Source: Nocardioides marmorisolisilvae
GTDB lineage: Bacteria > Actinomycetota > Actinomycetes > Propionibacteriales > Nocardioidaceae
Reading direction: 5' to 3'
DNA: 64,000 bases
Assembly: GCF_003725775.1 (NCBI RefSeq)
Contig: NZ_RJSG01000003.1
Location: 175,307-239,306, forward strand
Positions 1 to 64,000 of this stretch are shown in pieces. The notes beneath the pieces were generated by a model. That model did not search any database and was not told the DNA's origin. It was given only the letters and a program-made list of their open reading frames with translations. The position numbers and the translations under genes are program-made. How positions within the stretch are numbered: the stretch's first letter is position 1; every line of letters begins with the position of its first letter.

Positions 1-1307
1 TCGGCGACCGGTGGGGAAGACGCAACATCCTGATCGTCGGCACCGTCGTGTTCGGCGTCGCGTCACTGATCGCTTCGTTCGCGGACAGCAGCGGTGAACT
101 CATCGTCTGGCGCGTTGTGATGGGGCTCGGCGCCGCCATGATCATGCCCGGCACCCTGTCGACCATCACCGCGGCGTTTCCCGCCGAGCAACGCGCACGC
201 GGTGTCGCTGTCTGGTCAGGCTTCGCTGCGGCTGGCGCCATCATCGGCATGCTGGCGGCCGGCTCGCTGCTCGAGCAGTGGACCTGGCGGTCTATCTTCG
301 TGGCCTCCGCAGTCGTCGCCGTCATCGCGGGACTGGCAGCCCTGGTCTGGGCGCCCAACACCCGCGACGAAGACCAGGGCCGACCGGACTTCGCCGGCGC
401 TCTTCTTTCTTCGGTCGCCATCGGCACGTTGGTCTACGCCATCATCGAAGGCAACGACAAGGGCTGGACCGAACCGGCCGTCGTCGTCACCGGCGTCATC
501 GCCCTGCTGGGCTTCGCCGGCTACGCCTTCCTCGGCGCCCGCAACGACGAACCTCTCCTCGACCCCCGGCTGTTCGGCATACCCGGGTTCCGGAGCGGCG
601 CTATCACCGTCCTGGTCCAGTTCATGGCTGTGTTCGGTTTCTTCTTCGTGGGCCTCCAATACCTACAACTGCTTCTCGGATACAGCCCGCTGAAGGCAGC
701 AATAGCCCTAGTGCCGGTCGCCCTCGTCGTCATGCCGACCGCCCGGGTCACACCCTGGCTCGTCGAACGCCTCGGCACCAACGTCGTCATGTCCGGGGGC
801 CTCGTCCTTCTCGCCGGGGGCCTGTTCTGGGTGGCCCGCCTGGACGTCGACTCCGGCTACCTCCCGTTCCTCGGCGGGATCATCGTTGCCGGCCTCGGAA
901 TAGGCCTCTGCAGCTCGACCGGAACAAGCGCAATCGTCGGATCCCTCTCGACGGGCCAGCAAGGAGTGGCGTCTGCGGTCAACGACGCCACCCGCGAGGT
1001 GGGGTCTGCCGTCGGCATCGCCATCATGGGCTCGGTCTTCGGGCGTGTCTACGCGGACAAGCTGTCCGACCTGAGCCAACTACCCGCTGCTGTGCGCGGA
1101 GCAGTGGAGGACTCTCCCGCCGCCGGACTGCACGTTGCCGAACAGCTGGGAGGTCCGGAGTCAGCCGGTCTCGCTCACGCCGTCCAGACCGCGTTCATCG
1201 ACGGGCTGTCCGCCTCGATCCTGGTGATATGCGCGATCCTTGTGGTCGCCGCAGCCGGCGCGGCTCTTCGCGCACCCAAGCGAGGTCAGGATCCCGGACG
1301 GAAGTAG
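1..1307 (+). CDS. MFS drug:H+ antiporter, DHA2-like (5' partial)
   Basis: Integral membrane transporter of the major facilitator superfamily, probably a 14-TM EmrB/QacA-type exporter. The open frame runs in from the window edge. Its first residues read GDRWGRRN, the conserved cytoplasmic loop 2-3 motif of MFS proteins, so roughly the first 60-80 residues lie outside the window. Many hydrophobic helices follow, including an aromatic-rich segment (QFMAVFGFFFVGLQ) typical of DHA2 exporters, and the C-terminus is basic. Substrate cannot be told. The following gene starts 13 bp downstream of the stop, so the two may be co-transcribed. Confidence 0.85.
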   Translation, partial: GDRWGRRNILIVGTVVFGVASLIASFADSSGELIVWRVVMGLGAAMIMPGTLSTITAAFPAEQRARGVAVWSGFAAAGAIIGMLAAGSLLEQWTWRSIFVASAVVAVIAGLAALVWAPNTRDEDQGRPDFAGALLSSVAIGTLVYAIIEGNDKGWTEPAVVVTGVIALLGFAGYAFLGARNDEPLLDPRLFGIPGFRSGAITVLVQFMAVFGFFFVGLQYLQLLLGYSPLKAAIALVPVALVVMPTARVTPWLVERLGTNVVMSGGLVLLAGGLFWVARLDVDSGYLPFLGGIIVAGLGIGLCSSTGTSAIVGSLSTGQQGVASAVNDATREVGSAVGIAIMGSVFGRVYADKLSDLSQLPAAVRGAVEDSPAAGLHVAEQLGGPESAGLAHAVQTAFIDGLSASILVICAILVVAAAGAALRAPKRGQDPGRK

Positions 1308-1320
1308 GTCGAGTCAGTCC

Positions 1321-2484
1321 GTGAAGTGTTCTCCCTGGCGAGTCCTACCCGTCACGGTCGTTTTCATCGTGGCTGCCGCGGGGGTGGTGGTGCTGCTCGA
1401 CGAGCCCCCTGAGCGCCGCGTCGTACCACTGCCGGAACCAACCGCGACCCTCGGAACCTGCATCCGCACGGGAGCACTGGACTCCGTGGAGGCCCTGAAC
1501 CGGTTCGTTGCGAAGGTCCGCGGGGACGACGGATTCGCAGGCGGCGACGTCGGCGCCAGTGTCGAACTCCAGGACGCGCGCCGGTTGTTCGTCTTCGGTG
1601 ACACGCTCCGGTCCGCGAACTTCAAGGGGCAACGGTTCGTGCACAACTCGATGCTCGTCTTCTCCGCAGGGTGCGGTCGGGTCGTCCTGCCACGCGCCCG
1701 CGGAGCACTGGTCCCGGACCGGAGTGACGGAGTCGGGTACTGGCCGATGTCGATCGCGCGCATCGAACGCCCCGGCTACGACATCGTCGGCGTCGGGCTC
1801 CAGCGAGTCCGGATGACCGGCGGGACCGACGTCTTCGACTTCGAGGTGCTGGGCCCGGCGGTCGCCCGGTTCGAGGTTCCGCGTGGTGGCGTTCCGGAGC
1901 TGCAGTCGGTACGCGACATCGGGGCAGACCGGGTAGACACGAGCACGCCGATGTGGGGGGCTGCGGCCGTTGTCGACCACGGATGGGTGTACCTGTACGG
2001 GACCTCGCGGCCGGCCAACGCAGGCTTGAGCGGGTTCGCCCTCCGAGTTGCACGTACAAAGCCGGACACGGTCGGCGAACCTCGAACGTGGACATACTGG
2101 AACGGTCAGGCCTGGTCCAGGAACAGTTCCTCGGCGGTCGAGCTCATCGGCCACCAGGGCGGCGTGTCCCAGACCTTGAGCGTGTTCCGGGTCGGCGGGA
2201 CCTGGTACGCACTCAGCAAGAAGAACGAGGTACTCGGAAGGCACCTCACCATCTGGAGCGCGCCCGGGCCCACCGGCCCGTTTGTGGAGGCTCCGCCCTC
2301 CGCGGATATCCCGTCCGATGCCGTCTCCGGCACGTTGCGCTACATGCCGCTCGCCCACCCCGATCTGTTGCCTGAACCGGGCACGGTCGTCGTCAGCTAC
2401 AGCGTCAACAACACCGACTTTCGGGTAGTTCAGAACGACCCACGCCGCTACCGACCCCGGTTCCTACGTGTGGCGCTTCCGTGA
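1321..2484 (+). CDS. Secreted or membrane-anchored DUF4185-like beta-propeller protein
   Basis: Predicted 387-aa exported protein. I chose the GTG at 1321 because it places a short basic stretch directly before a hydrophobic segment (about residues 8-25, signal peptide or anchor). The longer frame from 1240 would overlap the MFS gene by 68 bp and put a polar extension ahead of the helix. The body has motifs seen in DUF4185 proteins: FVFGDTL near residue 85, repeated W/Y-G blade-like stretches, and a late TIWSAPGPTGPF strand. That family has a glycosidase-like beta-propeller fold, but no activity can be assigned here. The domain call is by pattern recognition only. Confidence 0.6.
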   Translation: MKCSPWRVLPVTVVFIVAAAGVVVLLDEPPERRVVPLPEPTATLGTCIRTGALDSVEALNRFVAKVRGDDGFAGGDVGASVELQDARRLFVFGDTLRSANFKGQRFVHNSMLVFSAGCGRVVLPRARGALVPDRSDGVGYWPMSIARIERPGYDIVGVGLQRVRMTGGTDVFDFEVLGPAVARFEVPRGGVPELQSVRDIGADRVDTSTPMWGAAAVVDHGWVYLYGTSRPANAGLSGFALRVARTKPDTVGEPRTWTYWNGQAWSRNSSSAVELIGHQGGVSQTLSVFRVGGTWYALSKKNEVLGRHLTIWSAPGPTGPFVEAPPSADIPSDAVSGTLRYMPLAHPDLLPEPGTVVVSYSVNNTDFRVVQNDPRRYRPRFLRVALP

Positions 2485-2664
2485 CTGACGAAGACGCGGA
2501 GATGTTCGGGGCGAACAGCGATTGACCGTTCTTTGGGCCAGGCACGCCAGCGGTGGGAAAGTACGAATCAGATCGCCTGACTACCGGCCCATAGGACTGA
2601 ATCTCCTTGGGGCCATAGCGCGGTTCTCGGCAGATCCGCGCACTGTCGCGGCAGATCCGCGCGT
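2485..2664. other. Intergenic region between convergent genes, with two GGCAGATCCGCG copies
   Basis: 180 bp between the convergent propeller and hydrolase genes. It holds two copies of the motif GGCAGATCCGCG (about 2629-2640 and 2650-2661). The second forms a small hairpin, CGCGG-CAGAT-CCGCG (2647-2661). There is no T-run, so a terminator role is possible but not shown. Confidence 0.4.
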
Positions 2665-3528
2665 CTAATTCGTGCGCACCAGTACGTAGTCGATGGCCGC
2701 TGTGACTGCGTCGAGGTCGTCGAAATGGATGTCGTGGGAGGCGTCGACGATCTTGAATCCGGCCCCCCAGTGGTGGGCGAGTTGGCGCTCGACGGTGTCG
2801 TACTGCCGGATCATGGTCGGGCATGACTCTTGGTCGGGCGGGCACTCGGCCGGTGAGGAGACCAGCACGTAGCTCGGGATCTGTTTCGCCAAGCCGGCCT
2901 CGACCGGCCGGCCGATGTCGCGGTAGTCGAGCGACTCACCGTTGTTGCCGGTGAGGAACGCGACCTCGCTGCGACGGTCCTTTGCCGACATCTTCGCCAT
3001 CACCGGGATCCAGGGCTTCCAGGGAGCCACCGGATTGATCGCCACGAGGCCGACGACGTCGTCGGGGTACCGGGCGGCGTACGCCTGGGCGATGAGACCG
3101 CCGGCTGAGTGTCCGACGAGCAGGTACGGGCCGGGTACCTTCGCCACCTCCAGCAGGTCGTGCAGGTCGGCGGCGATGTCGGCGCCCTTTCGTGGGGTGG
3201 CAGCTGGTCCGCTCGCGCCCTTGCCGGCCCGGTCGTAGCTGCAGACCCGCAGCCGTGGCTTGTAGGCGTCCTGAATTTTCACGAGGTCGCCATGGAGCCG
3301 CGCTTCGCCGACCTCGAGCACCATCGTCGGGGTGCCGCTCCCGACGCACTCGAGGTACAGCTCGTGGCCGTTGGCGGTGAACGTGCCGGAGATCGCCGCA
3401 CGGGTGGTCTGCGTGGACGCTGGGGGCGAGTCGGCCCGGTCCGGGGTCGAGGAGCCGCACCCGGTGGCGAGGGTGAGGACTGCGATGGTGGACGTCACCA
3501 CGGTGGACCAGAGTCGGTGGCCTCTCAT
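2665..3528 (-). CDS. Alpha/beta-hydrolase lipoprotein
   Basis: A 287-aa exported hydrolase. The N-terminus has a basic n-region, a hydrophobic core and a lipobox LATGC, so it is probably lipid-anchored outside the membrane. The alpha/beta-hydrolase fold shows the nucleophile elbow GHSAGG (Ser near residue 141) and a late His in DASHDIH. An esterase, lactonase or epoxide-hydrolase-type activity is possible; substrate unknown. Its start overlaps the stop of the upstream P450 gene (ATGA, 3525-3528), so it is the last gene of the P450 operon. Confidence 0.8.
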   Translation of the reverse strand: MRGHRLWSTVVTSTIAVLTLATGCGSSTPDRADSPPASTQTTRAAISGTFTANGHELYLECVGSGTPTMVLEVGEARLHGDLVKIQDAYKPRLRVCSYDRAGKGASGPAATPRKGADIAADLHDLLEVAKVPGPYLLVGHSAGGLIAQAYAARYPDDVVGLVAINPVAPWKPWIPVMAKMSAKDRRSEVAFLTGNNGESLDYRDIGRPVEAGLAKQIPSYVLVSSPAECPPDQESCPTMIRQYDTVERQLAHHWGAGFKIVDASHDIHFDDLDAVTAAIDYVLVRTN

Positions 3529-4913
3529 CGGGGGCTCCTCTCGGGGGCGCCGGTGCGGCGGCTGATCCGAGCAGGTATCGGTTCTGCGGCGCAGAGGGTG
3601 AACGGGATGGCCATCGGGAAGTCGTCCTTGAGGGACTCGATGAGGGCTGTCCTGATGATGCTGGCAAGGCCCAGGGTGGCTTCGAGCATCGCGAAGTGGT
3701 CGCCGATGCAGGAGCGAGGCCCGGCTCCGAACGGGAGGTACTGCCAGCGGCTACGGCCCGCGCTGCGTTCCGGGTCGAAGCGTTCGGGGTCGAAACGCAG
3801 CGGGTCCTCCCACAGCTGCGGGTCGCGGTGCATCGCGTAGCAGCCCACGATCACGTTGGTGCCTGCTGGGATGCGGTACCCGTCGACGGTGACGTCCCGC
3901 AGGGCGAGGCGACCGATCGCGGCTGCCGGTGGGCACAGGCGCATCGATTCGTGCAGCACCTTGATCGTGAGGGGCAGGCGCTCGACGTCAGCGACGGTCA
4001 GCTCACGGTCTCCGAGGGCCGTGACCTCGGCGGCGACGCGGGCCTGGAGGTCCTGGTCGCGGCCCAGCGCCCACAAGGCGTAGGTGAGGGTGGTGGCGGT
4101 GGTGTCGTGGCCGGCGAGGAAGAACACGTAGAGCTCGCTGCGGATCTGCTCACGGGTCAGCGGCCGCCCCGTGGTCGGGTCGAGGGCCTGCTGGAGTTGA
4201 CGGATCAGGTCGGCGGGATGGTCGGGGTCGCTCGTCGCGTCGATGGCGTCGTCGATGTAGGCGTCCACCTGTGCGACCGCGCGCCGCAGACGGCTGCGCG
4301 CCGGTGTGGGCAGCCAGATGGGCGCTCGAACCGGGCGCAGTCCCCGCTTGGTGTTCCACTCCAGCATCCGCAGGATCGCCGGTGCCAGCTCACGGGCCTG
4401 GTCGCCTGCGTCGAGGCCGAACACCGAGCTGGTGATCACCCCGAGCGCGAGCCGGCGCATCTCGCCGTCGAGGTCCACCTCGCCAGCGTCCACCAGCCGG
4501 CCGGCCGTACGGTCGGCGGCGGCGGCCATGCCGGCGGCGTACGCGGCGACGTGCTTCTTGGTGAACACCGGCTGCAGGGCACGTTTGCGGCTGAGCCAGG
4601 CGGCGTGGTTCATGTTGAAGAGGTTGTCGCCGAAGATCCGGTTCTCGACCTGGATCACCATCTCCTTGTCCAACGCGTCTGAGGCGGCGAGGACGTCGTG
4701 CGCGCCTTGGGGGCTGGTCACGATCGCGAAGGTGGGCACGAGACGGGAGGGGCCCAGGCGGACCATCGTCACCGGCCCCCCGGCGTCGCGGATCCGCTCG
4801 ATGCCGGTGTGAAACTCCTTGAACGCTTTCAGCCGGGCCAGCAGGGGCATCGGGACGTCGGGCGGGACGTGGTGGCCCGGGTCGGAGGTGGAGGTGGTCG
4901 TGCTGAGGTTCAT
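3525..4913 (-). CDS. Cytochrome P450
   Basis: Soluble bacterial P450 of 462 aa, usual length for the family. Visible hallmarks, in order, are the I-helix oxygen-activation motif AGHDTTA, the K-helix ExxR in HESMRLCPP, the PERF region (FDPERFDPERS), and the heme-ligand loop FGAGPRSCIGD with the axial Cys near residue 400. Partner ferredoxin and reductase are not encoded nearby. It overlaps the downstream lipoprotein hydrolase by 4 bp and follows a small lipoprotein gene, all probably one operon under the divergent PadR regulator. Substrate unknown; organisation suggests a xenobiotic- or lipid-responsive oxidation unit (inference). Confidence 0.93.
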   Translation of the reverse strand: MNLSTTTSTSDPGHHVPPDVPMPLLARLKAFKEFHTGIERIRDAGGPVTMVRLGPSRLVPTFAIVTSPQGAHDVLAASDALDKEMVIQVENRIFGDNLFNMNHAAWLSRKRALQPVFTKKHVAAYAAGMAAAADRTAGRLVDAGEVDLDGEMRRLALGVITSSVFGLDAGDQARELAPAILRMLEWNTKRGLRPVRAPIWLPTPARSRLRRAVAQVDAYIDDAIDATSDPDHPADLIRQLQQALDPTTGRPLTREQIRSELYVFFLAGHDTTATTLTYALWALGRDQDLQARVAAEVTALGDRELTVADVERLPLTIKVLHESMRLCPPAAAIGRLALRDVTVDGYRIPAGTNVIVGCYAMHRDPQLWEDPLRFDPERFDPERSAGRSRWQYLPFGAGPRSCIGDHFAMLEATLGLASIIRTALIESLKDDFPMAIPFTLCAAEPIPARISRRTGAPERSPR

Positions 4914-4931
4914 GGTCGCTCCCTAGGGCGG

Positions 4932-5417
4932 TTAGCCGTCGTGGTGGCAGTCGGTCAGCCCGAAGTCGTTCGCGAACTTGGTCGTGACCCCGGCCCACGG
5001 GTCGCTGTCCTCATTCGCGAAGAACGGCTCCTGGCCGTGCTTCTCCACGTCGGCGGTGATCTTGTACTGCTCGACGAGCAGGTCGAGCAGCTCTCGCTCC
5101 TTGCCCTTCGGCGCACCGATCTCCAGCATCTCGCCGACGACCTTGTAGCTCTCCTTGAGCATGTTGTCGTAGGCCGCGGTCAGCTCGGCCGGTTTCGGGG
5201 GCGTGCTCATAGCGCGGAACTTGTCGCCGATGGCCGCACTGCTGGAGCGGCACACCTCGTTGCCGCGCTCGGCGAAGACAGCCTGGGAAACGGTGGGCAG
5301 CTGCACGCCGTGGGATGCCGTGGGCTCGGAGTCCGAGCCCGAATCCGAGCCGCACGCCGCGGCGGAACCCAGCGCGAGGATCGCGGCGATGATGAGGGAG
5401 ACACGCGTCGTGTTCAT
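4932..5417 (-). CDS. Small lipoprotein of unknown function
   Basis: A 161-aa protein. The ATG at 5417 is preferred because it gives a clean lipoprotein signal (hydrophobic stretch ending SAAACGS) followed by an acidic/Ser linker. The frame extends further upstream, but that would run into the small membrane-protein gene. The mature part is helical and charged, with two more cysteines near the C-terminus and early (EVCRSS, TDCHH) that could form a disulfide. No family recognised. Sits 17 bp after the membrane-protein gene and 18 bp before the P450 gene in the same operon. Confidence 0.7.
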   Translation of the reverse strand: MNTTRVSLIIAAILALGSAAACGSDSGSDSEPTASHGVQLPTVSQAVFAERGNEVCRSSSAAIGDKFRAMSTPPKPAELTAAYDNMLKESYKVVGEMLEIGAPKGKERELLDLLVEQYKITADVEKHGQEPFFANEDSDPWAGVTTKFANDFGLTDCHHDG

Positions 5418-5434
5418 GGGTCTCCGCCTGCCGT

Positions 5435-5767
5435 TCATGCGTGCGCCCGAGTCAGGGACGTCTGGGGGGTCAGGGAGGCCAGCACGACCGCGAGCCCACC
5501 CACGACGATGCCGATGACGCCGCCCTGCTCGTCGGCGATGATCGCTCCGATCCCGCCGGCCACGTTGAGGGCCCCGACAGCGAGCACGGCGGTGCGTCCC
5601 CAGGACCTGTCCAGAGCCAGCCCGACAGCGGCAACGGCTCCGAGCACGGCCAGGACACCGGCGCCCACCCGCAGCCAGGTCGGTGCGTCGGTCTCCCCGA
5701 TAGCACCGAAGTTCATCAGGGCGAACAGGGCGGTCACGGCGACCGCTGCCCAACGGGTCATCTTCAT
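5435..5767 (-). CDS. Small membrane protein (about four TM segments)
   Basis: A 110-aa protein made almost entirely of hydrophobic segments separated by short polar turns. A good ribosome site (GGAGGA) lies just before the ATG. Family not recognised; similar small four-helix proteins are common in actinobacteria. It is between the MDMPI-type gene and the lipoprotein gene in the P450 operon. Confidence 0.65.
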   Translation of the reverse strand: MKMTRWAAVAVTALFALMNFGAIGETDAPTWLRVGAGVLAVLGAVAAVGLALDRSWGRTAVLAVGALNVAGGIGAIIADEQGGVIGIVVGGLAVVLASLTPQTSLTRAHA

Positions 5768-5813
5768 GGTTCCTCCAGGGGTAGTGATGGCGGGTCGTTC
5801 GGGCTGCGCTTGG

Positions 5814-6620
5814 TCAACCCATGGGTGTGTCGAAGATGGATGCGAGCTTCAATCCGAGCCAGGGCCGGCGGCCTCCGCGGATCAGCACGCCTCGCAAGGC
5901 CGCGTGCGGGGTGCTCATTCGGCCGTAGATGTTCAGCAGGAACGCAGGAGCAGGTCCGCCCAGCACCACGTCGGGCGGTGCGCCGGCCTGGCTGCTGTCG
6001 ACGACCCGCGCGGACCCGTGATTGACGAGAAGGGTGTGCGGTCGCGCGCCTTTGACCCGGAACTCGAACGACGCCTCCATGTCCTGGGTTGTCTCCGTGC
6101 TCACGACACCGGGCATGATCTGGAAGTTCGCGTTCAACACCAGAAGGGCGTCCCGCGGCTCGATCGGCCACGGTCGACCGCCGGTCCGAGCAACGTCGTA
6201 GCCGTGCATCAACAGCTCACCGAGCATGTTCCCCCAGCCACCGAACGCGTCGATGCGCCCCCCGAAATGGAATGGGTAGGTTGCTTCAGCGTCCAGCTTC
6301 AGGTCCTGCATCAGAGCCTGCTGGTGGCGCAGTTCCTCGAGGACCTCGGCCAGAGAGCGGTGCGCCTCGGCAGCGAGTTCGACACGGTTCTGCTCATCGA
6401 CCCCCGACATCGTCAGACTCAAGCCCTCAGCGGAGGTCAGGTCGCGTTCTGTGTAACGACGGAAGACCGTCAAGACGTGTGCCGCAACCTGCGCCACGGT
6501 CCAATCCCCATCGCCGACGCGTGCGTTGTCCGACACCTCGGACACCACGGTCGCGAACCGTGCGAATGCCAGCGCTTCGCGCCGCTGCAGTTCCTCGAAG
6601 GACGTTGAAATTAGACTCAT
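5814..6620 (-). CDS. Maleylpyruvate isomerase/DinB-like (MDMPI_N) protein
   Basis: A 268-aa protein of the DinB/MDMPI superfamily, four-helix-bundle enzymes many of which use mycothiol or bind a metal. Family features seen: the GDGDWTVAQVAAHV block near residue 40 carrying a putative metal-ligand His, a second His in the block GELLMHGYDVARTGGRPW near residue 130, and a C-terminal SCP2-like half. First gene of the leftward P450 operon, with GGAGG seven bases before the ATG. Possible role in thiol-dependent detoxification (inference from family). Confidence 0.75.
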   Translation of the reverse strand: MSLISTSFEELQRREALAFARFATVVSEVSDNARVGDGDWTVAQVAAHVLTVFRRYTERDLTSAEGLSLTMSGVDEQNRVELAAEAHRSLAEVLEELRHQQALMQDLKLDAEATYPFHFGGRIDAFGGWGNMLGELLMHGYDVARTGGRPWPIEPRDALLVLNANFQIMPGVVSTETTQDMEASFEFRVKGARPHTLLVNHGSARVVDSSQAGAPPDVVLGGPAPAFLLNIYGRMSTPHAALRGVLIRGGRRPWLGLKLASIFDTPMG

Positions 6621-6633
6621 CGGACCACCTCCG

Positions 6634-6654
6634 GACAGTCCAACTTAGACTGTC
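6634..6654. promoter_or_regulatory. Probable PadR operator (inverted repeat)
   Basis: Perfect inverted repeat GACAGTC-N7-GACTGTC in the 59-bp gap between the divergent MDMPI and padR-like genes. A third half-site GACTGTC occurs at 6673-6679, immediately before the padR ATG. The position fits autorepression and control of the P450 operon by the adjacent regulator. Confidence 0.6.
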
Positions 6655-6679
6655 GCTTCACAGTGTAGAATGGACTGTC

Positions 6680-7363
6680 ATGGAGGACGTTGGCAAGACC
6701 CCACCTGAAGAAACTTCTGACGGACAGACGCTGACGTCGATCAATGCCCTCTCTGTTCTTGGACTGCTCTCGGTCGCTCCCATGACTGCTTACGGGCTCG
6801 CCGAACAGATCCAACGCGCCCTCAGCTTCTTGTGGCCGGTCAGCCGCAGCCTCCTCCTGGGTCAGCCCAAGAAGCTCGCCGAGGCCGGGCTTGTCGAGAC
6901 CCTGCCGCCCGCGCCCGGGAGCCGAGCATCTAAGCGCTGGGCGGCCACCGAAACCGGTCGCGCCGTGTTCAGGAAATGGCTAAGCACCGACGTCGAGACC
7001 ACCCGCATCTCCTCCGAGATCGGCCTCCGCCTGGTTTTCTCGGACCAGGGAAGCCTGGAATCTCTCCAGCGACAGCTTGAGATCAGGCGCCAACAAATCA
7101 TCGAGAACTACCGCCAGGCACTCGCCCTGACCGACGGCTACCTCGCCAACCAAGGACCCTTTCCTGGCCGGCTACACATCATCGCTGCCACCCTCCTCCT
7201 CACCGAAGGCCACGCCGAGGGCGAGCTGCGCGGAGTGGAAGCAGCACAAACACTGGTAGAGACCTGGGCAGACACGACAACCCCTGAACCAGCCCGCGAC
7301 CTTGCCGTGATCGAGCAAGTACGCGAACGAATCCTCGAAACCCTTGCACGACTTGAAGCATGA
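6680..7363 (+). CDS. PadR-family transcriptional regulator
   Basis: A 227-aa regulator with an N-terminal winged helix (ALSVLGLLSVAPMTAYGLAE, then the recognition-helix region ending with LVETLPP) and a C-terminal Vir-type helical dimerisation domain, as in PadR proteins with long C-terminal parts. The ATG at 6680 is chosen because it starts right before the conserved winged helix; longer in-frame starts would read across the divergent gene. There is no strong ribosome site. Divergent from the MDMPI/P450 operon across the inverted repeat at 6634-6654, so it probably represses that operon and itself. Confidence 0.85.
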   Translation: MEDVGKTPPEETSDGQTLTSINALSVLGLLSVAPMTAYGLAEQIQRALSFLWPVSRSLLLGQPKKLAEAGLVETLPPAPGSRASKRWAATETGRAVFRKWLSTDVETTRISSEIGLRLVFSDQGSLESLQRQLEIRRQQIIENYRQALALTDGYLANQGPFPGRLHIIAATLLLTEGHAEGELRGVEAAQTLVETWADTTTPEPARDLAVIEQVRERILETLARLEA

Positions 7364-7441
7364 CCTCGCGTTGGACGAGCCTCCGCACCGCGGATCTCGG
7401 CAGATCCGGACGCGGGCCGCTCTAGCACATAGAGTGCGACG

Positions 7442-7807
7442 GTGGACACCCTGAACACGGGCGGCCTGATCCGACGAAGCCCAGTCCGGCATCCTCGCTG
7501 GCGTCGCGCAGCACTCGCCTTGGTCGTCCTGCTTGCCCTGGGCGGTCTCGTACAGGCGGTGCACATTCATCACCAAGACGGCCAGTGGGCTCTGGTCCCG
7601 TCCGTTTCCCCGGACCGCCTGACGGTAGACGGTCGCGACTACAGGCGCGGTGATCTCGATAAGCAGCCGACCGACTGGGTGAGGCGAGGCACCACCTCGG
7701 GCGGAGGGACGATCTACACGCCTGCGGGTTTCAACGGAACTCCAACTGTGCTTTGGGTTCGCAAGGGCAACAAGGTCTGGGGCTACGACCTGATCGGTGG
7801 CCCTTAG
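7442..7807 (+). CDS. Hypothetical small membrane-anchored protein
   Basis: A 121-aa protein from a GTG start. It has a basic N-terminus, one TM segment (about residues 25-42, ALALVVLLALGGLVQAV), and an extracytoplasmic tail of short beta-like stretches. No family recognised. It stands alone between the padR-like gene and a 290-bp gap; codon choice looks coding (GC-rich third positions). Confidence 0.5.
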   Translation: MDTLNTGGLIRRSPVRHPRWRRAALALVVLLALGGLVQAVHIHHQDGQWALVPSVSPDRLTVDGRDYRRGDLDKQPTDWVRRGTTSGGGTIYTPAGFNGTPTVLWVRKGNKVWGYDLIGGP

Positions 7808-8097
7808 GAGCCCCGCGGTCATCGACAGATCCAGACGCGCCCGCGACGCGGCGGTATGACGCGTATCGGAGTCCTGATCCGACACGACATCAGGCGTTCT
7901 CGAGTAGATCTCACGTGAGTTCCGTGGCACCTTCATCGGACCATCGCGGCTGTCGGCACGGTCAGGGATGTAGTCCTGACTCGAGATGAGGCCTGCACAC
8001 CGCTGTCGGCCTGAGACTTGGGCAGCGTGATTCAGCGCTGGGCCGTCGTCGAAGTCCCAGGTGTCTCTCACGCACGAACCACGAAGATCCCTGCGGC
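7808..8097. other. Intergenic gap, nothing recognised
   Basis: 290 bp with no credible gene. It holds another copy of the ACAGATCC-type motif (about 7822-7839, with CAGACGCG). A related copy lies at 7395-7414 inside a CGGATC-TCGGCA-GATCCG hairpin. Confidence 0.35.
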
Positions 8098-9099
8098 TCA
8101 GGCGGTAGCAGTGTCCTCGACAATCTCCCACCCATCGCCGAAGTCGGGCTGCTCTGCGTTTCGCTTCCACTGTCCGTGCCGGCCGAGGAGGTTCATGACG
8201 GCCTGCACCGGCGCGAAGGCTTGAAACGAGCCGGGCGTGATGCCCCGATGGATGGCGTCGTTGCGCATGTCAACAAGCTCCTGGAGGCCAGCTGTGTCAA
8301 CGTCCAGGTCGATGTCGGCCTTCTCGACAATGGCGACGAGCTCTCCGAGTGGCTGCTTGCCCAGCTTCTCTAACTTCTTGCGGTAGTCGCCGTTGGGCAT
8401 GTTGGCTGCGGTGAGCGAGGTCGAGATGAGGCGGTGCAGAACGATCTCGGCCGCAGAGGCTGCGTCGATGACCGAGCGACGGTAGTGCCCGCGCCCGTAG
8501 GCGTTGCGGGAGTCTCGACTGAGGGTTTCCTCCAGCGGCGGCTCGTGGCCGGCAGCCACGAGCTCGAGAAGCTTCCGCCACGCTTGCGCCGGGACCGGCA
8601 TGACCCGCGGCGTGGTCAGTGTGAGCGCGAGGGGCCCGTCCGTCGTGGGTTCCGGGTCGAGCATCGTGAGCTGTGCCCCATGCGACGTAGCGCTGTACAC
8701 CCGGTGGTTCGGGTCCAAGTCCTGCCCGGTCATTGCCTCGGACCACGTTCGGACTGCGTCGAACCACAGGTCGATTACACGCGCCAGTTCGTATGGAAGG
8801 TTTAGGGGGTCGCCAACTTCGGTGGTCGTTTGCACGACGATCCGGCACAGCGCGGTCGACTCGGGGTCGGAGGAGAACGCCGCGAACTGCTGAGTCCACA
8901 CGATGAGGTCCGACGAGGAGTCGACAGTTGTAGGAACGTTCACGCCTTCGATCTGCGGAGGACTTCCGACCGGCCCTGCGGCGCCCGGCATCACGACGTC
9001 GAAAGTCAGGTTGCCGATGCCGGTGCCGATGCGCTCGCCGAGGACCTCCGTCGAGATCCAGATGGGGACCGGCAACTCGTAGATCGCGGTGACGCTCAT
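8098..9099 (-). CDS. Unknown protein with C-terminal HEPN-like helical domain
   Basis: A 333-aa protein starting MSVTAIYELPVP (ATG at 9099). The N-terminal two thirds look like a beta-rich domain I do not recognise. The C-terminal about 110 residues are helical and contain MRNDAIHRG, an R-x4-H arrangement as in HEPN RNases and HEPN accessory proteins; the preceding helices (AAEIVLHRLI) also fit that fold. It is divergent from the NACHT-nuclease gene with 198 bp between starts, so the two may share a promoter region. A toxin, sensor or nucleotide-binding role is possible; the HEPN call is from motif spacing only. Confidence 0.5.
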   Translation of the reverse strand: MSVTAIYELPVPIWISTEVLGERIGTGIGNLTFDVVMPGAAGPVGSPPQIEGVNVPTTVDSSSDLIVWTQQFAAFSSDPESTALCRIVVQTTTEVGDPLNLPYELARVIDLWFDAVRTWSEAMTGQDLDPNHRVYSATSHGAQLTMLDPEPTTDGPLALTLTTPRVMPVPAQAWRKLLELVAAGHEPPLEETLSRDSRNAYGRGHYRRSVIDAASAAEIVLHRLISTSLTAANMPNGDYRKKLEKLGKQPLGELVAIVEKADIDLDVDTAGLQELVDMRNDAIHRGITPGSFQAFAPVQAVMNLLGRHGQWKRNAEQPDFGDGWEIVEDTATA

Positions 9100-9297
9100 G
9101 GTTAACTTCCTGTCGCTTCGTGGCTCCAGCGTAGGCCGCTCGGGACAGCCAAACCCAACGGATTTCCGCTGCCCTCGCATCGCCGTCGAGGCTTGCCCGC
9201 GGTGCCGGCGGCCCCACGGGTCGCGCTCGCCGAAGCCCTCTGGCCGCGCCGCGTCGTGAGAGACTCACCGCGGACTTGAACTGGACAAGGAGCGCAC

Positions 9298-12114
9298 TTG
9301 CCGTACGACCTCGACCGGATGAGCGCCCTTGGTTTCCAGGACGCTGCTGCCGCGCTCGCCGTGGCGCAGTTCGGGCCGATCGTTAGGCGCCTGGGTCGCG
9401 GCAAGGACGGTGGCCGCGACATGGAGGCCAACGGCGTACTGGTGTGGTCGGGTACCGACGGCAGTCCCGGCGAAGCCTGGGATGGCTACAGCGTCTTCCA
9501 GGTCAAGCATCACGAGCGCCCGTCACGCTCCAAGGCCGACGCTCAGTGGCTGTGGGCTGAGATTCGCAAGGAACTGATGGCGTGGGCTGACCCAGATTCC
9601 AACCGTGCGCAGGTTCCGAAGCACCTGGTGTTCGTCACGAACGTACGTCTGTCCCCGGAGCCCGGCGCTGGCGGCTTGGAGTACGTGGGAACCAGAATCG
9701 AGGAGTTCTTCGCTGACCTGGCCGACACAAGTCAGGATGTCGATCCCGTTGCGAGCGAACGGCGGGCTCGCCGCCAACGGCTCAGCGCGCTGAAGAGGTG
9801 GAAGGTCGTCGAGGGCAACCAGCTTGATGCCTGGCTCGACGTACACGACGGCGTTCGCCGCGCGTACGGAGCATTCCTGACCTCGGGCGACGTCCTTGCC
9901 GACCTGATTCGGCTCAACCCAGAGCTACCCGCCGACAAGCTCGAGCCTGCCCTTCGGGTTCACGCACGCAACTCCTTGGTGAGAGACAGGAACATCTACT
10001 TCGACGAGGCTGGCGGCGAAGGGGCGGGGGTGCCACTAGACCGAATTGCAGTGGACCTTCCTGTCCGCGTGCGCGCCACGGGTGAGGCTGCTCGCACCAT
10101 CGCGTACACCCTCGACCGAGGCGAGCATGTACTCAGCCCCAAGATCTCGACCATCGACAAGCCGCGCCACATCGTGCTCACAGGCGCCCCCGGCAACGGC
10201 AAGACGACGATCACCCGATTCCTAGTCCAGGCCTACCGCGCGGCGATGCTGGCCGAGATGACAAGCCTCGGCGAGGACCATTCGGAGGTCATCAACGGCA
10301 CCGAGCAGAAGCTCAAGCAACTTCGGCGGACTCTTCCAAGTCATCGGCGCTGGGCCATACGGATCGACCTGGCCGAGTTCGCAAAGGGCTACATCGACAA
10401 CGAGCGAAAGTCGTTGATGTCGTTCATCGCCCGCCAGGTGACGTCGCAGACCTACTCGCGCAAGCTCGAGCCGTGGCAGATGAAGGACTGGATGGCCACC
10501 TGGCCCTGGTTCATCGCTCTCGACGGACTCGACGAGGTTTCAGAGCCTGTTGTCCGCAAGTGGGTCATCAGCTGCGTGCACGAGTTTATTGCCGACGCCG
10601 AGGCCGACTATGCGGACCTGCTCTGCCTGGTCACCACCCGTCCGACCGGGTACGTGGACGAGATGTCCAAGTCTCAGTTCGACCGTCTGGACCTAACCGA
10701 CCTCACCACCGCGGAGGCCCTCGCTTACGGCCACCTGGTAACCGAGATTCGTCTGCACACGGACTCCGCCCGCATCGAACGTGTTGACTCCTTGCTGCGT
10801 AGCGCCGCCGCGAACGACAACCTGAGACACCTGCTCCGCACGCCCCTTCAGGTGCAGATCATGTCCATCATCGCCGAGGGCGCCGGTTCGCTCGATCCTG
10901 ACCGTTTCCGATTGTTCTGGCGCTACTACGACGTAGTTGCCCGACGAGAGCAAGCCAAGGAGCACACCCGATTCGCAGAGATATTGCGAGATCACGGTCA
11001 ACAGGTCCTCGACCTCCACGAACGCGTCGGCCTCGAGCTCCAGCGTCGCAGCGAATCGGCTGACGGAGGCACCGCGACCATGTCAGAGGAGGATCTGGCA
11101 GCGATCGCGTGGCATGTCCTCCTTGACGACGAGTTCGACCCTGCCGGCAAGGATTCGCGGCTCCTAGAACGTATCGTCCAGGCCGCCACCCACCGGCTCG
11201 TTCTCCTTGTGCCTCGCGCCGAAGGCTACGGGTTCGACGTGCGCTCCCTGCAAGAGATGATGGCTGCGCGCCGCCTCACGACCGGTGCCCTTGATACCGT
11301 CCTGGAACGACTGCAGCTACTTGCCCCGAGCCCGCATTGGCGTAACACCTGGCTCTTCGCCGCCGGGCGCATCTTCTCCGAACCTCAAGACCATCAGCAC
11401 GAGAGACTCATCGACCTGGTCGAGAACATAGACGCCGGTGTCGTTGACCGCTTCTCGAGCATCGCCCCCGTCGGGCCCTACCTCGCCTGGGACATGCTCG
11501 ACGACGGCATGGCCTCGGCCAAGCCCAAGTGGTTGCGCAGACTGGTCGATCTCGGCATGACCGCCATTGACTACCCAGCGCCACAACCAGTCGAGGACTT
11601 CATTTCCTTGGCCGTAAGGATGAGCGAGTTCCGCGACGATCTCCGCATCCGCGTTCGCGACTCCCTCAAAGCGTCGTTGATTGGCGACACGAGCAGCCGC
11701 GTGAACGCGACGTCGCTCATGACAGGGGTCGGCGCGTACACCGATGCGGTCCCGGCCCACCCCGACGTGCGCCTGCTGGCCCAGGTCAAGCCCGAGCCTG
11801 GACGGTCGGCCAGGCCCGACCCCGTCGGAGCATGGGAGTACTTCAACGACGCACTGGAGAACCTGGCACCCGATGACGTGAGCGCCGATGTGGCTGACGC
11901 CGCGGCGGCGCTCCTGGCCGCGCGGACGAGGCCACTCACCAGCGACGAGCGGACGAAGCTGGAAGCGACAGCCCTCTCCCCAGATGCCACCGAACTCCTC
12001 GAGGTGGCGTTGGAGAAGGTTGTGCGTGTCGAGCCAAAGGTCGCGGCGGCGTGCTTTGAGGTGGCGCGAACCATGACGGCACGCCGTGAACTGGCCGAGT
12101 TCGTCGCGCCCTAG
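9298..12114 (+). CDS. Mrr-type nuclease-NACHT NTPase fusion (bacterial NLR-like antiphage protein)
   Basis: A 938-aa multidomain protein. The TTG at 9298 is used as start because AAGGAG lies just upstream and the nuclease domain begins at once. Residues about 1-140 look like an Mrr/PD-(D/E)xK nuclease, with GKDGGRD (catalytic Asp) and a following FQVKHH (the QxK signature). A NACHT-type NTPase follows: Walker A GAPGNGKTT near residue 295, Walker B LDGLDEV near residue 409, and a sensor-like VTTRPTGY near 450. The C-terminal half is helical and repeat-like, probably the sensor. This matches STAND/NACHT defence proteins that oligomerise on a phage cue and unleash an effector; here the predicted effector is DNA cleavage. 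Divergent from a HEPN-like gene. Confidence 0.8.
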   Translation: MPYDLDRMSALGFQDAAAALAVAQFGPIVRRLGRGKDGGRDMEANGVLVWSGTDGSPGEAWDGYSVFQVKHHERPSRSKADAQWLWAEIRKELMAWADPDSNRAQVPKHLVFVTNVRLSPEPGAGGLEYVGTRIEEFFADLADTSQDVDPVASERRARRQRLSALKRWKVVEGNQLDAWLDVHDGVRRAYGAFLTSGDVLADLIRLNPELPADKLEPALRVHARNSLVRDRNIYFDEAGGEGAGVPLDRIAVDLPVRVRATGEAARTIAYTLDRGEHVLSPKISTIDKPRHIVLTGAPGNGKTTITRFLVQAYRAAMLAEMTSLGEDHSEVINGTEQKLKQLRRTLPSHRRWAIRIDLAEFAKGYIDNERKSLMSFIARQVTSQTYSRKLEPWQMKDWMATWPWFIALDGLDEVSEPVVRKWVISCVHEFIADAEADYADLLCLVTTRPTGYVDEMSKSQFDRLDLTDLTTAEALAYGHLVTEIRLHTDSARIERVDSLLRSAAANDNLRHLLRTPLQVQIMSIIAEGAGSLDPDRFRLFWRYYDVVARREQAKEHTRFAEILRDHGQQVLDLHERVGLELQRRSESADGGTATMSEEDLAAIAWHVLLDDEFDPAGKDSRLLERIVQAATHRLVLLVPRAEGYGFDVRSLQEMMAARRLTTGALDTVLERLQLLAPSPHWRNTWLFAAGRIFSEPQDHQHERLIDLVENIDAGVVDRFSSIAPVGPYLAWDMLDDGMASAKPKWLRRLVDLGMTAIDYPAPQPVEDFISLAVRMSEFRDDLRIRVRDSLKASLIGDTSSRVNATSLMTGVGAYTDAVPAHPDVRLLAQVKPEPGRSARPDPVGAWEYFNDALENLAPDDVSADVADAAAALLAARTRPLTSDERTKLEATALSPDATELLEVALEKVVRVEPKVAAACFEVARTMTARRELAEFVAP

Positions 12115-12900
12115 ATGTAGTTCCCCGTGACGTTTGTGCACGCGGTTCGGCCTAGGTGGAACCCGGTGAACTCGATGGCGCGCCCTGTCACTGCGACAAC
12201 CATTGAAGGTGTTTGCGTGATGGCGATGACAGGTACATAAGGCCTTGAGCGTCCTGAGCGACCCGGCCTGCGCGACGCACACTTCGGCGATCATGGTGGA
12301 TCGAGTGCACGAAGGGGTAGCCCGAGACACGTTGGGGGCGTATCGGTTGCCACCTCCGATACGCCCCGACGGACTGGCCCGCGTCACTCTGGGCTACTAG
12401 AGGATCTCCGCCAGGACCGGCGTCCGGCCAGACTCGGTCTAGGCGCCGGCGGAACGCTCCATCTGGGCTGCCCACCCCTGGTTGGGTGTGGCTACATTTC
12501 GGTTTGCGACCGCCGGGCGCTGTGACGAGGCGTGGCTCAAGAGGGGACTGCCCAGCTCGTAGTAGCGATGCCCACCTCGCCGTCCCAACTACCACCGGGA
12601 AGCGGAGGCCGGCCTCTTTGCTGTCGGCAGCGCACTCGGCGGCCTACGCGATCGTCGGACCAATCGATACTTTCGTGGCAGATTCCCTGAGCCATCGAAC
12701 GCGGCGACATGACGCTGGTCGAGTTGCGCTCGCTGTGAAGCCGAACAGCATCGGACTTCTGATCCGATCGTTTCCTCGGGAACGCAAGCGCGCACTCCCG
12801 CGAGCGACACCCACGACCTCGGCAACCGATCTTCGGAGCACCAGGGCAATCCGCAGGTACGTTGTCCGGGCGGGGAAGAACCCAAAGAGATGAGTGCCTT
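12115..12900. other. Long non-coding gap in the defence-like island
   Basis: 786 bp between the NACHT gene and the BpsA-like gene. Open frames on either strand have poor composition and no recognisable protein signature, so I do not call a gene. It may be a decayed gene or a regulatory region. Confidence 0.4.
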
Positions 12901-13734
12901 GTGGCGAACGACATCGACCTGAAGGCCGCAATCAATGCGGTGTCGGACGTGGTGCAGAACCGCCCACGGCCCCTCCGTGAGTTTGACCAGATCTATATGA
13001 AGACCGGCGACATGGTTATGCAGAGCGAGTTTGTCTCCCGATGGGCAGATGGGAAACGCCTTGCATTCATCGGAGACGGCGACGCCATCAGTGTGTGCAC
13101 CGCGTACTTCTCGGCAAAGGAAATCCTGGGTACCGGACCCCGACACATCACGGTGTTCGACTTCGACGAACGGATCGTCCGGGGTATCCACCGGTTCGCG
13201 GAACACGAGGGGATCGAGAATCTCGACGCAGTTCTCTACAACTGCCTAGACGCGTTCCCGGATGCAGAACCGTTTGACTGCTTTTACACGAACCCTCCGT
13301 GGGGTGCGAGCAATGACGGCGAGAGCGTGAAGGTCTTCACACAGCGCGGAATGGAGGCACTTCATTTCGAAGGCGAAGGCGCAATCGTCATCGCTGATGA
13401 TTCGGACCTTGCTTGGCCCAAGCAGGTCCTGCACAGCGTGCAGGAGTTCGCGATCGAGAATGACTTCTTCGTCAGCCGGATGATGCCGCAGCTGCACTCG
13501 TACCACCTGGACGATGCACCGGACCTCAAATCGTGCAACCTGATCATCTCCTCGCTGCCTGGGAGCGGTCGCGCGCCGGCCAGTGAAGCAATCCGTGACG
13601 CCGAGGTGCTCGAGCACTTTTATGGCAAGTCTGCGAGCCCGTACGTGAGGTACGTTCGCGAAACACGACGCTTGGACTACGGCAAGGCCAATGAGTCTGA
13701 GTACGAGTTCGAACTCTTGGAAGGGCAGGACTAA
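12901..13734 (+). CDS. BpsA/DUF43-like aminopropyltransferase-fold protein
   Basis: A 277-aa Rossmann-fold enzyme from a GTG start. Motifs resemble the N4-bis(aminopropyl)spermidine synthase (BpsA, DUF43) family: a nucleotide-binding FIGDGDAIS near residue 57, the acidic FDFDER near 87, and the catalytic YTNPPWG near 128. BpsA transfers aminopropyl groups from decarboxylated S-adenosylmethionine to polyamines. The NPPW motif is also shared with N6-adenine/N4-cytosine methyltransferases, so an SAM-dependent modification of another amine or nucleic acid is the main alternative. No target-recognition domain is visible. Its stop overlaps the next start (TAATG), so both are co-translated. Confidence 0.65.
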   Translation: MANDIDLKAAINAVSDVVQNRPRPLREFDQIYMKTGDMVMQSEFVSRWADGKRLAFIGDGDAISVCTAYFSAKEILGTGPRHITVFDFDERIVRGIHRFAEHEGIENLDAVLYNCLDAFPDAEPFDCFYTNPPWGASNDGESVKVFTQRGMEALHFEGEGAIVIADDSDLAWPKQVLHSVQEFAIENDFFVSRMMPQLHSYHLDDAPDLKSCNLIISSLPGSGRAPASEAIRDAEVLEHFYGKSASPYVRYVRETRRLDYGKANESEYEFELLEGQD

Positions 13735-14282
13735 TGGCCATCGAACCCGGCGACAAGGTCTTGTTCATGAAGATCGGGATCCACGCCAGCGAGTCCCTTG
13801 AGTCGATCATCGAACGAAAGCGAGCCGAGATCCGGGATGAGGGCTTCGCTTTTTGGGGCTATGGCGGGAACACCTGCCACCCGACGAGGATGGTCCAACC
13901 CTTCGCACTTTCGACGACTGGCCCGATCGTCCTAGCGATGCACCCCATGGTGTCTAACCACTTCGCCGACCCGATTAGGGCGAAGCAATACTCCCCAGAT
14001 GGCATTACCTGGACGGACGTCCCTTCTGGTATCAACTGCGTTGGCTCACGACATGCACTGCTTATCGACTCACTCGAACCGGCCTCGTTCGACCTCGATC
14101 TCTCGAAAACTCGGGTTGCGCTCGGACCAAGTCGGGGCAAGGTTGGAACGAACTACATCAAGGCCCGCGTCGACAAGGCGTGCCTCGAAGTCGTCGAAGC
14201 GCCGGAGGGTGAAGCCCAAACGATCGAGATCGGCTTCCAGGCGATGTTGGCAGATCCGTACGCGGTCTTCCTGCGCTACTGA
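13734..14282 (+). CDS. Unknown protein, family with F-W-G motif (copy 1)
   Basis: A 182-aa soluble protein I cannot assign to a named family. Conserved-looking blocks: KIGIHASESLESIIERK near residue 13, FAFWGYGGNTCHPT near 38, then PIVLAMHPMVS, GSRHALLIDSLEP and a final LADPYAVFLRY. The same blocks, in the same order, occur in the product of 16020-16646 (KYGTEAGETAETILRRK, VFLWGIGNAIGPS, RVVFTPMLS, GRAHYALVCRSVEP, LVAPY), so these are two members of one family. It overlaps the BpsA-like gene by 1 bp, so a substrate-binding, adaptor or second catalytic role with that enzyme is plausible (inference). The 3' end overlaps the convergent PIN gene by 7 bp. Confidence 0.7.
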   Translation: MAIEPGDKVLFMKIGIHASESLESIIERKRAEIRDEGFAFWGYGGNTCHPTRMVQPFALSTTGPIVLAMHPMVSNHFADPIRAKQYSPDGITWTDVPSGINCVGSRHALLIDSLEPASFDLDLSKTRVALGPSRGKVGTNYIKARVDKACLEVVEAPEGEAQTIEIGFQAMLADPYAVFLRY

Positions 14283-14953
14283 ACCAGCCGGAGCATCAGC
14301 CCAGGAAGAAGGACCGTCGGCGCAGCTTTCCGTAGGTCTTCGATGTAGCTGCGCAGACCGTGAGGGTAGAAGTCGGCCGCAACGGCCGGATTGGTGAACT
14401 GGAAACAGATGCTCAACGCGGTGTCGACTGCGGGCTGGGCAATGACCACGGCCCGAGTCGAGCTAACCCCGAGACGTTCGGTGATGAGAACGAACGCCTG
14501 CTCGAGGCAAGCGATCCGCTCGTTCAGTCTGCCCATCAGCTCAATCGGACCGATCAGCTGCTCCGCCGCAATCACTGCGCGTTTGTCACCCGTCAGAATC
14601 GTCGGCCAGCCCCGGCTAATGGCGATCGCACACAACTGACTCTCTCCGACATCGAGCGACCCCCCGGACATAGCCGCGGCTTCCTCCAACTCCGCTGCGA
14701 GTGCGATCTCTGCCTCGGTCGGCTCAAGAACCGCAGCGCGATTGACGAATGCATCGAGGTGAGCAGTCGCTGCGGCGGGATCCGACGCCTTTCGCTTGAG
14801 GGCTCGCCTTGACGTGAACTTTGCAGCACCGATAAGCCCTGTCCGCCGATCGCAGTCGGTCTCGCATCCGGGATGGGCGATGGCTTCGAGGAGCCCGTAG
14901 GCCGCGAGCTTGATGAGCACGTCGGTATCTACGAGCAACTCACACATCGGCAT
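14276..14953 (-). CDS. PIN-domain-like nuclease paired with ImmA/IrrE protein
   Basis: A 225-aa protein with a PIN-type N-terminus (LLVDTDVLIKLAAYGLLEA) and a downstream acidic block GGSLDVGESQLCAIA followed by ILTGDKRA, matching the order of acidic residues in PIN RNases. The C-terminal 90 residues do not resemble a PIN domain. The ATG at 14953 (or the second Met at 14947) overlaps the end of the upstream ImmA/IrrE gene, so translation is coupled. Pairs of a PIN/DUF4411-type protein with an Xre/ImmA protease are known as toxin-antitoxin-like modules; the toxin would be this RNase. Confidence 0.65.
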   Translation of the reverse strand: MPMCELLVDTDVLIKLAAYGLLEAIAHPGCETDCDRRTGLIGAAKFTSRRALKRKASDPAAATAHLDAFVNRAAVLEPTEAEIALAAELEEAAAMSGGSLDVGESQLCAIAISRGWPTILTGDKRAVIAAEQLIGPIELMGRLNERIACLEQAFVLITERLGVSSTRAVVIAQPAVDTALSICFQFTNPAVAADFYPHGLRSYIEDLRKAAPTVLLPGLMLRLVQ

Positions 14954-15941
14954 CAGCGATCCCGAGAACTGCGTAGAGATAGTCCTGAACGTCATCTGCA
15001 ACAGAAGCCCAATCGACTTCACGATGAACGAGTTCGTTGATGTACGAGGACACGTCCTGGTTGCCCGGCGGAATGATCTTCAACGCCCCGTATGCCTTGT
15101 CCCACTTCTGGGTGGCGTGACCTGCGCAAAGCGCGAGGACACCCGGATCGATCTGGAGCTGAGGTCCCTGCGCCATGACCGCGTCAGCCAGTTGGCTCGC
15201 AGAGAATCGCTCGGTGTCAGCAACGACGCTGGGGTTGGATTGGCCGGTCAATAACTCGAGGGCGTACTCGTCCGCGGCGGCCTCTTCATCGTCGCCGTCG
15301 TCCGCCGATTGCAGTGGGTCCTCCATGTCCACAACCGCTTCCCCACCATCGACGTGCCCGAGCATTATGTGCGCCAACTCGTGGGCAACAGTGAACGCAG
15401 TTGGAGCGAGGTAAGACTCCGACCTCGCGAGCAAGATTGCGGCCCGATCATCGATGCCAACAGACATCGCGTGCATCCGCTTCGCGTTGAGCGGGAACAC
15501 CCTGAGCTGGGCCACTGGGATTCCCAGACCCCAGCAAACGACTAGCAACGAGTCCGCGTCCACAACCGGGCTCGAGGCGAGAATCGACTCTCGAATCTCA
15601 TGCGACGCAAATCGTTGATGCTGGACGCTTGGGACGCCTTGCATGAGCGCGCCGCCAACAGCCCGACCGAAGGAAGACAACGCAGCCTGTTCCTCGGTCA
15701 TGGCGGACGTTAGATGCTTGAACTTCGTCTCGTCGCGCCAAACGAAGCGCGCCTCGCCTTCGAGAAGCGCTCGGGGCGAAAGGCCCAGACGCCGCGCGAC
15801 GGTGAACGTCAGTTCAGCCGTAGCGGACAGCGATCCCTCAGCTTCAGAACTCCACCACTGCGGCCAAGCGGCATCGATGGCTGCGTTCGCGATTCCGGCA
15901 CGCCGTAACTCAACCCGAAGTTGCTCTGGAGATTGCACCAC
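14940..15941 (-). CDS. ImmA/IrrE-family zinc metallopeptidase with Xre-like N-terminus
   Basis: A 333-aa protein. GTG at 15941 is preferred because AGGAGG lies six bases upstream; the frame continues further upstream but would overlap the divergent gene. The N-terminal about 110 residues are helical with a stretch (TARRLGLS-like, ending RALLEGEARF) seen in Xre-COG2856 proteins. The C-terminal peptidase has the zinc motif VAHELAHIMLGH near residue 185 and a downstream DEEAAADEYALELL Glu/Asp block for the third ligand. ImmA/IrrE proteases cleave or inactivate regulators after a DNA-damage or phage signal. Probably the antitoxin/regulator half of the pair with the PIN gene. Confidence 0.8.
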   Translation of the reverse strand: MVQSPEQLRVELRRAGIANAAIDAAWPQWWSSEAEGSLSATAELTFTVARRLGLSPRALLEGEARFVWRDETKFKHLTSAMTEEQAALSSFGRAVGGALMQGVPSVQHQRFASHEIRESILASSPVVDADSLLVVCWGLGIPVAQLRVFPLNAKRMHAMSVGIDDRAAILLARSESYLAPTAFTVAHELAHIMLGHVDGGEAVVDMEDPLQSADDGDDEEAAADEYALELLTGQSNPSVVADTERFSASQLADAVMAQGPQLQIDPGVLALCAGHATQKWDKAYGALKIIPPGNQDVSSYINELVHREVDWASVADDVQDYLYAVLGIADADV

Positions 15942-16019
15942 TGGATGCCTCCTATGGCCGGGGGAACACGCGTGGGCCCCGTCCCAAATCGGGAAGCGAC
16001 TGTGATCTATTGTCCAGAT

Positions 16020-16646
16020 ATGCGGCAAGAATTCGAGGTAGATACGCCGATGGGGCTCCCGCCGATGTTCTGCTGGACAAAGTACGGGACAGAGGCCGGC
16101 GAGACTGCAGAGACAATCTTGCGACGTAAGGAAGCCGAGCGGAATCTCAATGGCGGCGTGTTCCTGTGGGGGATTGGCAACGCGATCGGCCCGTCGATCG
16201 AGCATCTTCTGGAAGAGACGTCGACGCCGCGGGTGGTGTTCACTCCGATGCTCTCTCGGCCAGCCGCCAAAGACATCGCCCCGCCCGCGGTCGGCATGTG
16301 GCGCCGCGGCGTAGGCATGGATGGGACCGAAGTAGAGCTGCCCGAGCATTCACGAGTGACGAGTCGACTCTCAAACTCCGGCCGCGCCCACTACGCCCTG
16401 GTATGCCGAAGCGTTGAACCACTATTTGATGGTGGTACTCGAAGCGCTGAAGAAGGGTTTGAAGCTGCGCACGTCGTCAACCTTCGATCAGGCTCCCGAG
16501 TGGGCGCATCTCAGGTAACGTCCGTAGTGCGGCGGGTCGCCTGCGCGCTCGGTTCCGGCCGCAAGAGCTACCAGGTGACCTTCGTGGCAGACCTAGTCGC
16601 CCCGTACCTGATTCGCCTTACTGATCACGTCGTGGTCAGCGCGTAA
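16020..16646 (+). CDS. Unknown protein, family with F-W-G motif (copy 2)
   Basis: A 208-aa protein of the same unnamed family as the product of 13734-14282; matched blocks are KYGTEAGETAETILRRK, VFLWGIGNAIGPS, RVVFTPMLS, GRAHYALVCRSVEP and the C-terminal FVADLVAPYLIRL. The start is uncertain: ATG at 16020 has no ribosome site, while an in-frame GTG at 16002 is preceded by GGGAAG and would add six residues. It is divergent from the ImmA/IrrE gene across about 70 bp, so the protease protein may regulate both. Function unknown. Confidence 0.65.
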   Translation: MRQEFEVDTPMGLPPMFCWTKYGTEAGETAETILRRKEAERNLNGGVFLWGIGNAIGPSIEHLLEETSTPRVVFTPMLSRPAAKDIAPPAVGMWRRGVGMDGTEVELPEHSRVTSRLSNSGRAHYALVCRSVEPLFDGGTRSAEEGFEAAHVVNLRSGSRVGASQVTSVVRRVACALGSGRKSYQVTFVADLVAPYLIRLTDHVVVSA

Positions 16647-17114
16647 CTCGACAATCGGGTCGATCAGAGCCCGCAAGATCGCCGACGGCAAGACGCACAT
16701 GGATGCCACTCGCTGCTCAAGCGGTGGATCTCTCACGCTCTCTATTGCCAGGTCATGCTCGACTAGCGAGCCAGGGCTCTGGCGGTCGATTCAGCGAGCG
16801 TCGCACCCATCAGTGAGCCAGACCTTGTCGAAATTGGGGTTGACTACCAGAGAGTTGAGAGCGCCAGATGGCCAAGAGACCACAATGGGTCTCACCAGCC
16901 CGTTGCGTAAGCCTCGGGGCTGATTGGAGGTTTGGCTTGGCCAGGTGACGACCCACCTGAGTTACCGGGTAACCCCTTGGTCGGACTAGCGGGCGACTTG
17001 CGATCCTCGTTGGTCTAGATAGCAGTGACACGGCGCCATCCGAACTGGTAGATCTTGCGCCCTCTCTTTTGTGGATTTGAATGCTGCGCTCTTTTCGGGT
17101 TGTCGGAGGTGCAC
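16647..17114. other. Intergenic gap upstream of RHS gene, with a palindrome
   Basis: 468 bp with no credible gene. Contains the perfect palindrome GTTACC-G-GGTAAC at 16961-16973, about 140 bp upstream of the RHS start, a possible regulator site. Otherwise nothing recognised. Confidence 0.35.
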
Positions 17115-20100
17115 GTGTCGAGTCGTACTTGGTTCCAGGTAGTTGCTGCCGGCGTTGTTCTCTCACTCCTGGGCGCGCTGGGGGGACCGGCTGCGGCGTC
17201 TGTGCCTGTGGGTTCGTTCCTCGCGCCGATGTCGAGCACTGCTGCTTCTAATGCCGACGGCCCGACCGTTGCGGAGGATCAAGATGCTGCGATGGCGGCT
17301 GCAATGGCTCGAGGTTCGCGGGTCGAGGACGCGTCGCGTGCTACGGCGTCGACGGCTACCTACGCGAATCCGGATGGGACCTGGACGACCGAGCTGTACT
17401 CGGGTGTCGTCCGTTCCAAGGACGACCAGGGCAAGTGGGTTGCCATCGATCCAAGTCTGGAGAAAGAGGCGGGGGCTTTCGAGCCTGTTGCCACTGCCTT
17501 CGATGCGAGTTACTCGGATGGTGGTGACAAGACGATTGGGTCCGTGGATACCGGCGACGGCTCCTCGGTGACAGTTGGCTGGCCGACGAGTCTGCCTGCA
17601 CCGGAGGTTGATGATGATCAGCTGATCTACTCTGACGTGGCCAGCCACACCGACCTGGTGGTTTCGTCGCTAGTGAGTGGCTTCAACTACTCGATCGTGC
17701 TGGATCAGGCGCCTGCCGCCGATGCGGCACCGATTGTGTACCGAATCCCGCTGACCTTTGCAGGTGGCACAGCGCAGGTCCAGGATGACGGATCGATTGT
17801 TTTCCGCGATGGATCCACGACCTTGGCGACTTTGACCGCGCCGGTCATGTGGGATGCGGCCAACGCGTCGGTGGACGGCGAACGGCATGCGGTGGAGGCC
17901 TCCGTTGAGGGGGCCGGGATGTCGCGCACGTTGGTGTTAAAGCCGGACATGGGCTTCCTTCAGGACCCGCAGACGACCTACCCGGTCACGGTGGACCCGA
18001 CTGTCTATCCAAATGTCAGTGCCGACACGTGGCTGGATAATGTCAGCCCGAACACGAGTCAGATCAATAGTGGTGAACTCCGGATCGGATCGGTGAATCT
18101 TGGCTTCAACAAAGATCGTTCCTATTTGACGTTCGACCTGTCGTCCCTGGCTGGTCTGTCTGGTGCGGCCGTTTCGGCGAATCTGGTCGTGTCCAACTTC
18201 GACGCCTCGACCTGCAGCGCGAGTGCGGTGCGCATGTCGCGAGTTACAAGTTCTTACAACGTCGCCACGATGACGTGGTCGACGCAGCCGACGACCACTG
18301 CTACCGACTCGACAACAACCAACGAGTCGCACGGCGCAAGCTCTCCCTGCGCGGCTGAAGGCCCGATGACTTGGGATGCCAGTGCCATCGTGAGTTACTG
18401 GCTGGCGAATCCGACCCAGAACTACGGCGTGCAGCTCAAGGCCGATACCGAGTCGAACGCAACCGGCTACCGCAAGCTGCGCTCGATGGAGAACGGAGAC
18501 CCGAGCAAGGCGCCGAAACTGGTCGTCACCTACAACTTCCCGCCATCAACACCTGCGCCCTCGGTGGTGAACCCGAGCGTGACGAGCGGGACAAACCAAG
18601 TGACGAACGCTGCGCGGCCGGAGTTTTCTGCAGTTCTCTCCGACCCCGATGGCTCCCCGGTCAGCGGCGATTTCGAGCTCCGCCAAGGCATTCTCGGCAC
18701 CGTGGTGGACAGCTGGACCAGCCCGATCGTGCCTTCAGGCTCAACGGTGACCCATCAGGTGCCGACAAACCTGACCAACGGGAGCACCTACAAAGCCTAT
18801 TGGCGGGCCAAGGACGCAAGCCTCACATCGCCCTGGTCGACCGTCCAAAACGTCCTGGTCGATCTCGCAGCACCACCTAGCCCCGGGGTGACCTGCCCGA
18901 GCTACACCAACGGCACCTGGTACGACACTCGGCCGGCAGCCTCCACGACCTGCACGGTGACGACGTCAGGTGACGCCACCGCCGTTTCGGTGACCCTCAA
19001 CGGCAATCAGGTCACGATGCCCCCGCTGTCCGGAGGGTCAACTGCGAAGTCGTTCGACATAGCAACCGACGACGTGTTCGAGCTTGGTGTGACAGCGCAG
19101 GACCTGGCTGGCAACCAGGCCACTACCTCCTTCACGACCGGAACGGGCGCGGGCCGACTGCTGAGCCCGACCCCGGGCACGTTCAGCAAGACCAGCTTCG
19201 CAGTCGCGGCAGGCTCCAAGGCTGCGGCCACGAGCGGAGCGCTCCAATGGCGCCCCAGCGGCGGGTCCACCTGGACCAACGCAACGCAAGTAACAGCGGG
19301 CGGTACAGCCTGGTCCGGAACCGTCACAAGTACGGGCGCGATCGCGAAAACCCCAACCTTGACCTGGTCTGCCAAGGATGAGCCGGGGATCGCCGACCCG
19401 TCCGACATCGAGACCAGAACCTGCTTCAACTACTCCGGCGGAACCTCGCGGTGCACGGCCGGTGTTGTCGTCACGCTGACCAATAACCTGGCGCCATCCG
19501 CGCCCAACGGAGTGACGCTTTCACCCTGCGTTGGTGCGTGTTCCAGCTTCACCACGTCGAGCACGACTCCTGAGTTCCTGATGCAGGCCTCTGACCCCGA
19601 GGGTGCAGATCTCACCTACCGGCTTCAAATCCGCCCGACTGGGGGCGGCGGGAACCTCGCCGACCTCTCCGTAGGCCCCACGCCGTCCTCGGGACAGAAC
19701 GCAATCCGGGTGGGCCCAGGCGTTCTCAGTCCGTCGACCACCTACGAGTTCAGGACGGGAGCCGCGGACAGCTCCAGCACGACCTGGTCACCCTGGACAG
19801 GGTTGAGTGTCACAGCCGCCGCAAGTGGTGGCACGGTGATCAGCAGCGACCTGACCATCTCGACAGACACCACTTGGACCAAGGCCAACTCTCCCTACGT
19901 GCTCTCGCGTCCGGTAACCGTCGCCTCTGGGGCAACGTTGACGCTTGAGCCAGGAGTCGTCGTCAAGGTCATCAACCCCATTGACGTCTACGGCTTGATC
20001 TCTGCCGAAGGCACTTTGGCTGACCCGATCGTGTTCACCTCCTACAAGGACGACTCAGTCGGCGGCGACAGCAACGGAGACGGTACGACTTCGTTGCCCA

Positions 20101-23100
20101 CCCCTGGTGATTACGGTCGAGCCATCGGATTCTGGAACCCCACCCTTCCGAGCCTGGGCCTCGATCGCGAAAGCGTCAAGACTCGAGGTGACAGTGTTCT
20201 CAAGAATGTTTCCTTCCGCTACGGCGCCGGAGACACCTCAGGTAGTCCGTGCTTCGCCGGCAACTCACTGATCAGTCTTAGCTCGCTCAGCCGGGTGCGC
20301 ATCGAGCACTCGGAGTTCTCCGCGCTTGCCGAGAACGCGATCATGAACCCGGGTCCCGACCCCGAGCTCAACTCACTTACCGTTCGGTTCTCCAGGTTCG
20401 GTCCGAACACTTCAGGATGTGCGCTGTCGCAAGTCGGGGCGGGAACCTTTTACGGCAACGTCTTTCAGGACCCCAACCACGGCAACGTCGATTCCCTGTC
20501 GACCTCAACGACCGGATACCACCTAAGTTTCGTCGACAACTGGTTCTTCGGTCCGATCACGCTCAACATCGACGGGTTCGGCCAGCCGCTCTACCCTCGC
20601 GACAAGATCAACTTCGAAGGCAACGCGATCCTTCATGGATGGCTAGGAGAGAACAACCAGTTCTTCGACCAGCCCGAAGATCTGTCGAACAACTGGTGGG
20701 GCCACGTTCTGCTCTCGCCGCCCGCCTGCTGGTACGGCCCTGGGGTCAACTATCCCGCGTACAAGAACGCCGGCTCGAACTTCACCGAGTGCGTCGGAAT
20801 CAACACATACACGGACCACAAGTACGCGCTCGCGGTTCTGCCGGCCCTGGAAGCTCCACCGGCTTGGCTGAATCCAGGACTCGAGTCCAACCCGGCAGCC
20901 ATGCCCAACATGAGCCCCGACGCACTCCTGGGATCAGGTAACGGCGAGTATGCCTACACGCCGACCGGCACCCAAGCGGATCCCGTCAACTCCGCCACCG
21001 GCTCCTACTTCGAACAGCACACCGACGCCGTCGAGCCCTCAGTAGGGCTGGACGTCGTCGCGACTCGCAGCTACAACTCACTCGGGACTGCCACCGGCTC
21101 GTTCGGCGTCGGATGGAGCTTCGGATACGACGAACACCTGAGCTTCCCGTCATCGGCTCTCGTCCGGTTCTCCGCGGGCGACGGTCAAGTCCTAGAATTT
21201 GGAAGGTCCGGGAACACCTTCACACCGACCGCAGGCGTGACCGCCGACCTCGAACGAGACGGCACCGACTACCTGATCAAGACCAAGCCAGGTCTGACCT
21301 ACCGGTTCGAGCAGTACGGGCGCCTAACCCAGATCAGCGACAGGCACACAAACGCGGTGGCGCTCACTTACGACGCCACCGGCCATCTCGCCTCCGCGAG
21401 CAACGGCGCACGTCAACTCACCTTTACCTATACCGGTGACCGCCTGACCAAGGTTTTCCAACCAGGCGCCACCGGAACCGCAGACGACAAGTCCGTTGTT
21501 TACGGCTACACCAACGAGCAACTCAGCAGCGTCACCGACCAGAACGGCGCCACCACGCGCTACACCTACAACGCGCAACGCCGCCTCGCCTCGACTACCG
21601 ACCCGCTTGGCCACGTCGTCATGACACTCGCCTACGACGTCTCCAGCGGTCGTGTCACCGATCAGTGGGACGCGCTGAACAACCACAGCACCTTCGCGTG
21701 GAATCCGACCACGCAGACGGCGGTCATGACCGATCCGCGCGGCAACCCATGGACCGACGTCTACTCCGGAACGACCCTCCTCAAGCGGACCGACCCCGAG
21801 GGTCGCACCTGGAAGTACACCCGCGACGCCAACCTCCAAGTGACGAGTTTCGTCGACCCCAACAAGGCCATTACGACCCTGGACTACGACGAGCGGGGGA
21901 ACGTGATCGGGTCCTCCGGCCCGCTCGGCACGATCTCGACCGAGTACAACAGCCTCGACCTCCCAACCCGAACAGTCGACTCTCGGCACATCGTCACGCT
22001 GATGGCATACAACAGCGCCGGGGATCTGACGAAGATCACGCGGCCAACGGACCCTGGAGCGCCGCTCATCGAGGAGTCCTTCACCTACAACGCGAACGGG
22101 ACCTTGAACACCGCCACCGACGCGCTCGGGCACACGACCGGCTACACCTACACCGCGTCCGGTGACCTTGCCACGGTGACAACCCCCGGCGGCAAGACGA
22201 CCACCTACTCCTACCTCGGTGGCGCTAGCGGCCACGGACTCCTTGGTTCGACCACCACGCCCCGGACCAAGACAACGAACTACACCTATGACCAAGTCGG
22301 ACGACTGCTGACCGCCGTCGATCCGCTTAACCGCACAACGACGTCCAACGCCTACAACTCGGCCGGATGGCTGACATCGTCGACCGATGCGAAGAGCCGA
22401 ACCACCGTGCTCGACTACGACGCGGCAGGGCACATCGTCAAGGTGACCAGCCCGGATACGTCGGCGCTGCCCGTGCTGTACGAGTACGACGCGAACGGAA
22501 ACCAGAACAAGGTGACCGACCCGGCCGGGCGGATCACCACCACGGCCTACAACGGTGACAACGAGGTCAGCAGTACCACCAGCCCGACCGGCTCGACGTC
22601 CTACACCCGGACCAAGCTCGGCCAAATCCAGACCGTGACAACGCCGGACGCACTCACGACGACGCTGTCGTACGACACCGCCGGGCGATTGGACTACGTC
22701 GACTATCCCGGTTCATCGACCGCTGACGTCAGCTACAGGTACGACTCAACTGGGAATCGGTCATCGATGACCGACGGCTCCGGAACCGTCACCTACGCCT
22801 ACGATCGACTTAATCAGGTTGCGAGCGTTCAGCGCGCCGGCACCGCCGCGACCAGTTACACCTACCTGGGCGACGGGTCGCTGAGCGAGGTCACCTATCC
22901 CACCGGGACGAAGGCAAGGTACACCTACGACCTGGACCGGAACATCTCGACGGTCGCCACGAAGCCGTCGGGGGGTTCGACCTACACGACGCAAGGTACC
23001 TACACCTGGACAGATGACGGGCTGCCAGCCACCGCGGTCACAGGCGTCGGGCTCGGAGCCTCCACGCGCACCTACACCTACGACGACGCCGACAGGGTCA

Positions 23101-24560
23101 CGAGATTGCAGGACGTGATGTCCAGTGGCGCGGTGCTGCTGGACGACTCTTACTTCTTGGACAACACCGACAACCCCACGCGGATCACGCACAACGGCGG
23201 CAGTTCCGACTCTTACACCTACGACGTTCTAGACCGCCTGACGAAGACCTGCTTCGGCACGACGACCTGCACGGGCTCAACCGACTACGTCGGCTGGACC
23301 TACGACGCGCTCGGGAACCGGTTGTCCGAGGCCCGCCCCAGCGGCACCTACACCTACACCTACAACAGCACGACCGGTCGGCTGACGACGGTCACGCCGC
23401 CGAGCGGGCCCAGCGTCGGCTACACCTACGACGGTCGGGGTCAGGTCACCCAGGTTGGGAGTAACACGTACACCTACAACCTGGCCGGCCGAGTCGTCAC
23501 AGACTCGGACGGCACAACCTACGCCTACGACGGCGACGGCCGCAGGCTGACCAGCACCAAATCGGGGTCGACCCTCAACTATCTCTGGGATCCGCAGTCC
23601 TACAACCTGCTCGACGAGACCACGTCCTCCGGCACCCAACGCGAATACACCTACGGGCTAGGTCTGGTTTCGATCACCTCTGGAGCTGGTGCCCTCAGCA
23701 GCGTTCACGCCGATTCCCAAGGCTCGGTACGGGCGCTCACCGATTCAGGCGGCACGACCACCTATGCAGCGAGCTATGAGCCGTACGGTCTATCGCGCTC
23801 CTCCACCGGCACGTCGGGCAGCCCCCTCGGGTTCTCCGGGCAATACTCCGACACCACCGGCCTGCAGCACCTCCGTGCCCGCCAGTACGACCCGGCCAGT
23901 GGAAGATTCCTGGCCCCCGACATGGTGGCCACAGCCTCGGCGAATGCGTACTCCTACGCCGACGACAATCCGATGGTCGAAGGCGATCCGTCAGGCCTGT
24001 TCGGTGAAGGCTACGGGTCTGGCCTGCAGTACTACGGGCAGAAGGTACTCCCGGTCGCTGGCACACTGTTGAGCTTCACCCCAGGCCCGATCGGGGCGAT
24101 CGCCACAGCCGGGATCGCGCTGTACGAGGCATACACCGTTTGCGTTTCAGGCAAGGGCTCTTGCGGAACCGCGGTCCTGACTGCAGCCGGTTTGGCCGCG
24201 CTCGGAGCCACGGGTATCGGCGCTTATGCCCGACTTGGTAGGGCCGCAAAGTCTGAGACCGAGCTGGTTCAGCGCTGGATGTCCCAAGCTGAACTCGATG
24301 CCACCAGATCGACCGGTTTGGTTCGCGGCGGCCGAGACGGAACCCACTACGTCACCGACTTTGCCAACCATGATCCACTACGCGCTAGACAACGACTGGC
24401 GCTGCCTCAGACCCCCGAGGTACGGGTCCAACTCGAGGTTCCCCGAGGTTTCTTCTCGTCGCCGAAGACGGTTCATTCCGACTTCAACATGCCGGGCGGG
24501 GGGCTCGAGCGAACAGCGACCGGGCCGGTCCAATGCCGGGTGGTGTGCGTATGGGACTGA
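17115..24560 (+). CDS. Secreted RHS polymorphic toxin with TreTu-like ADP-ribosyltransferase tip
   Basis: A 2,481-aa exported toxin. GTG at 17115 is chosen because GGAGG sits five bases upstream and a signal peptide follows at once (hydrophobic core ending GGPAAASVP). Then come a DNRLRE-type region near residues 300-475, Ig/FN3-like segments, a beta-helix-like segment (about 910-1230), the RHS cocoon start (DPVNSATGSYF near 1288), dozens of YD repeats, and the RHS core ending LRARQYDPASGRFLAPD near 2260. After a hydrophobic linker, the last about 100 residues (WMSQAELDATRSTGLVRGG, MPGGGLERTATG) resemble the TreTu family, ADP-ribosyltransferases that modify EF-Tu. Sec signal rather than T6SS motifs points to Sec-dependent surface delivery. 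Confidence 0.88.
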   Translation: MSSRTWFQVVAAGVVLSLLGALGGPAAASVPVGSFLAPMSSTAASNADGPTVAEDQDAAMAAAMARGSRVEDASRATASTATYANPDGTWTTELYSGVVRSKDDQGKWVAIDPSLEKEAGAFEPVATAFDASYSDGGDKTIGSVDTGDGSSVTVGWPTSLPAPEVDDDQLIYSDVASHTDLVVSSLVSGFNYSIVLDQAPAADAAPIVYRIPLTFAGGTAQVQDDGSIVFRDGSTTLATLTAPVMWDAANASVDGERHAVEASVEGAGMSRTLVLKPDMGFLQDPQTTYPVTVDPTVYPNVSADTWLDNVSPNTSQINSGELRIGSVNLGFNKDRSYLTFDLSSLAGLSGAAVSANLVVSNFDASTCSASAVRMSRVTSSYNVATMTWSTQPTTTATDSTTTNESHGASSPCAAEGPMTWDASAIVSYWLANPTQNYGVQLKADTESNATGYRKLRSMENGDPSKAPKLVVTYNFPPSTPAPSVVNPSVTSGTNQVTNAARPEFSAVLSDPDGSPVSGDFELRQGILGTVVDSWTSPIVPSGSTVTHQVPTNLTNGSTYKAYWRAKDASLTSPWSTVQNVLVDLAAPPSPGVTCPSYTNGTWYDTRPAASTTCTVTTSGDATAVSVTLNGNQVTMPPLSGGSTAKSFDIATDDVFELGVTAQDLAGNQATTSFTTGTGAGRLLSPTPGTFSKTSFAVAAGSKAAATSGALQWRPSGGSTWTNATQVTAGGTAWSGTVTSTGAIAKTPTLTWSAKDEPGIADPSDIETRTCFNYSGGTSRCTAGVVVTLTNNLAPSAPNGVTLSPCVGACSSFTTSSTTPEFLMQASDPEGADLTYRLQIRPTGGGGNLADLSVGPTPSSGQNAIRVGPGVLSPSTTYEFRTGAADSSSTTWSPWTGLSVTAAASGGTVISSDLTISTDTTWTKANSPYVLSRPVTVASGATLTLEPGVVVKVINPIDVYGLISAEGTLADPIVFTSYKDDSVGGDSNGDGTTSLPTPGDYGRAIGFWNPTLPSLGLDRESVKTRGDSVLKNVSFRYGAGDTSGSPCFAGNSLISLSSLSRVRIEHSEFSALAENAIMNPGPDPELNSLTVRFSRFGPNTSGCALSQVGAGTFYGNVFQDPNHGNVDSLSTSTTGYHLSFVDNWFFGPITLNIDGFGQPLYPRDKINFEGNAILHGWLGENNQFFDQPEDLSNNWWGHVLLSPPACWYGPGVNYPAYKNAGSNFTECVGINTYTDHKYALAVLPALEAPPAWLNPGLESNPAAMPNMSPDALLGSGNGEYAYTPTGTQADPVNSATGSYFEQHTDAVEPSVGLDVVATRSYNSLGTATGSFGVGWSFGYDEHLSFPSSALVRFSAGDGQVLEFGRSGNTFTPTAGVTADLERDGTDYLIKTKPGLTYRFEQYGRLTQISDRHTNAVALTYDATGHLASASNGARQLTFTYTGDRLTKVFQPGATGTADDKSVVYGYTNEQLSSVTDQNGATTRYTYNAQRRLASTTDPLGHVVMTLAYDVSSGRVTDQWDALNNHSTFAWNPTTQTAVMTDPRGNPWTDVYSGTTLLKRTDPEGRTWKYTRDANLQVTSFVDPNKAITTLDYDERGNVIGSSGPLGTISTEYNSLDLPTRTVDSRHIVTLMAYNSAGDLTKITRPTDPGAPLIEESFTYNANGTLNTATDALGHTTGYTYTASGDLATVTTPGGKTTTYSYLGGASGHGLLGSTTTPRTKTTNYTYDQVGRLLTAVDPLNRTTTSNAYNSAGWLTSSTDAKSRTTVLDYDAAGHIVKVTSPDTSALPVLYEYDANGNQNKVTDPAGRITTTAYNGDNEVSSTTSPTGSTSYTRTKLGQIQTVTTPDALTTTLSYDTAGRLDYVDYPGSSTADVSYRYDSTGNRSSMTDGSGTVTYAYDRLNQVASVQRAGTAATSYTYLGDGSLSEVTYPTGTKARYTYDLDRNISTVATKPSGGSTYTTQGTYTWTDDGLPATAVTGVGLGASTRTYTYDDADRVTRLQDVMSSGAVLLDDSYFLDNTDNPTRITHNGGSSDSYTYDVLDRLTKTCFGTTTCTGSTDYVGWTYDALGNRLSEARPSGTYTYTYNSTTGRLTTVTPPSGPSVGYTYDGRGQVTQVGSNTYTYNLAGRVVTDSDGTTYAYDGDGRRLTSTKSGSTLNYLWDPQSYNLLDETTSSGTQREYTYGLGLVSITSGAGALSSVHADSQGSVRALTDSGGTTTYAASYEPYGLSRSSTGTSGSPLGFSGQYSDTTGLQHLRARQYDPASGRFLAPDMVATASANAYSYADDNPMVEGDPSGLFGEGYGSGLQYYGQKVLPVAGTLLSFTPGPIGAIATAGIALYEAYTVCVSGKGSCGTAVLTAAGLAALGATGIGAYARLGRAAKSETELVQRWMSQAELDATRSTGLVRGGRDGTHYVTDFANHDPLRARQRLALPQTPEVRVQLEVPRGFFSSPKTVHSDFNMPGGGLERTATGPVQCRVVCVWD

Positions 24561-24901
24561 ATCCGGGCACCACGCTCAGGCTGGAGATCTCCGACCCCTT
24601 CGAGCTATCACAGGTCCTCGAGTGCGAGGTCATCAGCGTTGACTCGTTCGTCTCGGGTGCGAGCGTCGAAACCATCTTGGTGCGCCTCTCGAACAGCCTG
24701 GAGTGGCAGGGACGCCGATATGACTACATCGCAGTTCGCGGACGACAGAGTCCAGGCATTGTCGACGAGCTCGTGCTCGGCCAAACGATCGAATGCAGTG
24801 GGGTTGGAGCCGGCGAAGCCCTCTGCACCTCAACCGCGTCGCAGGCGTTCGAAGGTTGGCGCGGCGGGCTCGCCGTGCGAGCGAACGCGAGGTTGACATG
24901 A
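24551..24901 (+). CDS. Putative immunity protein for the RHS toxin
   Basis: A 116-aa small soluble protein whose ATG (24551) overlaps the RHS stop by 10 bp, the usual place for a cognate immunity gene. It is predominantly beta with regular hydrophobic spacing (LRLEISDPF, ILVRLSNSLEW, YDYIAVRG). No family recognised. The assignment rests on position and size, not on sequence similarity. Confidence 0.65.
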   Translation: MGLNPGTTLRLEISDPFELSQVLECEVISVDSFVSGASVETILVRLSNSLEWQGRRYDYIAVRGRQSPGIVDELVLGQTIECSGVGAGEALCTSTASQAFEGWRGGLAVRANARLT

Positions 24902-24928
24902 GGCGCGTGGTCTCGTTTCGGATTGCCG

Positions 24929-25960
24929 TCATCGGCACTCTGGGCGATGCCACTGTGCTTTCGGGTCGCATCTAGCTGTGCGCCAACGGCTGTCCGGGAG
25001 TGGTGAGGGTGAGTCGGGTGGGAGCCACAGGGTTGCTTCGACAGCGTCGAGTCCGGTGAAGTGAAGGTGGTCCAAGACCATTACACCGACGATGTCGGGC
25101 CCAGTTCCTGGTGGCTCGGTCGGCGTCTGCGTTCGCTCGGGAACGTTCCAGAGGCCAGTTTCGCGGGGCGGGTCCCAGCCGATGAGTGGGCGTCGGCCAT
25201 AGAGCGCGTCGGCTACTTGCGCGTCCGAAAGATGGCCGGCGGAGACGTCGATGACGATGAGGAGCGGCTCGGTCAGAGCGGCGTGCTGGGTGCGCTTCTT
25301 CTTCAGGGTATTCTTGACGGACTCAGCTGACACGCTCTTGATGTCGAGGGTTTCCAGAATCGTGGAAAGGACCGGTTCGGTTTCGGCGTCCGCTCGAAGT
25401 GGTGTGGCAGAGATGGTGACCTTCCAGTCGTCGAAAGTGAATGCCTGTGACGGGGGTTCGTACCACTGGTCCGTTTCGAGCTTGGTTCGCTCTGCGACCG
25501 GGTCCAGGGTCGCGATCCAGGTTTCGATGTCGGCTCGAACGGTCTTGACTGAGGGTGTGCCCTTGGCGCCGTGGATGGCGGCGCGGAGGGAGAAGCGGCC
25601 GCAGTTCACCTGGTTCAGGCCCTGCAGCACCTGGAGCCGGCGGCGTTGCTCGCCGTGTTTCTGGTCGCTGACCCCAGCCCGTGTCACCTCAAGGTGGAGC
25701 CCGAGGTCGGTCAAGCGGTAATCGGTCGCTCCCTCTGCCGTTGTCGGTGCGACCTCGATGTCGGTGCGGCCCGCTTGGAGCAGTCCTTCGTGGACTACTA
25801 GTTCGGTGAGTGCGTCCTTTGCTCGTCGGTCGTCCGTGTCACGGAGTCGTGAGATGAGTTCGCTTTGGTGTGCGGTCGGGATTGCTGCGGTCATCTGGTT
25901 CAACTGGTCCTGGATCCGGGACTCTCGCTGGGCGACGGATGAGTCGAGGTACTCACACAT
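24929..25960 (-). CDS. Uncharacterised protein, possible nuclease-fold N-terminal half
   Basis: A 343-aa protein; ATG at 25960 is preferred, since the frame extends to 26101 only by overlapping the divergent gene. The N-terminal third is helical (IQDQLNQMTAAIP). It is followed by LTELVVHEGLLQAG and TDYRLTDLGLHLEVTRAG, where E, D and E-x-T spacing could suit a PD-(D/E)xK fold, but lysine is absent, so this is weak. A later IDVSAGHLSDAQVADALYG segment is conserved-looking. It is divergent from a HEPN/AbiU2-like gene and next to the RHS toxin locus, so conflict-related function is possible. Not recognised. Confidence 0.5.
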   Translation of the reverse strand: MCEYLDSSVAQRESRIQDQLNQMTAAIPTAHQSELISRLRDTDDRRAKDALTELVVHEGLLQAGRTDIEVAPTTAEGATDYRLTDLGLHLEVTRAGVSDQKHGEQRRRLQVLQGLNQVNCGRFSLRAAIHGAKGTPSVKTVRADIETWIATLDPVAERTKLETDQWYEPPSQAFTFDDWKVTISATPLRADAETEPVLSTILETLDIKSVSAESVKNTLKKKRTQHAALTEPLLIVIDVSAGHLSDAQVADALYGRRPLIGWDPPRETGLWNVPERTQTPTEPPGTGPDIVGVMVLDHLHFTGLDAVEATLWLPPDSPSPLPDSRWRTARCDPKAQWHRPECR

Positions 25961-26099
25961 CGGTCCCCGACGCGTCGACTCCGGTTCTCGGCCCGGGCGC
26001 GATCGGGGAACAGGGGTGTGGGTGGAGTGGTCACGGCTTCCACCTCCCTGGTGAGAGAACGGGCGCGACACCGCGCCCGGGGTCTCTAGTGTTTCACGC

Positions 26100-26900
26100 A
26101 TGAAGATGAGAGCCTTTGCGTCCGAGTTCGGCCCTGAGGACCTGCCAACGGTGGTCGGTGAACCGATGGAGAAGGGTCCATTGAACGCCCAGGTCGGCTC
26201 GGTGCTCCCGGCTGAGCGGGTGGATCAAAGCCTCCTCAACTTGCTGAGTGAAGCGGTGTACTCGTACTACTTCGCTAAGCAAGCTGCTCCTGGGTTGGCC
26301 GCAATCGCAGGTGATCAGCCTGCCGGGCTTAGTTACGCCATCGAGTCGGTCAGGACGACCCTGCTCAAGCAAGCAATCATCGGCATCGCTACCACCATCG
26401 ACGTGACCACCGGCCGGACCGCGTCGCTGCCAGATGCTTTGGACGCACTCAAGCGGGACCTGACCACACGTCTTCAAGTGGCACCGGACGACGAGACCCA
26501 GACAGCTCTCGAGCTCCTCAGTTACATCGTGTCGATGACGAACGCGAACAACGTGCTGTCCCTCAAGTACGTTCGTCACCTGCGAAACAAGTGGGCGGGG
26601 CATGCGTCCTTGGACCCTACGTTCGACCCGTGGGCAGATGCCGGCAGCACCGTGAATCTTCCGCTCTTGGAGGATGCCCTGGCCAGGATGGTCAACGCCT
26701 ACCAGGACCTGGGAACACTCGTCTCCATGAGCACGGACCTTCAGGATCTCGAGGCCCAAGGGAACATAGGGGAAGTGCTCGAGGACGGTTCGGTCAGGTA
26801 TCAGATGAAACTGGGTTGGTCGGGTGCGAACTCGTTGTCACAGGTCATTCGGGAAGAGGCCAAGAAGGGCGCCGATGCTCTCGTGCAGCGCCTCAGGTGA
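26100..26900 (+). CDS. HEPN/AbiU2-like helical protein
   Basis: A 266-aa, mostly helical protein starting ATG-AAG-ATG. Residues about 150-180 contain VRHLRNKWAGHASLD, an R-x5-H arrangement in the context R-N-K-x-x-x-H that is typical of AbiU2-like HEPN proteins. The rest is helix-forming and rich in Asp/Thr. Such proteins are often abortive-infection or toxin-antitoxin components, but the motif alone does not prove RNase activity. Divergent from 24929-25960 with adjoining 5' ends; followed by a 300-bp gap. Confidence 0.55.
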   Translation: MKMRAFASEFGPEDLPTVVGEPMEKGPLNAQVGSVLPAERVDQSLLNLLSEAVYSYYFAKQAAPGLAAIAGDQPAGLSYAIESVRTTLLKQAIIGIATTIDVTTGRTASLPDALDALKRDLTTRLQVAPDDETQTALELLSYIVSMTNANNVLSLKYVRHLRNKWAGHASLDPTFDPWADAGSTVNLPLLEDALARMVNAYQDLGTLVSMSTDLQDLEAQGNIGEVLEDGSVRYQMKLGWSGANSLSQVIREEAKKGADALVQRLR

Positions 26901-27206
26901 GTTCGAATCGGTGTCCGGTTCTTTGGGGATGGAATCACTGGGTTCTCTCTGAAGGGAACGGCCGCGGTCGTGCAGGGGTGCGTCAACCCAAGTGGGCCGA
27001 GCTTGCCCATTGCTCGGTCGTCCAGGTCCTGAAAGCCGTCTTGCTGACCCGCGTCATTCTGGGCGCAGTGCCCTAGGCCTCGCCGAGCAATGGCGACGAA
27101 ATGGCTGAGTTATCCACAGAACAGACGGCGTGCCTGTGCACTCCCGTCGGACTGGCCGACGGTGAAGGAGTTCAGCCCCTTCACCTAGCCGAGGCCGGTG
27201 GTCCCG
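26901..27206. other. Gap between accessory genes and conjugation operon
   Basis: About 300 bp with no credible gene. A single consensus DnaA-box-like TTATCCACA occurs at 27110-27118, too little for an origin. A conjugation-operon promoter probably lies here, but no clear -35/-10 pair is seen. Confidence 0.35.
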
Positions 27207-27722
27207 ATGCCAGTTCGAGCACTGGTGGCAGCCAGCGCACTTGCCGCGTGTGCTGCCTGCGGCGGGCCAATCGATCACGCTGCACCACAACCACCTAGCT
27301 CGGAGCCAGCAGCGACACCAAGTTTCGTAGACCCCACGCCGTACGGGAATCCGCAACAGCAGGCCGTCGTGGTCAGCAAGCGGTTCGTCCGAACGACCTT
27401 CACCTACGACGCCTTGGCGCAGGAGAAGCTCGCGTTCCTAAAGAGGGTCCGACCCCTATCCACGACTGCAGAACTGTCGCGACTCCAACACTCTTCGCGG
27501 GCCGCCCTCAACTGGCCGGCGCTACGGTCCCGGCACGAGAGCACGAGGATTCGGATCACCGGAGCCTCAAGTGACCTCTCCGCGTCCAGGATCCGGATAC
27601 AAGCAGAGCGAACGACCCGCACGTCGTTCGGGGAGGTTACTGACTTCATCGAGGTAGTGGTGGGAGTCGTACAGCTGAACGGCGACTGGAAGGTCTCGTC
27701 CGCAACCGGAGTGGGACTGTGA
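27207..27722 (+). CDS. Conjugation-operon lipoprotein (VirB8/TcpC-like position)
   Basis: A 171-aa lipoprotein with a short n-region, hydrophobic core and lipobox LAAC. An in-frame GTG at 27198 is an alternative start. The mature part has a Pro/Ser-rich linker, then an alpha/beta region ending VVVGVVQLNGDWKVSSA, the kind of NTF2-like strand pattern found in TcpC/VirB8-type proteins (inference). First gene of the T4SS operon; its stop overlaps the next GTG (GTGA). Confidence 0.6.
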   Translation: MPVRALVAASALAACAACGGPIDHAAPQPPSSEPAATPSFVDPTPYGNPQQQAVVVSKRFVRTTFTYDALAQEKLAFLKRVRPLSTTAELSRLQHSSRAALNWPALRSRHESTRIRITGASSDLSASRIRIQAERTTRTSFGEVTDFIEVVVGVVQLNGDWKVSSATGVGL

Positions 27723-28705
27723 AGGCACTAGTTCTGTTCTCAACGCCGCTCCTAGCGGTGATAGCGATGCTGTTCGCTGTTGTTGTCGTCCTGGCGCCCG
27801 CCGACCCGAACCCGTCGTTAACTCTCGCCGCATCTGGGTGCATCAGCACCCAAGACGATTCCGCCGCCGACGTTCGACTGGACCGCGAACAGCTTGCGGT
27901 AGCCCGAACGATCATCTCCGTCGGTAAGTCAGTCGGTGCCCCTCCACGCGGCTGGGCGATCGCGATCGCGGCGGGACTCCAGGAGTCCGGGCTGCGGCCG
28001 ATTAACTTCGGCGATCGAGACTCCTTGGGCGTATTCCAACAGCGCGCGGGGTGGGGTCAGGCCGCCGAGCGACTCAACCCGCGTTCCGCGGCAAGGATGT
28101 TCTTCCTCGGGGGACGGCACGGCCAGAAAGGCTTACTGAAGGTCGTCGACTGGCAATCTCTGCCCCTGACGGCCGCGGCCCAGGCCGTACAGCACAGCGC
28201 CTACCCGGACGACTACGCGAAGTGGGAAGGACTTTCCGTCCAGATCGTTAGGCGCCTAGCCCACAGGGACGGCTCGTGCATCGCACATGGCGCGTGGGTG
28301 CTGCCGACGGGGCGCACCCCGTACGTGTTGACAGCCGGCTTCGGCGAGTGCGGCGGCCGTTGGGCCCACTGTCACACCGGTCAAGACTTTGCCGTCCCTA
28401 TCGGCACGCCGATCTCAGCGGCGAGCACCGGGTTCGTCGTCTTCGCTGGCCGGTCAGGGCCCTACGGGCTGCTCGTGCGAATCCTCCATGCCGACGGAAT
28501 CGCCACCTGGTACGGCCACCTGAGCGAGATCCGCACCAAGGTCGGATCACACGTGAGCCCCGGCGAGCTCATCGGCCTTTCCGGTGCGACAGGCAACACC
28601 ACGGGCCCTCACCTCCATCTCGAGGTCCGCACCAACGCATCCGCCTCCGACCAAGGCACTCCGATCGACCCCTTGCCGTGGCTACACAGCCACAACGTCC
28701 TGTGA
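27719..28705 (+). CDS. Cell-wall hydrolase: transglycosylase-like domain plus M23 peptidase
   Basis: A 328-aa exported enzyme from a GTG start (GTGA overlap with the previous gene). After an N-terminal signal/anchor there is a lytic-transglycosylase-like block (AIAAGLQESGLRP, SLGVFQQRAGWG) near residues 80-115. A C-terminal M23/LytM endopeptidase shows HCHTGQDFAVP and GPHLHLEV near residues 218 and 300, giving the zinc ligands H-x3-D and HxH. It would open peptidoglycan locally for the conjugation channel, as VirB1/TcpG-type proteins do. Confidence 0.85.
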   Translation: MKALVLFSTPLLAVIAMLFAVVVVLAPADPNPSLTLAASGCISTQDDSAADVRLDREQLAVARTIISVGKSVGAPPRGWAIAIAAGLQESGLRPINFGDRDSLGVFQQRAGWGQAAERLNPRSAARMFFLGGRHGQKGLLKVVDWQSLPLTAAAQAVQHSAYPDDYAKWEGLSVQIVRRLAHRDGSCIAHGAWVLPTGRTPYVLTAGFGECGGRWAHCHTGQDFAVPIGTPISAASTGFVVFAGRSGPYGLLVRILHADGIATWYGHLSEIRTKVGSHVSPGELIGLSGATGNTTGPHLHLEVRTNASASDQGTPIDPLPWLHSHNVL

Positions 28706-28729
28706 CACCAACGAAGAAGGAGCACAGCC

Positions 28730-29017
28730 ATGTTGATCCCCCTCGACGTCCACGTGAACCCGAACTCGAACGGGCTTCCTGGCGGCATTCAAATCCAACA
28801 GGTCCTGGATGGACTCGCAGCCTGGGCGCTGCTCGCAGCTCTCGGCGGCCTGCTTGTGAGCGTGATCGTTTGGTCCGTCGGGAGTAACGGCGGCAACTAT
28901 CACGCCGTCTCGCGCGGGAAGACCGGAGTTCTGGTCTGCGGAGCGGCGGCAATGGTCGCAGGTGGTGCTGCGCCGATCATCAACTTCTTCGCCAATCTCG
29001 GTTCCCAGATCCGGTGA
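28730..29017 (+). CDS. Small two-TM pilin/VirB2-like conjugation protein
   Basis: A 95-aa protein with AAGGAG before the ATG. Two hydrophobic helices (AWALLAALGGLLVSVIVW and TGVLVCGAAAMVAGGAAPII) are separated by a short polar loop. Size, topology and place before the VirB6-like gene match the DUF6112/VirB2-like proteins of actinobacterial conjugative elements. Confidence 0.7.
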   Translation: MLIPLDVHVNPNSNGLPGGIQIQQVLDGLAAWALLAALGGLLVSVIVWSVGSNGGNYHAVSRGKTGVLVCGAAAMVAGGAAPIINFFANLGSQIR

Positions 29018-29023
29018 TCAGAG

Positions 29024-30301
29024 ATGTTGACGGTAGTTGCAGAGTCGGCGCGTCCTCCGACCGTCGGCGTACCGACTGGCTGCTCCTGGTGGAACCTAGC
29101 CTGCAAGGGTGGTGAGCAGGTCGCCAACTCCGGGCTGAGTGCGATAACTAAGTCGATCGCCTCCGGCGCCGAGGATCTGCTCGGACAGATCGTGAAGGTC
29201 ATCGACGAGTCGTCCAAGGTTCCGCTTGCAGACCCGGTTTACCGGCACGTCTACTTCGGCTTCCTAGGTCTGGCCGCAACTCTCGTAGCTGTCGTCCTGC
29301 TTGTTGCTCTCATCGTGGCTAGCTTGAAACGCGACGCAGCCACGCTCGGACGGGCGGCAGTTGGCGTCGGAGTCGCAACACTGGGCGGCGCCTTGTACAT
29401 CGTGTTCGCCCAGTTACTCGTCGCAGTAGACGACTGGCTGTCACACGGAGTTGTCGAGGTCACCGGTTACGACCTGACCAAATCGATCAGTCAGATCGCG
29501 GTCGGGTTCCACAACATTGCCGGCGCTCCGGGTGAGATGGCGGCCAACATGCTGCTCATCCTGCTGATGCTGATCATGCTGGTTTCGGGGCTGATCCTTT
29601 GGTTCGTCCTGGTTCTGCGCAAGATCGCGATCCTGGTCGTCGTTGCGTTCGCGCCCCTCCTGATCGCGGGCTACGGATGGGCGCCTACGCGTTCCTGGGT
29701 GCGTAAGACGACGGAGGTTCTCATCGCCTTGGTGTTCACAAAGACCGCCATCTTCACTCTCTTTGGAATCGGTCTTGCACTGATGTCCCGTGGATCCGAC
29801 CAGTCCTTAAGCGACTTCGTCGGTACCACGGTGCTCATGTGCGGGGCATGCTTCACACCTCTCGTCATGCTGAAGCTCGTTCATTTTGCAGGCGATACCC
29901 ACCTGGCTCACGACGCCATGTCCTCCCTCAACGGTGGCATCCGGCCCGTCTCGGATCGATTGGGACGGCTTGCTCCCGGGGCATCGATGGGACGTGGCGA
30001 TCTCGCCCGGTCCCAGGCCACCGCGCCGGTGCCCGAAGGCCCCGGTCCGTCGACGGCCGGCGCGCTCAATCCCAGTGCCGGAGGTGCCGGCGGTGCTGAA
30101 GCCGCAGCGGCCGGAGTGGCGACTGGCGGCGCCGCGACCGCGGCGCTGATTGCAACCGAGACCGCCAGAGCCGCCAAGACAGGCTCGCAGAAGGCAGCTG
30201 GTTCGGCCCAGGGTTCCGCGACGGCACTCCTCGACCGTGACAGTGAACGGCCTCTGCATGGACCAGCCCCATCTGACGGCAACAGCGAAGGAGATGCATG
30301 A
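29024..30301 (+). CDS. VirB6/TrbL-like conjugation channel protein
   Basis: A 425-aa polytopic membrane protein with about six TM helices between residues 75 and 290 (for example MLLILLMLIMLVSGLILWFVL) and a polar helix-rich tail of Ala/Gly-rich low complexity. TrbL/VirB6 proteins form the inner-membrane core of the DNA transfer channel. The signature ILVVVAFAPLLIAGYGW fits the actinobacterial family. Its last base is the first base of the next start (TGATG). Confidence 0.82.
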   Translation: MLTVVAESARPPTVGVPTGCSWWNLACKGGEQVANSGLSAITKSIASGAEDLLGQIVKVIDESSKVPLADPVYRHVYFGFLGLAATLVAVVLLVALIVASLKRDAATLGRAAVGVGVATLGGALYIVFAQLLVAVDDWLSHGVVEVTGYDLTKSISQIAVGFHNIAGAPGEMAANMLLILLMLIMLVSGLILWFVLVLRKIAILVVVAFAPLLIAGYGWAPTRSWVRKTTEVLIALVFTKTAIFTLFGIGLALMSRGSDQSLSDFVGTTVLMCGACFTPLVMLKLVHFAGDTHLAHDAMSSLNGGIRPVSDRLGRLAPGASMGRGDLARSQATAPVPEGPGPSTAGALNPSAGGAGGAEAAAAGVATGGAATAALIATETARAAKTGSQKAAGSAQGSATALLDRDSERPLHGPAPSDGNSEGDA

Positions 30302-31761
30302 TGAGCGCCGTACTGAAGGAACCGCCCACGTACACCTTCGGGCGCCGCGATCGCGGCGGACTGCTTCTTGGATTCAAAGGCACACAGCTGTCCGTGCTGG
30401 CAGCCGGGTTCGGAGCAGTACTCATTGGATTGCTGGCCGCGGGCACTCCGGGCGGGGTCGTCGGGTTCAGCACGCTTGCCGCGTGCGCGTTCCTTGCCTT
30501 GTACCCGATCCAGGGGCGAGCGGTCGTCGACTGGGCGCGGCCCATTGCGAACTACATCCACGGCCGCCTGGTCGGAGGTTCCCGCTACCTCGGTGGAGCG
30601 AACGCACTTCGTCGGTGCAAGGATCTCCGGCTCGACCTTCCGGGCCTCGGTCAGCATCTGCGCCTCTACCAGGCCCGACCTTTCGAAGGTCCCGTCGCCG
30701 TGTTGCGGATGGGGAACCGCTGGACGGTTGTCCTCAAGGTTCGCGGGCGCAACTACGTGCTCGCAGATCGAGCGACACAGGAACGCCGGATCGCGGACTG
30801 GGGCGCGCTTCTTGCGCAGTGCGGTCAGGAAGGCTCACGAATCGCTGCGGTCCAGTGGCTCGAGCGCACGGTTCCCGACAGCGGGCACGACCTGGCGAAC
30901 TGGTGGGACGAGCGAGGTGACACCGCATCGGCGTACGCGGCCGCGTACAAAGAATTGGTCGACCATGCAGGACCGGCCGCCACCCAGCACGAGAGCTACT
31001 TCGCTGTCTCGATCGATGCACACAAGGTGCGCCGTGCGGTCCGCCAGGCCGGCGGGGGCCCTGAAGGCACGACGAAGGTATTGCTTGGGGAGCTGACGTG
31101 GATCAAACAGGCATTGGCACGAGCAGACATCGATGTACTGGGAACTGCGAGCGCGCATGACCTCGCGGCCATCGTTCGTAGCCAGTACGACCCGAAGACC
31201 TCAACTCTCCTCGAGGAACACGCACGACGTCCCCAGCCCGAGACGGCCGGCCCGATGGCTGCTGAGAACCACTGGGATCACTACCGCACAGACAGCGGAT
31301 TCCACGCGGTCTTCTGGATTGCTGAGTGGCCATCAGTGCCGGTCGAAGCGGCGTGGATCTACCCCCTCATTTCGCTCGGCGGGATCAGACGCACCGTTTC
31401 GGTGACCGCTGAGCCCATCCCACCGTCCCGGTCCATGCGCGAGTTACGGAGCCAGCGGGTGGCAAAGCGCGCCGACGAGGCGCAGCGCCAACGCATCGGC
31501 CAAGTCGAGACGGCCCAGGACGACGAGGAGTACGCCGCGATCGACAGGCGTGAGCGTGAGCTCGTACGCGGGCACACGGAGTACCGCTACACGGGTTGGA
31601 TCACGGTTACGGCGACTAGCCGGGAGGACCTGGAAGGCGCGTGCGCAACAGTCGAGCAGGCAGCGGTTCGGAGCGCGCTCGAGCTCCGGCGCGTGTACGG
31701 CGAAGTCGACCAAGCGTTCCTACGCGGTGGCCTCCCGCTGACAGCAGGAGTCGAGCGATGA
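30301..31761 (+). CDS. SCO6880-family T4SS protein (PrgI/VirB3-like N-terminus)
   Basis: A 486-aa protein. The second ATG (30301) has AAGGAG seven bases upstream, better spaced than the ATG at 30298. Two N-terminal TM helices (residues about 25-70) begin after TFGRRDRGGLLLGF, which matches the PrgI/VirB3-like start of SCO6880 proteins; a large soluble domain follows. In such elements this protein works with the VirB4-like ATPase encoded next. ATGA overlap (31758-31761) with that gene. Confidence 0.85.
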   Translation: MSAVLKEPPTYTFGRRDRGGLLLGFKGTQLSVLAAGFGAVLIGLLAAGTPGGVVGFSTLAACAFLALYPIQGRAVVDWARPIANYIHGRLVGGSRYLGGANALRRCKDLRLDLPGLGQHLRLYQARPFEGPVAVLRMGNRWTVVLKVRGRNYVLADRATQERRIADWGALLAQCGQEGSRIAAVQWLERTVPDSGHDLANWWDERGDTASAYAAAYKELVDHAGPAATQHESYFAVSIDAHKVRRAVRQAGGGPEGTTKVLLGELTWIKQALARADIDVLGTASAHDLAAIVRSQYDPKTSTLLEEHARRPQPETAGPMAAENHWDHYRTDSGFHAVFWIAEWPSVPVEAAWIYPLISLGGIRRTVSVTAEPIPPSRSMRELRSQRVAKRADEAQRQRIGQVETAQDDEEYAAIDRRERELVRGHTEYRYTGWITVTATSREDLEGACATVEQAAVRSALELRRVYGEVDQAFLRGGLPLTAGVER

Positions 31762-33119
31762 GGCAGACGAAGGTACGGCGGGATCAGAAACCGTTCGCCG
31801 TTGCCAGCAGGGCGACTGGGAGAAGCCTTCGATCCATGCGCGTTCCGGTCCATCGCGCGACCACCCGGAACCTTCAGGCTGCTTACCCGTTCACCGTCGA
31901 CTCAGCCCTCGGATCCCGAGGGATCTACATCGGCCGGCAGGCGGGCTCGGACGCCAGCTTCGTCTTCGATCCCTGGGAGCTCTATACCGAGAACGTCATC
32001 ACCAACCCGAATATCCTGCTTGCCGGTGTCATCGGTCGCGGGAAGAGCGCCCTGGCCAAGTCACTGGCGCTTCGCATGACGGCATTCGGCGTTCGCGTGT
32101 ATGTGCCCGGTGACCCCAAAGGCGAGTGGGGCGAAGTCGCGCGAGCCCTCGGCTCAGAGCCGATCGTCTTGGGGCGAGGCCTGCCGGCGCGCGTCAACCC
32201 GCTCGACCCAGGCGACCGGCCAGAAGGCCTCTCCGCGGACGAGTGGCAGCGAGAGGTACTCGCTCGACGCAACAACCTGCTGGCCTCTCTCGCCGAGACA
32301 GCTCTTGATCGCCGACTGCTGCCGGTGGAGAGGAACGCACTCCTTGTCGCGCTGACGGCCGTCACCGGAGCACGTGATCCGGAACGCGGGCCGGCACCAG
32401 TGCTTCCCGAGATCGTTACTGCGCTGCTGAACCCGACACCGGAGACAGCGGCAACACTGAGCATGACGGAGCGCGAACTGGCGCTTGATTCACGCAACCT
32501 GGCCCTCGAACTCCGCAGGCTCGTGGTTGGGGACCTGGCGGGACTCTTTGACGGTGCGACCACCCACCACCTGGACTTCAATGCCCCGATTCAGGTGCTC
32601 GATACGTCTCGGCTGGCCGGGGACGACACAGCCATCGCTCTCTTGATGACCTGCGCGTCGGCCTGGATGGAGACCACGCTCGCCTCAGACCGCGGCGGCC
32701 GCCGGCTTGTTGTGTACGACGAGGCATGGAGGATGCTGCGCCACCTGGCACTCGTTCGTCGTATGCAGTCCCAGTGGAAGCTATCGAGGGCACTGGGCGT
32801 TGCAAACCTGGCCGTCGTACACCGCATCTCCGATCTCGGTGCAGTAGGAGCAACCGGCTCGGAGGCAGTCGCCCTGGCACAAGGTCTTCTCGCGGACTGC
32901 TCGACCCGGATCGTCTACGCCCAGGAGTCCGACCAGGTCGAGATGACTGCACATGCCCTCGGGCTCTCGGATGTGGAGGCCGATCAACTCGTCCACCTTC
33001 CGCGGGGGCGAGGACTATGGCGAATCGGCCGGCACGCTGCGATCGTCGACCACATTCTCGGAAGCGCGGAATGGCCGGTCATCGACACCGACGGTCGGAT
33101 GAGGGGTGATTCCTCATGA
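31758..33119 (+). CDS. VirB4/TraC-like T4SS ATPase
   Basis: A 453-aa P-loop ATPase. ATG at 31758 overlaps the SCO6880 stop by 4 bp; the frame extends further back inside that gene but is shadow there. Motifs: Walker A GVIGRGKSALAKS near residue 94, Walker B RLVVYDEAWRML near 320, and a C-terminal ARIVYAQES-like sensor block. VirB4 ATPases power pilus assembly and substrate transfer. It is shorter than typical VirB4 because the N-terminal half is absent or supplied by the SCO6880 partner (inference). Confidence 0.85.
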   Translation: MRQTKVRRDQKPFAVASRATGRSLRSMRVPVHRATTRNLQAAYPFTVDSALGSRGIYIGRQAGSDASFVFDPWELYTENVITNPNILLAGVIGRGKSALAKSLALRMTAFGVRVYVPGDPKGEWGEVARALGSEPIVLGRGLPARVNPLDPGDRPEGLSADEWQREVLARRNNLLASLAETALDRRLLPVERNALLVALTAVTGARDPERGPAPVLPEIVTALLNPTPETAATLSMTERELALDSRNLALELRRLVVGDLAGLFDGATTHHLDFNAPIQVLDTSRLAGDDTAIALLMTCASAWMETTLASDRGGRRLVVYDEAWRMLRHLALVRRMQSQWKLSRALGVANLAVVHRISDLGAVGATGSEAVALAQGLLADCSTRIVYAQESDQVEMTAHALGLSDVEADQLVHLPRGRGLWRIGRHAAIVDHILGSAEWPVIDTDGRMRGDSS

Positions 33120-34795
33120 GTAACGAGAGGAATCAGGCAGACGACGGCGTCAGGCACCTCGGCTGGCTGCTCCTCATTGCTCTCGCCGTCGGCGCCTGGA
33201 GCTGGTTAACGGCTCTCACGTCCTTGTTCGTCAGGGGAGAACCGCTCGGCGCGGCCTCGTTCAGCCGTTCGCCTAAGTTTGTGACCGGACTTGTTGAGTC
33301 GAGGAGCCCCTCGCGCGCCTGGCACGCAGCGAACCCCCACGCCGCTTCGCTCCACGCGCCGACCTTCTGGGCCGTGCTTGTCCTCGGCATGGCTGCTCTG
33401 CTGACCGTTGTCGTTGCCCTTGGCCGGCGTTACCGAACGCGCCGAGAAATCGACGCTCCAGCGCGATGGGCAACCGGAGCGACCGAGAGGATGCTCGCAG
33501 TTGCAGCCCGGCCCGACAGACGGCGCTGGCAGCTAACAGCGGGACGCAGCCTCGCAAGTGGGAAACTCCTCGCAGGCAAGGACTGCGTCTCTGCGGTCGC
33601 ATTCGGGCCGAACGGGTCCGGCAAGACGACCAGCCTGATCGTCCCCAACGCGATCGATTGGGACGGACCAGTCGTCGTCACGACCTCAAAGTCCCAGGAT
33701 CTCGCTCCCGTCATCAGAGCAAGGGCAGAGCGCGGGCCCGTGTGGATCATCGCCCCTGGGGGTGCACCTGGCTACAAGTGTGTGGGTTGGTCACCCCTTC
33801 CGGCCGCGACCAGCGAGGAAGCAGCCGACCGCCTTGCCGAGTGGATGGTCGAGTCCTCGGGCATGACCGACGACCCAAAGGCTCGACCTTGGAACGCACA
33901 AGCGCGCAAGTACCTCAAAGGCCTGCTGCTGGCAGCCAATGCATCGGGCAGCGACCTCGCGCAATGGATCACCTGGATCCACTCCGGTGACCGGGCCAAA
34001 GACCGGATCGCCGAGATCCTGGACAGCGCAGGTTTCCCGAATGCCAGCCGCGAGTACATGTCGACCTGGCAGATCCACGAGGAAGGACAAGGCTCGGTTC
34101 TCTTCACTGCACTTGGCCTAGCCGACACTTACTCGCGACCTGGAGTGGCAACCAGCGCCGACGACGGCGGCTTCGACCCAGCGACGCTCTTCGAAGAAGC
34201 GGGAACGCTGTGCATCGTCACACCAAATTCGGAAGGCGATCGCTACGCGCCGTACTTCACGGCCCTAGTCACCGCAATCATCCACGAGGCCGAGGAGCGC
34301 GCTGCGCGCCACGGAGGCCCGCTCACCCCACGTCTTCTCCTCGCGCTTGACGAGGCTGGCAACGTCTTCCGCTACCCGAGGCTCCCCCACCTCCTCACGA
34401 CCGCGCGAGGGAACGGTGTCCAGCTCATGCTCATCTACCACGATCTCGCACAGGTTGAGCACCTGTACGGCGGACGACAGGTGGCGCGGACCGTCCTGTC
34501 CAACGCGAAGATGCGAATGCTGTTGCCTGGCGTGGGCGACCTGGAAACTCTTCGATACTGGTCCGAGCTCATGGGACAGACTCGAACCCAAACCCATGGC
34601 GTGACCACAGGATTCGACGGGAAGAGGAGCCGATCCAGTAGCGAGCACAGCGACTTCCTCGCGCCTCTCCACCAACTTCAACAACTGCCGGCGCGCCAGG
34701 CAGTGCTCCTGTACGAGAACCTCGCGCCCACAAAGGTCCGACTCATCCCCTGGTACGTGGACCGCCGCTATCGCTACCTTCGAGGCCGACCATGA
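33116..34795 (+). CDS. VirD4/TraG-type coupling protein
   Basis: A 559-aa T4SS coupling ATPase. Two N-terminal TM helices (about residues 10-30 and 85-102) precede the cytoplasmic RecA-like domain with Walker A FGPNGSGKTTSL near residue 165 and Walker B LLALDEAGN near 410, and the TraG-typical block VVTTSKSQDL. It would dock the relaxosome at the channel. Overlaps neighbours by 4 bp on both sides. Confidence 0.9.
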   Translation: MSNERNQADDGVRHLGWLLLIALAVGAWSWLTALTSLFVRGEPLGAASFSRSPKFVTGLVESRSPSRAWHAANPHAASLHAPTFWAVLVLGMAALLTVVVALGRRYRTRREIDAPARWATGATERMLAVAARPDRRRWQLTAGRSLASGKLLAGKDCVSAVAFGPNGSGKTTSLIVPNAIDWDGPVVVTTSKSQDLAPVIRARAERGPVWIIAPGGAPGYKCVGWSPLPAATSEEAADRLAEWMVESSGMTDDPKARPWNAQARKYLKGLLLAANASGSDLAQWITWIHSGDRAKDRIAEILDSAGFPNASREYMSTWQIHEEGQGSVLFTALGLADTYSRPGVATSADDGGFDPATLFEEAGTLCIVTPNSEGDRYAPYFTALVTAIIHEAEERAARHGGPLTPRLLLALDEAGNVFRYPRLPHLLTTARGNGVQLMLIYHDLAQVEHLYGGRQVARTVLSNAKMRMLLPGVGDLETLRYWSELMGQTRTQTHGVTTGFDGKRSRSSSEHSDFLAPLHQLQQLPARQAVLLYENLAPTKVRLIPWYVDRRYRYLRGRP

Positions 34796-35316
34796 CCGAA
34801 ATCGAGCTCGACCCCGTAGGCCGCCAGGTGGTCCAGCACGCCCAGACCCTGAGTCAGTTGCGTCGCGACCTCGATCGCCTGGCAAGCGAGCTTGCCGATA
34901 CGTACGCGGACGTGCATTCGCGGCTGGACGAGTTGGCGACTGGCCGAACTTCCGTAAGCACGCCGTGGTCATGGCGAACGATCGGACCGAACGCGCAGGA
35001 GGAACTCTCAACCGAACTTCGGCGGTGGGTGCGATGGATCCGTGCACGCTACCCGCTAGCCAAGAAGGTGCCGAGCTGTTGGGAGGAGCATCCGGAGGTC
35101 GTCGAGGAGTTGACGGCGCTCTGGGTTGCCTGGCAGGCCGCATACGAAGAGCGGGACCCATCCTTGACGGCAGCGGCTGAATGGCATGACCGCTGGCTCC
35201 CAGGGCTTCTCCATCGCCTCGAGCACGGGCCGTTTGCGCTGGACTGCAGCGACTCCCACCATTCACGGCCGGCAAGCTGTTATGCGCCATCAGACAGCGT
35301 GACTAGTCCTCAGTAG
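34792..35316 (+). CDS. DUF4913-family protein of conjugation operon
   Basis: A 174-aa soluble protein. After a coiled-coil N-terminus (LSQLRRDLDRLASELADTY) it carries a DUF4913-like domain: W-x-x-RYPLAKKVPSCWEEHPEVVEEL then LWVAWQAAY. DUF4913 proteins accompany actinobacterial T4SS genes; function unknown. Last gene of the operon. Confidence 0.75.
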   Translation: MTEIELDPVGRQVVQHAQTLSQLRRDLDRLASELADTYADVHSRLDELATGRTSVSTPWSWRTIGPNAQEELSTELRRWVRWIRARYPLAKKVPSCWEEHPEVVEELTALWVAWQAAYEERDPSLTAAAEWHDRWLPGLLHRLEHGPFALDCSDSHHSRPASCYAPSDSVTSPQ

Positions 35317-35565
35317 TCGGGACACAGGGCCTCCGCCGTGGTGAGCAGCGCCGTGAAACCTGCGACCTCTGGGGTCTGAGCCTGTTCAGACAAGTCGCAC
35401 GGCATCCCGCTCCAGCCCAGATATGCCGCCTGACCTGCAGGTTTGCGTTTCACGCGTCTCGGGACGTCCTGCCCGGATCCATCAGTTTCGCAGCGTTTGG
35501 GCGCAGTTTCGGTCGCGCGGCGCGGGCAGCCCGCGTATCTGAGATTCGATCCGATCCGATCTAGC
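35317..35565. other. Short gap at junction of conjugation operon and catabolic region
   Basis: About 250 bp between convergent ends. No gene, no att-like direct repeat that I can recognise, and no strong terminator. Confidence 0.3.
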
Positions 35566-36519
35566 TCAAGGCGCTCCGGCAGGAGCGGCGCTGGGATCTT
35601 TGTGGATGAACCAGTTGCAGGGCCCCGAGGTGTCGCAGCCGTCTAGCGGACGCATCGGCGGCCGCCCCTCCTGCTGGGGTAGCCACTCCATCACGATCGC
35701 CGAGTGCACGGCGTACCAACCCACGCCCACGCGATTCCACGACCAGTCGTGCGCGGTCCGCGTCCCCGCCGGGTCACAACCAGGCCGTCCGCTGTCAGGA
35801 TCCCCGCGCCGAAGGACCCCGCAGCTGCCGCACGGGTCGAGGACCATTCTGAACCGGTCGTCCTCCTCGATGATTCCTACATCTCCCCGGTGACGAGGCC
35901 CCGAGAGATGCCCACGCATACCCTCGACTGAGATCTGGAGTCGCTCGACCGGCGTCATCTGCGGCCACGCAGCGTAGCGATCGCGCCAGAGTTCTTCGTA
36001 CGTTCGGATGACAACATCCCGCACTGCCTCCTCGCTGTGCCGCTCGGCGATGTCGGCGAGCAGGTGCTGGATCCACCAGACCAACTGGTCGTGGACGGCG
36101 GCCATGCGGACACGCATGGTCTCGATGCGCGCACTCGCAGCGTCCAAGTCCTGCGCATCGCAGGCAAGCGCGACGGCCACCAGATCTCCATCGCCCGGCC
36201 CGAAGCTGCGCATCGCTGCGATCACCTGGCGAGGCTCTGCCACGCCGTCCACCGACACACCCGACCCAGGGAAGGCCAGGATCACCTCCAGCCAGGTGAA
36301 CAAGGCATTGTTGATCCGGGTCATCTCGTCGAGGAAATACTCAGCGAGATCGCCGGCTATCTCCCACTCACCCTTGGCGAGGTGTTGCTCTGCCAGTGTC
36401 TGAGTGGAGACTCCCAACGTATCCATGCCGTCCTGTCGGATCCGACGACCGAGCAGATCGGACCACAGCACAGGACTTCCCGCTGGCCCGGGACGGGACG
36501 TGACCTCGGTACGACTCAT
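35566..36519 (-). CDS. Cys-rich unknown protein downstream of aminotransferase
   Basis: A 317-aa soluble protein. The first 190 residues are helical; the C-terminal 100 contain DPCGSCGVLRR, a further Cys in GRPGCDPAG, HDWSWNR with a following YAVHSAIVMEW, and DGCDTSGPCNWFIHK. The pattern of Cys and His would suit a metal or Fe-S site. The gene lies 13 bp after the class III aminotransferase and is read with it from the operator-bearing promoter. Family not recognised; function unknown, possibly an oxidoreductase-type or accessory component for the aminotransferase step. Confidence 0.55.
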   Translation of the reverse strand: MSRTEVTSRPGPAGSPVLWSDLLGRRIRQDGMDTLGVSTQTLAEQHLAKGEWEIAGDLAEYFLDEMTRINNALFTWLEVILAFPGSGVSVDGVAEPRQVIAAMRSFGPGDGDLVAVALACDAQDLDAASARIETMRVRMAAVHDQLVWWIQHLLADIAERHSEEAVRDVVIRTYEELWRDRYAAWPQMTPVERLQISVEGMRGHLSGPRHRGDVGIIEEDDRFRMVLDPCGSCGVLRRGDPDSGRPGCDPAGTRTAHDWSWNRVGVGWYAVHSAIVMEWLPQQEGRPPMRPLDGCDTSGPCNWFIHKDPSAAPAGAP

Positions 36520-36532
36520 TCGCGATCAGTCC

Positions 36533-37909
36533 TTATCGCCGTGCTTCGAAACGGCTCAGACCTTCGTCGAAGATCTCCACGATCCGATCGATCTCGTGCG
36601 GCTCGATGATCAGCGGCGGAGCAAGCAGGAACACGGTCCCGGGGTGCACTGTCAGCGTGACAAGCCCGAGGTCGCGCAGCTCGCGCCGCAGCCAACCACA
36701 AGCTGCGACCCCGCTCCCGAAGTTTCCAGCCTCGGAATCGGTTGCGAACAGCTCGAGACCGGTCAACATGCCCACGCCCCGCGCATCCACGAAGGAATCG
36801 TGTCGGGCTAGCGTCCTCAGGCCTTCGCGGAGCCGCTCCCCCATCAGGCTCGCGCGCGTCGGCAGGGCCTCCTCCTGGAGGATCTTGATGTTCTCCAGAG
36901 CGACGGCGCATGCCACTGGGTGCCCGCCGTAAGTGTGACCATGCGCGAACACCCGGTCGGCACGCTCCGCGGCGGCGATCTCGTCCACCACACGCTCGTG
37001 CACGACCGTGGCGCCGATCGGCATGTAGCCGGACGACAACGCCTTCGAGAAGGTGAAGAAGTCAGCAGTGACGCCGGAAAGCTCGTGGGCAAACATCTTC
37101 CCGGTGCGCCCGAAGCCGGTGATGATCTCGTCAACGATCAGCAGGATCCCGTTCTCGTCGCACAGCTTGCGCAGCGCTACCAGGTCCTCGGGCGGGGCGG
37201 CAGCAACCCCGGAGGCCGTGGCGCAGGCATCAACGATGACGGCGGCGATGTTCTCAGCACCCTCCCGTTCGATCGTCGCTGCGAACTCTGGCGCGCCGGC
37301 GGCGTAGCGCGCACCCAGACCCCAACCGGGTCCGGTGGCCGGACCCTCAGCAACGACGCCGAACCGGTTGTCCCCCAGGTAGATGTCGTTGCGGGTCGCG
37401 TAGTAGCGCCCATCGCAGTTCATCGCACCGAAAGTGACTCCGTGGTACGCACCGAACCGGGTCACGACCTTGCGCCGGTTCTTGTCGCCGCGGACCCAGT
37501 GGTACTGAAGTGCCAGCTTCAGCGCGGTCTCGACAGCCTCGCTACCGCCCGGAGTGAAGTGCACCTTCTTCATGCCCGAAGGAGTCAGCTCGATCAGCTT
37601 CTCAGAAAGTTCTAGCGCCGGCTCCGAGCTGTACCGGAAAACGTCGAGGAACGCCAACTGCTGCATCTGACGGGCGGCAACCTCGACCAAGCGGGTGCGG
37701 CCGTGCCCGACGGCCATGGCTTCGAGCGCACCAACACCGTCGAGGTACCGAGTGCCGTCCTTGCCAGTCAGCCAGACGCCCTCTCCGGACGTGAGAATCG
37801 GAAGGCCGTTCGGATCCAGCTCGTTCGTCGGCGGACTGAACGGGGGCCACATGAACCCCGGGCTGAGGTCAGCCCCGGTCCGGGTCGGCTGCTCCGTCGT
37901 GCTGGTCAT
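36533..37909 (-). CDS. Class III PLP-dependent aminotransferase
   Basis: A 458-aa fold-type I aminotransferase of the omega-transaminase group. Seen: HFTPGGSEAVETALKLAL (phosphate-binding loop), FGAYHGVTFGAMN, the cofactor-anchoring Asp in IVDEIITGFGRTGKM, and the Schiff-base Lys in FTFSKALSSGYMPIGA near residue 288. Substrate unknown: taurine/beta-alanine/amino-alcohol or polyamine-type amines all possible. Its start is 31 bp from a perfect TTCAAACGTTTGAA operator, so it belongs to the LacI regulon of the deoxy-sugar cluster. Confidence 0.85.
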   Translation of the reverse strand: MTSTTEQPTRTGADLSPGFMWPPFSPPTNELDPNGLPILTSGEGVWLTGKDGTRYLDGVGALEAMAVGHGRTRLVEVAARQMQQLAFLDVFRYSSEPALELSEKLIELTPSGMKKVHFTPGGSEAVETALKLALQYHWVRGDKNRRKVVTRFGAYHGVTFGAMNCDGRYYATRNDIYLGDNRFGVVAEGPATGPGWGLGARYAAGAPEFAATIEREGAENIAAVIVDACATASGVAAAPPEDLVALRKLCDENGILLIVDEIITGFGRTGKMFAHELSGVTADFFTFSKALSSGYMPIGATVVHERVVDEIAAAERADRVFAHGHTYGGHPVACAVALENIKILQEEALPTRASLMGERLREGLRTLARHDSFVDARGVGMLTGLELFATDSEAGNFGSGVAACGWLRRELRDLGLVTLTVHPGTVFLLAPPLIIEPHEIDRIVEIFDEGLSRFEARR

Positions 37910-37939
37910 CAGTGGTTCCTCTCGCGGGAATGATGCTTA

Positions 37940-37953
37940 TTCAAACGTTTGAA
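37940..37953. promoter_or_regulatory. LacI-type operator TTCAAACGTTTGAA (site 1)
   Basis: Perfect 14-bp palindrome, 31 bp upstream of the aminotransferase start. The flanking 20-mer GCTTATTCAAACGTTTGAAC (37935-37954) recurs exactly at 50088-50107 upstream of the ABC transporter genes. The A-A-C-G-T-T core fits LacI-family operators, and a LacI regulator is encoded nearby at 38260-39243. Confidence 0.75.
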
Positions 37954-38041
37954 CTGACCGTATGTCACGGCCCCCCGATTGGCAAGAGGGTGCCTCAGGT
38001 CGACGCGACTAGCGTGACGTCGACTTCCACCTCGCATCACC

Positions 38042-38263
38042 CGCCCGGCGACGAACACCGTCGTGGTCGAGAACCTCGACCAGACGCTCATTCGGATGGT
38101 GTTGTACAGCGGCTACGGTCAGTCCGGTGCGCCGGTGGAAGCTTGGGAAGAGCACCAACTGATCTCGGAAGCGATCCCGGCGAAAGACCCGGACGCCGCC
38201 GCACATGCGATGGGCGCCCACCTGACCGCCGGACTAGGTCGCATCCGGAAGGCCATCGGCTAG
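38042..38263 (+). pseudogene. Remnant of a GntR/FCD regulator (C-terminal fragment)
   Basis: The frame reads an FCD-type C-terminus (EEHQLISEAIPAKDPDAAA then AMGAHLTAGLGRIRK), ending at a TAG that overlaps the stop of the convergent LacI gene by 4 bp. No winged-helix DNA-binding domain precedes it; upstream bases belong to the aminotransferase promoter region. Only about 70 residues remain, so this is most likely a truncated gene. Confidence 0.6.
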
Positions 38264-39243
38264 GCAACGGGGCCGGTCGAGTCCCTGACCACCACCTGCA
38301 TCGGCTTAGCCACGACCTCGTTGATCGACGCTGACGGCGAACTCGTCGCGAGCAGTTCGATCGCACGCGCGCCGAGCTGCGTCAACGGCATCTGCACGGT
38401 CGTCAGGCTCGGCCTGACCAAGCCGGCGAGCTCAGCATCGTGAATAGCGACGACCGAGAGGTCCTCTGGCACCTGGACTCCGGCATCGTCCAGCGCCTGC
38501 AGGGCACCGACAGCTGACGGCAGGTTCGCCACCACCACCCCGGACAACCCGAGATCGGCCTCGAGGAGCCGGCGCATCGCTTCACGTCCGCCCACAGCGG
38601 TGTACTCACCTGGGATCGGTTCGGCTATCTGCTCGAGGCCACGGTCACGACAGGCCTGCTCGAAGCCGCTCAACCGGCGAACCGATGTGTCCGCGCCGGC
38701 CGGACCGCCGATGAAGGCGATCCGACGATGCCCAAGGCCAGCCAGGTGGTCGACGGCCATCCGGGACGCCTTCTCGTCATCGAGCACGACGTATCTGTCC
38801 ACGCCGGGGACCGCACGGTTGACCATCAGGTACGGCACGCTCAGGCGGCTGTGATCGATCCCGGAGCCGCCCGCGATCAGCAGACCGTCCACCCGACCGC
38901 CGTCCAGCGCTTCCAACCAGTTCGTCCGGTCCCAGCCCTCGCCGCTCGTGGTGAGCATGACGCTGCCCAGCCGGGCCGCGGCTGCCTCCGCCCCGATGAT
39001 GATCTGCGCGTATACCGGGTTGTTGAAGGTCGGGATGACAAGCCCGAACGCGCCTGCCTTCGCGTTCTTCAGGCTGCGCGCGATCGCGTTAGGACGGTAC
39101 TCCAGCACCCGCGCCTGCTCGATGATCCGGGCACGCGTCTCCTCGCGCACCTTGACGTCCTCGCCACGCAGGACGCGAGACACCAAGGAGATGTCGACAC
39201 CCGCGGCCCGGGCGACGTCGGCAAGGGTCACGCGACCGGCCAT
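38260..39243 (-). CDS. LacI-family transcriptional regulator
   Basis: A 327-aa regulator. The N-terminal helix-turn-helix reads VTLADVARAAGVDISLVSRVLRG with the hinge RPNAIARSLKNAKAG, followed by the periplasmic-binding-protein-like effector domain (LVIPTFNNPVYAQII, MLTTSGEGWDR). Last gene of the leftward catabolic operon, 28 bp after the VOC gene. It is the obvious candidate for the TTCAAACGTTTGAA operators at 37940, 50093 and 50148; the inducer is likely an intermediate of the pathway. Confidence 0.88.
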   Translation of the reverse strand: MAGRVTLADVARAAGVDISLVSRVLRGEDVKVREETRARIIEQARVLEYRPNAIARSLKNAKAGAFGLVIPTFNNPVYAQIIIGAEAAAARLGSVMLTTSGEGWDRTNWLEALDGGRVDGLLIAGGSGIDHSRLSVPYLMVNRAVPGVDRYVVLDDEKASRMAVDHLAGLGHRRIAFIGGPAGADTSVRRLSGFEQACRDRGLEQIAEPIPGEYTAVGGREAMRRLLEADLGLSGVVVANLPSAVGALQALDDAGVQVPEDLSVVAIHDAELAGLVRPSLTTVQMPLTQLGARAIELLATSSPSASINEVVAKPMQVVVRDSTGPVA

Positions 39244-39271
39244 CGGGAACTGCGCCTCACTCTCGTCCGGA

Positions 39272-39742
39272 TCAGTCCTGGGAAGTATGCACCGGCGGTT
39301 GCACCAGTTCGAGGGTGATCTCGTCCGGGTCCACGAAATAGCAGGTGAAGCCCCCTTCGTTCACGCCGGCGGTGATTGCCTGCGGTGGCGAGACGAACTG
39401 CACCCCCTCGGCTCGAAGTCGTTCGTACTCGGCGTGCGCGTCCTCGACGGCGAACGCCAGATGCGACGCGCCCGGACAGTTCCGGCCGCCGCCATAGGGC
39501 ATTCCGCGTGGTTCCACGTACTCGACGAGTTCGAGGTCGTGGCTCGATGCCCCCCGGGGCTGACCGGGCACTCTCAGCTGCGCGATCCGCAGCGAGGCCC
39601 CGGCGAACCCGACCAACGCGGCTGTGTAGGCGTTCGACTGCTCCTGGCGGTGCACCAGCTCAAGGCCAAGGACCCGGCTGTAAAAGTCGACCGAACGATC
39701 CATGTCGGAGACCGTGAAGCTGAAGTGCCACACTCCCTTCAC
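39272..39742 (-). CDS. VOC/glyoxalase-family protein
   Basis: A 156-aa vicinal-oxygen-chelate protein with two beta-alpha-beta-beta-beta modules: WHFSFTVSDMDRSVDFYSRVLGLE and SHLAFAVEDAHAEYERLRAEG, ending ITLELVQPP. Putative metal ligands His6 (WHF), His in SHLAF and the terminal Glu in LELV are present, so a lyase/isomerase/dioxygenase-like activity is possible. Overlaps the E1-beta gene end (ATGA, 39739-39742). Confidence 0.8.
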   Translation of the reverse strand: MKGVWHFSFTVSDMDRSVDFYSRVLGLELVHRQEQSNAYTAALVGFAGASLRIAQLRVPGQPRGASSHDLELVEYVEPRGMPYGGGRNCPGASHLAFAVEDAHAEYERLRAEGVQFVSPPQAITAGVNEGGFTCYFVDPDEITLELVQPPVHTSQD

Positions 39743-40743
39743 GATCCGTCCCCGGCATGCGTCCAGCCGATGACCTCGCGCAGCTCGGACGCGATCTGCT
39801 CGGTCTGCGGGATCAGCGCCGCCGCCAGCTGCGGCGCCGACGGAATCCGCGAGTCATTGAGGCCGAGCCGTCGCGGTGGAGCCAGCAGGACAGTCCCACT
39901 CTCGACGACACGAGCGACCACCTCGGCTCCGAAACCGCCCGTCCTGGCTGCTTCATGGACCACCAACAGCCTGCCAGTGCGACGCACGCTCTCGAGCACG
40001 GCCGAATGGTCGAACGGGTTCAACCACACCATCTCCAAGACATCCGCCGTCAGCCCGTCCGCAGCGAGGCGGTCAACCGCGTCCAGAACCCGAGTGGTGA
40101 TCGATCCCCAGGTGACAACGGTGGCATGATCCCCGTCGCGACGGCGGCGGTGACCTCCGATCGGCAGGATCTCCCCGCCGATGGTCACCTCTTCCTTGGC
40201 ACCGGCGTACAGCGTGCGGTTCTCGATCACCACCGTTGGGTCCTCGCAGGCGACTGCGGAGAGCACGAGGTCATAGGCATCCTGGCCGGTACGCGGCATG
40301 CAGACCCGGATCCCCGGGATGTGCAGCAGCAGCGCCTCCAGGTTCTGTGAGTGCTGGGCACACGCCCCGGGCGAGTTACCCTGCTGGGTCCTGATCGTCA
40401 GCGGAGCCGTCGTGCGCCCTTCGGAGACGTAGCGGACGTTCGCGGCCTGATTGACGATCTGATCGAGGGCAACCAGGGAGAAGTCGATCCACATGATCTC
40501 GACGATCGGCCGGCGCCCGAACGAGGCCGCTCCGACTGCCGCGCCGAGCATCGCTGTCTCGCTGATCGGGGTGTCGAAGACCCGGTCGCCGAACCGCTTC
40601 TGCAAGCCGCGGCTGATCCCGAACACTCCCCCGGGCTTCCCGACATCCTCGCCGTAGAGGATCGTCTCCGGCATCTCCTCCAGGCAGCGCGCCAGCGCTG
40701 CGTTCACGGCTCCACCGACGTTGAGCTTGACGGCCTCAGGCAT
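39739..40743 (-). CDS. TPP-dependent 2-oxoacid dehydrogenase E1 beta-like subunit
   Basis: A 334-aa protein of the transketolase-like pyrimidine-binding/C-terminal family. ATG at 40743 overlaps the E1-alpha stop; the longer frame would lie inside the alpha gene. Motifs: LYGEDVGKPGGVFGISRGLQ, FDTPISETAMLGAAVGAA, and the C-terminal IVHEA-like LLVVHEAARTGGFGAEV. Pairs with the alpha subunit to bind TPP. No E2 or E3 genes are near, so it may work with a genome-encoded E2 or as a stand-alone decarboxylase/acyloin-type enzyme. Confidence 0.88.
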   Translation of the reverse strand: MPEAVKLNVGGAVNAALARCLEEMPETILYGEDVGKPGGVFGISRGLQKRFGDRVFDTPISETAMLGAAVGAASFGRRPIVEIMWIDFSLVALDQIVNQAANVRYVSEGRTTAPLTIRTQQGNSPGACAQHSQNLEALLLHIPGIRVCMPRTGQDAYDLVLSAVACEDPTVVIENRTLYAGAKEEVTIGGEILPIGGHRRRRDGDHATVVTWGSITTRVLDAVDRLAADGLTADVLEMVWLNPFDHSAVLESVRRTGRLLVVHEAARTGGFGAEVVARVVESGTVLLAPPRRLGLNDSRIPSAPQLAAALIPQTEQIASELREVIGWTHAGDGS

Positions 40744-41701
40744 AGAGGTGCTCCTTCGCAGTCGACGGGTCGACCAGTGGATCGGCGAGCGCCTGGCTCG
40801 CTGCGCGTTCGATCTCGTCCCGCGCTCGCGCTTCGCAGCGGTCGATGGCATGCCTGCCGACGCCTGCCGTTTCGAGCTCACGCGCCAGTCGCGCGATCGG
40901 CTCCACGATCATGTCGGCGTCGAGCTCGCCGGCTGGCCGGTACTGCTCGGCGTCACCGATGTAGTGGCCGACGATGCGCTGGGTGTGTGCCTCGATGAAC
41001 GACGGGCCACGGCCGGCAGCCGCGGAGGCGACCGACAGACTCATCGCCGTGCGCACCTGGCTGAGGTCGTTGCCGTCTACCCGGACTGCCGGGATTCCCA
41101 ACGCAGTGGCCCGTTGCGACAGATCCGGGTTGGCGACCATGTCGTTGATCGGCGTGAGCTCGGAGTAGCGGTTGTTCTCGCAGATGAAGATCACCCCGAG
41201 ACCGAAGGCCGCGGCGAAGTTCATCGCCTCGGTGACCGCGCCCTGGTTCATCGCGCCGTCGCCGAAGACCGAGACCGCCACCCGGCCGGAGCCGTCGTAA
41301 CGTGCCGCCAATGCTGCCCCGACGGCGGTCGGCGCGCCGGCGCCGACGATCGAGTTCTCCCCGTGGAATCCGAACTCCGGGGCCGAAAAGTGCGCCGAAC
41401 CTCCGCGACCGCCGTTGACGCCGGTGCTCCGTGCGAGCAGCTCAGCAAGGATGTTGCGCGGCGGGACGCCGCGCGCAACGGCCCAACCGTGTCCTCGGTA
41501 TGTCGCGTAAAGCGCATCCTGCGGTCGGAGCTCGGAGCAGGCTGCGACTGCGATGCTCTCCTGTCCGTTGGAGAGGTGTACCGAGCCGACGATCAACTCC
41601 TCAAGCCGCAGGTCGCGGACCTTCTCCTCCAGGGCGCGGATCCGCCACATCGCGTGCAGGTCGCGCAGTCGGTCGTTCACGGCGACCGGTGACTCACTCA
41701 T
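40736..41701 (-). CDS. TPP-dependent 2-oxoacid dehydrogenase E1 alpha-like subunit
   Basis: A 321-aa subunit, the length of acetoin-dehydrogenase-type alpha chains. The ATG at 41701 is preferred; the upstream in-frame Met lies in the preceding gene. Motifs: the substrate/phosphorylation-loop region YATYRGHGWAVARGV, GSAHF, and the TPP-Mg motif GDGAMNQGAVTEAMNFAA ending ENN near residue 185. Overlaps the upstream lyase gene by 3 bp and the beta gene by 8 bp, so alpha and beta are translationally coupled. Confidence 0.9.
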   Translation of the reverse strand: MSESPVAVNDRLRDLHAMWRIRALEEKVRDLRLEELIVGSVHLSNGQESIAVAACSELRPQDALYATYRGHGWAVARGVPPRNILAELLARSTGVNGGRGGSAHFSAPEFGFHGENSIVGAGAPTAVGAALAARYDGSGRVAVSVFGDGAMNQGAVTEAMNFAAAFGLGVIFICENNRYSELTPINDMVANPDLSQRATALGIPAVRVDGNDLSQVRTAMSLSVASAAAGRGPSFIEAHTQRIVGHYIGDAEQYRPAGELDADMIVEPIARLARELETAGVGRHAIDRCEARARDEIERAASQALADPLVDPSTAKEHLYA

Positions 41702-43080
41702 CAGAGTTCCTTCCAGGGGCTGGGTTCGGTGGAGAGAGTGGCGCGCCACGCCGAGACCGCTGCCTCGCAGGCTTCGACGGCATGGCCGACCGAGGTCTCG
41801 TCGGCGGCCACGCGGATCTCCGGCAGATCGGGCTGGACCTTCATCCAGCGGTCGAGCACGGTCACGAACGAAGTCCCTTCCTCGCGGGACTCCCGCGCCA
41901 GCTGGTACACGACGTCGTGAGCACGTTCACGGCCCAGGTGGGCGGCGAGCGTGATCATCACCGACTCACTCATGATCAGCCCGCCGTCGGCGCCGAGGTT
42001 CTCGCGCATCCGCTCGGGGTAGACCGCGAGGGTCCGGACCAGCTCGCCCGCCAGGTTGAGGGCAGAGCTCACGTTCACGAATAGTGCCGGGATCAGGACC
42101 CACTCGACCTGCCACTCACCGGCCGAGCGTTCGTGGCCGGCCTCGGCGGCCCTCGAGATCCCCGGGATCGCCGACCGCGCCGCCACCGCGAAGCCGATGA
42201 TCGACTCGCTGGTGATCGGATTGGCCTTCTGCGGCATCGTCGAGGACGCCCCGCGGTGGTGCCCGACAGCTTCGCCCAGTTCGCCGATCTCGGTCCGGGC
42301 CAGGTCCGCCACCTCCCGGGCCAGACGAGCGGCTGTCGTGGACGTCGCTGCGAGCACCGAGCTGATGTGCACCAGGGAGTCGCGCGCCACGTGCCACGGA
42401 ACTGCGGTATCCACCAGCCCGAGCTGCTCGGAGACCAGCGCCCGGATCTTCGGGGCGTGCTCGCCGTAGGCGGCGGACGTTCCACCGGCCCCGAACAGTG
42501 AAACCTGGCGGACGTCATCGCGCGCGGCCAGCAACCGCACCCGGTGCCTGCGCACCTCTTCGAGGTAGACGGCGAGCTTCGCACCGAGAGTGGTCGGCAC
42601 CGCCTGCTGACCGTGGGTTCGACCCGGCATGACGGTGAGGGTGTGTTCCTGCACGAGCCCGCGGAGCTCTTCGCCCAGCGAGTTCAGGCGCTGCTCGATG
42701 ACGGCCATCGCTGCGTCGAGCTGGATGGCCAGCCCGCTGTCCATGATGTCCTGGGTGGTGGCGCCGAGGTGCACGCTGCCGCGCAGCCGCTCCGGCAGGG
42801 CCGCATCGATCTGACGGACCAGTCCGAGGATCGGATAGCCCACGTTGCGCGCGCTCTCCCAGAGCTCGAACGGATTGATCGTGCCCGGCTCGGCGCAGAC
42901 AGCTTGGATGGCCCGGGCTTTCTCGACGTCGACCAGGCCCAGGGTCGCTTGCGCGTTCGCCAGGGCCGACTCGACCTGCAACCAGGAGTCGATCATCCAC
43001 TCGGGCGAGAAGATGTGGATCATCTCCTGGTCGCCGTACAGCTCCCGGAGGAGGTCGAACGGTGCTCTCCGGACGACCAT
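41701..43080 (-). CDS. Fumarase/adenylosuccinate-lyase superfamily lyase (PcaB-like)
   Basis: A 459-aa class II fumarase-superfamily enzyme. Signature SSTMPQKANPITSE carries the flexible catalytic loop Ser; earlier blocks GATTQDIMDSGL and GRTHGQQA match conserved regions 1-2. These enzymes do C-N or C-O beta-elimination giving fumarate-like products, or cycloisomerise muconates. It resembles 3-carboxymuconate cycloisomerase/adenylosuccinate lyases generally. In this cluster it could perform an elimination of a sugar-acid derivative, a role not established for the superfamily. Confidence 0.82.
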   Translation of the reverse strand: MVVRRAPFDLLRELYGDQEMIHIFSPEWMIDSWLQVESALANAQATLGLVDVEKARAIQAVCAEPGTINPFELWESARNVGYPILGLVRQIDAALPERLRGSVHLGATTQDIMDSGLAIQLDAAMAVIEQRLNSLGEELRGLVQEHTLTVMPGRTHGQQAVPTTLGAKLAVYLEEVRRHRVRLLAARDDVRQVSLFGAGGTSAAYGEHAPKIRALVSEQLGLVDTAVPWHVARDSLVHISSVLAATSTTAARLAREVADLARTEIGELGEAVGHHRGASSTMPQKANPITSESIIGFAVAARSAIPGISRAAEAGHERSAGEWQVEWVLIPALFVNVSSALNLAGELVRTLAVYPERMRENLGADGGLIMSESVMITLAAHLGRERAHDVVYQLARESREEGTSFVTVLDRWMKVQPDLPEIRVAADETSVGHAVEACEAAVSAWRATLSTEPSPWKEL

Positions 43081-43862
43081 CAGTCCATCTCCAATCCGCC
43101 GTCGACGTTGAGCGCCTGCCCGGTCACGAACGACGCCAGATCGCTGGCTAGGAACGCGACGGCGGCGGCCAGCTCCGACGGTGCCCCGGGACGTCCCAGC
43201 GGCGCCTTGGACGCCACTTCGTCCAGGTACGCCTGCCCGGCACCTGGTCCGAACTCAGCGTCGCGGTCCCGGATGATCCCGTCCCACATCTCGGTGAGGA
43301 ACAACCCGGGACAGACGGCGTTGACCCGGATTGCCGGGCCGAGTGCCAGGGCGGCCGACTTCGTGAGCGAGAGCAGCGCGGTTTTCGTCACTGCGTAGTC
43401 GGCTGCATTGGGTCGTCCGGATCTGCCTGCAACCGACGACAGGGTGACGATCGAGCCGCCGTCCGGCATCAGCTGCGCCGCAGCCTGGATGGTGGCGAAG
43501 ACGCCGCTGAGATTGATCTCCAGCGTCCGGGTCCACTGTTCGGCTGTGATGTCGACGAACGGAACCGTGCGCATCACCCCGACGGCGTTGACCAGGACGT
43601 CGAGCGTGCTCACTCCGGCCGCGTCGCAGGCCAGCGCGGGCAACCGCGCGCAGTTCGCCCGGTCGGAGAGATCGAGCGGCACCACATGCAGTCTGGTTCC
43701 TGCCCCCAGCTCGTCGACCAGAGCGTCGAGACGCGCCGACGGTAGGTCGCAGACCACGACCGTCGCACCGCCGGCGAGGAACGTTTCCACACAGGCGCGC
43801 CCCAGGCCGCCGGCTCCGCCGGTGAGCAGGACGGTGCGACCGGTGAAGTCGAGGTTCGTCAC
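43080..43862 (-). CDS. Short-chain dehydrogenase/reductase
   Basis: A 260-aa classical SDR. GTG at 43862 is chosen because it overlaps the previous stop (GTGA) and is followed directly by the Rossmann start VLLTGGAGGLGRAC. Catalytic YxxxK is seen in AADYAVTKTALL, with SSVAGRSG (catalytic Ser) before it; the cofactor-binding loop VCDLPSARL has Asp, favouring NAD(H). In the cluster it could oxidise L-fucose/L-rhamnose to the lactone or a later hydroxy acid. Confidence 0.85.
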   Translation of the reverse strand: MTNLDFTGRTVLLTGGAGGLGRACVETFLAGGATVVVCDLPSARLDALVDELGAGTRLHVVPLDLSDRANCARLPALACDAAGVSTLDVLVNAVGVMRTVPFVDITAEQWTRTLEINLSGVFATIQAAAQLMPDGGSIVTLSSVAGRSGRPNAADYAVTKTALLSLTKSAALALGPAIRVNAVCPGLFLTEMWDGIIRDRDAEFGPGAGQAYLDEVASKAPLGRPGAPSELAAAVAFLASDLASFVTGQALNVDGGLEMD

Positions 43863-44947
43863 GGCGCCACCGGCTGGGCGGTCCCGGTGTCCATCGATCG
43901 GTAGAGCGCGTCGACGAGCGCTAGGGTGCGCAGGTTGTCGGCAGCCGCCGTCATGGAGGGCTCGCCGGTCGCGATCCAGCGCAACAGACCAGCCATCGGA
44001 CCAAGGAAGGCATCCGGTAGCCATCGCTTGGTGACCGGGTAGGACAGCCAGCCGTCGGTCGGCAGCGTGTTGCTGAACACCTCGACCGTGTCCGGCCGGC
44101 CGTGCGGGTAGTTGTAGAGCAGGCCGAGCGTGCCGCGGACCGATCCCTCGGAACCGTCGAGGCGAAACTCGGCCCGGTAGTCGCCGCCGAGGTTCTCGTG
44201 GTTGACGTGCAGCACGGCGTTCACTCCGTTGTCGAACACGAGCGTGCTCATGGTCCGGGTCTCGCCGTGGACGATCTGCCCGGGACGCCGACCACCGGCG
44301 CAGAAGACGTTGGTGGGGTCTCCGAGGATCGATCGGATCGAGTCGAGGTAGTGGATCGAGTGGAAGTTGATCTCCAGCCGCTCCGAGCTGACGAGCCACG
44401 GCCAGGCCGACCAGTCGGTGCCGATGTCGACGTTGAACGACATCGCCGCTGGCTCGCCGATCCAACCTGCCCTCAAGACTGCACGAGTGACCGCGATCCC
44501 TTCGTCCGAGCGCATCTGCTGGTTGACCACCAGGTGGACCCCGGCCACCTCGGCCTGGGCGATCAGCTGACGACCCCGGGCGAGATCGCGCACGAACGGC
44601 TTCTGGCACAGCAGGTGCTTGCCCGCTGCGATGGCTGCCTCGACGATGTCCGGCTGAGCGTCCGCGACCACCGCGATGTCGACCACGCGCACCCGCTCGT
44701 CGGCAAGCAGTGCCTCCAACGACGGGTACACGGTCTGGATGCCGTGCTTCTTGGCGACCATCGACGCACGCTCCGCATCGAGGTCGTACAGGCCGACGAC
44801 CTCCAGTCCAGCGGCTGCGTACGCCGGAAGGTGCGCGACGTCGACGATCACGCCGGCTCCGACGATGGCGATCGGGAGCTTGTGCTCCTCTGGGATGGTG
44901 ATGTCGACCTCGGCTGCGATCGGCGACCATCGGTCCAGGCCGTTCAT
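43859..44947 (-). CDS. Gfo/Idh/MocA-family oxidoreductase
   Basis: A 362-aa NAD(P)-dependent sugar dehydrogenase-like protein. The Rossmann segment reads IAIVGAGVIVDVAHLPAYAAAG, and the family motif EKP appears as CQKPF near residue 117. The central block NQQMRSDEGI, followed by FHSIHYLDS, includes the active-site region with His. It may oxidise a deoxy-sugar or its derivative. ATGA overlap with the amidohydrolase gene upstream. Confidence 0.85.
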   Translation of the reverse strand: MNGLDRWSPIAAEVDITIPEEHKLPIAIVGAGVIVDVAHLPAYAAAGLEVVGLYDLDAERASMVAKKHGIQTVYPSLEALLADERVRVVDIAVVADAQPDIVEAAIAAGKHLLCQKPFVRDLARGRQLIAQAEVAGVHLVVNQQMRSDEGIAVTRAVLRAGWIGEPAAMSFNVDIGTDWSAWPWLVSSERLEINFHSIHYLDSIRSILGDPTNVFCAGGRRPGQIVHGETRTMSTLVFDNGVNAVLHVNHENLGGDYRAEFRLDGSEGSVRGTLGLLYNYPHGRPDTVEVFSNTLPTDGWLSYPVTKRWLPDAFLGPMAGLLRWIATGEPSMTAAADNLRTLALVDALYRSMDTGTAQPVAP

Positions 44948-45801
44948 GACGACGCTCCGAGTTTGTAGATCGCGGTCGCCGTCCCACCGAGCACCAGCCC
45001 GCGTTCGTCCGCGCTGAGGCCGGCCAGGATCTCATTGACGGTCGACCACCAGGCTGCATAGCCCTCCGCGAGGACGTTGACCGGCCAGTCGCTGCCAAAC
45101 ATCAGCCGCGAAGGACCGAAGTGCGCCAGGGCGTGCTCGACGTACGGGCCAATCTCTGCAGCGGTGTAGCGGTCGGGTCCGGCTGCCGTGTCCAGGCCAG
45201 AGATCTTCGCACTCACGTTCGGGTACTTCGCCGCAACAGCGATCAGCTCGGACCACACCGTAAATTCTCCGTCGGCGATCGGCGGCTTAGCCAAGTGGTC
45301 GATCACCAGCGTTAGCTCGGGATACCGCTCGGCCAGCGTCGGGACGTGCTCGAGGTGCCGAGGAAGCACCGGGACCAGGTCGAAGGACAGGCCGGCTTCC
45401 TCGAGCGCGCCGAGACCCCTACCGACGTCAGCATGCACAACCCAGTCAGGGTCGGCTTCGGTGTGCATCAGGTGCCTGACCCCGACGAGGCGGGAGTCCC
45501 CTGCGAACCAGTCGAGTACAGGAGGCAGTGCCACGTCGTCCGCCAGTGGCGCCCAGCCGACGATCCCGGCGACCCGCGGCCAGGCGTCCGCGATCGCGAT
45601 CATCGCCTCGGTGTCGGCCAGGGTGTCGTCGGCCTGGACCAGCACCACGTCGTCCACGCCGGCAGCCGCTGCCAGCGGCTCGACGTCGTCGACACCGAAC
45701 GACCGGTTGATCGGGCCGTACTCCGGTCCGAGCCAGTCGTAGCCGGCGTCCAGGTCCCAGAAGTGCTGGTGCGCGTCGACCACGCGTGTTCCGTCAATCA
45801 T
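44944..45801 (-). CDS. Amidohydrolase_2 family lactonase (L-fucono/L-rhamnonolactonase-like)
   Basis: A 285-aa metal-dependent TIM-barrel hydrolase, COG3618 type. HxH metal motif VDAHQHFWD at residue 9, LVIDHLAKP midway, and late Asp in MFGSDWPVN. This family includes L-fuconolactonase and L-rhamnono-lactonase, which open the gamma-lactone after sugar oxidation. ATG at 45801 chosen. The mutarotase gene ends 4 bp upstream of it and the Gfo/Idh gene overlaps its end. Confidence 0.85.
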   Translation of the reverse strand: MIDGTRVVDAHQHFWDLDAGYDWLGPEYGPINRSFGVDDVEPLAAAAGVDDVVLVQADDTLADTEAMIAIADAWPRVAGIVGWAPLADDVALPPVLDWFAGDSRLVGVRHLMHTEADPDWVVHADVGRGLGALEEAGLSFDLVPVLPRHLEHVPTLAERYPELTLVIDHLAKPPIADGEFTVWSELIAVAAKYPNVSAKISGLDTAAGPDRYTAAEIGPYVEHALAHFGPSRLMFGSDWPVNVLAEGYAAWWSTVNEILAGLSADERGLVLGGTATAIYKLGASS

Positions 45802-45805
45802 GGCT

Positions 45806-46162
45806 CTACCTCTCGTCCGCATTGTTGGCTGCTTGCTGCCGCATCGACCACACCAGCGTCGGTGCAGCGAGGGCGGGAATGTCAGTGACGTCCTCGAAGT
45901 GGTCGACGAAAGCGGCCATCTGGGCCTGCCAGCGATCGTTCACCGGGTCATCGGCCAAACCCTGTCCGACGGCGTCGTAGTCATCGACGTCGACGAGGTG
46001 CAGGAGCGTCCGGCCGTCACGCCAGATCGCCCAGTCACGGACGCCGACCCGGGTCAGGGACTGGTACAGGTCTTCCGGGATCCGCTGGTGCGCCACCTCG
46101 TAGGCGGCCTCCTGGCCCTCACGCAGGACGCTCACCAGGACGACGGGTCGAAACATGGTCAT
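45806..46162 (-). CDS. L-rhamnose mutarotase-family protein (RhaM-like)
   Basis: A 118-aa protein of the DUF718/RhaM family, which interconverts alpha and beta anomers of L-rhamnose and occurs in L-fucose clusters too. Seen: the stretch REGQEAAYEVAHQRIPEDL, WAIWRDGRTLLHLVDVDDYDA and the C-terminal WQAQMAAFVDHFED, which match the family pattern. Its start overlaps the permease stop (46159-46162). A second, shorter relative is encoded at 63217-63612. Confidence 0.85.
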   Translation of the reverse strand: MTMFRPVVLVSVLREGQEAAYEVAHQRIPEDLYQSLTRVGVRDWAIWRDGRTLLHLVDVDDYDAVGQGLADDPVNDRWQAQMAAFVDHFEDVTDIPALAAPTLVWSMRQQAANNADER

Positions 46163-47412
46163 CGCACACTTCCTTCCATGACGGTCTCGGCCGCACGAGC
46201 GTCGACACCGAGATTGTTCTGCGAACCAGTTGTTTCGGGAACCAGGGCGGCTGGGGCCGTGTGACGGCTAGCTCGGCGGGCGGCGACCGTATAGGTCCCG
46301 GCCGCGGTAAGGATCACTGCTCCTTGGACGAGCTGTTGCCACTCCGAACCCACGTTCAGGATGTTGAAGCCGTTGGTGAGCACGGCCAGGATCAACGCTC
46401 CGACGACCGACTTGAACGCGCTTCCCGAGCCCCCGAAGAGTGAGGTTCCACCGAGGATCGCGGCCGCGATAGCAGTCAGCTCCCAGCCACTCATGGCCTC
46501 CGGGTTGACCGCACCCAGACGCGAGGCGAACAGCACGCCGACGAACGACGAGACCACGCCGCTCACCACGAACGGGGCGATCTTGTAGCGGGTGACACTG
46601 ATCCCGACGAGGCGTGCTGCGACAGCATTTCCACCCACGGCGAACAACCGACGACCCACGATCGTCCAGGTGAAGACGAAGCCCACGACCGCCGCGAGTC
46701 CGAGCATGTACCAACTCGGCCGGGTCAGGGTGATCGTCCACCCTCCGACCGTGCTTGCGAGCAAGGACATGGCGCCGAGCCCAGCGACGAACGCAGCGAG
46801 CGGAAGCCCACGCCCGAGGGCCGGGCTGACCAGGACGGCGGCCGCGAGGAACGCGAGCACGGCCCCGACCATGAAGAGATCCGGCGTGGTCCACTCACCG
46901 TTCGTCCACGAACCCAGTGGATTCCCCACCGCCTGCACGGTTTGCGAGTTGGTGAGTGGAAGCATCGCTCCCCTTGCGGCGGTCAGGGTCGCCAGCGTCA
47001 CGATGAAGGCGTTGATGCCGACCAGCTGGACCAGTACGCCGTTGAGGAGCCCGATGAACAAGCCCACAAGCAGAGCAGCCGAGACTCCGGCCGCCGGGCC
47101 GTGGGCGTTGATCACCTTGACGAACACCACAGCACTCAGCGCGGCGTTGCTGGCGATCGACAGGTCAAAGTTCCCGCTGACTAGGACGATGGTCGTCGTG
47201 ATCGCCAACAATCCGATGAGGGCCGACTGGTCGATGATGTTGGTCGTGTTGGTGGCCGACAGGTACGGCCCGACGCCGCGCTGCGACGCGATCACCGACA
47301 GCGCGGCAACCAGCAGCGCCAAGGCGTAGGCGACGCCGGCGTTCTTGACCTTGAGCGCGGCCGCGACAGGTGCCGGGATGAGGTTCGTCATGCGGTTCCG
47401 TTCGTGAGTCAT
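46159..47412 (-). CDS. Sugar ABC transporter permease (RbsC-like)
   Basis: A 417-aa polytopic protein with about ten TM helices. GAGGAG eight bases before the ATG supports the start. The family signature AAILGGTSLFGGSG (the EAA-like loop region of the carbohydrate uptake transporter-2 type) is near residue 320. Works with the ATPase and binding protein encoded just upstream in the operon; substrate likely the deoxy-sugar handled by the neighbours. Confidence 0.9.
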   Translation of the reverse strand: MTHERNRMTNLIPAPVAAALKVKNAGVAYALALLVAALSVIASQRGVGPYLSATNTTNIIDQSALIGLLAITTTIVLVSGNFDLSIASNAALSAVVFVKVINAHGPAAGVSAALLVGLFIGLLNGVLVQLVGINAFIVTLATLTAARGAMLPLTNSQTVQAVGNPLGSWTNGEWTTPDLFMVGAVLAFLAAAVLVSPALGRGLPLAAFVAGLGAMSLLASTVGGWTITLTRPSWYMLGLAAVVGFVFTWTIVGRRLFAVGGNAVAARLVGISVTRYKIAPFVVSGVVSSFVGVLFASRLGAVNPEAMSGWELTAIAAAILGGTSLFGGSGSAFKSVVGALILAVLTNGFNILNVGSEWQQLVQGAVILTAAGTYTVAARRASRHTAPAALVPETTGSQNNLGVDARAAETVMEGSVR

Positions 47413-47424
47413 GGCAGGGGCTCC

Positions 47425-48906
47425 TCAGAGCCCGCTGGCGAGGGCCATCAGGAGGGGCTCGGTGACCTCGCGGTTGTTGGGAAGGTCAGCGACGATCGCG
47501 CCGCGCCGCAGTACGAGGATCCGGTCGCACATCGCGAGGAGCTGGTCGAACTCGCTGCTGACGACGATCACGGAGAGTCCGTCCGAGGCCGAATCCTTGA
47601 TGCAGGCTCTGATCTCGGCCTTCGCCCCGACGTCGACTCCTTGGGTGGGTTCGTCGAGCAGGAGCAGCGCAGGCTTCGACAGAAGCCACTTGGCAAGCAG
47701 CACCTTCTGGGCGTTGCCGCCGCTCAACGAGTTGACAGGGGTCGCCGTGCTCTGGGCGCGGATGCCGAGCGCCCGGACGGCGGTCTCTGCCAGCTCACGC
47801 TCAGCCCTGCGCTTGGGAAGCACCCGTCCGCGGGAGAGCCGGGCGAGAGAAGGCAGGCTCGTATTCGCAGCGATCGACCAGTCCGACACGAGCCCCTCTG
47901 CGACCCGATCCTCAGGGACCAGCGCCACCCCCGACCGCATCGCCGCGGCCGGCGTACGGCCCACAGGCTTGTCCAGAATCCGAAGCTCCCCAACTCGCTT
48001 GACGTCTCCGAACATCGAGCGCAGCAAGGTGCTTCGTCCCGAACCGAGCAGGCCGGCGATGCCGACGACCTCACCGGCGCGAACCTCCAGGGACACTCGG
48101 TTGGTTTCGGCACGCGCACCCACGTCTGCAGCGCGCACGACGACCGGCGCGTCCGCCCGGAGGACCGAGTCGTAGTGGTCGAGCTCGCTGACGTCGCGGC
48201 CGACGATCTCGCGGACCAGTTCCGCATCCGAGATGTCGGAGTTGCGACCGTCCCAGACCACCCTTCCGTCCCGGAGCACCGTGATCGTGTCGCTGAGGTC
48301 ACGGACCTCGTCGAGAAGATGGCTCACGTAGACGACTGCCCGACCCGCCTCCTTGAGCCTGCGGACGACGTCGAAGACGAGCGCGCGTTCGTGCCCTGCG
48401 AGGGCTGCGGTCGGCTCGTCCATGATGATCAGCTGCGGGTCACCTTCGAGCGCCTGCAGCATGCCGACCATCTGGCGTTCGGCAACCGCGAGCTCGGAAA
48501 CCGGCTTTCCCGGGTCCAGGTGGGCCAGACCGACCGAGTCGGCCAACTCGACGAACCGCCGGCGTCGCGCCCGCGAGTTCCGCCAGAGCCCGGCGTCGCG
48601 GAGGAACACGTTGTCCTCGATGCTCAGCGTCGAGACCAGCTCGACGTGCTGGTGCAGCGTGGACAGACCATCTCTATTCGCGTCCCGCGGGGAGTGCCAG
48701 GTCACCGGCCTCCCCTTCCACCGGAGTTCACCGGCGGAAGGGGGGACGGCTCCGGACACGATCTTGATCATCGTCGACTTGCCTGCGCCGTTAGCGCCCA
48801 CGAGCGCCCTGATCTCGCCGGGCTCGATCTCGAGGTCAACCCCACGCAGAGCAACGGTGCCGTTGGGAAAGGTCTTCTGCAGACCAGCGCACGAAAGCAG
48901 GCTCAT
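47425..48906 (-). CDS. Sugar ABC transporter ATPase (RbsA-like, two ATPase domains)
   Basis: A 493-aa fused double ATPase. N-terminal half: Walker A GANGAGKST near residue 37, signature-like VSELAVAERQMV, Walker B LIIMDEPTAAL. C-terminal half: degenerate Walker A GLLGSGRSTLLRS, signature LSGGNAQKVLLAKWL, Walker B LLLLDEPTQGVDVG. This duplicated layout with a degenerate second Walker A is typical of the ribose/galactoside (CUT2) transporters. Confidence 0.93.
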   Translation of the reverse strand: MSLLSCAGLQKTFPNGTVALRGVDLEIEPGEIRALVGANGAGKSTMIKIVSGAVPPSAGELRWKGRPVTWHSPRDANRDGLSTLHQHVELVSTLSIEDNVFLRDAGLWRNSRARRRRFVELADSVGLAHLDPGKPVSELAVAERQMVGMLQALEGDPQLIIMDEPTAALAGHERALVFDVVRRLKEAGRAVVYVSHLLDEVRDLSDTITVLRDGRVVWDGRNSDISDAELVREIVGRDVSELDHYDSVLRADAPVVVRAADVGARAETNRVSLEVRAGEVVGIAGLLGSGRSTLLRSMFGDVKRVGELRILDKPVGRTPAAAMRSGVALVPEDRVAEGLVSDWSIAANTSLPSLARLSRGRVLPKRRAERELAETAVRALGIRAQSTATPVNSLSGGNAQKVLLAKWLLSKPALLLLDEPTQGVDVGAKAEIRACIKDSASDGLSVIVVSSEFDQLLAMCDRILVLRRGAIVADLPNNREVTEPLLMALASGL

Positions 48907-48918
48907 CGACTCAGACCC

Positions 48919-49935
48919 TTACCACTGCGGCGTGCAGTCGCCGACGTTGCCGGCGGTGATCGCAGGGGTCGTGTAGGTGATGAAGGTCGAGTCCGCCTTG
49001 GTCTTGCCAGCACGCAGCGTGTCGATGAGCGTTTTGGCGGCCAGAACTCCCATGTCCTCCGGCTTGTAGCAGACCGTGCCGTAGATGGAACCGGCCTTGA
49101 TGTCGTCGACGCCGAGCTTGGATCCGCCAACGCCGATGACCTTGGCGGTCGACTTCGCCTTCTTCAACGCACTGGCACACCCAGCGGCCATGTCGTCGCT
49201 CTGGGCGTAGAAGAGCTTGATGCCCGGGTTCGCCTGCACCATGTTCTGGCACGCCGCCTGGGCGTCATCCGCAGTCCACTTGCCAGGCTGCTTGGAGACC
49301 ACGGTGAAGTTCGCGCCGGCCGCTTCGGCGCCAGCCTTGAACCCGTCGGTGCGGTCCTTAACGGCTTCGTAGCAGCAGCCCGAGCCCTCGACGATCCCGA
49401 TGTCGCCACCGCCCGGCAGCGCAGCGGCGGCAAGCTGACCCGCCTGCTTACCGGCGTCGAACTCGCTCTGGGTGACGAACGCCACCAGGTTGGGGTCAGG
49501 CTCATCGAACTTGCCAGTGCCCACCTGCGTGTGCACCGCGAGGACGGGAATCCCGGCGTCATGCAACTGCTTGACCAGCGTCGTGGCGGCTGCCCCGTCG
49601 TTCGCCATCAGGATCACGCCGTCGACCTTTTGGGCGATGACGTTCTGGACCGCCGTGGCCTCCTCGGAGGTGTCGAACTTCGTGTTCATATTGTTGATCG
49701 AGACGCCCTCGGCCTTCCCCTGCTTCTGGATGCCGGCAAGGACCGAGGCAGGGAACGGCGCACCAGTGGTGACCATGCTGATGAGCTTGAGGGACTTGGT
49801 TGCGGGCTCCTTGGATCCCGACGCCTTGGTGCTGCCGCAGCCTGACAGGACCAGGAGGGCCACCGCCCCCAGCGCTGCCGCGACGACCCAGCGGGGGTGC
49901 GACGCGGACTTGGTCGATCCGAACATGGTTTCCAC
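48919..49935 (-). CDS. Sugar-binding lipoprotein of ABC transporter (RbsB-like)
   Basis: A 338-aa substrate-binding protein. Basic N-terminus, hydrophobic core and lipobox LSGCG (Cys near residue 33) mark a lipoprotein. The two-lobe periplasmic-binding fold is seen in LISMVTTGAPFPASVLAG, VDGVILMANDGAA, GIPVLAVHTQVGTG, and late VIGVGGSKLGVDDIKAG. First gene of the leftward operon with LacI-type operators 158 and 213 bp upstream. Confidence 0.9.
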   Translation of the reverse strand: METMFGSTKSASHPRWVVAAALGAVALLVLSGCGSTKASGSKEPATKSLKLISMVTTGAPFPASVLAGIQKQGKAEGVSINNMNTKFDTSEEATAVQNVIAQKVDGVILMANDGAAATTLVKQLHDAGIPVLAVHTQVGTGKFDEPDPNLVAFVTQSEFDAGKQAGQLAAAALPGGGDIGIVEGSGCCYEAVKDRTDGFKAGAEAAGANFTVVSKQPGKWTADDAQAACQNMVQANPGIKLFYAQSDDMAAGCASALKKAKSTAKVIGVGGSKLGVDDIKAGSIYGTVCYKPEDMGVLAAKTLIDTLRAGKTKADSTFITYTTPAITAGNVGDCTPQW

Positions 49936-50092
49936 CTTTCAAGCGCTTCGCGCACCGGCGGGCGCTGGATCACGTGCCTTCCTCGGCAAGAGCCCGGCCC
50001 GAAGATGTCCTCGGACGCCGGGCTTCGCCCCGCCCACTCCGTCCCGCAAGTTCGGGGACCCCGCGATTTCGTGAGCACTGCGCTCTCGCTTA

Positions 50093-50106
50093 TTCAAACG
50101 TTTGAA
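50093..50106. promoter_or_regulatory. LacI-type operator TTCAAACGTTTGAA (site 2)
   Basis: Perfect palindrome in the 330-bp region ahead of the sugar-transport operon. It lies inside a 20-mer identical to the one upstream of the aminotransferase gene. Confidence 0.75.
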
Positions 50107-50147
50107 CGGACCTTAGGCGAGGTCTCGGCGAAAAGGCAAGGGTTTCG

Positions 50148-50161
50148 TTAAAACGTTTGAC
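50148..50161. promoter_or_regulatory. Imperfect LacI-type operator (site 3)
   Basis: TTAAAACGTTTGAC, 12 of 14 bases as in sites 1 and 2, centred 55 bp from site 2. Such spacing permits looping or a cooperative pair; 55 bp is about five helical turns. Confidence 0.5.
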
Positions 50162-50262
50162 CCCGCCCACGAAATCGGGCCTCGGCCTCCAGCCAGCTTC
50201 CCGCGCTCCCGCTCGTCCTGGACCTCCTGGCGAGAGGCGCGGATCTCGATGTCGGTGCGATC

Positions 50263-50586
50263 TCAAGGTTGCAGCTCCTTGGCTTGTTGGGACGTTGCTC
50301 GAACTGCCTTGGCTTTGATCAGTCGGCGTGGCTTGGCGCCGAGGATGGTCATCCGCTTGCGCAATCGGGCTCGTTCGACCGGGACCGTCCCTGCCCAGAT
50401 GCCGTATTGCACGTTCGTCTTCAGCGCGAAAGATAGACAGGGCCTGCGCACCGGGCAGTTTGCGCAGATCTCTCGCGCTTCCTCGATCTGGCGCTGGGCG
50501 GTCGGGCTCTCGCCGATTGGGAAGAACAGTTCCGGGTCCGCCTCCAGACAGGCCGCGCTGTTGCTCCAGTCACCTTCGATCTTCAT
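50263..50586 (-). CDS. WhiB-family Fe-S transcriptional regulator
   Basis: A 107-aa WhiB-like protein. Cluster ligands are Cys13 (AACLEADPELFF) and REICANCPVRRPC, the C-x29-CxxC-x5-C pattern; the WhiB turn appears as YGIWAGTV, then a basic tail (RARLRKRM and KPRRLIKAKA). WhiB proteins bind RNA polymerase sigma factor and DNA and respond to redox or iron-sulfur status. The ATG overlaps the stop of the short lipoyl-like gene (50583-50586), so it is the last gene of the lutABC operon, an unusual location. Confidence 0.92.
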   Translation of the reverse strand: MKIEGDWSNSAACLEADPELFFPIGESPTAQRQIEEAREICANCPVRRPCLSFALKTNVQYGIWAGTVPVERARLRKRMTILGAKPRRLIKAKAVRATSQQAKELQP

Positions 50587-50771
50587 GCGATCACCTGCAC
50601 AAGATCGCCACCGTCGACCTGCCGAATGCCGTCGATCACCAATCGGAACACGGTTCCGGCAACCGGGGCGGTGATCGTGGCAGCCACAGTGCCGAAACCC
50701 AGTTCGAACGCAGCACGGGGCTCACGCACGGCGATCTCGCCAGGAGTGGCGACCAGAGTCTTCTCGAACAT
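50583..50771 (-). CDS. Short biotinyl/lipoyl-like protein lacking the modified lysine
   Basis: About 62 aa, ATG at 50771, overlapping the lutC stop. The second half, ITAPVAGTVFRLVIDG followed by DGGDLVQVI, matches the first beta-hairpin of biotinyl/lipoyl domains, but it stops just before the place where the EAMKM or DK-modification site would be. So it is a half-domain or a different small beta protein. Coupled to LutC upstream and WhiB downstream. Confidence 0.5.
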   Translation of the reverse strand: MFEKTLVATPGEIAVREPRAAFELGFGTVAATITAPVAGTVFRLVIDGIRQVDGGDLVQVIA

Positions 50772-51382
50772 CAGTTCGCCGGCGCTTCCTCGACCACGAT
50801 TACATGCAGCCGGCGCGGACCGTGCACGCCCTCGACCCGTTTCAGCTCGATGTCGCTGGTAGCCGACGGGCCGCTGATCCAGGTGGTCACGGCGCCACCG
50901 CGCAACGCCGCGATCGCTTCGGGCACGGTCGCGACGATTTGCGTGGCGAGTATGACGCACACGTACAGGTCCGGGACCAGCGAGATCGCCCGCCGGCCTT
51001 CCTGGTCTCCGTGGGTGAGCACCAGGGTGCCCGTCTCAGCGACACCGAGAGTCGCACCGGTGACCGCAGCCTCGAACCGATTGAGTTCCGCCGCGGAGAA
51101 CCCGGAATCGACCACGGCCGTCTCGATCTGCCACGGCAACCCAGCGGGAACGACCACCGGCGCACGGGGCGGCAACGCCGCGGCGATGCACGCTGCTACC
51201 CGAGCAGCCGGACACCGTTCGACGACTGCACGGTAGTCGGCGACGCGCTCGATGAAGCGAGCCACCGGGTCGACGCCCTCGCTCTGGTCCCGGTAGCCGC
51301 GGTCGATACGGACTGGCGCACGATCAGCATGGCGGAGCGCCAAGCGCACATCCCCGAGGATCTGGTCACGGGCAGTCGTCAT
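50771..51382 (-). CDS. lutC: LutC-like lactate-utilisation protein (LUD domain)
   Basis: A 203-aa LUD-domain protein, third part of the LutABC L-lactate oxidase. Conserved stretch FEAAVTGATLGVAETGTLVL matches family, as does VPDLYVCVILATQIV. ATG at 51382 overlaps the lutB stop (ATGA). Function in the complex is not fully defined; it acts with the iron-sulfur subunits. Confidence 0.85.
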   Translation of the reverse strand: MTTARDQILGDVRLALRHADRAPVRIDRGYRDQSEGVDPVARFIERVADYRAVVERCPAARVAACIAAALPPRAPVVVPAGLPWQIETAVVDSGFSAAELNRFEAAVTGATLGVAETGTLVLTHGDQEGRRAISLVPDLYVCVILATQIVATVPEAIAALRGGAVTTWISGPSATSDIELKRVEGVHGPRRLHVIVVEEAPAN

Positions 51383-52821
51383 GACTGACCTCCGGTACGC
51401 CGCCACCAGCTTCGGAACGACTCACGAGCCGGCAGCGGCAGATCGCGCGAGCGAGACCATGCCGCTGCAGGACCAGGCAGTTGACGTCGACTTCCGAGCA
51501 GCCGAGCGCCGACACTTGCAGCCTTCTCCGCCCAGTCCAACCGACGCGCCGAGCTGAGCACCCGGGCGGCGACTCCCATGGCGAACTGCTCGGGGGAGCG
51601 GCCAGGTTTTGATCGTTTCGCGTCGACCACCTGCGACCTCAGGTGCACCAGCACTTCGGGGATCTCGATCCGCACCGGGCAGGCCTCGAAGCAGGCTCCG
51701 CAGAGCGTCGAGGCGTACGGAAGCGAATCCGTCTGGTCATCGACCCCGACGCCCTTGAGCAGCGGATTCAGGATCGCGCCGATGGGTCCCGGGTAGACCG
51801 AACCGTAGGCATGGCCGCCGGTCCGCTCGTAGACCGGGCAGACATTGAGGCAGGCCGAGCAGCGGATGCAGCGCAGAGCCTGGCGTCCGACTTCGTCGGC
51901 GAGAGCACGGCTGCGACCGTTGTCGAGCAGGACCACGTGCACCTCCTGCGGGCCGTCGCCGGGTGTGACCCCGGACCAGGTCGAGGTGTACGGGTTCATC
52001 CGCTCGCCGGTAGCCGACCGGGGCAGCAGCTGCAGGAACACGTCGAGGTCGGACCAGGTAGGCAGAAGTTTCTCGATCCCGACGACGCTGACCAGCACGT
52101 CGGGCAGCGTCAAGCACATCCGGCCGTTGCCCTCGGACTCGACCACGACCAGGTCGCCGGTTTCTGCGATCGCGAAGTTTGCTCCGGACACGGCGACCTT
52201 CGCGCGCAGGAACTTCTCGCGCAGGTGCAGCCGAGCCGCTTCGGCCAGCTGAGCCGGGTCGTCGGTCAGGCCCTCCGGGGCCGGTCGTCCGACTGCAGCC
52301 ATAGTCGAGGTGAAGATCTCGCGGATCTCGGCGCGGTTCCGGTGGATTGCCGGGACCAGGATGTGACTGGGCAGGTCGTCGCCGAGCTGCACGATCAGCT
52401 CGGCCAGGTCGGTCTCCCAGGCGCTGATCCCGCGTTCGGCAAGCGCTTCGTTGAGACCGATCTCCTGGGTCGCCATCGACTTGATCTTGACGACCTCGGA
52501 GACCCCGTGAGCCTGCGCGACGTACGCCACGATCTCGCAAGCCTCGCTGGCGTCGCGTGCCCAGTGGACAATCGCGCCTGCTGCGGTCAGGGATTCCTCC
52601 AGTTGGACCAGGTACTCGTCTAGGTGAAGCAGGACGTCGTCCTTGATCGCAGCACCGGCCAGACGCAGGTTCTCCCAGTTGCCGACCTCGCCGACGGCAG
52701 CGGCGCGCTTGGCTCGGATCGTGCTGGTCGCGTGTGCCAGGTTCGTTCGGAGCTGGGCGTTGCCGAGCGCCTTTCGCGCAGCCTCGGGGAACGGGGGCAT
52801 CCCGACGAAGGTGCGGCTCAT
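51379..52821 (-). CDS. lutB: LutB-like L-lactate oxidation iron-sulfur protein
   Basis: A 480-aa protein. N-terminal LUD domain, then two ferredoxin-type 4Fe-4S motifs near residues 315-325 (CIRCSACLNVCPVYE) and about 375 (CGACFEACPVRIE), and a C-terminal domain with basic/Trp-rich stretch. LutABC oxidises L-lactate to pyruvate; electrons go to the respiratory chain. Overlaps lutA by 4 bp (ATGA). Confidence 0.9.
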   Translation of the reverse strand: MSRTFVGMPPFPEAARKALGNAQLRTNLAHATSTIRAKRAAAVGEVGNWENLRLAGAAIKDDVLLHLDEYLVQLEESLTAAGAIVHWARDASEACEIVAYVAQAHGVSEVVKIKSMATQEIGLNEALAERGISAWETDLAELIVQLGDDLPSHILVPAIHRNRAEIREIFTSTMAAVGRPAPEGLTDDPAQLAEAARLHLREKFLRAKVAVSGANFAIAETGDLVVVESEGNGRMCLTLPDVLVSVVGIEKLLPTWSDLDVFLQLLPRSATGERMNPYTSTWSGVTPGDGPQEVHVVLLDNGRSRALADEVGRQALRCIRCSACLNVCPVYERTGGHAYGSVYPGPIGAILNPLLKGVGVDDQTDSLPYASTLCGACFEACPVRIEIPEVLVHLRSQVVDAKRSKPGRSPEQFAMGVAARVLSSARRLDWAEKAASVGARLLGSRRQLPGPAAAWSRSRDLPLPARESFRSWWRRTGGQS

Positions 52822-53555
52822 CGGTCGGCCTCGGTACAGACCAGGACATCGGCCAGGTGCATCACCCGTATGCCGGATCGTTGCCGTGCGAGCAGACCGT
52901 CGAGGTGCATCAGACAGGATCGGTCGCCTGCGACCAGCACCTCGGATTCAGTGGCGCGTACGTTCTTCACCTTGTCCAGACCCATCGCGACCGACGTGTC
53001 GGAATTCTTGACCGCGAAGGTCCCTCCGAACCCGCAGCACTGATCAGCATCGGGGAGGTCCACCAGCGTTGCGCCACGCACCGCGTTGAGCAGCCGGAGC
53101 GGGCGGTCCCCGACCCCCAGCAGCCTGAGCGAGTGGCACGTCGGGTGGTAGGTGATCTGGTGCGGGAAGTACGCACCGACATCCTCGACGCCCAGGACGT
53201 CGATGAGGAACTCCGACAGCTCGTAGGCCCGGGCAGAGATGATCCTGGACGCGTCGGCCAGTCCCACGTCGCCACTGCGGAGCGTGACGATGCCGTGCTG
53301 ATAGCGCACGGACCCGGCGCACGAACCGGACGGGGTGACGATTGCGTCGTAGCCGGCGAACGCGTCGATGAAGTTGCGCACCACGGGGACTGCTTCATCG
53401 AGATAGCCGGTGTTGATCATGGGCTGGGCGCAGCAGGTCTGGGCCGCCGGGAAGTCGACGCTGACGCCGAGCCGCTCGAGCAGACGCACCACGTTCCGAC
53501 CAGTTTCCGGAAACAGGGCGTCGTTCAAGCAGGTGACCATCAGTGCTACGCGCAA
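52818..53555 (-). CDS. lutA: LutA-like L-lactate oxidation iron-sulfur subunit
   Basis: About 245 aa, with CCG-type Fe-S/heterodisulfide-reductase-like domains: PAAQTCCAQPMIN and ADQCCGFGGTF, each followed by a second conserved block (DAIVTPSGSCAGSVR). I place the start at TTG 53555: GGAGG with the extended anti-16S match GGAGGTGATC lies eight bases upstream, and the protein then begins LRVALMVTCLND, the usual LutA start. An upstream ATG at 53570 would add five residues without a ribosome site. First gene of the lut-whiB operon. Confidence 0.85.
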   Translation of the reverse strand: MRVALMVTCLNDALFPETGRNVVRLLERLGVSVDFPAAQTCCAQPMINTGYLDEAVPVVRNFIDAFAGYDAIVTPSGSCAGSVRYQHGIVTLRSGDVGLADASRIISARAYELSEFLIDVLGVEDVGAYFPHQITYHPTCHSLRLLGVGDRPLRLLNAVRGATLVDLPDADQCCGFGGTFAVKNSDTSVAMGLDKVKNVRATESEVLVAGDRSCLMHLDGLLARQRSGIRVMHLADVLVCTEADR

Positions 53556-53593
53556 GCAGATCACCTCCATCGACGTCGGACCGCCTAGGCTAG

Positions 53594-53604
53594 ACATCTG
53601 ATGT
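53594..53604. promoter_or_regulatory. Candidate GntR half of shared operator region (ACATC-T-GATGT)
   Basis: An 11-bp palindrome ACATC-T-GATGT upstream of lutA. It shares the odd-centred 5-1-5 core (A-x-ATC-T-GAT-x-T) with the 15-bp palindrome at 53655-53669 in the same divergent promoter region. Confidence 0.45.
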
Positions 53605-53654
53605 TTGATGCGTCAAGATCCTGTTTCAGCCGAAACGATCCTTCACGTCGACGT

Positions 53655-53669
53655 ATAGATCTGATCTAT
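53655..53669. promoter_or_regulatory. Probable GntR/FCD operator ATAGATC-T-GATCTAT
   Basis: Perfect 15-bp palindrome (7-1-7), 18 bp upstream of the FAH-family gene start and in the divergent region with lutA. FCD-type GntR regulators typically bind such odd-length palindromes. A matching 7-1-7 palindrome lies upstream of the GH95-like gene at 56160. Confidence 0.65.
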
Positions 53670-53686
53670 TCACCACAAGGACTGCC

Positions 53687-54547
53687 ATGAGACTCTCCCG
53701 ACTCGGCCCGCTCGGCCATGAGATCCCGGTCGTCATCCAGGACGACGCGACCTTCGACCTCACCTCGGTGACCGATGATCTCGACGCCACTTTCTGGGAG
53801 ACCGACGGAATCGACCGCGTTCGGTCGGCGCTGGAGGAAGGGACCCTGCCCCTGGTCCCCGATGCCGATTCACGACGCACTGGCGCTCCACTGACGAAGC
53901 CGGGCACGATCGTCTGCGTGGGCATGAACTACGCCGCTCACGCTGCCGAGTCGGGATCCGAGCCGCCAGAGATCCCGGTGATCTTCTTCAAGGCAGCCAA
54001 CACGATCGCCGGTCCGAACGACCCCGTGACGATCCCGCGCGGCAGCACGAAGACCGACTGGGAGGTCGAGCTGGGCATCGTGATCGGACGACGCGCGTCC
54101 TACCTCGACTCGGCCGAAGAGAGCATCGACCACGTGGCCGGCTTCGTCGTCGCGAACGACCTGTCCGAACGCGCCTTCCAGCTCGAGGTCTCCGGCGGCC
54201 AGTGGAGCAAGGGAAAGATCGCGCCAGGCTTCAGCCCGCTCGGCCCGTGGATCGTCACTCCCGACGAGGTGGAGCACCAGAACCTGAGGCTGCGCAGCTG
54301 GGTCAACGGTGAGATCCGACAGGACTCCACGACCGCGGACCAGATCTTCGACGTGGCCACCGTGATCCACCACCTCAGCCAGTACATGGTGCTCGACCCC
54401 GGCGATGTCATCCTCACCGGGACCCCCGAGGGCGTCGCCCTGTCGGGCCGGTTCCCGTATCTCGCTCCCGGCGACGTCGTCGAGCTCGAGATCGAGGGAC
54501 TAGGTCGCCAACGTCAGGACGTGGTCGCCTACGAGGCGCTGCGATGA
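53687..54547 (+). CDS. FAH-family 2,4-diketo-3-deoxy-sugar-acid hydrolase
   Basis: A 286-aa fumarylacetoacetate-hydrolase-family enzyme. Metal-binding Glu in DWEVELGIVIG near residue 125, preceding KPGTIVCVGMNYAAHA, with the block GQWSKGKIAPGFSPLGPW typical of L-2,4-diketo-3-deoxyfuconate/rhamnonate hydrolases, which split the diketo acid to pyruvate and L-lactate. ATGA overlap with the following SDR gene. Confidence 0.85.
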   Translation: MRLSRLGPLGHEIPVVIQDDATFDLTSVTDDLDATFWETDGIDRVRSALEEGTLPLVPDADSRRTGAPLTKPGTIVCVGMNYAAHAAESGSEPPEIPVIFFKAANTIAGPNDPVTIPRGSTKTDWEVELGIVIGRRASYLDSAEESIDHVAGFVVANDLSERAFQLEVSGGQWSKGKIAPGFSPLGPWIVTPDEVEHQNLRLRSWVNGEIRQDSTTADQIFDVATVIHHLSQYMVLDPGDVILTGTPEGVALSGRFPYLAPGDVVELEIEGLGRQRQDVVAYEALR

Positions 54548-55302
54548 GCTCAGACACGTTCGACGGCCTGGTCGCGATCGTCACCGGTGGTGCCAGCGGT
54601 ATCGGAGCAGCGATCGCCTCGATGCTTCGGGACCGAGGCGCGGACGTCGCCGTCCTGGACCTGGATCCGAGCACTGCCCCGGAAGGGACGCTGCCGGTCA
54701 CAGCCGACGTGACCTCGGACGCGAGCGTCCGAGCGGCGATCGACACCGTCACCAGTACCTGGGGGCGGGTGGACATCGTGGTTAACAACGCCGGCATCGG
54801 TGCTCAGGGAACAGTCGAGGACAACTCCGACGAGGACTGGCACCGCGTCTACGACGTGAATGTGCTCGGTGTCGTCCGCACCACTCGTGCCGCACTGCCG
54901 TACCTGCGCCTCTCCCCAAGCGCAGCCATCGTCAACGTCTCCTCGATCGCTGCCACTGCGGGACTCCAACAGCGCGCGCTGTACTCCGCGACTAAAGGTG
55001 CCGTTCAATCATTGACCGTGGCGATGGCGGCCGACCACGTCCGCGAGGGAATCCGGGTCAACTGTGTGAACCCGGGAACCGTGGCCACACCCTGGGTCGA
55101 TCGACTGCTCGACAGCGCCACGGATCCTGCTGCAGAGCGGGCGGCCCTAGCTGCGCGCCAGCCGCACGGCCGGCTCGTGACGGCGGAGGAGGTAGCGGGC
55201 GCAGTGGCCTACCTGGCCGGCCGCGGTTCCGGCTCCACGACTGGTACATCGCTCGCTGTTGACGGCGGCATGAGTGGCCTGCGTCTACGCCCTGCGACCT
55301 GA
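54544..55302 (+). CDS. SDR, likely 2-keto-3-deoxy-L-fuconate/rhamnonate 4-dehydrogenase
   Basis: A 252-aa classical SDR: VAIVTGGASGIGAAIA with Asp in VLDLDP (NAD preference), SSIAATAG with catalytic Ser, and YSATKGAVQ with YxxxK. In the known pathway this enzyme oxidises the 4-hydroxyl before FAH-type cleavage, and it is co-translated with the FAH gene, supporting that step. Substrate is inferred from context. Confidence 0.85.
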   Translation: MSSDTFDGLVAIVTGGASGIGAAIASMLRDRGADVAVLDLDPSTAPEGTLPVTADVTSDASVRAAIDTVTSTWGRVDIVVNNAGIGAQGTVEDNSDEDWHRVYDVNVLGVVRTTRAALPYLRLSPSAAIVNVSSIAATAGLQQRALYSATKGAVQSLTVAMAADHVREGIRVNCVNPGTVATPWVDRLLDSATDPAAERAALAARQPHGRLVTAEEVAGAVAYLAGRGSGSTTGTSLAVDGGMSGLRLRPAT

Positions 55303-55357
55303 TCTCCGACTCGTAGGATCCTGCAAGACACAACGAGCACCGAGGAAGGGCAGCGCG

Positions 55358-56038
55358 ATGGCACTGGCCGATGAGGCGATCACCAAGATCAAGGAGATGA
55401 TCCTTTCCGGTCAGCTCAAGCCGGGTGACCGGCTTCCACGCGAAGCGGATCTCGCCGAGCAACTCGGGCTCTCTCGCAGCTCTCTGCGCGAGGCGGTCCG
55501 CGCCCTGTCGATGATCCGCATTCTCGACGTACGGCGGGGCGACGGAACGTACGTCACCAGCCTCGAACCCGAACTACTCCTGGAAACACTCACGTTCGTC
55601 ATCGATTTCCACCAGGACGCAGGCATCCTGGACCTGTTCGAGGTCCGGCGAGCCCTCGAACCGATGGCCGCCGAGAAGGCCGCTCTGCTGATGTCGGAGC
55701 CCGAAGCTGCGGACCTTGTCGCATTGGTCAACAGCGTCACACAAGAATCATCCATGGACCTGATCGTCGAGAACGATCTGGAGTTCCACCACCGGATCGC
55801 GGTTGCCTCGGGCAACGCGGTGTTGTGCTCGCTTGCCGACAGCATCGCCAACCGCACCCATCGCGCCAGGATCTGGCGGGGCGTGACCCAGGAGGACTCG
55901 TTCACACGCACCCAGCGGGAACACCTCGCAATCGCCAACGCGATCAGCCACCGACAACCGAGCATCGCCGCTGCCTGCGCCCTTGCCCACGTCGCCGGGA
56001 TCGAGACGTGGCTGCGCAGCAACCTCGAAACTCTCTAG
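55358..56038 (+). CDS. GntR-family regulator with FCD domain
   Basis: A 226-aa regulator. ATG at 55358 has AGGAAGGG upstream. Winged helix: ITKIKEMILSGQLKPGDRLP followed by LAEQLGLSRSSLREAVRALS. The FCD ligand domain has the metal-binding Asp/His set in NDLEFHHRIAVASGN and a late EHLAIANAI. It ends the FAH-SDR operon and would bind the palindromes at 53655 and 56160; likely ligand a sugar acid or lactate. Confidence 0.9.
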   Translation: MALADEAITKIKEMILSGQLKPGDRLPREADLAEQLGLSRSSLREAVRALSMIRILDVRRGDGTYVTSLEPELLLETLTFVIDFHQDAGILDLFEVRRALEPMAAEKAALLMSEPEAADLVALVNSVTQESSMDLIVENDLEFHHRIAVASGNAVLCSLADSIANRTHRARIWRGVTQEDSFTRTQREHLAIANAISHRQPSIAAACALAHVAGIETWLRSNLETL

Positions 56039-56159
56039 GCTCGGTGATTCGAACTCGACGTTATGCGACGAACGTGTGCTGGCCGCTAGCGAGTACGGCG
56101 AGGCTCAGGCAGGGCTGTTGACATCCTCGAAGATGGCAGAGCAGCCGTTCTAATCGATA

Positions 56160-56174
56160 ATGGATAGTATCCAT
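56160..56174. promoter_or_regulatory. Probable GntR/FCD operator ATGGATA-G-TATCCAT
   Basis: Perfect 15-bp palindrome (7-1-7) in the 184-bp gap between the GntR and GH95-like genes, 49 bp ahead of the GH95 start. Resembles the operator at 53655 (AT(A/G)GAT-centre-ATC(C/T)AT). The adjoining decamer TAATCGATAA (56151-56160) is also found ahead of the big secreted protein gene at 63037. Confidence 0.6.
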
Positions 56175-56222
56175 GGCTAACTGGACGTGACCCGAGCTTG
56201 GCGCCGGGAAGGGAATGCCTCA

Positions 56223-58664
56223 ATGACCAACGATGCGAATGCCTCGGTGACCACCGCCACCGGCGAGACCAGGGCGTGGAACTTCACCGCCGGCAAGTTC
56301 GACGTGGACGCGGGCCAAGTCGTATCGCGCTCGGACCTCGTCTACGACCGACCACCTCTGCTCGACAGCCAAGCAGTTCCGCTGGGGAATGGGACCTTGG
56401 GGGCCGCCGTGTGGGCTGATCGTGGGCTCACCGCACAGCTCAATCGAGGCGATACCTTTCCGGAGCTGAAGTCGCCCGGTCAACTGGTCATGCCGGGCCT
56501 GGCCGCCATGACGTCGGCAGCCGACTATGCCGGGCGGTTACGGTTGTACGACGGCCAGTTCGTACAGTCGGGTGCCGGCATCTCCGCAATCACTTATGTG
56601 CGGGCTGATTCCGATCAGCTGGTCGTTGATGTGACCGGGGCGGCTCCAGATGTCGAACAGACAGTCGAGCTGAACCTGTGGCCCGGTCGCAGTCCGGAGA
56701 TCTATGCCTCGCGACCGATCGCCGCTTTGAGCGAGTCGTGGGTCGACACGGTGGGCAACGACCCCAGGCCCTACCGCAACGATCAGTCAGGCCAGACATT
56801 CGGGTGGATGGCGGCTCTGACAGCGTTCGGCGCGTCGGTGACGGCCGCGGCCGTGGACGGGACCAGTGTCAAGCTGACGGTGCGGCCTCGAACTGACGGC
56901 AGCTTCCGGGTGGTCGTCGGCGCACCCGCCTACGACGGTGCGAAGGAACTGCCGTCCGCTGCCGCAGCCGCGGTGGCCGGCGCGACCGCAGATGATCTCG
57001 CTGCCACCCACCTTGAGTGGTGGCACGCGCTGTGGAACCGGACCGCGATCATGAAGCTGACCTCGAGCGATGGCGAGGGAGAGTACCTCGAGAACCTACG
57101 GACGCTTTCGCTCTACACCACCGCAGCGACAGAGCGAGGCGCCCTGCCCGCAACGCACGGCGGGGTCGCAAACATGCTCTCGGCGTTCAAGGACGAAGTG
57201 ATGTGGTTCGCCTCGCACTACTGGCACTTCAACATGCGCCAACAGGTCTCCCAGAACTTCGGCGCCAACATGGCCGACTTCAACGCGCCGTACTTCAACC
57301 TCTACACGAGCAACCATGCGTTCCGGAAGGCCGAGACCGCGCGGTGGATGCCAGGGATGGCAGGTGTGTGCATCCCCGAGACGATGAGATTCAACGGCAC
57401 CGGCCTCTCCCTCTACGGCGAGGACAGCACGTCGGAGGCATGTAAGACCCCGGCCGAACCAGAGATGTCGTACACGACCCGGATCCTGTCCTCTGGCCCC
57501 GAGGTGGCGTACAACATGTGGCTCCACTCTCAGTACACCCACCAGCCGCTCGACCAGGAATTCTACGAGTTCCTCGCTGACGTCTGCCGCTTCTACCTCA
57601 CCCGCCTCGACCCCGTGGACGCCCAGGGCATGCGCCACCTCACTCACGTCAATGCACTGGAGAACCAGTGGGACGTCGACAATCCGGCTACAGACCTTGC
57701 GGCGATGAAGCGTCTCTTCCCGCTCGTCGCCGCTCTTGCCAAAGGTCGGGGCGACGACGACCTGGCTGCAGACCTCCGGGCAGCGGTGCCGCAGATCGCC
57801 GACTTCCGGACCGAGACTCGAGGAACCGACACCGTGATCGCCTGGGCGGGGACTGACGAGACGTCGAAGAACGCGCAGAACCCCGACCTGGAACCCATTT
57901 GGCCCTGGGGCATCTTCGGCGAGGACTCGACCTTGGCCCGGACGACCTTCCACCGCAGGGTGTACCCGATGGGCTACGACTGGTCCATGGAGGCGACCCA
58001 GGCCGCACGGCTCGGCTTGCCGGACGACGTGCGGAGCAGTCTGGTCAACGGCGCACTGTCGTTCCAGCACTACTCGAATGGCTACACCAACTTTGGGGCG
58101 GAGGACGCCGATAGTCCGAGCTTTTACAGCGAGTTCGGTGCGGTCGTCAGCTCCGGCCTGCAGGAGGCTCTGGTCTCGTACTACGACAAGGGAGCCCCGC
58201 AGCTCGACGCATCCGGTGACCTGATGCCGACCGACAGGGTGCTCAAGGTGGGTTCCGCCTGGCCGGCCAACTGGGACGTCGACGGCTCAGTCCACATCCT
58301 GGGCGGTCACAAGGTGAGCGTGCAGGTGCGGAACCAGGTCGTCCAGTACGTCGGCATCGAGGCCGCCCCGACGGTCGACGCCACCAACGACACGGTGGTG
58401 ATCGCCAACCCCTGGCCCGGTACTCAGATCCGCGCGATCGATGGCAACACTGGCGCCGTCGTGGCTGCGGCGTCGACCGCTGCCACCCTGACCGTCCCCT
58501 TGACTGGTGCAGGCAGCGTGATCATCGAGCGGACCATGGCACGCGTCTCGGAGATGCCGTTCGAGGCGGTGGCCGGGAGCGAGGCCACTGCCGCCAAGCG
58601 ACTCGGGACGAGAACGCTGGGGATCGGCCTTTCCGCCGAGGCTTCCACGAACCTGCCCGACTAG
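56223..58664 (+). CDS. GH95-like glycoside hydrolase (alpha-L-fucosidase-type), cytoplasmic
   Basis: An 813-aa enzyme. ATG at 56223 is preferred over an upstream GTG (56187) because GGGAAGGGA lies just before. N-terminal beta-domain has PLGNGTLGAAVWADRG and QLNRGDTFPEL, the GH95-type pattern; the catalytic (alpha/alpha) six-hairpin part includes HYWHFNMRQQVSQNFGANM and PYFNLYTSN. There is no signal peptide, so it probably acts on imported oligosaccharides. GH95 members cleave alpha-L-fucose or alpha-L-galactose; the fucose/rhamnose cluster makes fucosidase activity the first guess. Confidence 0.75.
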   Translation: MTNDANASVTTATGETRAWNFTAGKFDVDAGQVVSRSDLVYDRPPLLDSQAVPLGNGTLGAAVWADRGLTAQLNRGDTFPELKSPGQLVMPGLAAMTSAADYAGRLRLYDGQFVQSGAGISAITYVRADSDQLVVDVTGAAPDVEQTVELNLWPGRSPEIYASRPIAALSESWVDTVGNDPRPYRNDQSGQTFGWMAALTAFGASVTAAAVDGTSVKLTVRPRTDGSFRVVVGAPAYDGAKELPSAAAAAVAGATADDLAATHLEWWHALWNRTAIMKLTSSDGEGEYLENLRTLSLYTTAATERGALPATHGGVANMLSAFKDEVMWFASHYWHFNMRQQVSQNFGANMADFNAPYFNLYTSNHAFRKAETARWMPGMAGVCIPETMRFNGTGLSLYGEDSTSEACKTPAEPEMSYTTRILSSGPEVAYNMWLHSQYTHQPLDQEFYEFLADVCRFYLTRLDPVDAQGMRHLTHVNALENQWDVDNPATDLAAMKRLFPLVAALAKGRGDDDLAADLRAAVPQIADFRTETRGTDTVIAWAGTDETSKNAQNPDLEPIWPWGIFGEDSTLARTTFHRRVYPMGYDWSMEATQAARLGLPDDVRSSLVNGALSFQHYSNGYTNFGAEDADSPSFYSEFGAVVSSGLQEALVSYYDKGAPQLDASGDLMPTDRVLKVGSAWPANWDVDGSVHILGGHKVSVQVRNQVVQYVGIEAAPTVDATNDTVVIANPWPGTQIRAIDGNTGAVVAAASTAATLTVPLTGAGSVIIERTMARVSEMPFEAVAGSEATAAKRLGTRTLGIGLSAEASTNLPD

Positions 58665-58689
58665 CGCGCCGTGCTCATCTGGCGCGGAG

Positions 58690-58736
58690 CGCCGAGAAAC
58701 GCGGCGCGGGTGACCCCCGCGCCGCGTCTCTCGGCG
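58690..58736. terminator. Strong bidirectional terminator hairpin
   Basis: Near-perfect inverted repeat: left arm 58690-58710, loop about 4 bases, right arm 58715-58736, one mismatch in 21 pairs. It sits between the convergent GH95-like and beta-helix genes, directly beside both stops, and would stop transcription from either side. Confidence 0.85.
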
Positions 58737-58737
58737 G

Positions 58738-61700
58738 TCATGGGGCGGAGAGCACCTTCAACTCCGCGAGGCTGAGGTAGTTGGTGCCGGAGAGCTGGAC
58801 CATGACATACCGGCCGCTGAGGTTAACCGGGATCGAGGTGGGGCTCCCGGCCTGAGTGGTCTGGTGGAACCCCGTGGCCACCCCCTCGGTGACGCGCTGA
58901 GCGGGCGTCAGGTTCGCTGTGAACGGGACCGGGGACACAAAGACCCAATAGTCGGAGAGCCGTTCGGGAACGCCGTCGGTGCGGTTCCAGACTTCGATGT
59001 TGCCGATGGCCCGGGTCTGACCCAGGTCCACCGACCACCACGCGTTGGCCTCCTGCAGCGTAGAAGTGACCGAACCGGCGAAGTAGTTGCCGTCGGTGTT
59101 TCCGTCCACCGCCCGCGATGCGGCGGCGGCGCCATACGTCGACGACTGGATCGCCGTCTTGCCTTGTGCAAAATTCGTTTGTGCAAGGTTTCCCGGGGAT
59201 GAGTACAGACTCTGAATCTCGGACGGACTGAGGGCACGCTTGTACAGCCGCACATCGTCGATCGAACCGTTGAAGCCCGACGCCTTCGTCGACCCTTCGG
59301 CACCCAGGATCCAGTACCAGTTGTCCCAGTTGATCGTGCCTACGGCCGCCGAGGCTTCTTCAGCGCCGTCGATATAGATCTTGAACGTCCCGTTCTTTTC
59401 GTACCGCCACGTCACTAGATGCCAGGTGCCATCGTTGACGCTCGTCGTGGAGCTGATCCTTCCGAACGAGGAATGGTAAAGATTCACCTTGCCGGTGGCG
59501 CCGGTGTTGAGCGTGAACTGCACGTTGGGGCCTTCGTCCCACCCGCCGAACAAATAGGAGTTTGAGGCAGTCGACGTTGTCTTGAGCCACATGCTCAACG
59601 TCACTCCACTAGGACTCCCCACATTGTGGAGGCCGATATCGGCGTGACTAGTCGCGCTACCCAGATTCAATGCGTTTCCGGTGTGGCCCGTGAGCCAGCC
59701 AGTCGTCCCGCTCACCGTGGCGTTGGCAGCATTGCCCGACGAGTCCGCAGCTACCGTTCCGCTGCTTTCATCGAGCTTCCAGTACGCGATGGGAGCGGTC
59801 GTGGAATACAGGCTCTGGATTTCGGAAGGATCGAGGGCGCGGTCATACACCTGAACGTCGTCGATCGAGCCATTGATGCCAGATGCTTTCGTCGACCCTT
59901 CGGCACCGATGATCCAGTACCAGTTGTCCCAGTTGATCGTGCCGACGGCCGCCGAGGCTTCTTCCGTGCCGTCGATGTAGATCTTGAATGTGCCACCCTT
60001 CACGTACCTCCAGGTAACAAGATGCCAACTACCGTCATTGACGCTGGTCGTAGAGCTGATCCGTCCGAACGAGGGATGGTAGAGATTGATCTTCCCCGCT
60101 GCCCCGTTGTTCATGGTGAACTGCACGTTGGGGCCTTCGTCCCATCCGCCGAACAAATAGGAGTTTGAGGCAGTCGACGTTGTCTTGACCCACATGCTCA
60201 ATGTCACTCCACTAGGACTTCCCACATTGTGGAGGCCGATATCGGCGTGACTGGTCGTGGTACCCAGGTTGAGCGCGTTGCCCGACTTGCCCGGGACCCA
60301 GCTCGTCGTCCCGCTGACGGTGGCGTTGGCAGAACTTCCTGATGAATCGGCTGCCACCGTTCCACTGCTCTCGTCGAGCGTCCAGTGCCCGATCGGGCCC
60401 CGAGGCTTCCCCGCATCGATCAGCGACACGTTGTCGACGTACGCCGCATTCGCGGTGGTGTTGTCCTTGTAGACCTTGATGGTTGCGCTAGTGCTGGTCG
60501 GACCGGTCGTGAACTCCAGAATGCGGTGCTGCATAGAACCCGCGTTTCCCGTGACCGGCGTGACTGCGGGGCCGCCGAAGTTCTCGACCGTCATGCTGGC
60601 TGAGCCGACGCCCGCGGTTTCCATCCTCAGGTAGGCGCCGGCATCGTAGGTCGTGTTTGGCGAGAGCCCGGTGATCGTCTGCGAAATCCAGTCGCCCTGG
60701 TTAAGAATCGCTGACGTTCGCGTGTTGACGGTATCGGCGTCCCAGCTGGACAACGACTTGTGCACGTCGACCGAGCTGTCGCTGATCGTCCAGCCGTCGT
60801 ACCAGTTCAGGTTCTGGATCGCCCCGCCCCAGAGCCTCGCTTCGAAGCTGCTGTTCTTGACGAGATTCATGCGCGGCCAGACTCCTGGAGTAGAAGTCGT
60901 CGGGGGCGGGTTGGCGAAGTTACGTCCAGCGGTCCAGTTCGCGCCGTTGTATTCGTAAGCACCGTCGTCCGGGGCAGACCCGTTGTAACTATCAGCGATG
61001 CCCGGAATGAGCATGCCTGCATCGATCGCCGGAGAGGTGCTCTGAAGATGAAAGTCATGTGTCGACTGATTGACGAAGAGCGGATCTGTGTTCTCCAGGT
61101 TGTTGCTCTTGCTGCTCCCTGCCATTGCCGTGGAGAACGTCGAGTTGGTCGTGATGTTGTTGGCGCCGAAGTTGTTGTAGCCAGCTCCGCCATAGCTGTT
61201 GAACCCGGCGAAACCTGGATTCACGAAGGTGTTGTTGTCGACCTCCACGTTCTCCGACAAGCCATTGACCAGGGTTCCCCATTGGCTGGGCCCCCCGAGG
61301 TTGTAGATGACGTTCTTGTAGATCCCCAGATTCAGCGTCGCGTTGTCGGCATACAGTCCCGCGGTGAGGTGGCCGGCGGAGAAATCGTGAATGATGTTGT
61401 AGCGCCAGACAGAATTCCCTAGATCCGCGGCGAACGTGTGCGTCGCTCCGTCGTCGGTCTGCCCGTCGAGGAGCATGCTCGAGAGATCGTTGTGCTCAAT
61501 GATCGTGTTGTGGTACAGGCCGTGGATCGCATTCATTCCGGTATTCGAGATCGTGTTGTAGCTGATCAGGAAGTCGCTGCCGTTCGCCCATACACCCATG
61601 GAGACATCGGAGATCTCGTTGTTCACGACTTTGTCTCCCTCGCCGCCGAGAGCGACAGCACCTGTGGTCGACGCGTGGCTCACAATGCTGTTCTCAAGGG

Positions 61701-62838
61701 TATTCGCCTTCCCGAAGTGGTTGCTTCCCTTGATGCCGCCAAGGACCACGCCACTGTCGGTGCTCAGTTGCCAGTCGGCGTAGGGGTATTCCAGGTCCGC
61801 GGGAGTCGAGTAATGAATCCGCGATACGGCCGGGTAGTCCGCGACGATGCCGTCGATAACGGAATCATGCGAATCCCACGTCCTGATCCCATCTCCGAAG
61901 AACTTGAGTCCCTTGATGTTGATGTAGTTCGAGGCGCCGAGGTCGAAGCCCCATTTGCGGGTCTTGATCTCCACGTTGTGATTGGCTGGGCTGTCGCCGG
62001 CCGGCGCATACAGATACAGCGTGTTGGTGTCTTTGTCAGGGTAGAACTCGGTCGGAGCGTCCAGGGCGACGCGCGCGCCCACCATGACGAAGCCCTTAGA
62101 GCTGGCGTAGTTGTCGGTCGGCAGTTCCCATTTGTACTCGGACCCCGCGATGCCGGGGTCCAAGTAAGCGACTCGGTGGGTGCTCGCCGTGTAACCGGTG
62201 ACCTTCCAGGAGTAGAACCCCCAGTCCTGCCGGGCAGCGGCGTAGATGACGCCGCCCTTCCAGGCATCGTCACCACCGGGGATCGTGGCGCCGGTGACCC
62301 AGGCATTTCCCGGGGTCTCTGAACTTCCCGCCGATGTCCACGTTGCACGACCGCTGCCCTTGTTCGGCCACTGAGCCAGCGTCATCTCTTGTCCATCGAC
62401 GAACACCTGAGAATTCTCGAGTTCCAACGGTGAAGCAGTTGAGGTGTGCTTGTAGATGTTTCCGGAATCGACCTGCCACCCCGTAGAACTCACGACGTCC
62501 AGGCCACTGATGGTGACATCGTCGTTGTTGTACTTCTGGAAGGTGATCGGGTTGGTGGCGGTGCCGCTGTTCGTGGGCGTCACGGTCTCCCGGTAGGTAC
62601 CGGCCATGACATTGACCGTGTCACCGGCCACGGCGACGCTTGCGGCTTTCTGAATGGTCTTGAACGGGGCGCTCGTCGAGTTTCCGGCGTTCGTATCCGA
62701 TCCGGTTGCGTCGCTCACGTAGTAGTTCGTGCCTGTCGCACTTGCCGGGTCTGGGATGAAGATCAACATGGCCACGACCAACGAGAGGCCGAACAACAGT
62801 TGAGAAGTTCTTCCACGCGGGTTGTTGATCATCTTCAC
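58738..62838 (-). CDS. Secreted beta-helix protein with two LamG domains and F-type-lectin-like domain
   Basis: A 1,366-aa exported protein. GTG 62838 (AAAGGA five bases before) or ATG 62832; then a signal peptide with hydrophobic core and AxA-like end near residue 36. A right-handed parallel beta-helix follows (about 45-640; entry block FKTIQKAASVAVAGDTVNVM, typical of polysaccharide lyases/hydrolases and DUF1565), a carbohydrate-binding-like beta domain (MNLVKNSSFEARLWGG, near 656), two nearly identical LamG-type lectin domains (from about 812 and 1016), and a C-terminal F5/8-type or F-type lectin-like domain (from about 1216). Probably attacks or binds a fucose-bearing polysaccharide. Confidence 0.85.
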   Translation of the reverse strand: MKMINNPRGRTSQLLFGLSLVVAMLIFIPDPASATGTNYYVSDATGSDTNAGNSTSAPFKTIQKAASVAVAGDTVNVMAGTYRETVTPTNSGTATNPITFQKYNNDDVTISGLDVVSSTGWQVDSGNIYKHTSTASPLELENSQVFVDGQEMTLAQWPNKGSGRATWTSAGSSETPGNAWVTGATIPGGDDAWKGGVIYAAARQDWGFYSWKVTGYTASTHRVAYLDPGIAGSEYKWELPTDNYASSKGFVMVGARVALDAPTEFYPDKDTNTLYLYAPAGDSPANHNVEIKTRKWGFDLGASNYINIKGLKFFGDGIRTWDSHDSVIDGIVADYPAVSRIHYSTPADLEYPYADWQLSTDSGVVLGGIKGSNHFGKANTLENSIVSHASTTGAVALGGEGDKVVNNEISDVSMGVWANGSDFLISYNTISNTGMNAIHGLYHNTIIEHNDLSSMLLDGQTDDGATHTFAADLGNSVWRYNIIHDFSAGHLTAGLYADNATLNLGIYKNVIYNLGGPSQWGTLVNGLSENVEVDNNTFVNPGFAGFNSYGGAGYNNFGANNITTNSTFSTAMAGSSKSNNLENTDPLFVNQSTHDFHLQSTSPAIDAGMLIPGIADSYNGSAPDDGAYEYNGANWTAGRNFANPPPTTSTPGVWPRMNLVKNSSFEARLWGGAIQNLNWYDGWTISDSSVDVHKSLSSWDADTVNTRTSAILNQGDWISQTITGLSPNTTYDAGAYLRMETAGVGSASMTVENFGGPAVTPVTGNAGSMQHRILEFTTGPTSTSATIKVYKDNTTANAAYVDNVSLIDAGKPRGPIGHWTLDESSGTVAADSSGSSANATVSGTTSWVPGKSGNALNLGTTTSHADIGLHNVGSPSGVTLSMWVKTTSTASNSYLFGGWDEGPNVQFTMNNGAAGKINLYHPSFGRISSTTSVNDGSWHLVTWRYVKGGTFKIYIDGTEEASAAVGTINWDNWYWIIGAEGSTKASGINGSIDDVQVYDRALDPSEIQSLYSTTAPIAYWKLDESSGTVAADSSGNAANATVSGTTGWLTGHTGNALNLGSATSHADIGLHNVGSPSGVTLSMWLKTTSTASNSYLFGGWDEGPNVQFTLNTGATGKVNLYHSSFGRISSTTSVNDGTWHLVTWRYEKNGTFKIYIDGAEEASAAVGTINWDNWYWILGAEGSTKASGFNGSIDDVRLYKRALSPSEIQSLYSSPGNLAQTNFAQGKTAIQSSTYGAAAASRAVDGNTDGNYFAGSVTSTLQEANAWWSVDLGQTRAIGNIEVWNRTDGVPERLSDYWVFVSPVPFTANLTPAQRVTEGVATGFHQTTQAGSPTSIPVNLSGRYVMVQLSGTNYLSLAELKVLSAP
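59206..59805 (-). repeat. Tandem repeat copy A (C-terminal LamG domain)
   Basis: DNA copy of the unit at about 59806-60405, offset 603 bp (201 codons). Long identical stretches occur, for example around 59620-59655 against 60223-60258. High DNA identity suggests recent duplication. Confidence 0.8.
59806..60405 (-). repeat. Tandem repeat copy B (N-terminal LamG domain)
   Basis: First of the two LamG domains, nearly identical to copy A at the nucleotide level over about 600 bp. Boundaries are approximate. Confidence 0.8.
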
Positions 62839-63216
62839 CAAAGTCCTTTGTTCTGGTAATTGCGCCCTTGCTCGCGAAACCGACCGGAATGCTTGCCTCA
62901 CCGAGAATCCGCCCTCCAGGTTCACGACGATGCTCGTCGTTCGTTGTCACACCGACGGCCGCGGATCTGCGCTCCACACGGATACAGCCACTAGCCGAAT
63001 ACGACGCTCGCAGCCTGAGTATCTATTGTCAAGCGTTAATCGATAAACAATAATTGACAGCGGGCGGCACCGCTGGGCGACCGTTCGGTTGGCGGGTCGT
63101 GCGGCCGCTGGGCAATAACGAACGGTGCCGGTCTCAGCAGATTCGGATTCGTCGACCGAGGTTGGTGTAGTTCCAGGGGCCAGTCAGGCACTACCTCGGC
63201 CAGGCAAAGACTCGCG
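62839..63216. promoter_or_regulatory. Promoter region of the secreted protein gene, with TAATCGATAA element
   Basis: 378 bp with no gene. On the minus strand a TTGACA (around 63025-63030) could be a -35 box. The near-palindrome GTTAATCGATAAAC occurs at 63035-63048, with ATTGT at 63025-63029 and ACAAT at 63047-63051 flanking. The TAATCGATAA decamer is shared with the GH95-like promoter at 56151-56160. Confidence 0.45.
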
Positions 63217-63612
63217 TCAGGACGAAGTCGGGCGAGGGCTGATGTCGGCCCGATCCGAACTCGGAACAGCTAGTCCGTCCTCGCCACCGTGCTGACCCTC
63301 GGGCGTCATCGTCCAGACGTGTTCCAGCGTGGCGAACGAATCGTCGGCGGAATCCACAAGCGCATCGATCAACTGGTCCCACTCCGGGTCAATCGGCCCG
63401 AGAAGCCGCATCCGTTCCAGCATCACGTCGAAGCCATCGGCCGTTTCGATCAGGTGGAAGAGCGAGTCGTCGCCATCGCGCCAGATCTGCCAGCGGATGA
63501 CGCCGCACGAACGCAACGCCGCCTCGATCCTGGCCGGGATCCGGGAATGGACCTCGCTGTAGCGGGCGCCGGCACCTGGACGCAACCGAGCTCGTTGAAC
63601 TGTGACTTCCAC
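63217..63612 (-). CDS. Second L-rhamnose mutarotase-family protein
   Basis: A 131-aa protein from GTG 63612 (AGGGAG seven bases upstream). Family pattern in YSEVHSRIPARIEAALRSCG and WQIWRDGDDSLFHLIETADG. Paralogue of the 45806-46162 product with a polar C-terminal extension. Follows the GntR gene by 16 bp, so probably one operon. Confidence 0.75.
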   Translation of the reverse strand: MEVTVQRARLRPGAGARYSEVHSRIPARIEAALRSCGVIRWQIWRDGDDSLFHLIETADGFDVMLERMRLLGPIDPEWDQLIDALVDSADDSFATLEHVWTMTPEGQHGGEDGLAVPSSDRADISPRPTSS

Positions 63613-63628
63613 CGCGCTGCTCCCTGGC

Positions 63629-64000
63629 TCAGGACGGCGCGCCAGCAGCGGGCTGCCCACCGCGGAGGACATCCTCGAGGTCGCCTTCGGCATTGCCTGC
63701 CAGACTCGCGGCATGCCGGGCGAACAGCGCCGCAGCCTCCCCCGGAGTCGACGAGACCAAGGCATCGAGTAGGTCCTGGTGCCACTCGGCCGCGACCCGC
63801 CAGTCTCCCTTGAACGCAGGATCGGACAAGATGTCGAAAGAGCGCAGGCTGGGTTCGACGATGTCCCACATCCGTGGCAGGTAGGTATTCCGGGTCGCCT
63901 GCACCACCGCACGATGGAAGGCGAAGTCGTGCTCACGGAATGCGCTCAGATCGCGCCGTTCGGCGGCTTCCCGCATCTGTTCGATCAGGTCGTTGAGGTT
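63629..64000 (-). CDS. GntR-family FCD regulator (5' end outside window)
   Basis: C-terminal FCD ligand-binding part of a GntR regulator (HDFAFHRAVVQATRN and WHQDLLDALVSS patterns). The frame continues beyond the window edge, so the winged helix is not seen. Its neighbour is the second mutarotase gene; it may control the beta-helix gene via the TAATCGATAA element (inference). Confidence 0.8.
   Translation of the reverse strand, partial: NLNDLIEQMREAAERRDLSAFREHDFAFHRAVVQATRNTYLPRMWDIVEPSLRSFDILSDPAFKGDWRVAAEWHQDLLDALVSSTPGEAAALFARHAASLAGNAEGDLEDVLRGGQPAAGAPS

Follow-up and report, generated by a model that had tools for sequence, protein, structure and literature searches.

The question raised by this locus of Nocardioides marmorisolisilvae is what an enzyme resembling the polyamine synthase BpsA, a pair of mutually related proteins from a family not yet described, an ImmA/IrrE-type metallopeptidase and a putative PIN-like nuclease have to do with one another, encoded as they are by a unit of five genes in the window (the whole stretch of DNA analysed, 64,000 nucleotides). 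The first-pass annotation had located these genes from the sequence, and all five lie at the positions it gave (Table 1).

Table 1. Features of the locus, in window coordinates.
Feature	Position	Strand	Remarks
SAM-dependent methyltransferase-like protein, BpsA_C family	12901..13734	+	277 aa, GTG start
U1, undescribed family	13734..14282	+	182 aa; start overlaps methyltransferase stop
PIN-like nuclease (putative)	14276..14947	-	223 aa; convergent with U1
ImmA/IrrE-type metallopeptidase	14940..15941	-	333 aa, GTG start, HExxH and downstream acidic residues
ImmA-U2 divergent intergenic region	15942..16019		78 bases
U2, U1 paralogue	16020..16646	+	208 aa

The stop codon of the methyltransferase-like gene and the start codon of U1 share the bases TAATG, and at its start the PIN-like gene shares 8 bases with the end of ImmA, the overlap reading ATGTGTGA, so that the likely PIN start is 14947 and not 15022. 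U1 and the PIN-like gene converge with a 7-base overlap, and ImmA, with GGAGG ahead of its start codon, diverges from U2; this divergence and the overlap of ImmA with PIN, both described previously, can be read directly in the window. Here U2 has a shorter C-terminus than most of its relatives. No HTH gene separates ImmA from U2 in the window, and the kinase found in many relatives was not found within it, a search of the whole genome giving only two weak P-loop matches (E 0.005 and 0.04).

To what extent these genes belong together was surveyed in 85 loci gathered through U1, which comprise 80 genomes from seven phyla (the best 80 of 95 U1 relatives), four plasmids and the window, with the near-duplicates L017-L019 and L022-L025 counted among them. 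All five genes are present in 78 of these loci, and contig ends truncate five of the remaining seven; ImmA and PIN are both found in 82. In 84 loci the spacing of the methyltransferase-like gene and U1 varies between -38 and +15 bases, and in the 81 loci measured that of ImmA and PIN varies between -20 and +35 bases. Since the loci were gathered through U1, this co-occurrence is conditioned on it, and the plasmid and viral searches serve as unconditioned checks. Among plasmids, a full-length methyltransferase-like gene is found in five records, the same five that carry U1 and the kinase, and both IMG/VR contigs with this gene carry the whole set of five; of the plasmid records, 7 of the 12 that have U2 and 6 of the 11 that have ImmA fall outside this system. 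Two loci (L048 and L051) have an extra methyltransferase-U1 pair beside the system, with no other part in the flanking sequence covered. Except at contig ends, this pair was not seen without ImmA-PIN, so a separate role for it is one that we infer.

The distribution of the unit is that of an accessory element. The methyltransferase-like gene is present in seven phyla and absent from all 23 congeneric genomes searched, while in a survey of 396 genomes of the same phylum U1 was matched in two (the window's own genome and a 44-residue match at E 8e-4) and U2 only in the window's own. Genome contigs scanned with the window U1 as a single query gave no confirmed relative, the relatives being found with an alignment as query, and phage GenBank records gave no match for U1 (two queries), the methyltransferase-like protein, U2 or the Enterobacter ImmA. 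Far from never occurring together, the genes make up a conserved, accessory, mobile unit of five, which the first-pass annotation had already grouped, and a chance neighbourhood of a toxin-antitoxin pair and an enzyme is rejected by the number of complete loci. Partial correlations of gene distances tie ImmA most closely to the methyltransferase-like protein (0.64) and U2 most closely to U1 (0.36), with only 0.17 for ImmA-PIN; the U1-U2 excess weakens inside each orientation class and carries little weight as evidence. The family alignments A6, A7, A8 and A9 hold 36, 32, 41 and 39 rows, respectively.

Homology between U1 and U2 extends over most of both proteins, a relationship first suspected from ordered motifs that are now found among 17 alignment columns where the same residue is present in 80% or more of the proteins of each family (I25/33, R28/36, K29/37, E32/40, W41/50, G42/51, G44/53 and W93/94 among them, in U1/U2 numbering). 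Profile-profile comparison (77 U1 and 72 U2 rows) gave a probability of 97.7% and an E of 2e-12 over 168 columns; these alignments take 77 of 85 and 72 of 80 rows, leaving out plasmid rows, near-duplicates and one fragment. The local alignment of the two window proteins scores 73, where shuffled sequences average 29.8 (s.d. 4.65) and none of 2000 shuffles comes as high, and a single phmmer comparison gives E 5e-7; BLASTP between them found no significant match (best E 2.8). The family, not recognised at first sight, matched no entry in Pfam, NCBIfam, PADLOC or PHROGs either. AlphaFold2 models have a pLDDT of 91.8 for U1 and 91.3 for U2, and instead of presenting unrelated folds both start with the same strand-helix-strand-helix-strand order. 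Stand-alone U1 or U2 genes occur in the viral contigs L139, L143 and L144, the first keeping 27 of the 29 U1 invariants; under the immune-system reading given below they would possibly be counter-measures.

It might be proposed that U1 and U2 are readers of the PUA superfamily (YTH/EVE/ASCH-like) for a base methylated by the NPPW-containing enzyme, in a bacterial writer-reader-nuclease circuit. The models give a weak hint of a YTH/EVE-like reader fold: YTHDF1, THYN1, 2ar1 (presumably an EVE domain) and an activating signal cointegrator protein appear at Foldseek ranks 3, 5, 8, 9, 19 and 21 for U1, and YTHDC1 ranks first for U2, with a YTH label on 37 of its 50 listed rows, which for the most part repeat a single protein. 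Each family also keeps two tryptophans, almost invariant and aligned between the two, and this, together with the shared opening of the models, agrees with the proposal, but no Foldseek match reaches significance (the best E being 0.33 for U2, and 1.6 for the superfamily in U1), TM-scores to the query are only 0.16-0.25, and a viral structure library gave no YTH-type or other telling match. Neither Pfam nor the sequences of solved structures (PDB) matched U1 or U2 to the superfamily, and no direct sign of nucleic-acid binding was found in them. Membership of the EVE or ASCH families was rejected, hhalign giving 0.05-0.22% with EVE (7 rows) and ASCH (3 rows) alignments, small ones built from genome loci, compared with 0.12-2.29% when unrelated families from this locus were used. 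Despite the parallel offered by (PIN)-GNAT-EVE + ASCH + AAA_17 operons, predicted in PMC7641849, this reading is doubtful.

The protease has the motif residues of its type, with H186, E187, H190, E219 and D223 (HExxH and the downstream acidic ligand) invariant in 83 of 83 sequences. The window protein matches Pfam Peptidase_M78 below the cut-off (E 0.002), the L003 protein above it, and further matches are to PADLOC capP (E 8e-9) and other PADLOC families, all partial cross-matches, and to phrog_18577 (E 4e-47, function unknown). Its neighbour is recognised as a putative PIN nuclease by motif and not by a significant family match: Pfam PIN is reached at E 0.1, below the cut-off, and by only 2 of 41 PIN-like proteins at E <= 0.1. 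Conserved D, K, GE and TGDK positions stand out in an alignment of 83, and D4/D6 (81/83), G98, E99 and D118 are among the residues kept. This protein also matches phrog_15597 (E 5e-11, function unknown), and a search for solved relatives gave none at E <= 1.

Two further genes accompany the unit in part of the loci: in 24 of 85 ImmA and U2 are separated by an HTH gene, and an adenylate-kinase-like gene is present in 35 and was not found in 50, the window included, kinase counts that are affected by short contigs and short flanks. By family this kinase is an archaeal-type adenylate kinase (best E 3e-14); it matches Pfam AAA_17 and lies upstream of the methyltransferase-like gene on the same strand in 26 of 34 cases. 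It could be imagined that kinase and methyltransferase make a modified nucleotide, a signal or an antimetabolite, which U1 and U2 would bind and which would switch ImmA-PIN, an idea consistent with an enzyme of 277 aa without an added DNA-recognition domain and with the likeness of ImmA to CapP, a protease of CBASS regulation. The loci without a detected kinase speak against it; with 16 changes needed on a quick tree the kinase is not essential, its candidacy as a core part was rejected, and the idea is unlikely.

The setting of the unit points to conflict. In Enterobacter, Klebsiella and E. coli, ImmA-PIN stands alone in P2-like phage regions, between the replication endonuclease and portal genes, a place described as a defence hotspot in PMC9122126. 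At E 1e-10 the 149 nearest-neighbour ORFs (of 154) find matches in 130 PADLOC families, and 110 control ORFs (of 155, from 20 stretches of one genome) in 7, a contrast that counts families and not ORFs and mixes genomes, the control coming from a single one. Among the known defence systems of PADLOC (2023), U1, U2 and PIN have no match, and the methyltransferase-like protein (mad2, E 8e-10) and ImmA have partial cross-matches only. It is natural to read the locus as a regulated conflict system, because a conserved accessory unit goes together with an ImmA-PIN pair that occurs alone in a prophage defence hotspot; it is probably such a system, of defence or of toxin-antitoxin type. The earlier proposal of a regulated conflict or modification system is in this respect partly supported, leaving aside the aminopropyltransferase included in it, and the protease-controlled RNase that it names remains putative.

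An addiction module with no defence role, in which U2 or the HTH protein would neutralise the PIN toxin and the methyltransferase would modify toxin, inhibitor or RNA target, has also been considered. It would agree with the carriage of the locus on plasmids, with a Methylomonas plasmid where U2 diverges from an HTH-like gene (identified by eye) and the other parts are absent, and with the HTH-COG2856-PIN modules predicted in PMC2701414. The defence-rich neighbourhoods and the hotspot position of ImmA-PIN point further than addiction, which is left rather improbable.

The identity of the enzyme deserves separate attention. It matches Pfam BpsA_C (E 4e-22), and its nearest solved structures are BpsA 5XNC and 2QM3 (E about 1e-13, catalytic domain, profile positions 12-155); the GDGD, DFD and NPPWG motifs are invariant in 82 of 82 relatives and provide SAM-site acidic residues together with NPPW, a motif of the [DNS]PP[YFW] type, which fits an amino-methyltransferase. 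Methyltransferase families are matched weakly, best by HemK and adenine DNA methyltransferase models (E 0.005-0.006). In all 82 enzymes the position of BpsA Asp159 (GDDD) is a glycine, Asp160 is kept (Asp61 here), and Asp225, the acidic residue near spermidine, aligns with an asparagine (Asn131 of NPPWG); Glu259 falls outside the aligned stretch. Asp159 is described as essential, together with Asp160, in PMC12979288. The first-pass annotation had called this protein a BpsA-like aminopropyltransferase: its overlap with U1 and the homology to the BpsA catalytic domain are confirmed, but the label is not supported, because two catalytic residues are replaced without exception. Judged by these residues, the enzyme is probably a methyltransferase and probably not a polyamine synthase. 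A branched-chain polyamine synthase lying next to an independent toxin-antitoxin system is very improbable and its identity as such was rejected, for although BpsA_C is matched, Asp160 is kept, 4 of 5 full-length plasmid matches are annotated as bis-aminopropyl spermidine synthase family and 3 of 36 members weakly match an aminopropyltransferase model (E 0.026), both replacements hold throughout, the first ~109 BpsA residues have no counterpart, and the coupling to the other four genes is not due to chance.

Starting from the observed unit, homology, co-occurrence, accessory distribution and intact motifs, a mechanism may be proposed, each step of which we infer. The best explanation of the whole, to which we assign a probability of about one half, is a mobile conflict locus with a marking half, a protease-nuclease half and U2 as reader. 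Thus, the methyltransferase and U1, adjacent and probably translationally coupled, would form one half and probably modify a nucleic acid or nucleotide, with U1 as recognition partner; ImmA and PIN would constitute the other, the one that also exists alone in the prophage hotspot. U2, situated beside the regulatory side (HTH/ImmA), would probably read the same target or the same mark as U1. In the resting cell the mark would keep the system quiet, and unmarked or wrongly marked nucleic acid would lead U2 and ImmA to release the nuclease, ImmA perhaps cleaving the HTH repressor or another inhibitor; the freed PIN protein could then stop growth or destroy the invader. This self-marking circuit is put forward tentatively, and the partial correlations, with their low ImmA-PIN value, do not mirror the picture of two halves. 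That the locus represents a novel class of prokaryotic immunity with a duplicated reader family at its base, U1 being the recognition subunit of the methyltransferase and U2 the sensor of the protease-controlled nuclease, is a rather unlikely extension.

If true, it would be a duplicated-reader design in which writer and executioner judge the same target. The gene set is compact and kept across seven phyla; U1 and U2, two of the five proteins, come from a family without an entry in the searched libraries, yet with confident predicted structures. In addition, the long-predicted ImmA-PIN pair gains a set of partners that could explain its trigger, and a protein annotated as polyamine synthase family in several plasmids is probably something else.

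Within open-access PMC, no paper was found joining bis-aminopropyl spermidine synthase with ImmA or toxin, or branched-chain polyamine synthase with methyltransferase and defense, and from 2018 onwards none joining at least five of ImmA, PIN domain, methyltransferase, defense system, adenylate kinase and toxin-antitoxin. CapP-regulated CBASS and restriction-modification are comparable in the way of working only: the unit has a CapP-like protease and gathers a probable methyltransferase, a putative recognition partner and a putative nuclease in one locus, but has no cyclase and no recognisable restriction or specificity subunit. With BpsA, an N4-bis(aminopropyl)spermidine synthase, the enzyme shares a homologous catalytic domain, differing in GDGD for GDDD, NPPWG for the DPPE stretch, the missing N-terminal domain and the gene context. 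The pairs of the P2-like prophage hotspot (L113, L115 and L151) have ImmA and PIN in the same order and tightly spaced, those of L113 and L115 being full-length homologues of both window genes; unlike the window, they lack methyltransferase, U1, U2 and kinase, by profile in L113 and L115 and by annotation in L151. The (PIN)-GNAT-EVE + ASCH + AAA_17 systems, predicted by Iyer et al. as cited in Bell et al. 2020 (PMC7641849), are there presented with a PIN domain, a group-transfer enzyme, often an AAA_17 P-loop protein (the kinase here) and two small proteins of one superfamily, where this locus has two of one family; here a methyltransferase-like enzyme replaces the acetyltransferase, U1 and U2 are not detectably EVE or ASCH, a protease is present and the genes are not fused. 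Finally, Makarova et al. 2009 (PMC2701414) predicted three-component HTH-COG2856(ImmA)-PIN toxin-antitoxin systems, whose description in the relevant passages has no mention of methyltransferase, U1 or U2, and the present unit differs from them in having five to seven genes and an HTH that is a separate gene, often not found; with them it shares an ImmA-type protease adjoining a PIN-like gene, an HTH gene beside ImmA in those 24 loci, and an accessory distribution.

The locus in the window, part of a 3.83-Mb genome, is a real, conserved accessory system, and two of its proteins, the paralogues U1 and U2, belong to a new family. Their genes stand with those of a methyltransferase-like enzyme, an ImmA-like protease and a PIN-like protein. 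A scan of genome contigs with the window U1 as sole query confirmed no relative; with a five-row U1 alignment as query, 95 relatives were obtained and 80 loci kept. Adding the window itself and four loci from plasmids brings the set to 85. The first-pass annotation had regarded these genes as one unit, and this was borne out by the complete set of five in 78 of the 85 loci collected through U1 (profile searches and gene bookkeeping). Contig ends account for the incompleteness of L025, L038, L041, L064 and L074. L081, on a short contig, lacks PIN, has only part of the methyltransferase and is arranged differently, and in L083, with full flanks, no U2 was found even by sensitive search.

The methyltransferase gene lies 5' of U1 with a spacing of -38 to +15 bases (84 loci), and ImmA lies 5' of PIN with a spacing of -20 to +35 bases (81 loci). 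ImmA and U2 diverge in 45 loci and share a direction in 35; on the methyltransferase tree one change is enough to account for this difference. Searches turned up an adenylate-kinase-like gene in 35/85 loci, 5' of the methyltransferase and on the same strand in 26 of the 34 scored cases; its presence requires 16 changes on that tree, with short contigs scored as absence. An HTH gene is located between ImmA and U2 in 24/85 loci. Extra methyltransferase-U1 pairs adjoin the system in L048 (2673-4090) and L051 (4029-5413), and a lone second methyltransferase does so in L041 (4694-5452). At two of the four plasmid loci, L003 (13143-13804) and L006 (12088-12760), U2 falls into two reading-frame pieces, and may be broken there or affected by sequencing errors; ImmA of L036 is likewise in two pieces.

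Genes of the system and its neighbours in the window
Feature	Position	Strand	Remark
Neighbouring gene	8098-9180	-	C-terminal MRNDAIHRG stretch
Large protein	9298-12114	+	just upstream; P-loop NTPase region, STAND/NACHT-like (weak Pfam matches)
Methyltransferase-like gene	12901-13734	+	
U1	13734-14282	+	start overlaps methyltransferase end as TAATG
PIN-like gene	14276-14947	-	facing U1; 7-base tail-to-tail overlap with U1
ImmA-like gene	14940-15941	-	overlap with PIN: ATGTGTGA
U2	16020-16646	+	divergent from ImmA
2501-aa protein	17055-24560	+	directly 3' of U2; RHS/YD-type repeats (by eye)

The large upstream protein carries an N-terminal DGGRD...FQVKHH stretch, which resembles a PD-(D/E)XK nuclease, and is likely a second defence gene adjoining the five-gene system. 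The MRNDAIHRG stretch of the preceding product is reminiscent of HEPN/abortive-infection domains; this product had no match in PADLOC or NCBIfam.

The kinship of U1 and U2, already claimed from shared motifs and not visible to BLASTP by itself, was upheld. In a direct comparison none of 2000 shuffles reached the observed score, which excludes chance, and the two family profiles align over 168 columns with 97.7% probability and E 2e-12 (97.7 and 96.9% when the comparison was repeated in both directions). The near-invariant positions common to both comprise an I..RK..E helix motif, a WGxG strand, a second tryptophan, an AL pair and C-terminal hydrophobics. The AlphaFold2 models are of high confidence (U1: pLDDT 91.8, pTM 0.87; U2: pLDDT 91.3, pTM 0.88); compared by order of elements, both open with a strand, a helix, a short strand with the WG motif, a helix and a strand, followed by a beta-rich half with one long strand at the end. 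No match to the U1 and U2 of the window was found in Pfam, PADLOC, NCBIfam or PHROGs, and for their relatives (72 U2 and 77 U1 members) Pfam gave no more than scattered weak matches. Against the sequences of solved structures, U2 relatives had no match and U1 relatives chance-level matches only, nearly all antibodies.

The enzyme had been described as a BpsA-like aminopropyltransferase. Homology of its catalytic domain to BpsA stands (Pfam E 4e-22; 5XNC and 2QM3, E about 1e-13), but the aminopropyltransferase assignment is not supported. The alignment begins at residue 110 of BpsA from T. kodakarensis (residue 130 of the chain, offset 20), and thus the N-terminal part of BpsA is missing. A 2026 review (PMC12979288) describes GDDD as indispensable, with Asp159 and Asp160 essential for aminopropyl placement, and counts Asp225 as one of the residues surrounding spermidine. 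In the present enzyme, by contrast, GDDD has become GDGD, with glycine at the Asp159 position and aspartate kept at Asp160, and Asp225, in the DPPE stretch of BpsA, is replaced by the asparagine of NPPWG, both in 82/82 proteins. NPPW is a motif of methyltransferases acting on exocyclic or amide nitrogens. The loss of one aminopropyl-holding acidic residue, together with NPPW, argues at the sequence level for an enzyme that would use ordinary SAM and act on an amino group. NCBIfam matches among 36 members were weak and mixed: adenine DNA methyltransferase (8/36, best E 0.006), PrmC (4, 0.02), polyamine aminopropyltransferase (3, 0.026) and HemK (2, 0.005).

ImmA keeps HExxH and the downstream acidic residues in 83/83 proteins, and CapP was its only relative among solved sequences at E 0.01 (E 0.002). 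The PIN-like protein, which had no relative among solved sequences and a Pfam PIN match below threshold, is assigned as a candidate PIN from conserved acidic positions and a TGDK motif. Both have PHROGs counterparts, whose function is unannotated.

Searches independent of U1 separate the parts. The methyltransferase query gave five full-length matches in 72,556 plasmid records, two of them near-identical, these being the same five records as for U1 and the kinase; two more records matched over 37 residues only. Its profile found two IMG/VR contigs, each with all five genes. ImmA retrieved 11 plasmid records, six outside the five-gene system; in the four examined (L113-L116) PIN is adjacent, and no other part was found by profile in the flanks examined (short on one side in L116). 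U2 retrieved 12, seven outside the system, and the three examined (L110-L112) showed no methyltransferase, U1, PIN, ImmA or kinase by profile. Of the six IMG/VR contigs containing U2, two carry the complete system and two, L143 and L144, nothing of it but U2; L145 also has ImmA and PIN, and L148 a partial ImmA. Taking into account these plasmid and IMG/VR records, ImmA-PIN and U2 exist independently. Apart from second copies next to complete systems, the methyltransferase was encountered only alongside the other genes of the set or where a contig ends; U1 was encountered alone in one case, a phage contig.

That 12-kb contig, L139, carries at 2815-3363 a U1 homologue with 40% identity to the window U1, flanked by capsid-like and tail-like genes (by eye, from translations), with no other part of the system in the 9.4 kb examined; it keeps 27 of the 29 positions invariant in the 77-row U1 family alignment, S74 and H76 being lost. 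The lone U2 genes (L143:4989-5708, L144:4809-5690) come from two viral contigs that resemble each other and have a sample number in common in their names. Such lone viral genes may act against the system as decoys, or may be passengers. By eye, an HTH-like gene is divergent from U2 in L112, and on a Rhizobium phaseoli plasmid (L110:6003-7681) the gene directly 5' of U2 encodes 330 aa that include an HTH-like stretch; next to them are a restriction-modification locus and genes for TcmP and DUF5131.

The 80 genomes span seven phyla (Pseudomonadota 53, Actinomycetota 9, Acidobacteriota 8, Cyanobacteriota 6, Myxococcota 2, Chloroflexota 1, Bacteroidota 1). Among 39 related genomes the methyltransferase occurs in the window's own only, 23 others of the same genus being without it, and U2 occurs in 1/396 genomes of the phylum sample. 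Two plasmids among the loci are typed as conjugative. Phylum labels change nine times on the methyltransferase tree, a quick tree with 30/79 weak inner branches, against a least possible five and a shuffled mean of 25, a pattern compatible with, and not proof of, some cross-phylum transfer. Among the nearest ORFs on each side of the loci (149/154) there are six phage integrases and four type III restriction-type helicases. At E 1e-10 these 149 match 130 PADLOC families, among them GajB, PtuA/PtuB, LmuB, AbiEii and methyl-directed restriction, against 7 families for 110 control ORFs of the window's own chromosome, a contrast whose size is indicative only, given a one-genome control and a count of families rather than ORFs. 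In P2-type phage regions of Enterobacter soli, Klebsiella and E. coli, ImmA-PIN occurs by itself (L113, L115, L151), with replication endonuclease on one side and portal protein on the other; in E. coli, 25/5426 genomes have some match and 13 cover at least 80% (one locus examined). A published study presents that interval as the P2 hotspot of anti-phage genes (PMC9122126).

That the system is a conflict system by kind is well supported, and as far as the searches made here reach it is undescribed. In the mechanism proposed, the methyltransferase and U1 would be the marking half, the extra methyltransferase-U1 pairs looking like added specificities; ImmA and PIN, a pair known to stand alone, would be the executing half, and U2, as paralogue of U1, would join recognition to execution. 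Where present, the HTH gene would be the likely ImmA substrate, as proposed for HTH-COG2856-PIN systems in an earlier work (PMC2701414). Partial correlations of gene distances are strongest for ImmA with the methyltransferase (r 0.64) and for U2 with U1 (0.36), with 0.17 for ImmA-PIN; the excess for U1-U2 diminishes once orientation classes are taken separately. On this crude measure, a single interacting machine is a better fit than two halves acting independently.

Foldseek gave no significant PDB match for either model, yet members of one superfamily turn up in both lists. The U1 list contains YTHDF1, THYN1 with 5-methylcytosine DNA and an activating signal cointegrator (ASCH-type) protein at E 1.6 and worse, and that of U2 YTH domains of YTHDC1, YTHDC2 and CPSF30 (best E 0.33), with TM-scores to query of 0.16-0.25 and YTH rows that mostly repeat one protein. 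A viral structure library yielded no telling match, and when the profiles were compared with those of EVE and ASCH families the result stayed at control level. A modified-base reader fold of the YTH/EVE/ASCH superfamily is nevertheless kept as a model-based lead for U1 and U2, since it would fit an amino-methyltransferase partner, the two conserved tryptophans and the parallel with (PIN)-GNAT-EVE operons. These operons are described as having a further PUA-like protein and, frequently, one of the AAA_17 family (PMC7641849), and the optional kinase of the present system likewise matches Pfam AAA_17.
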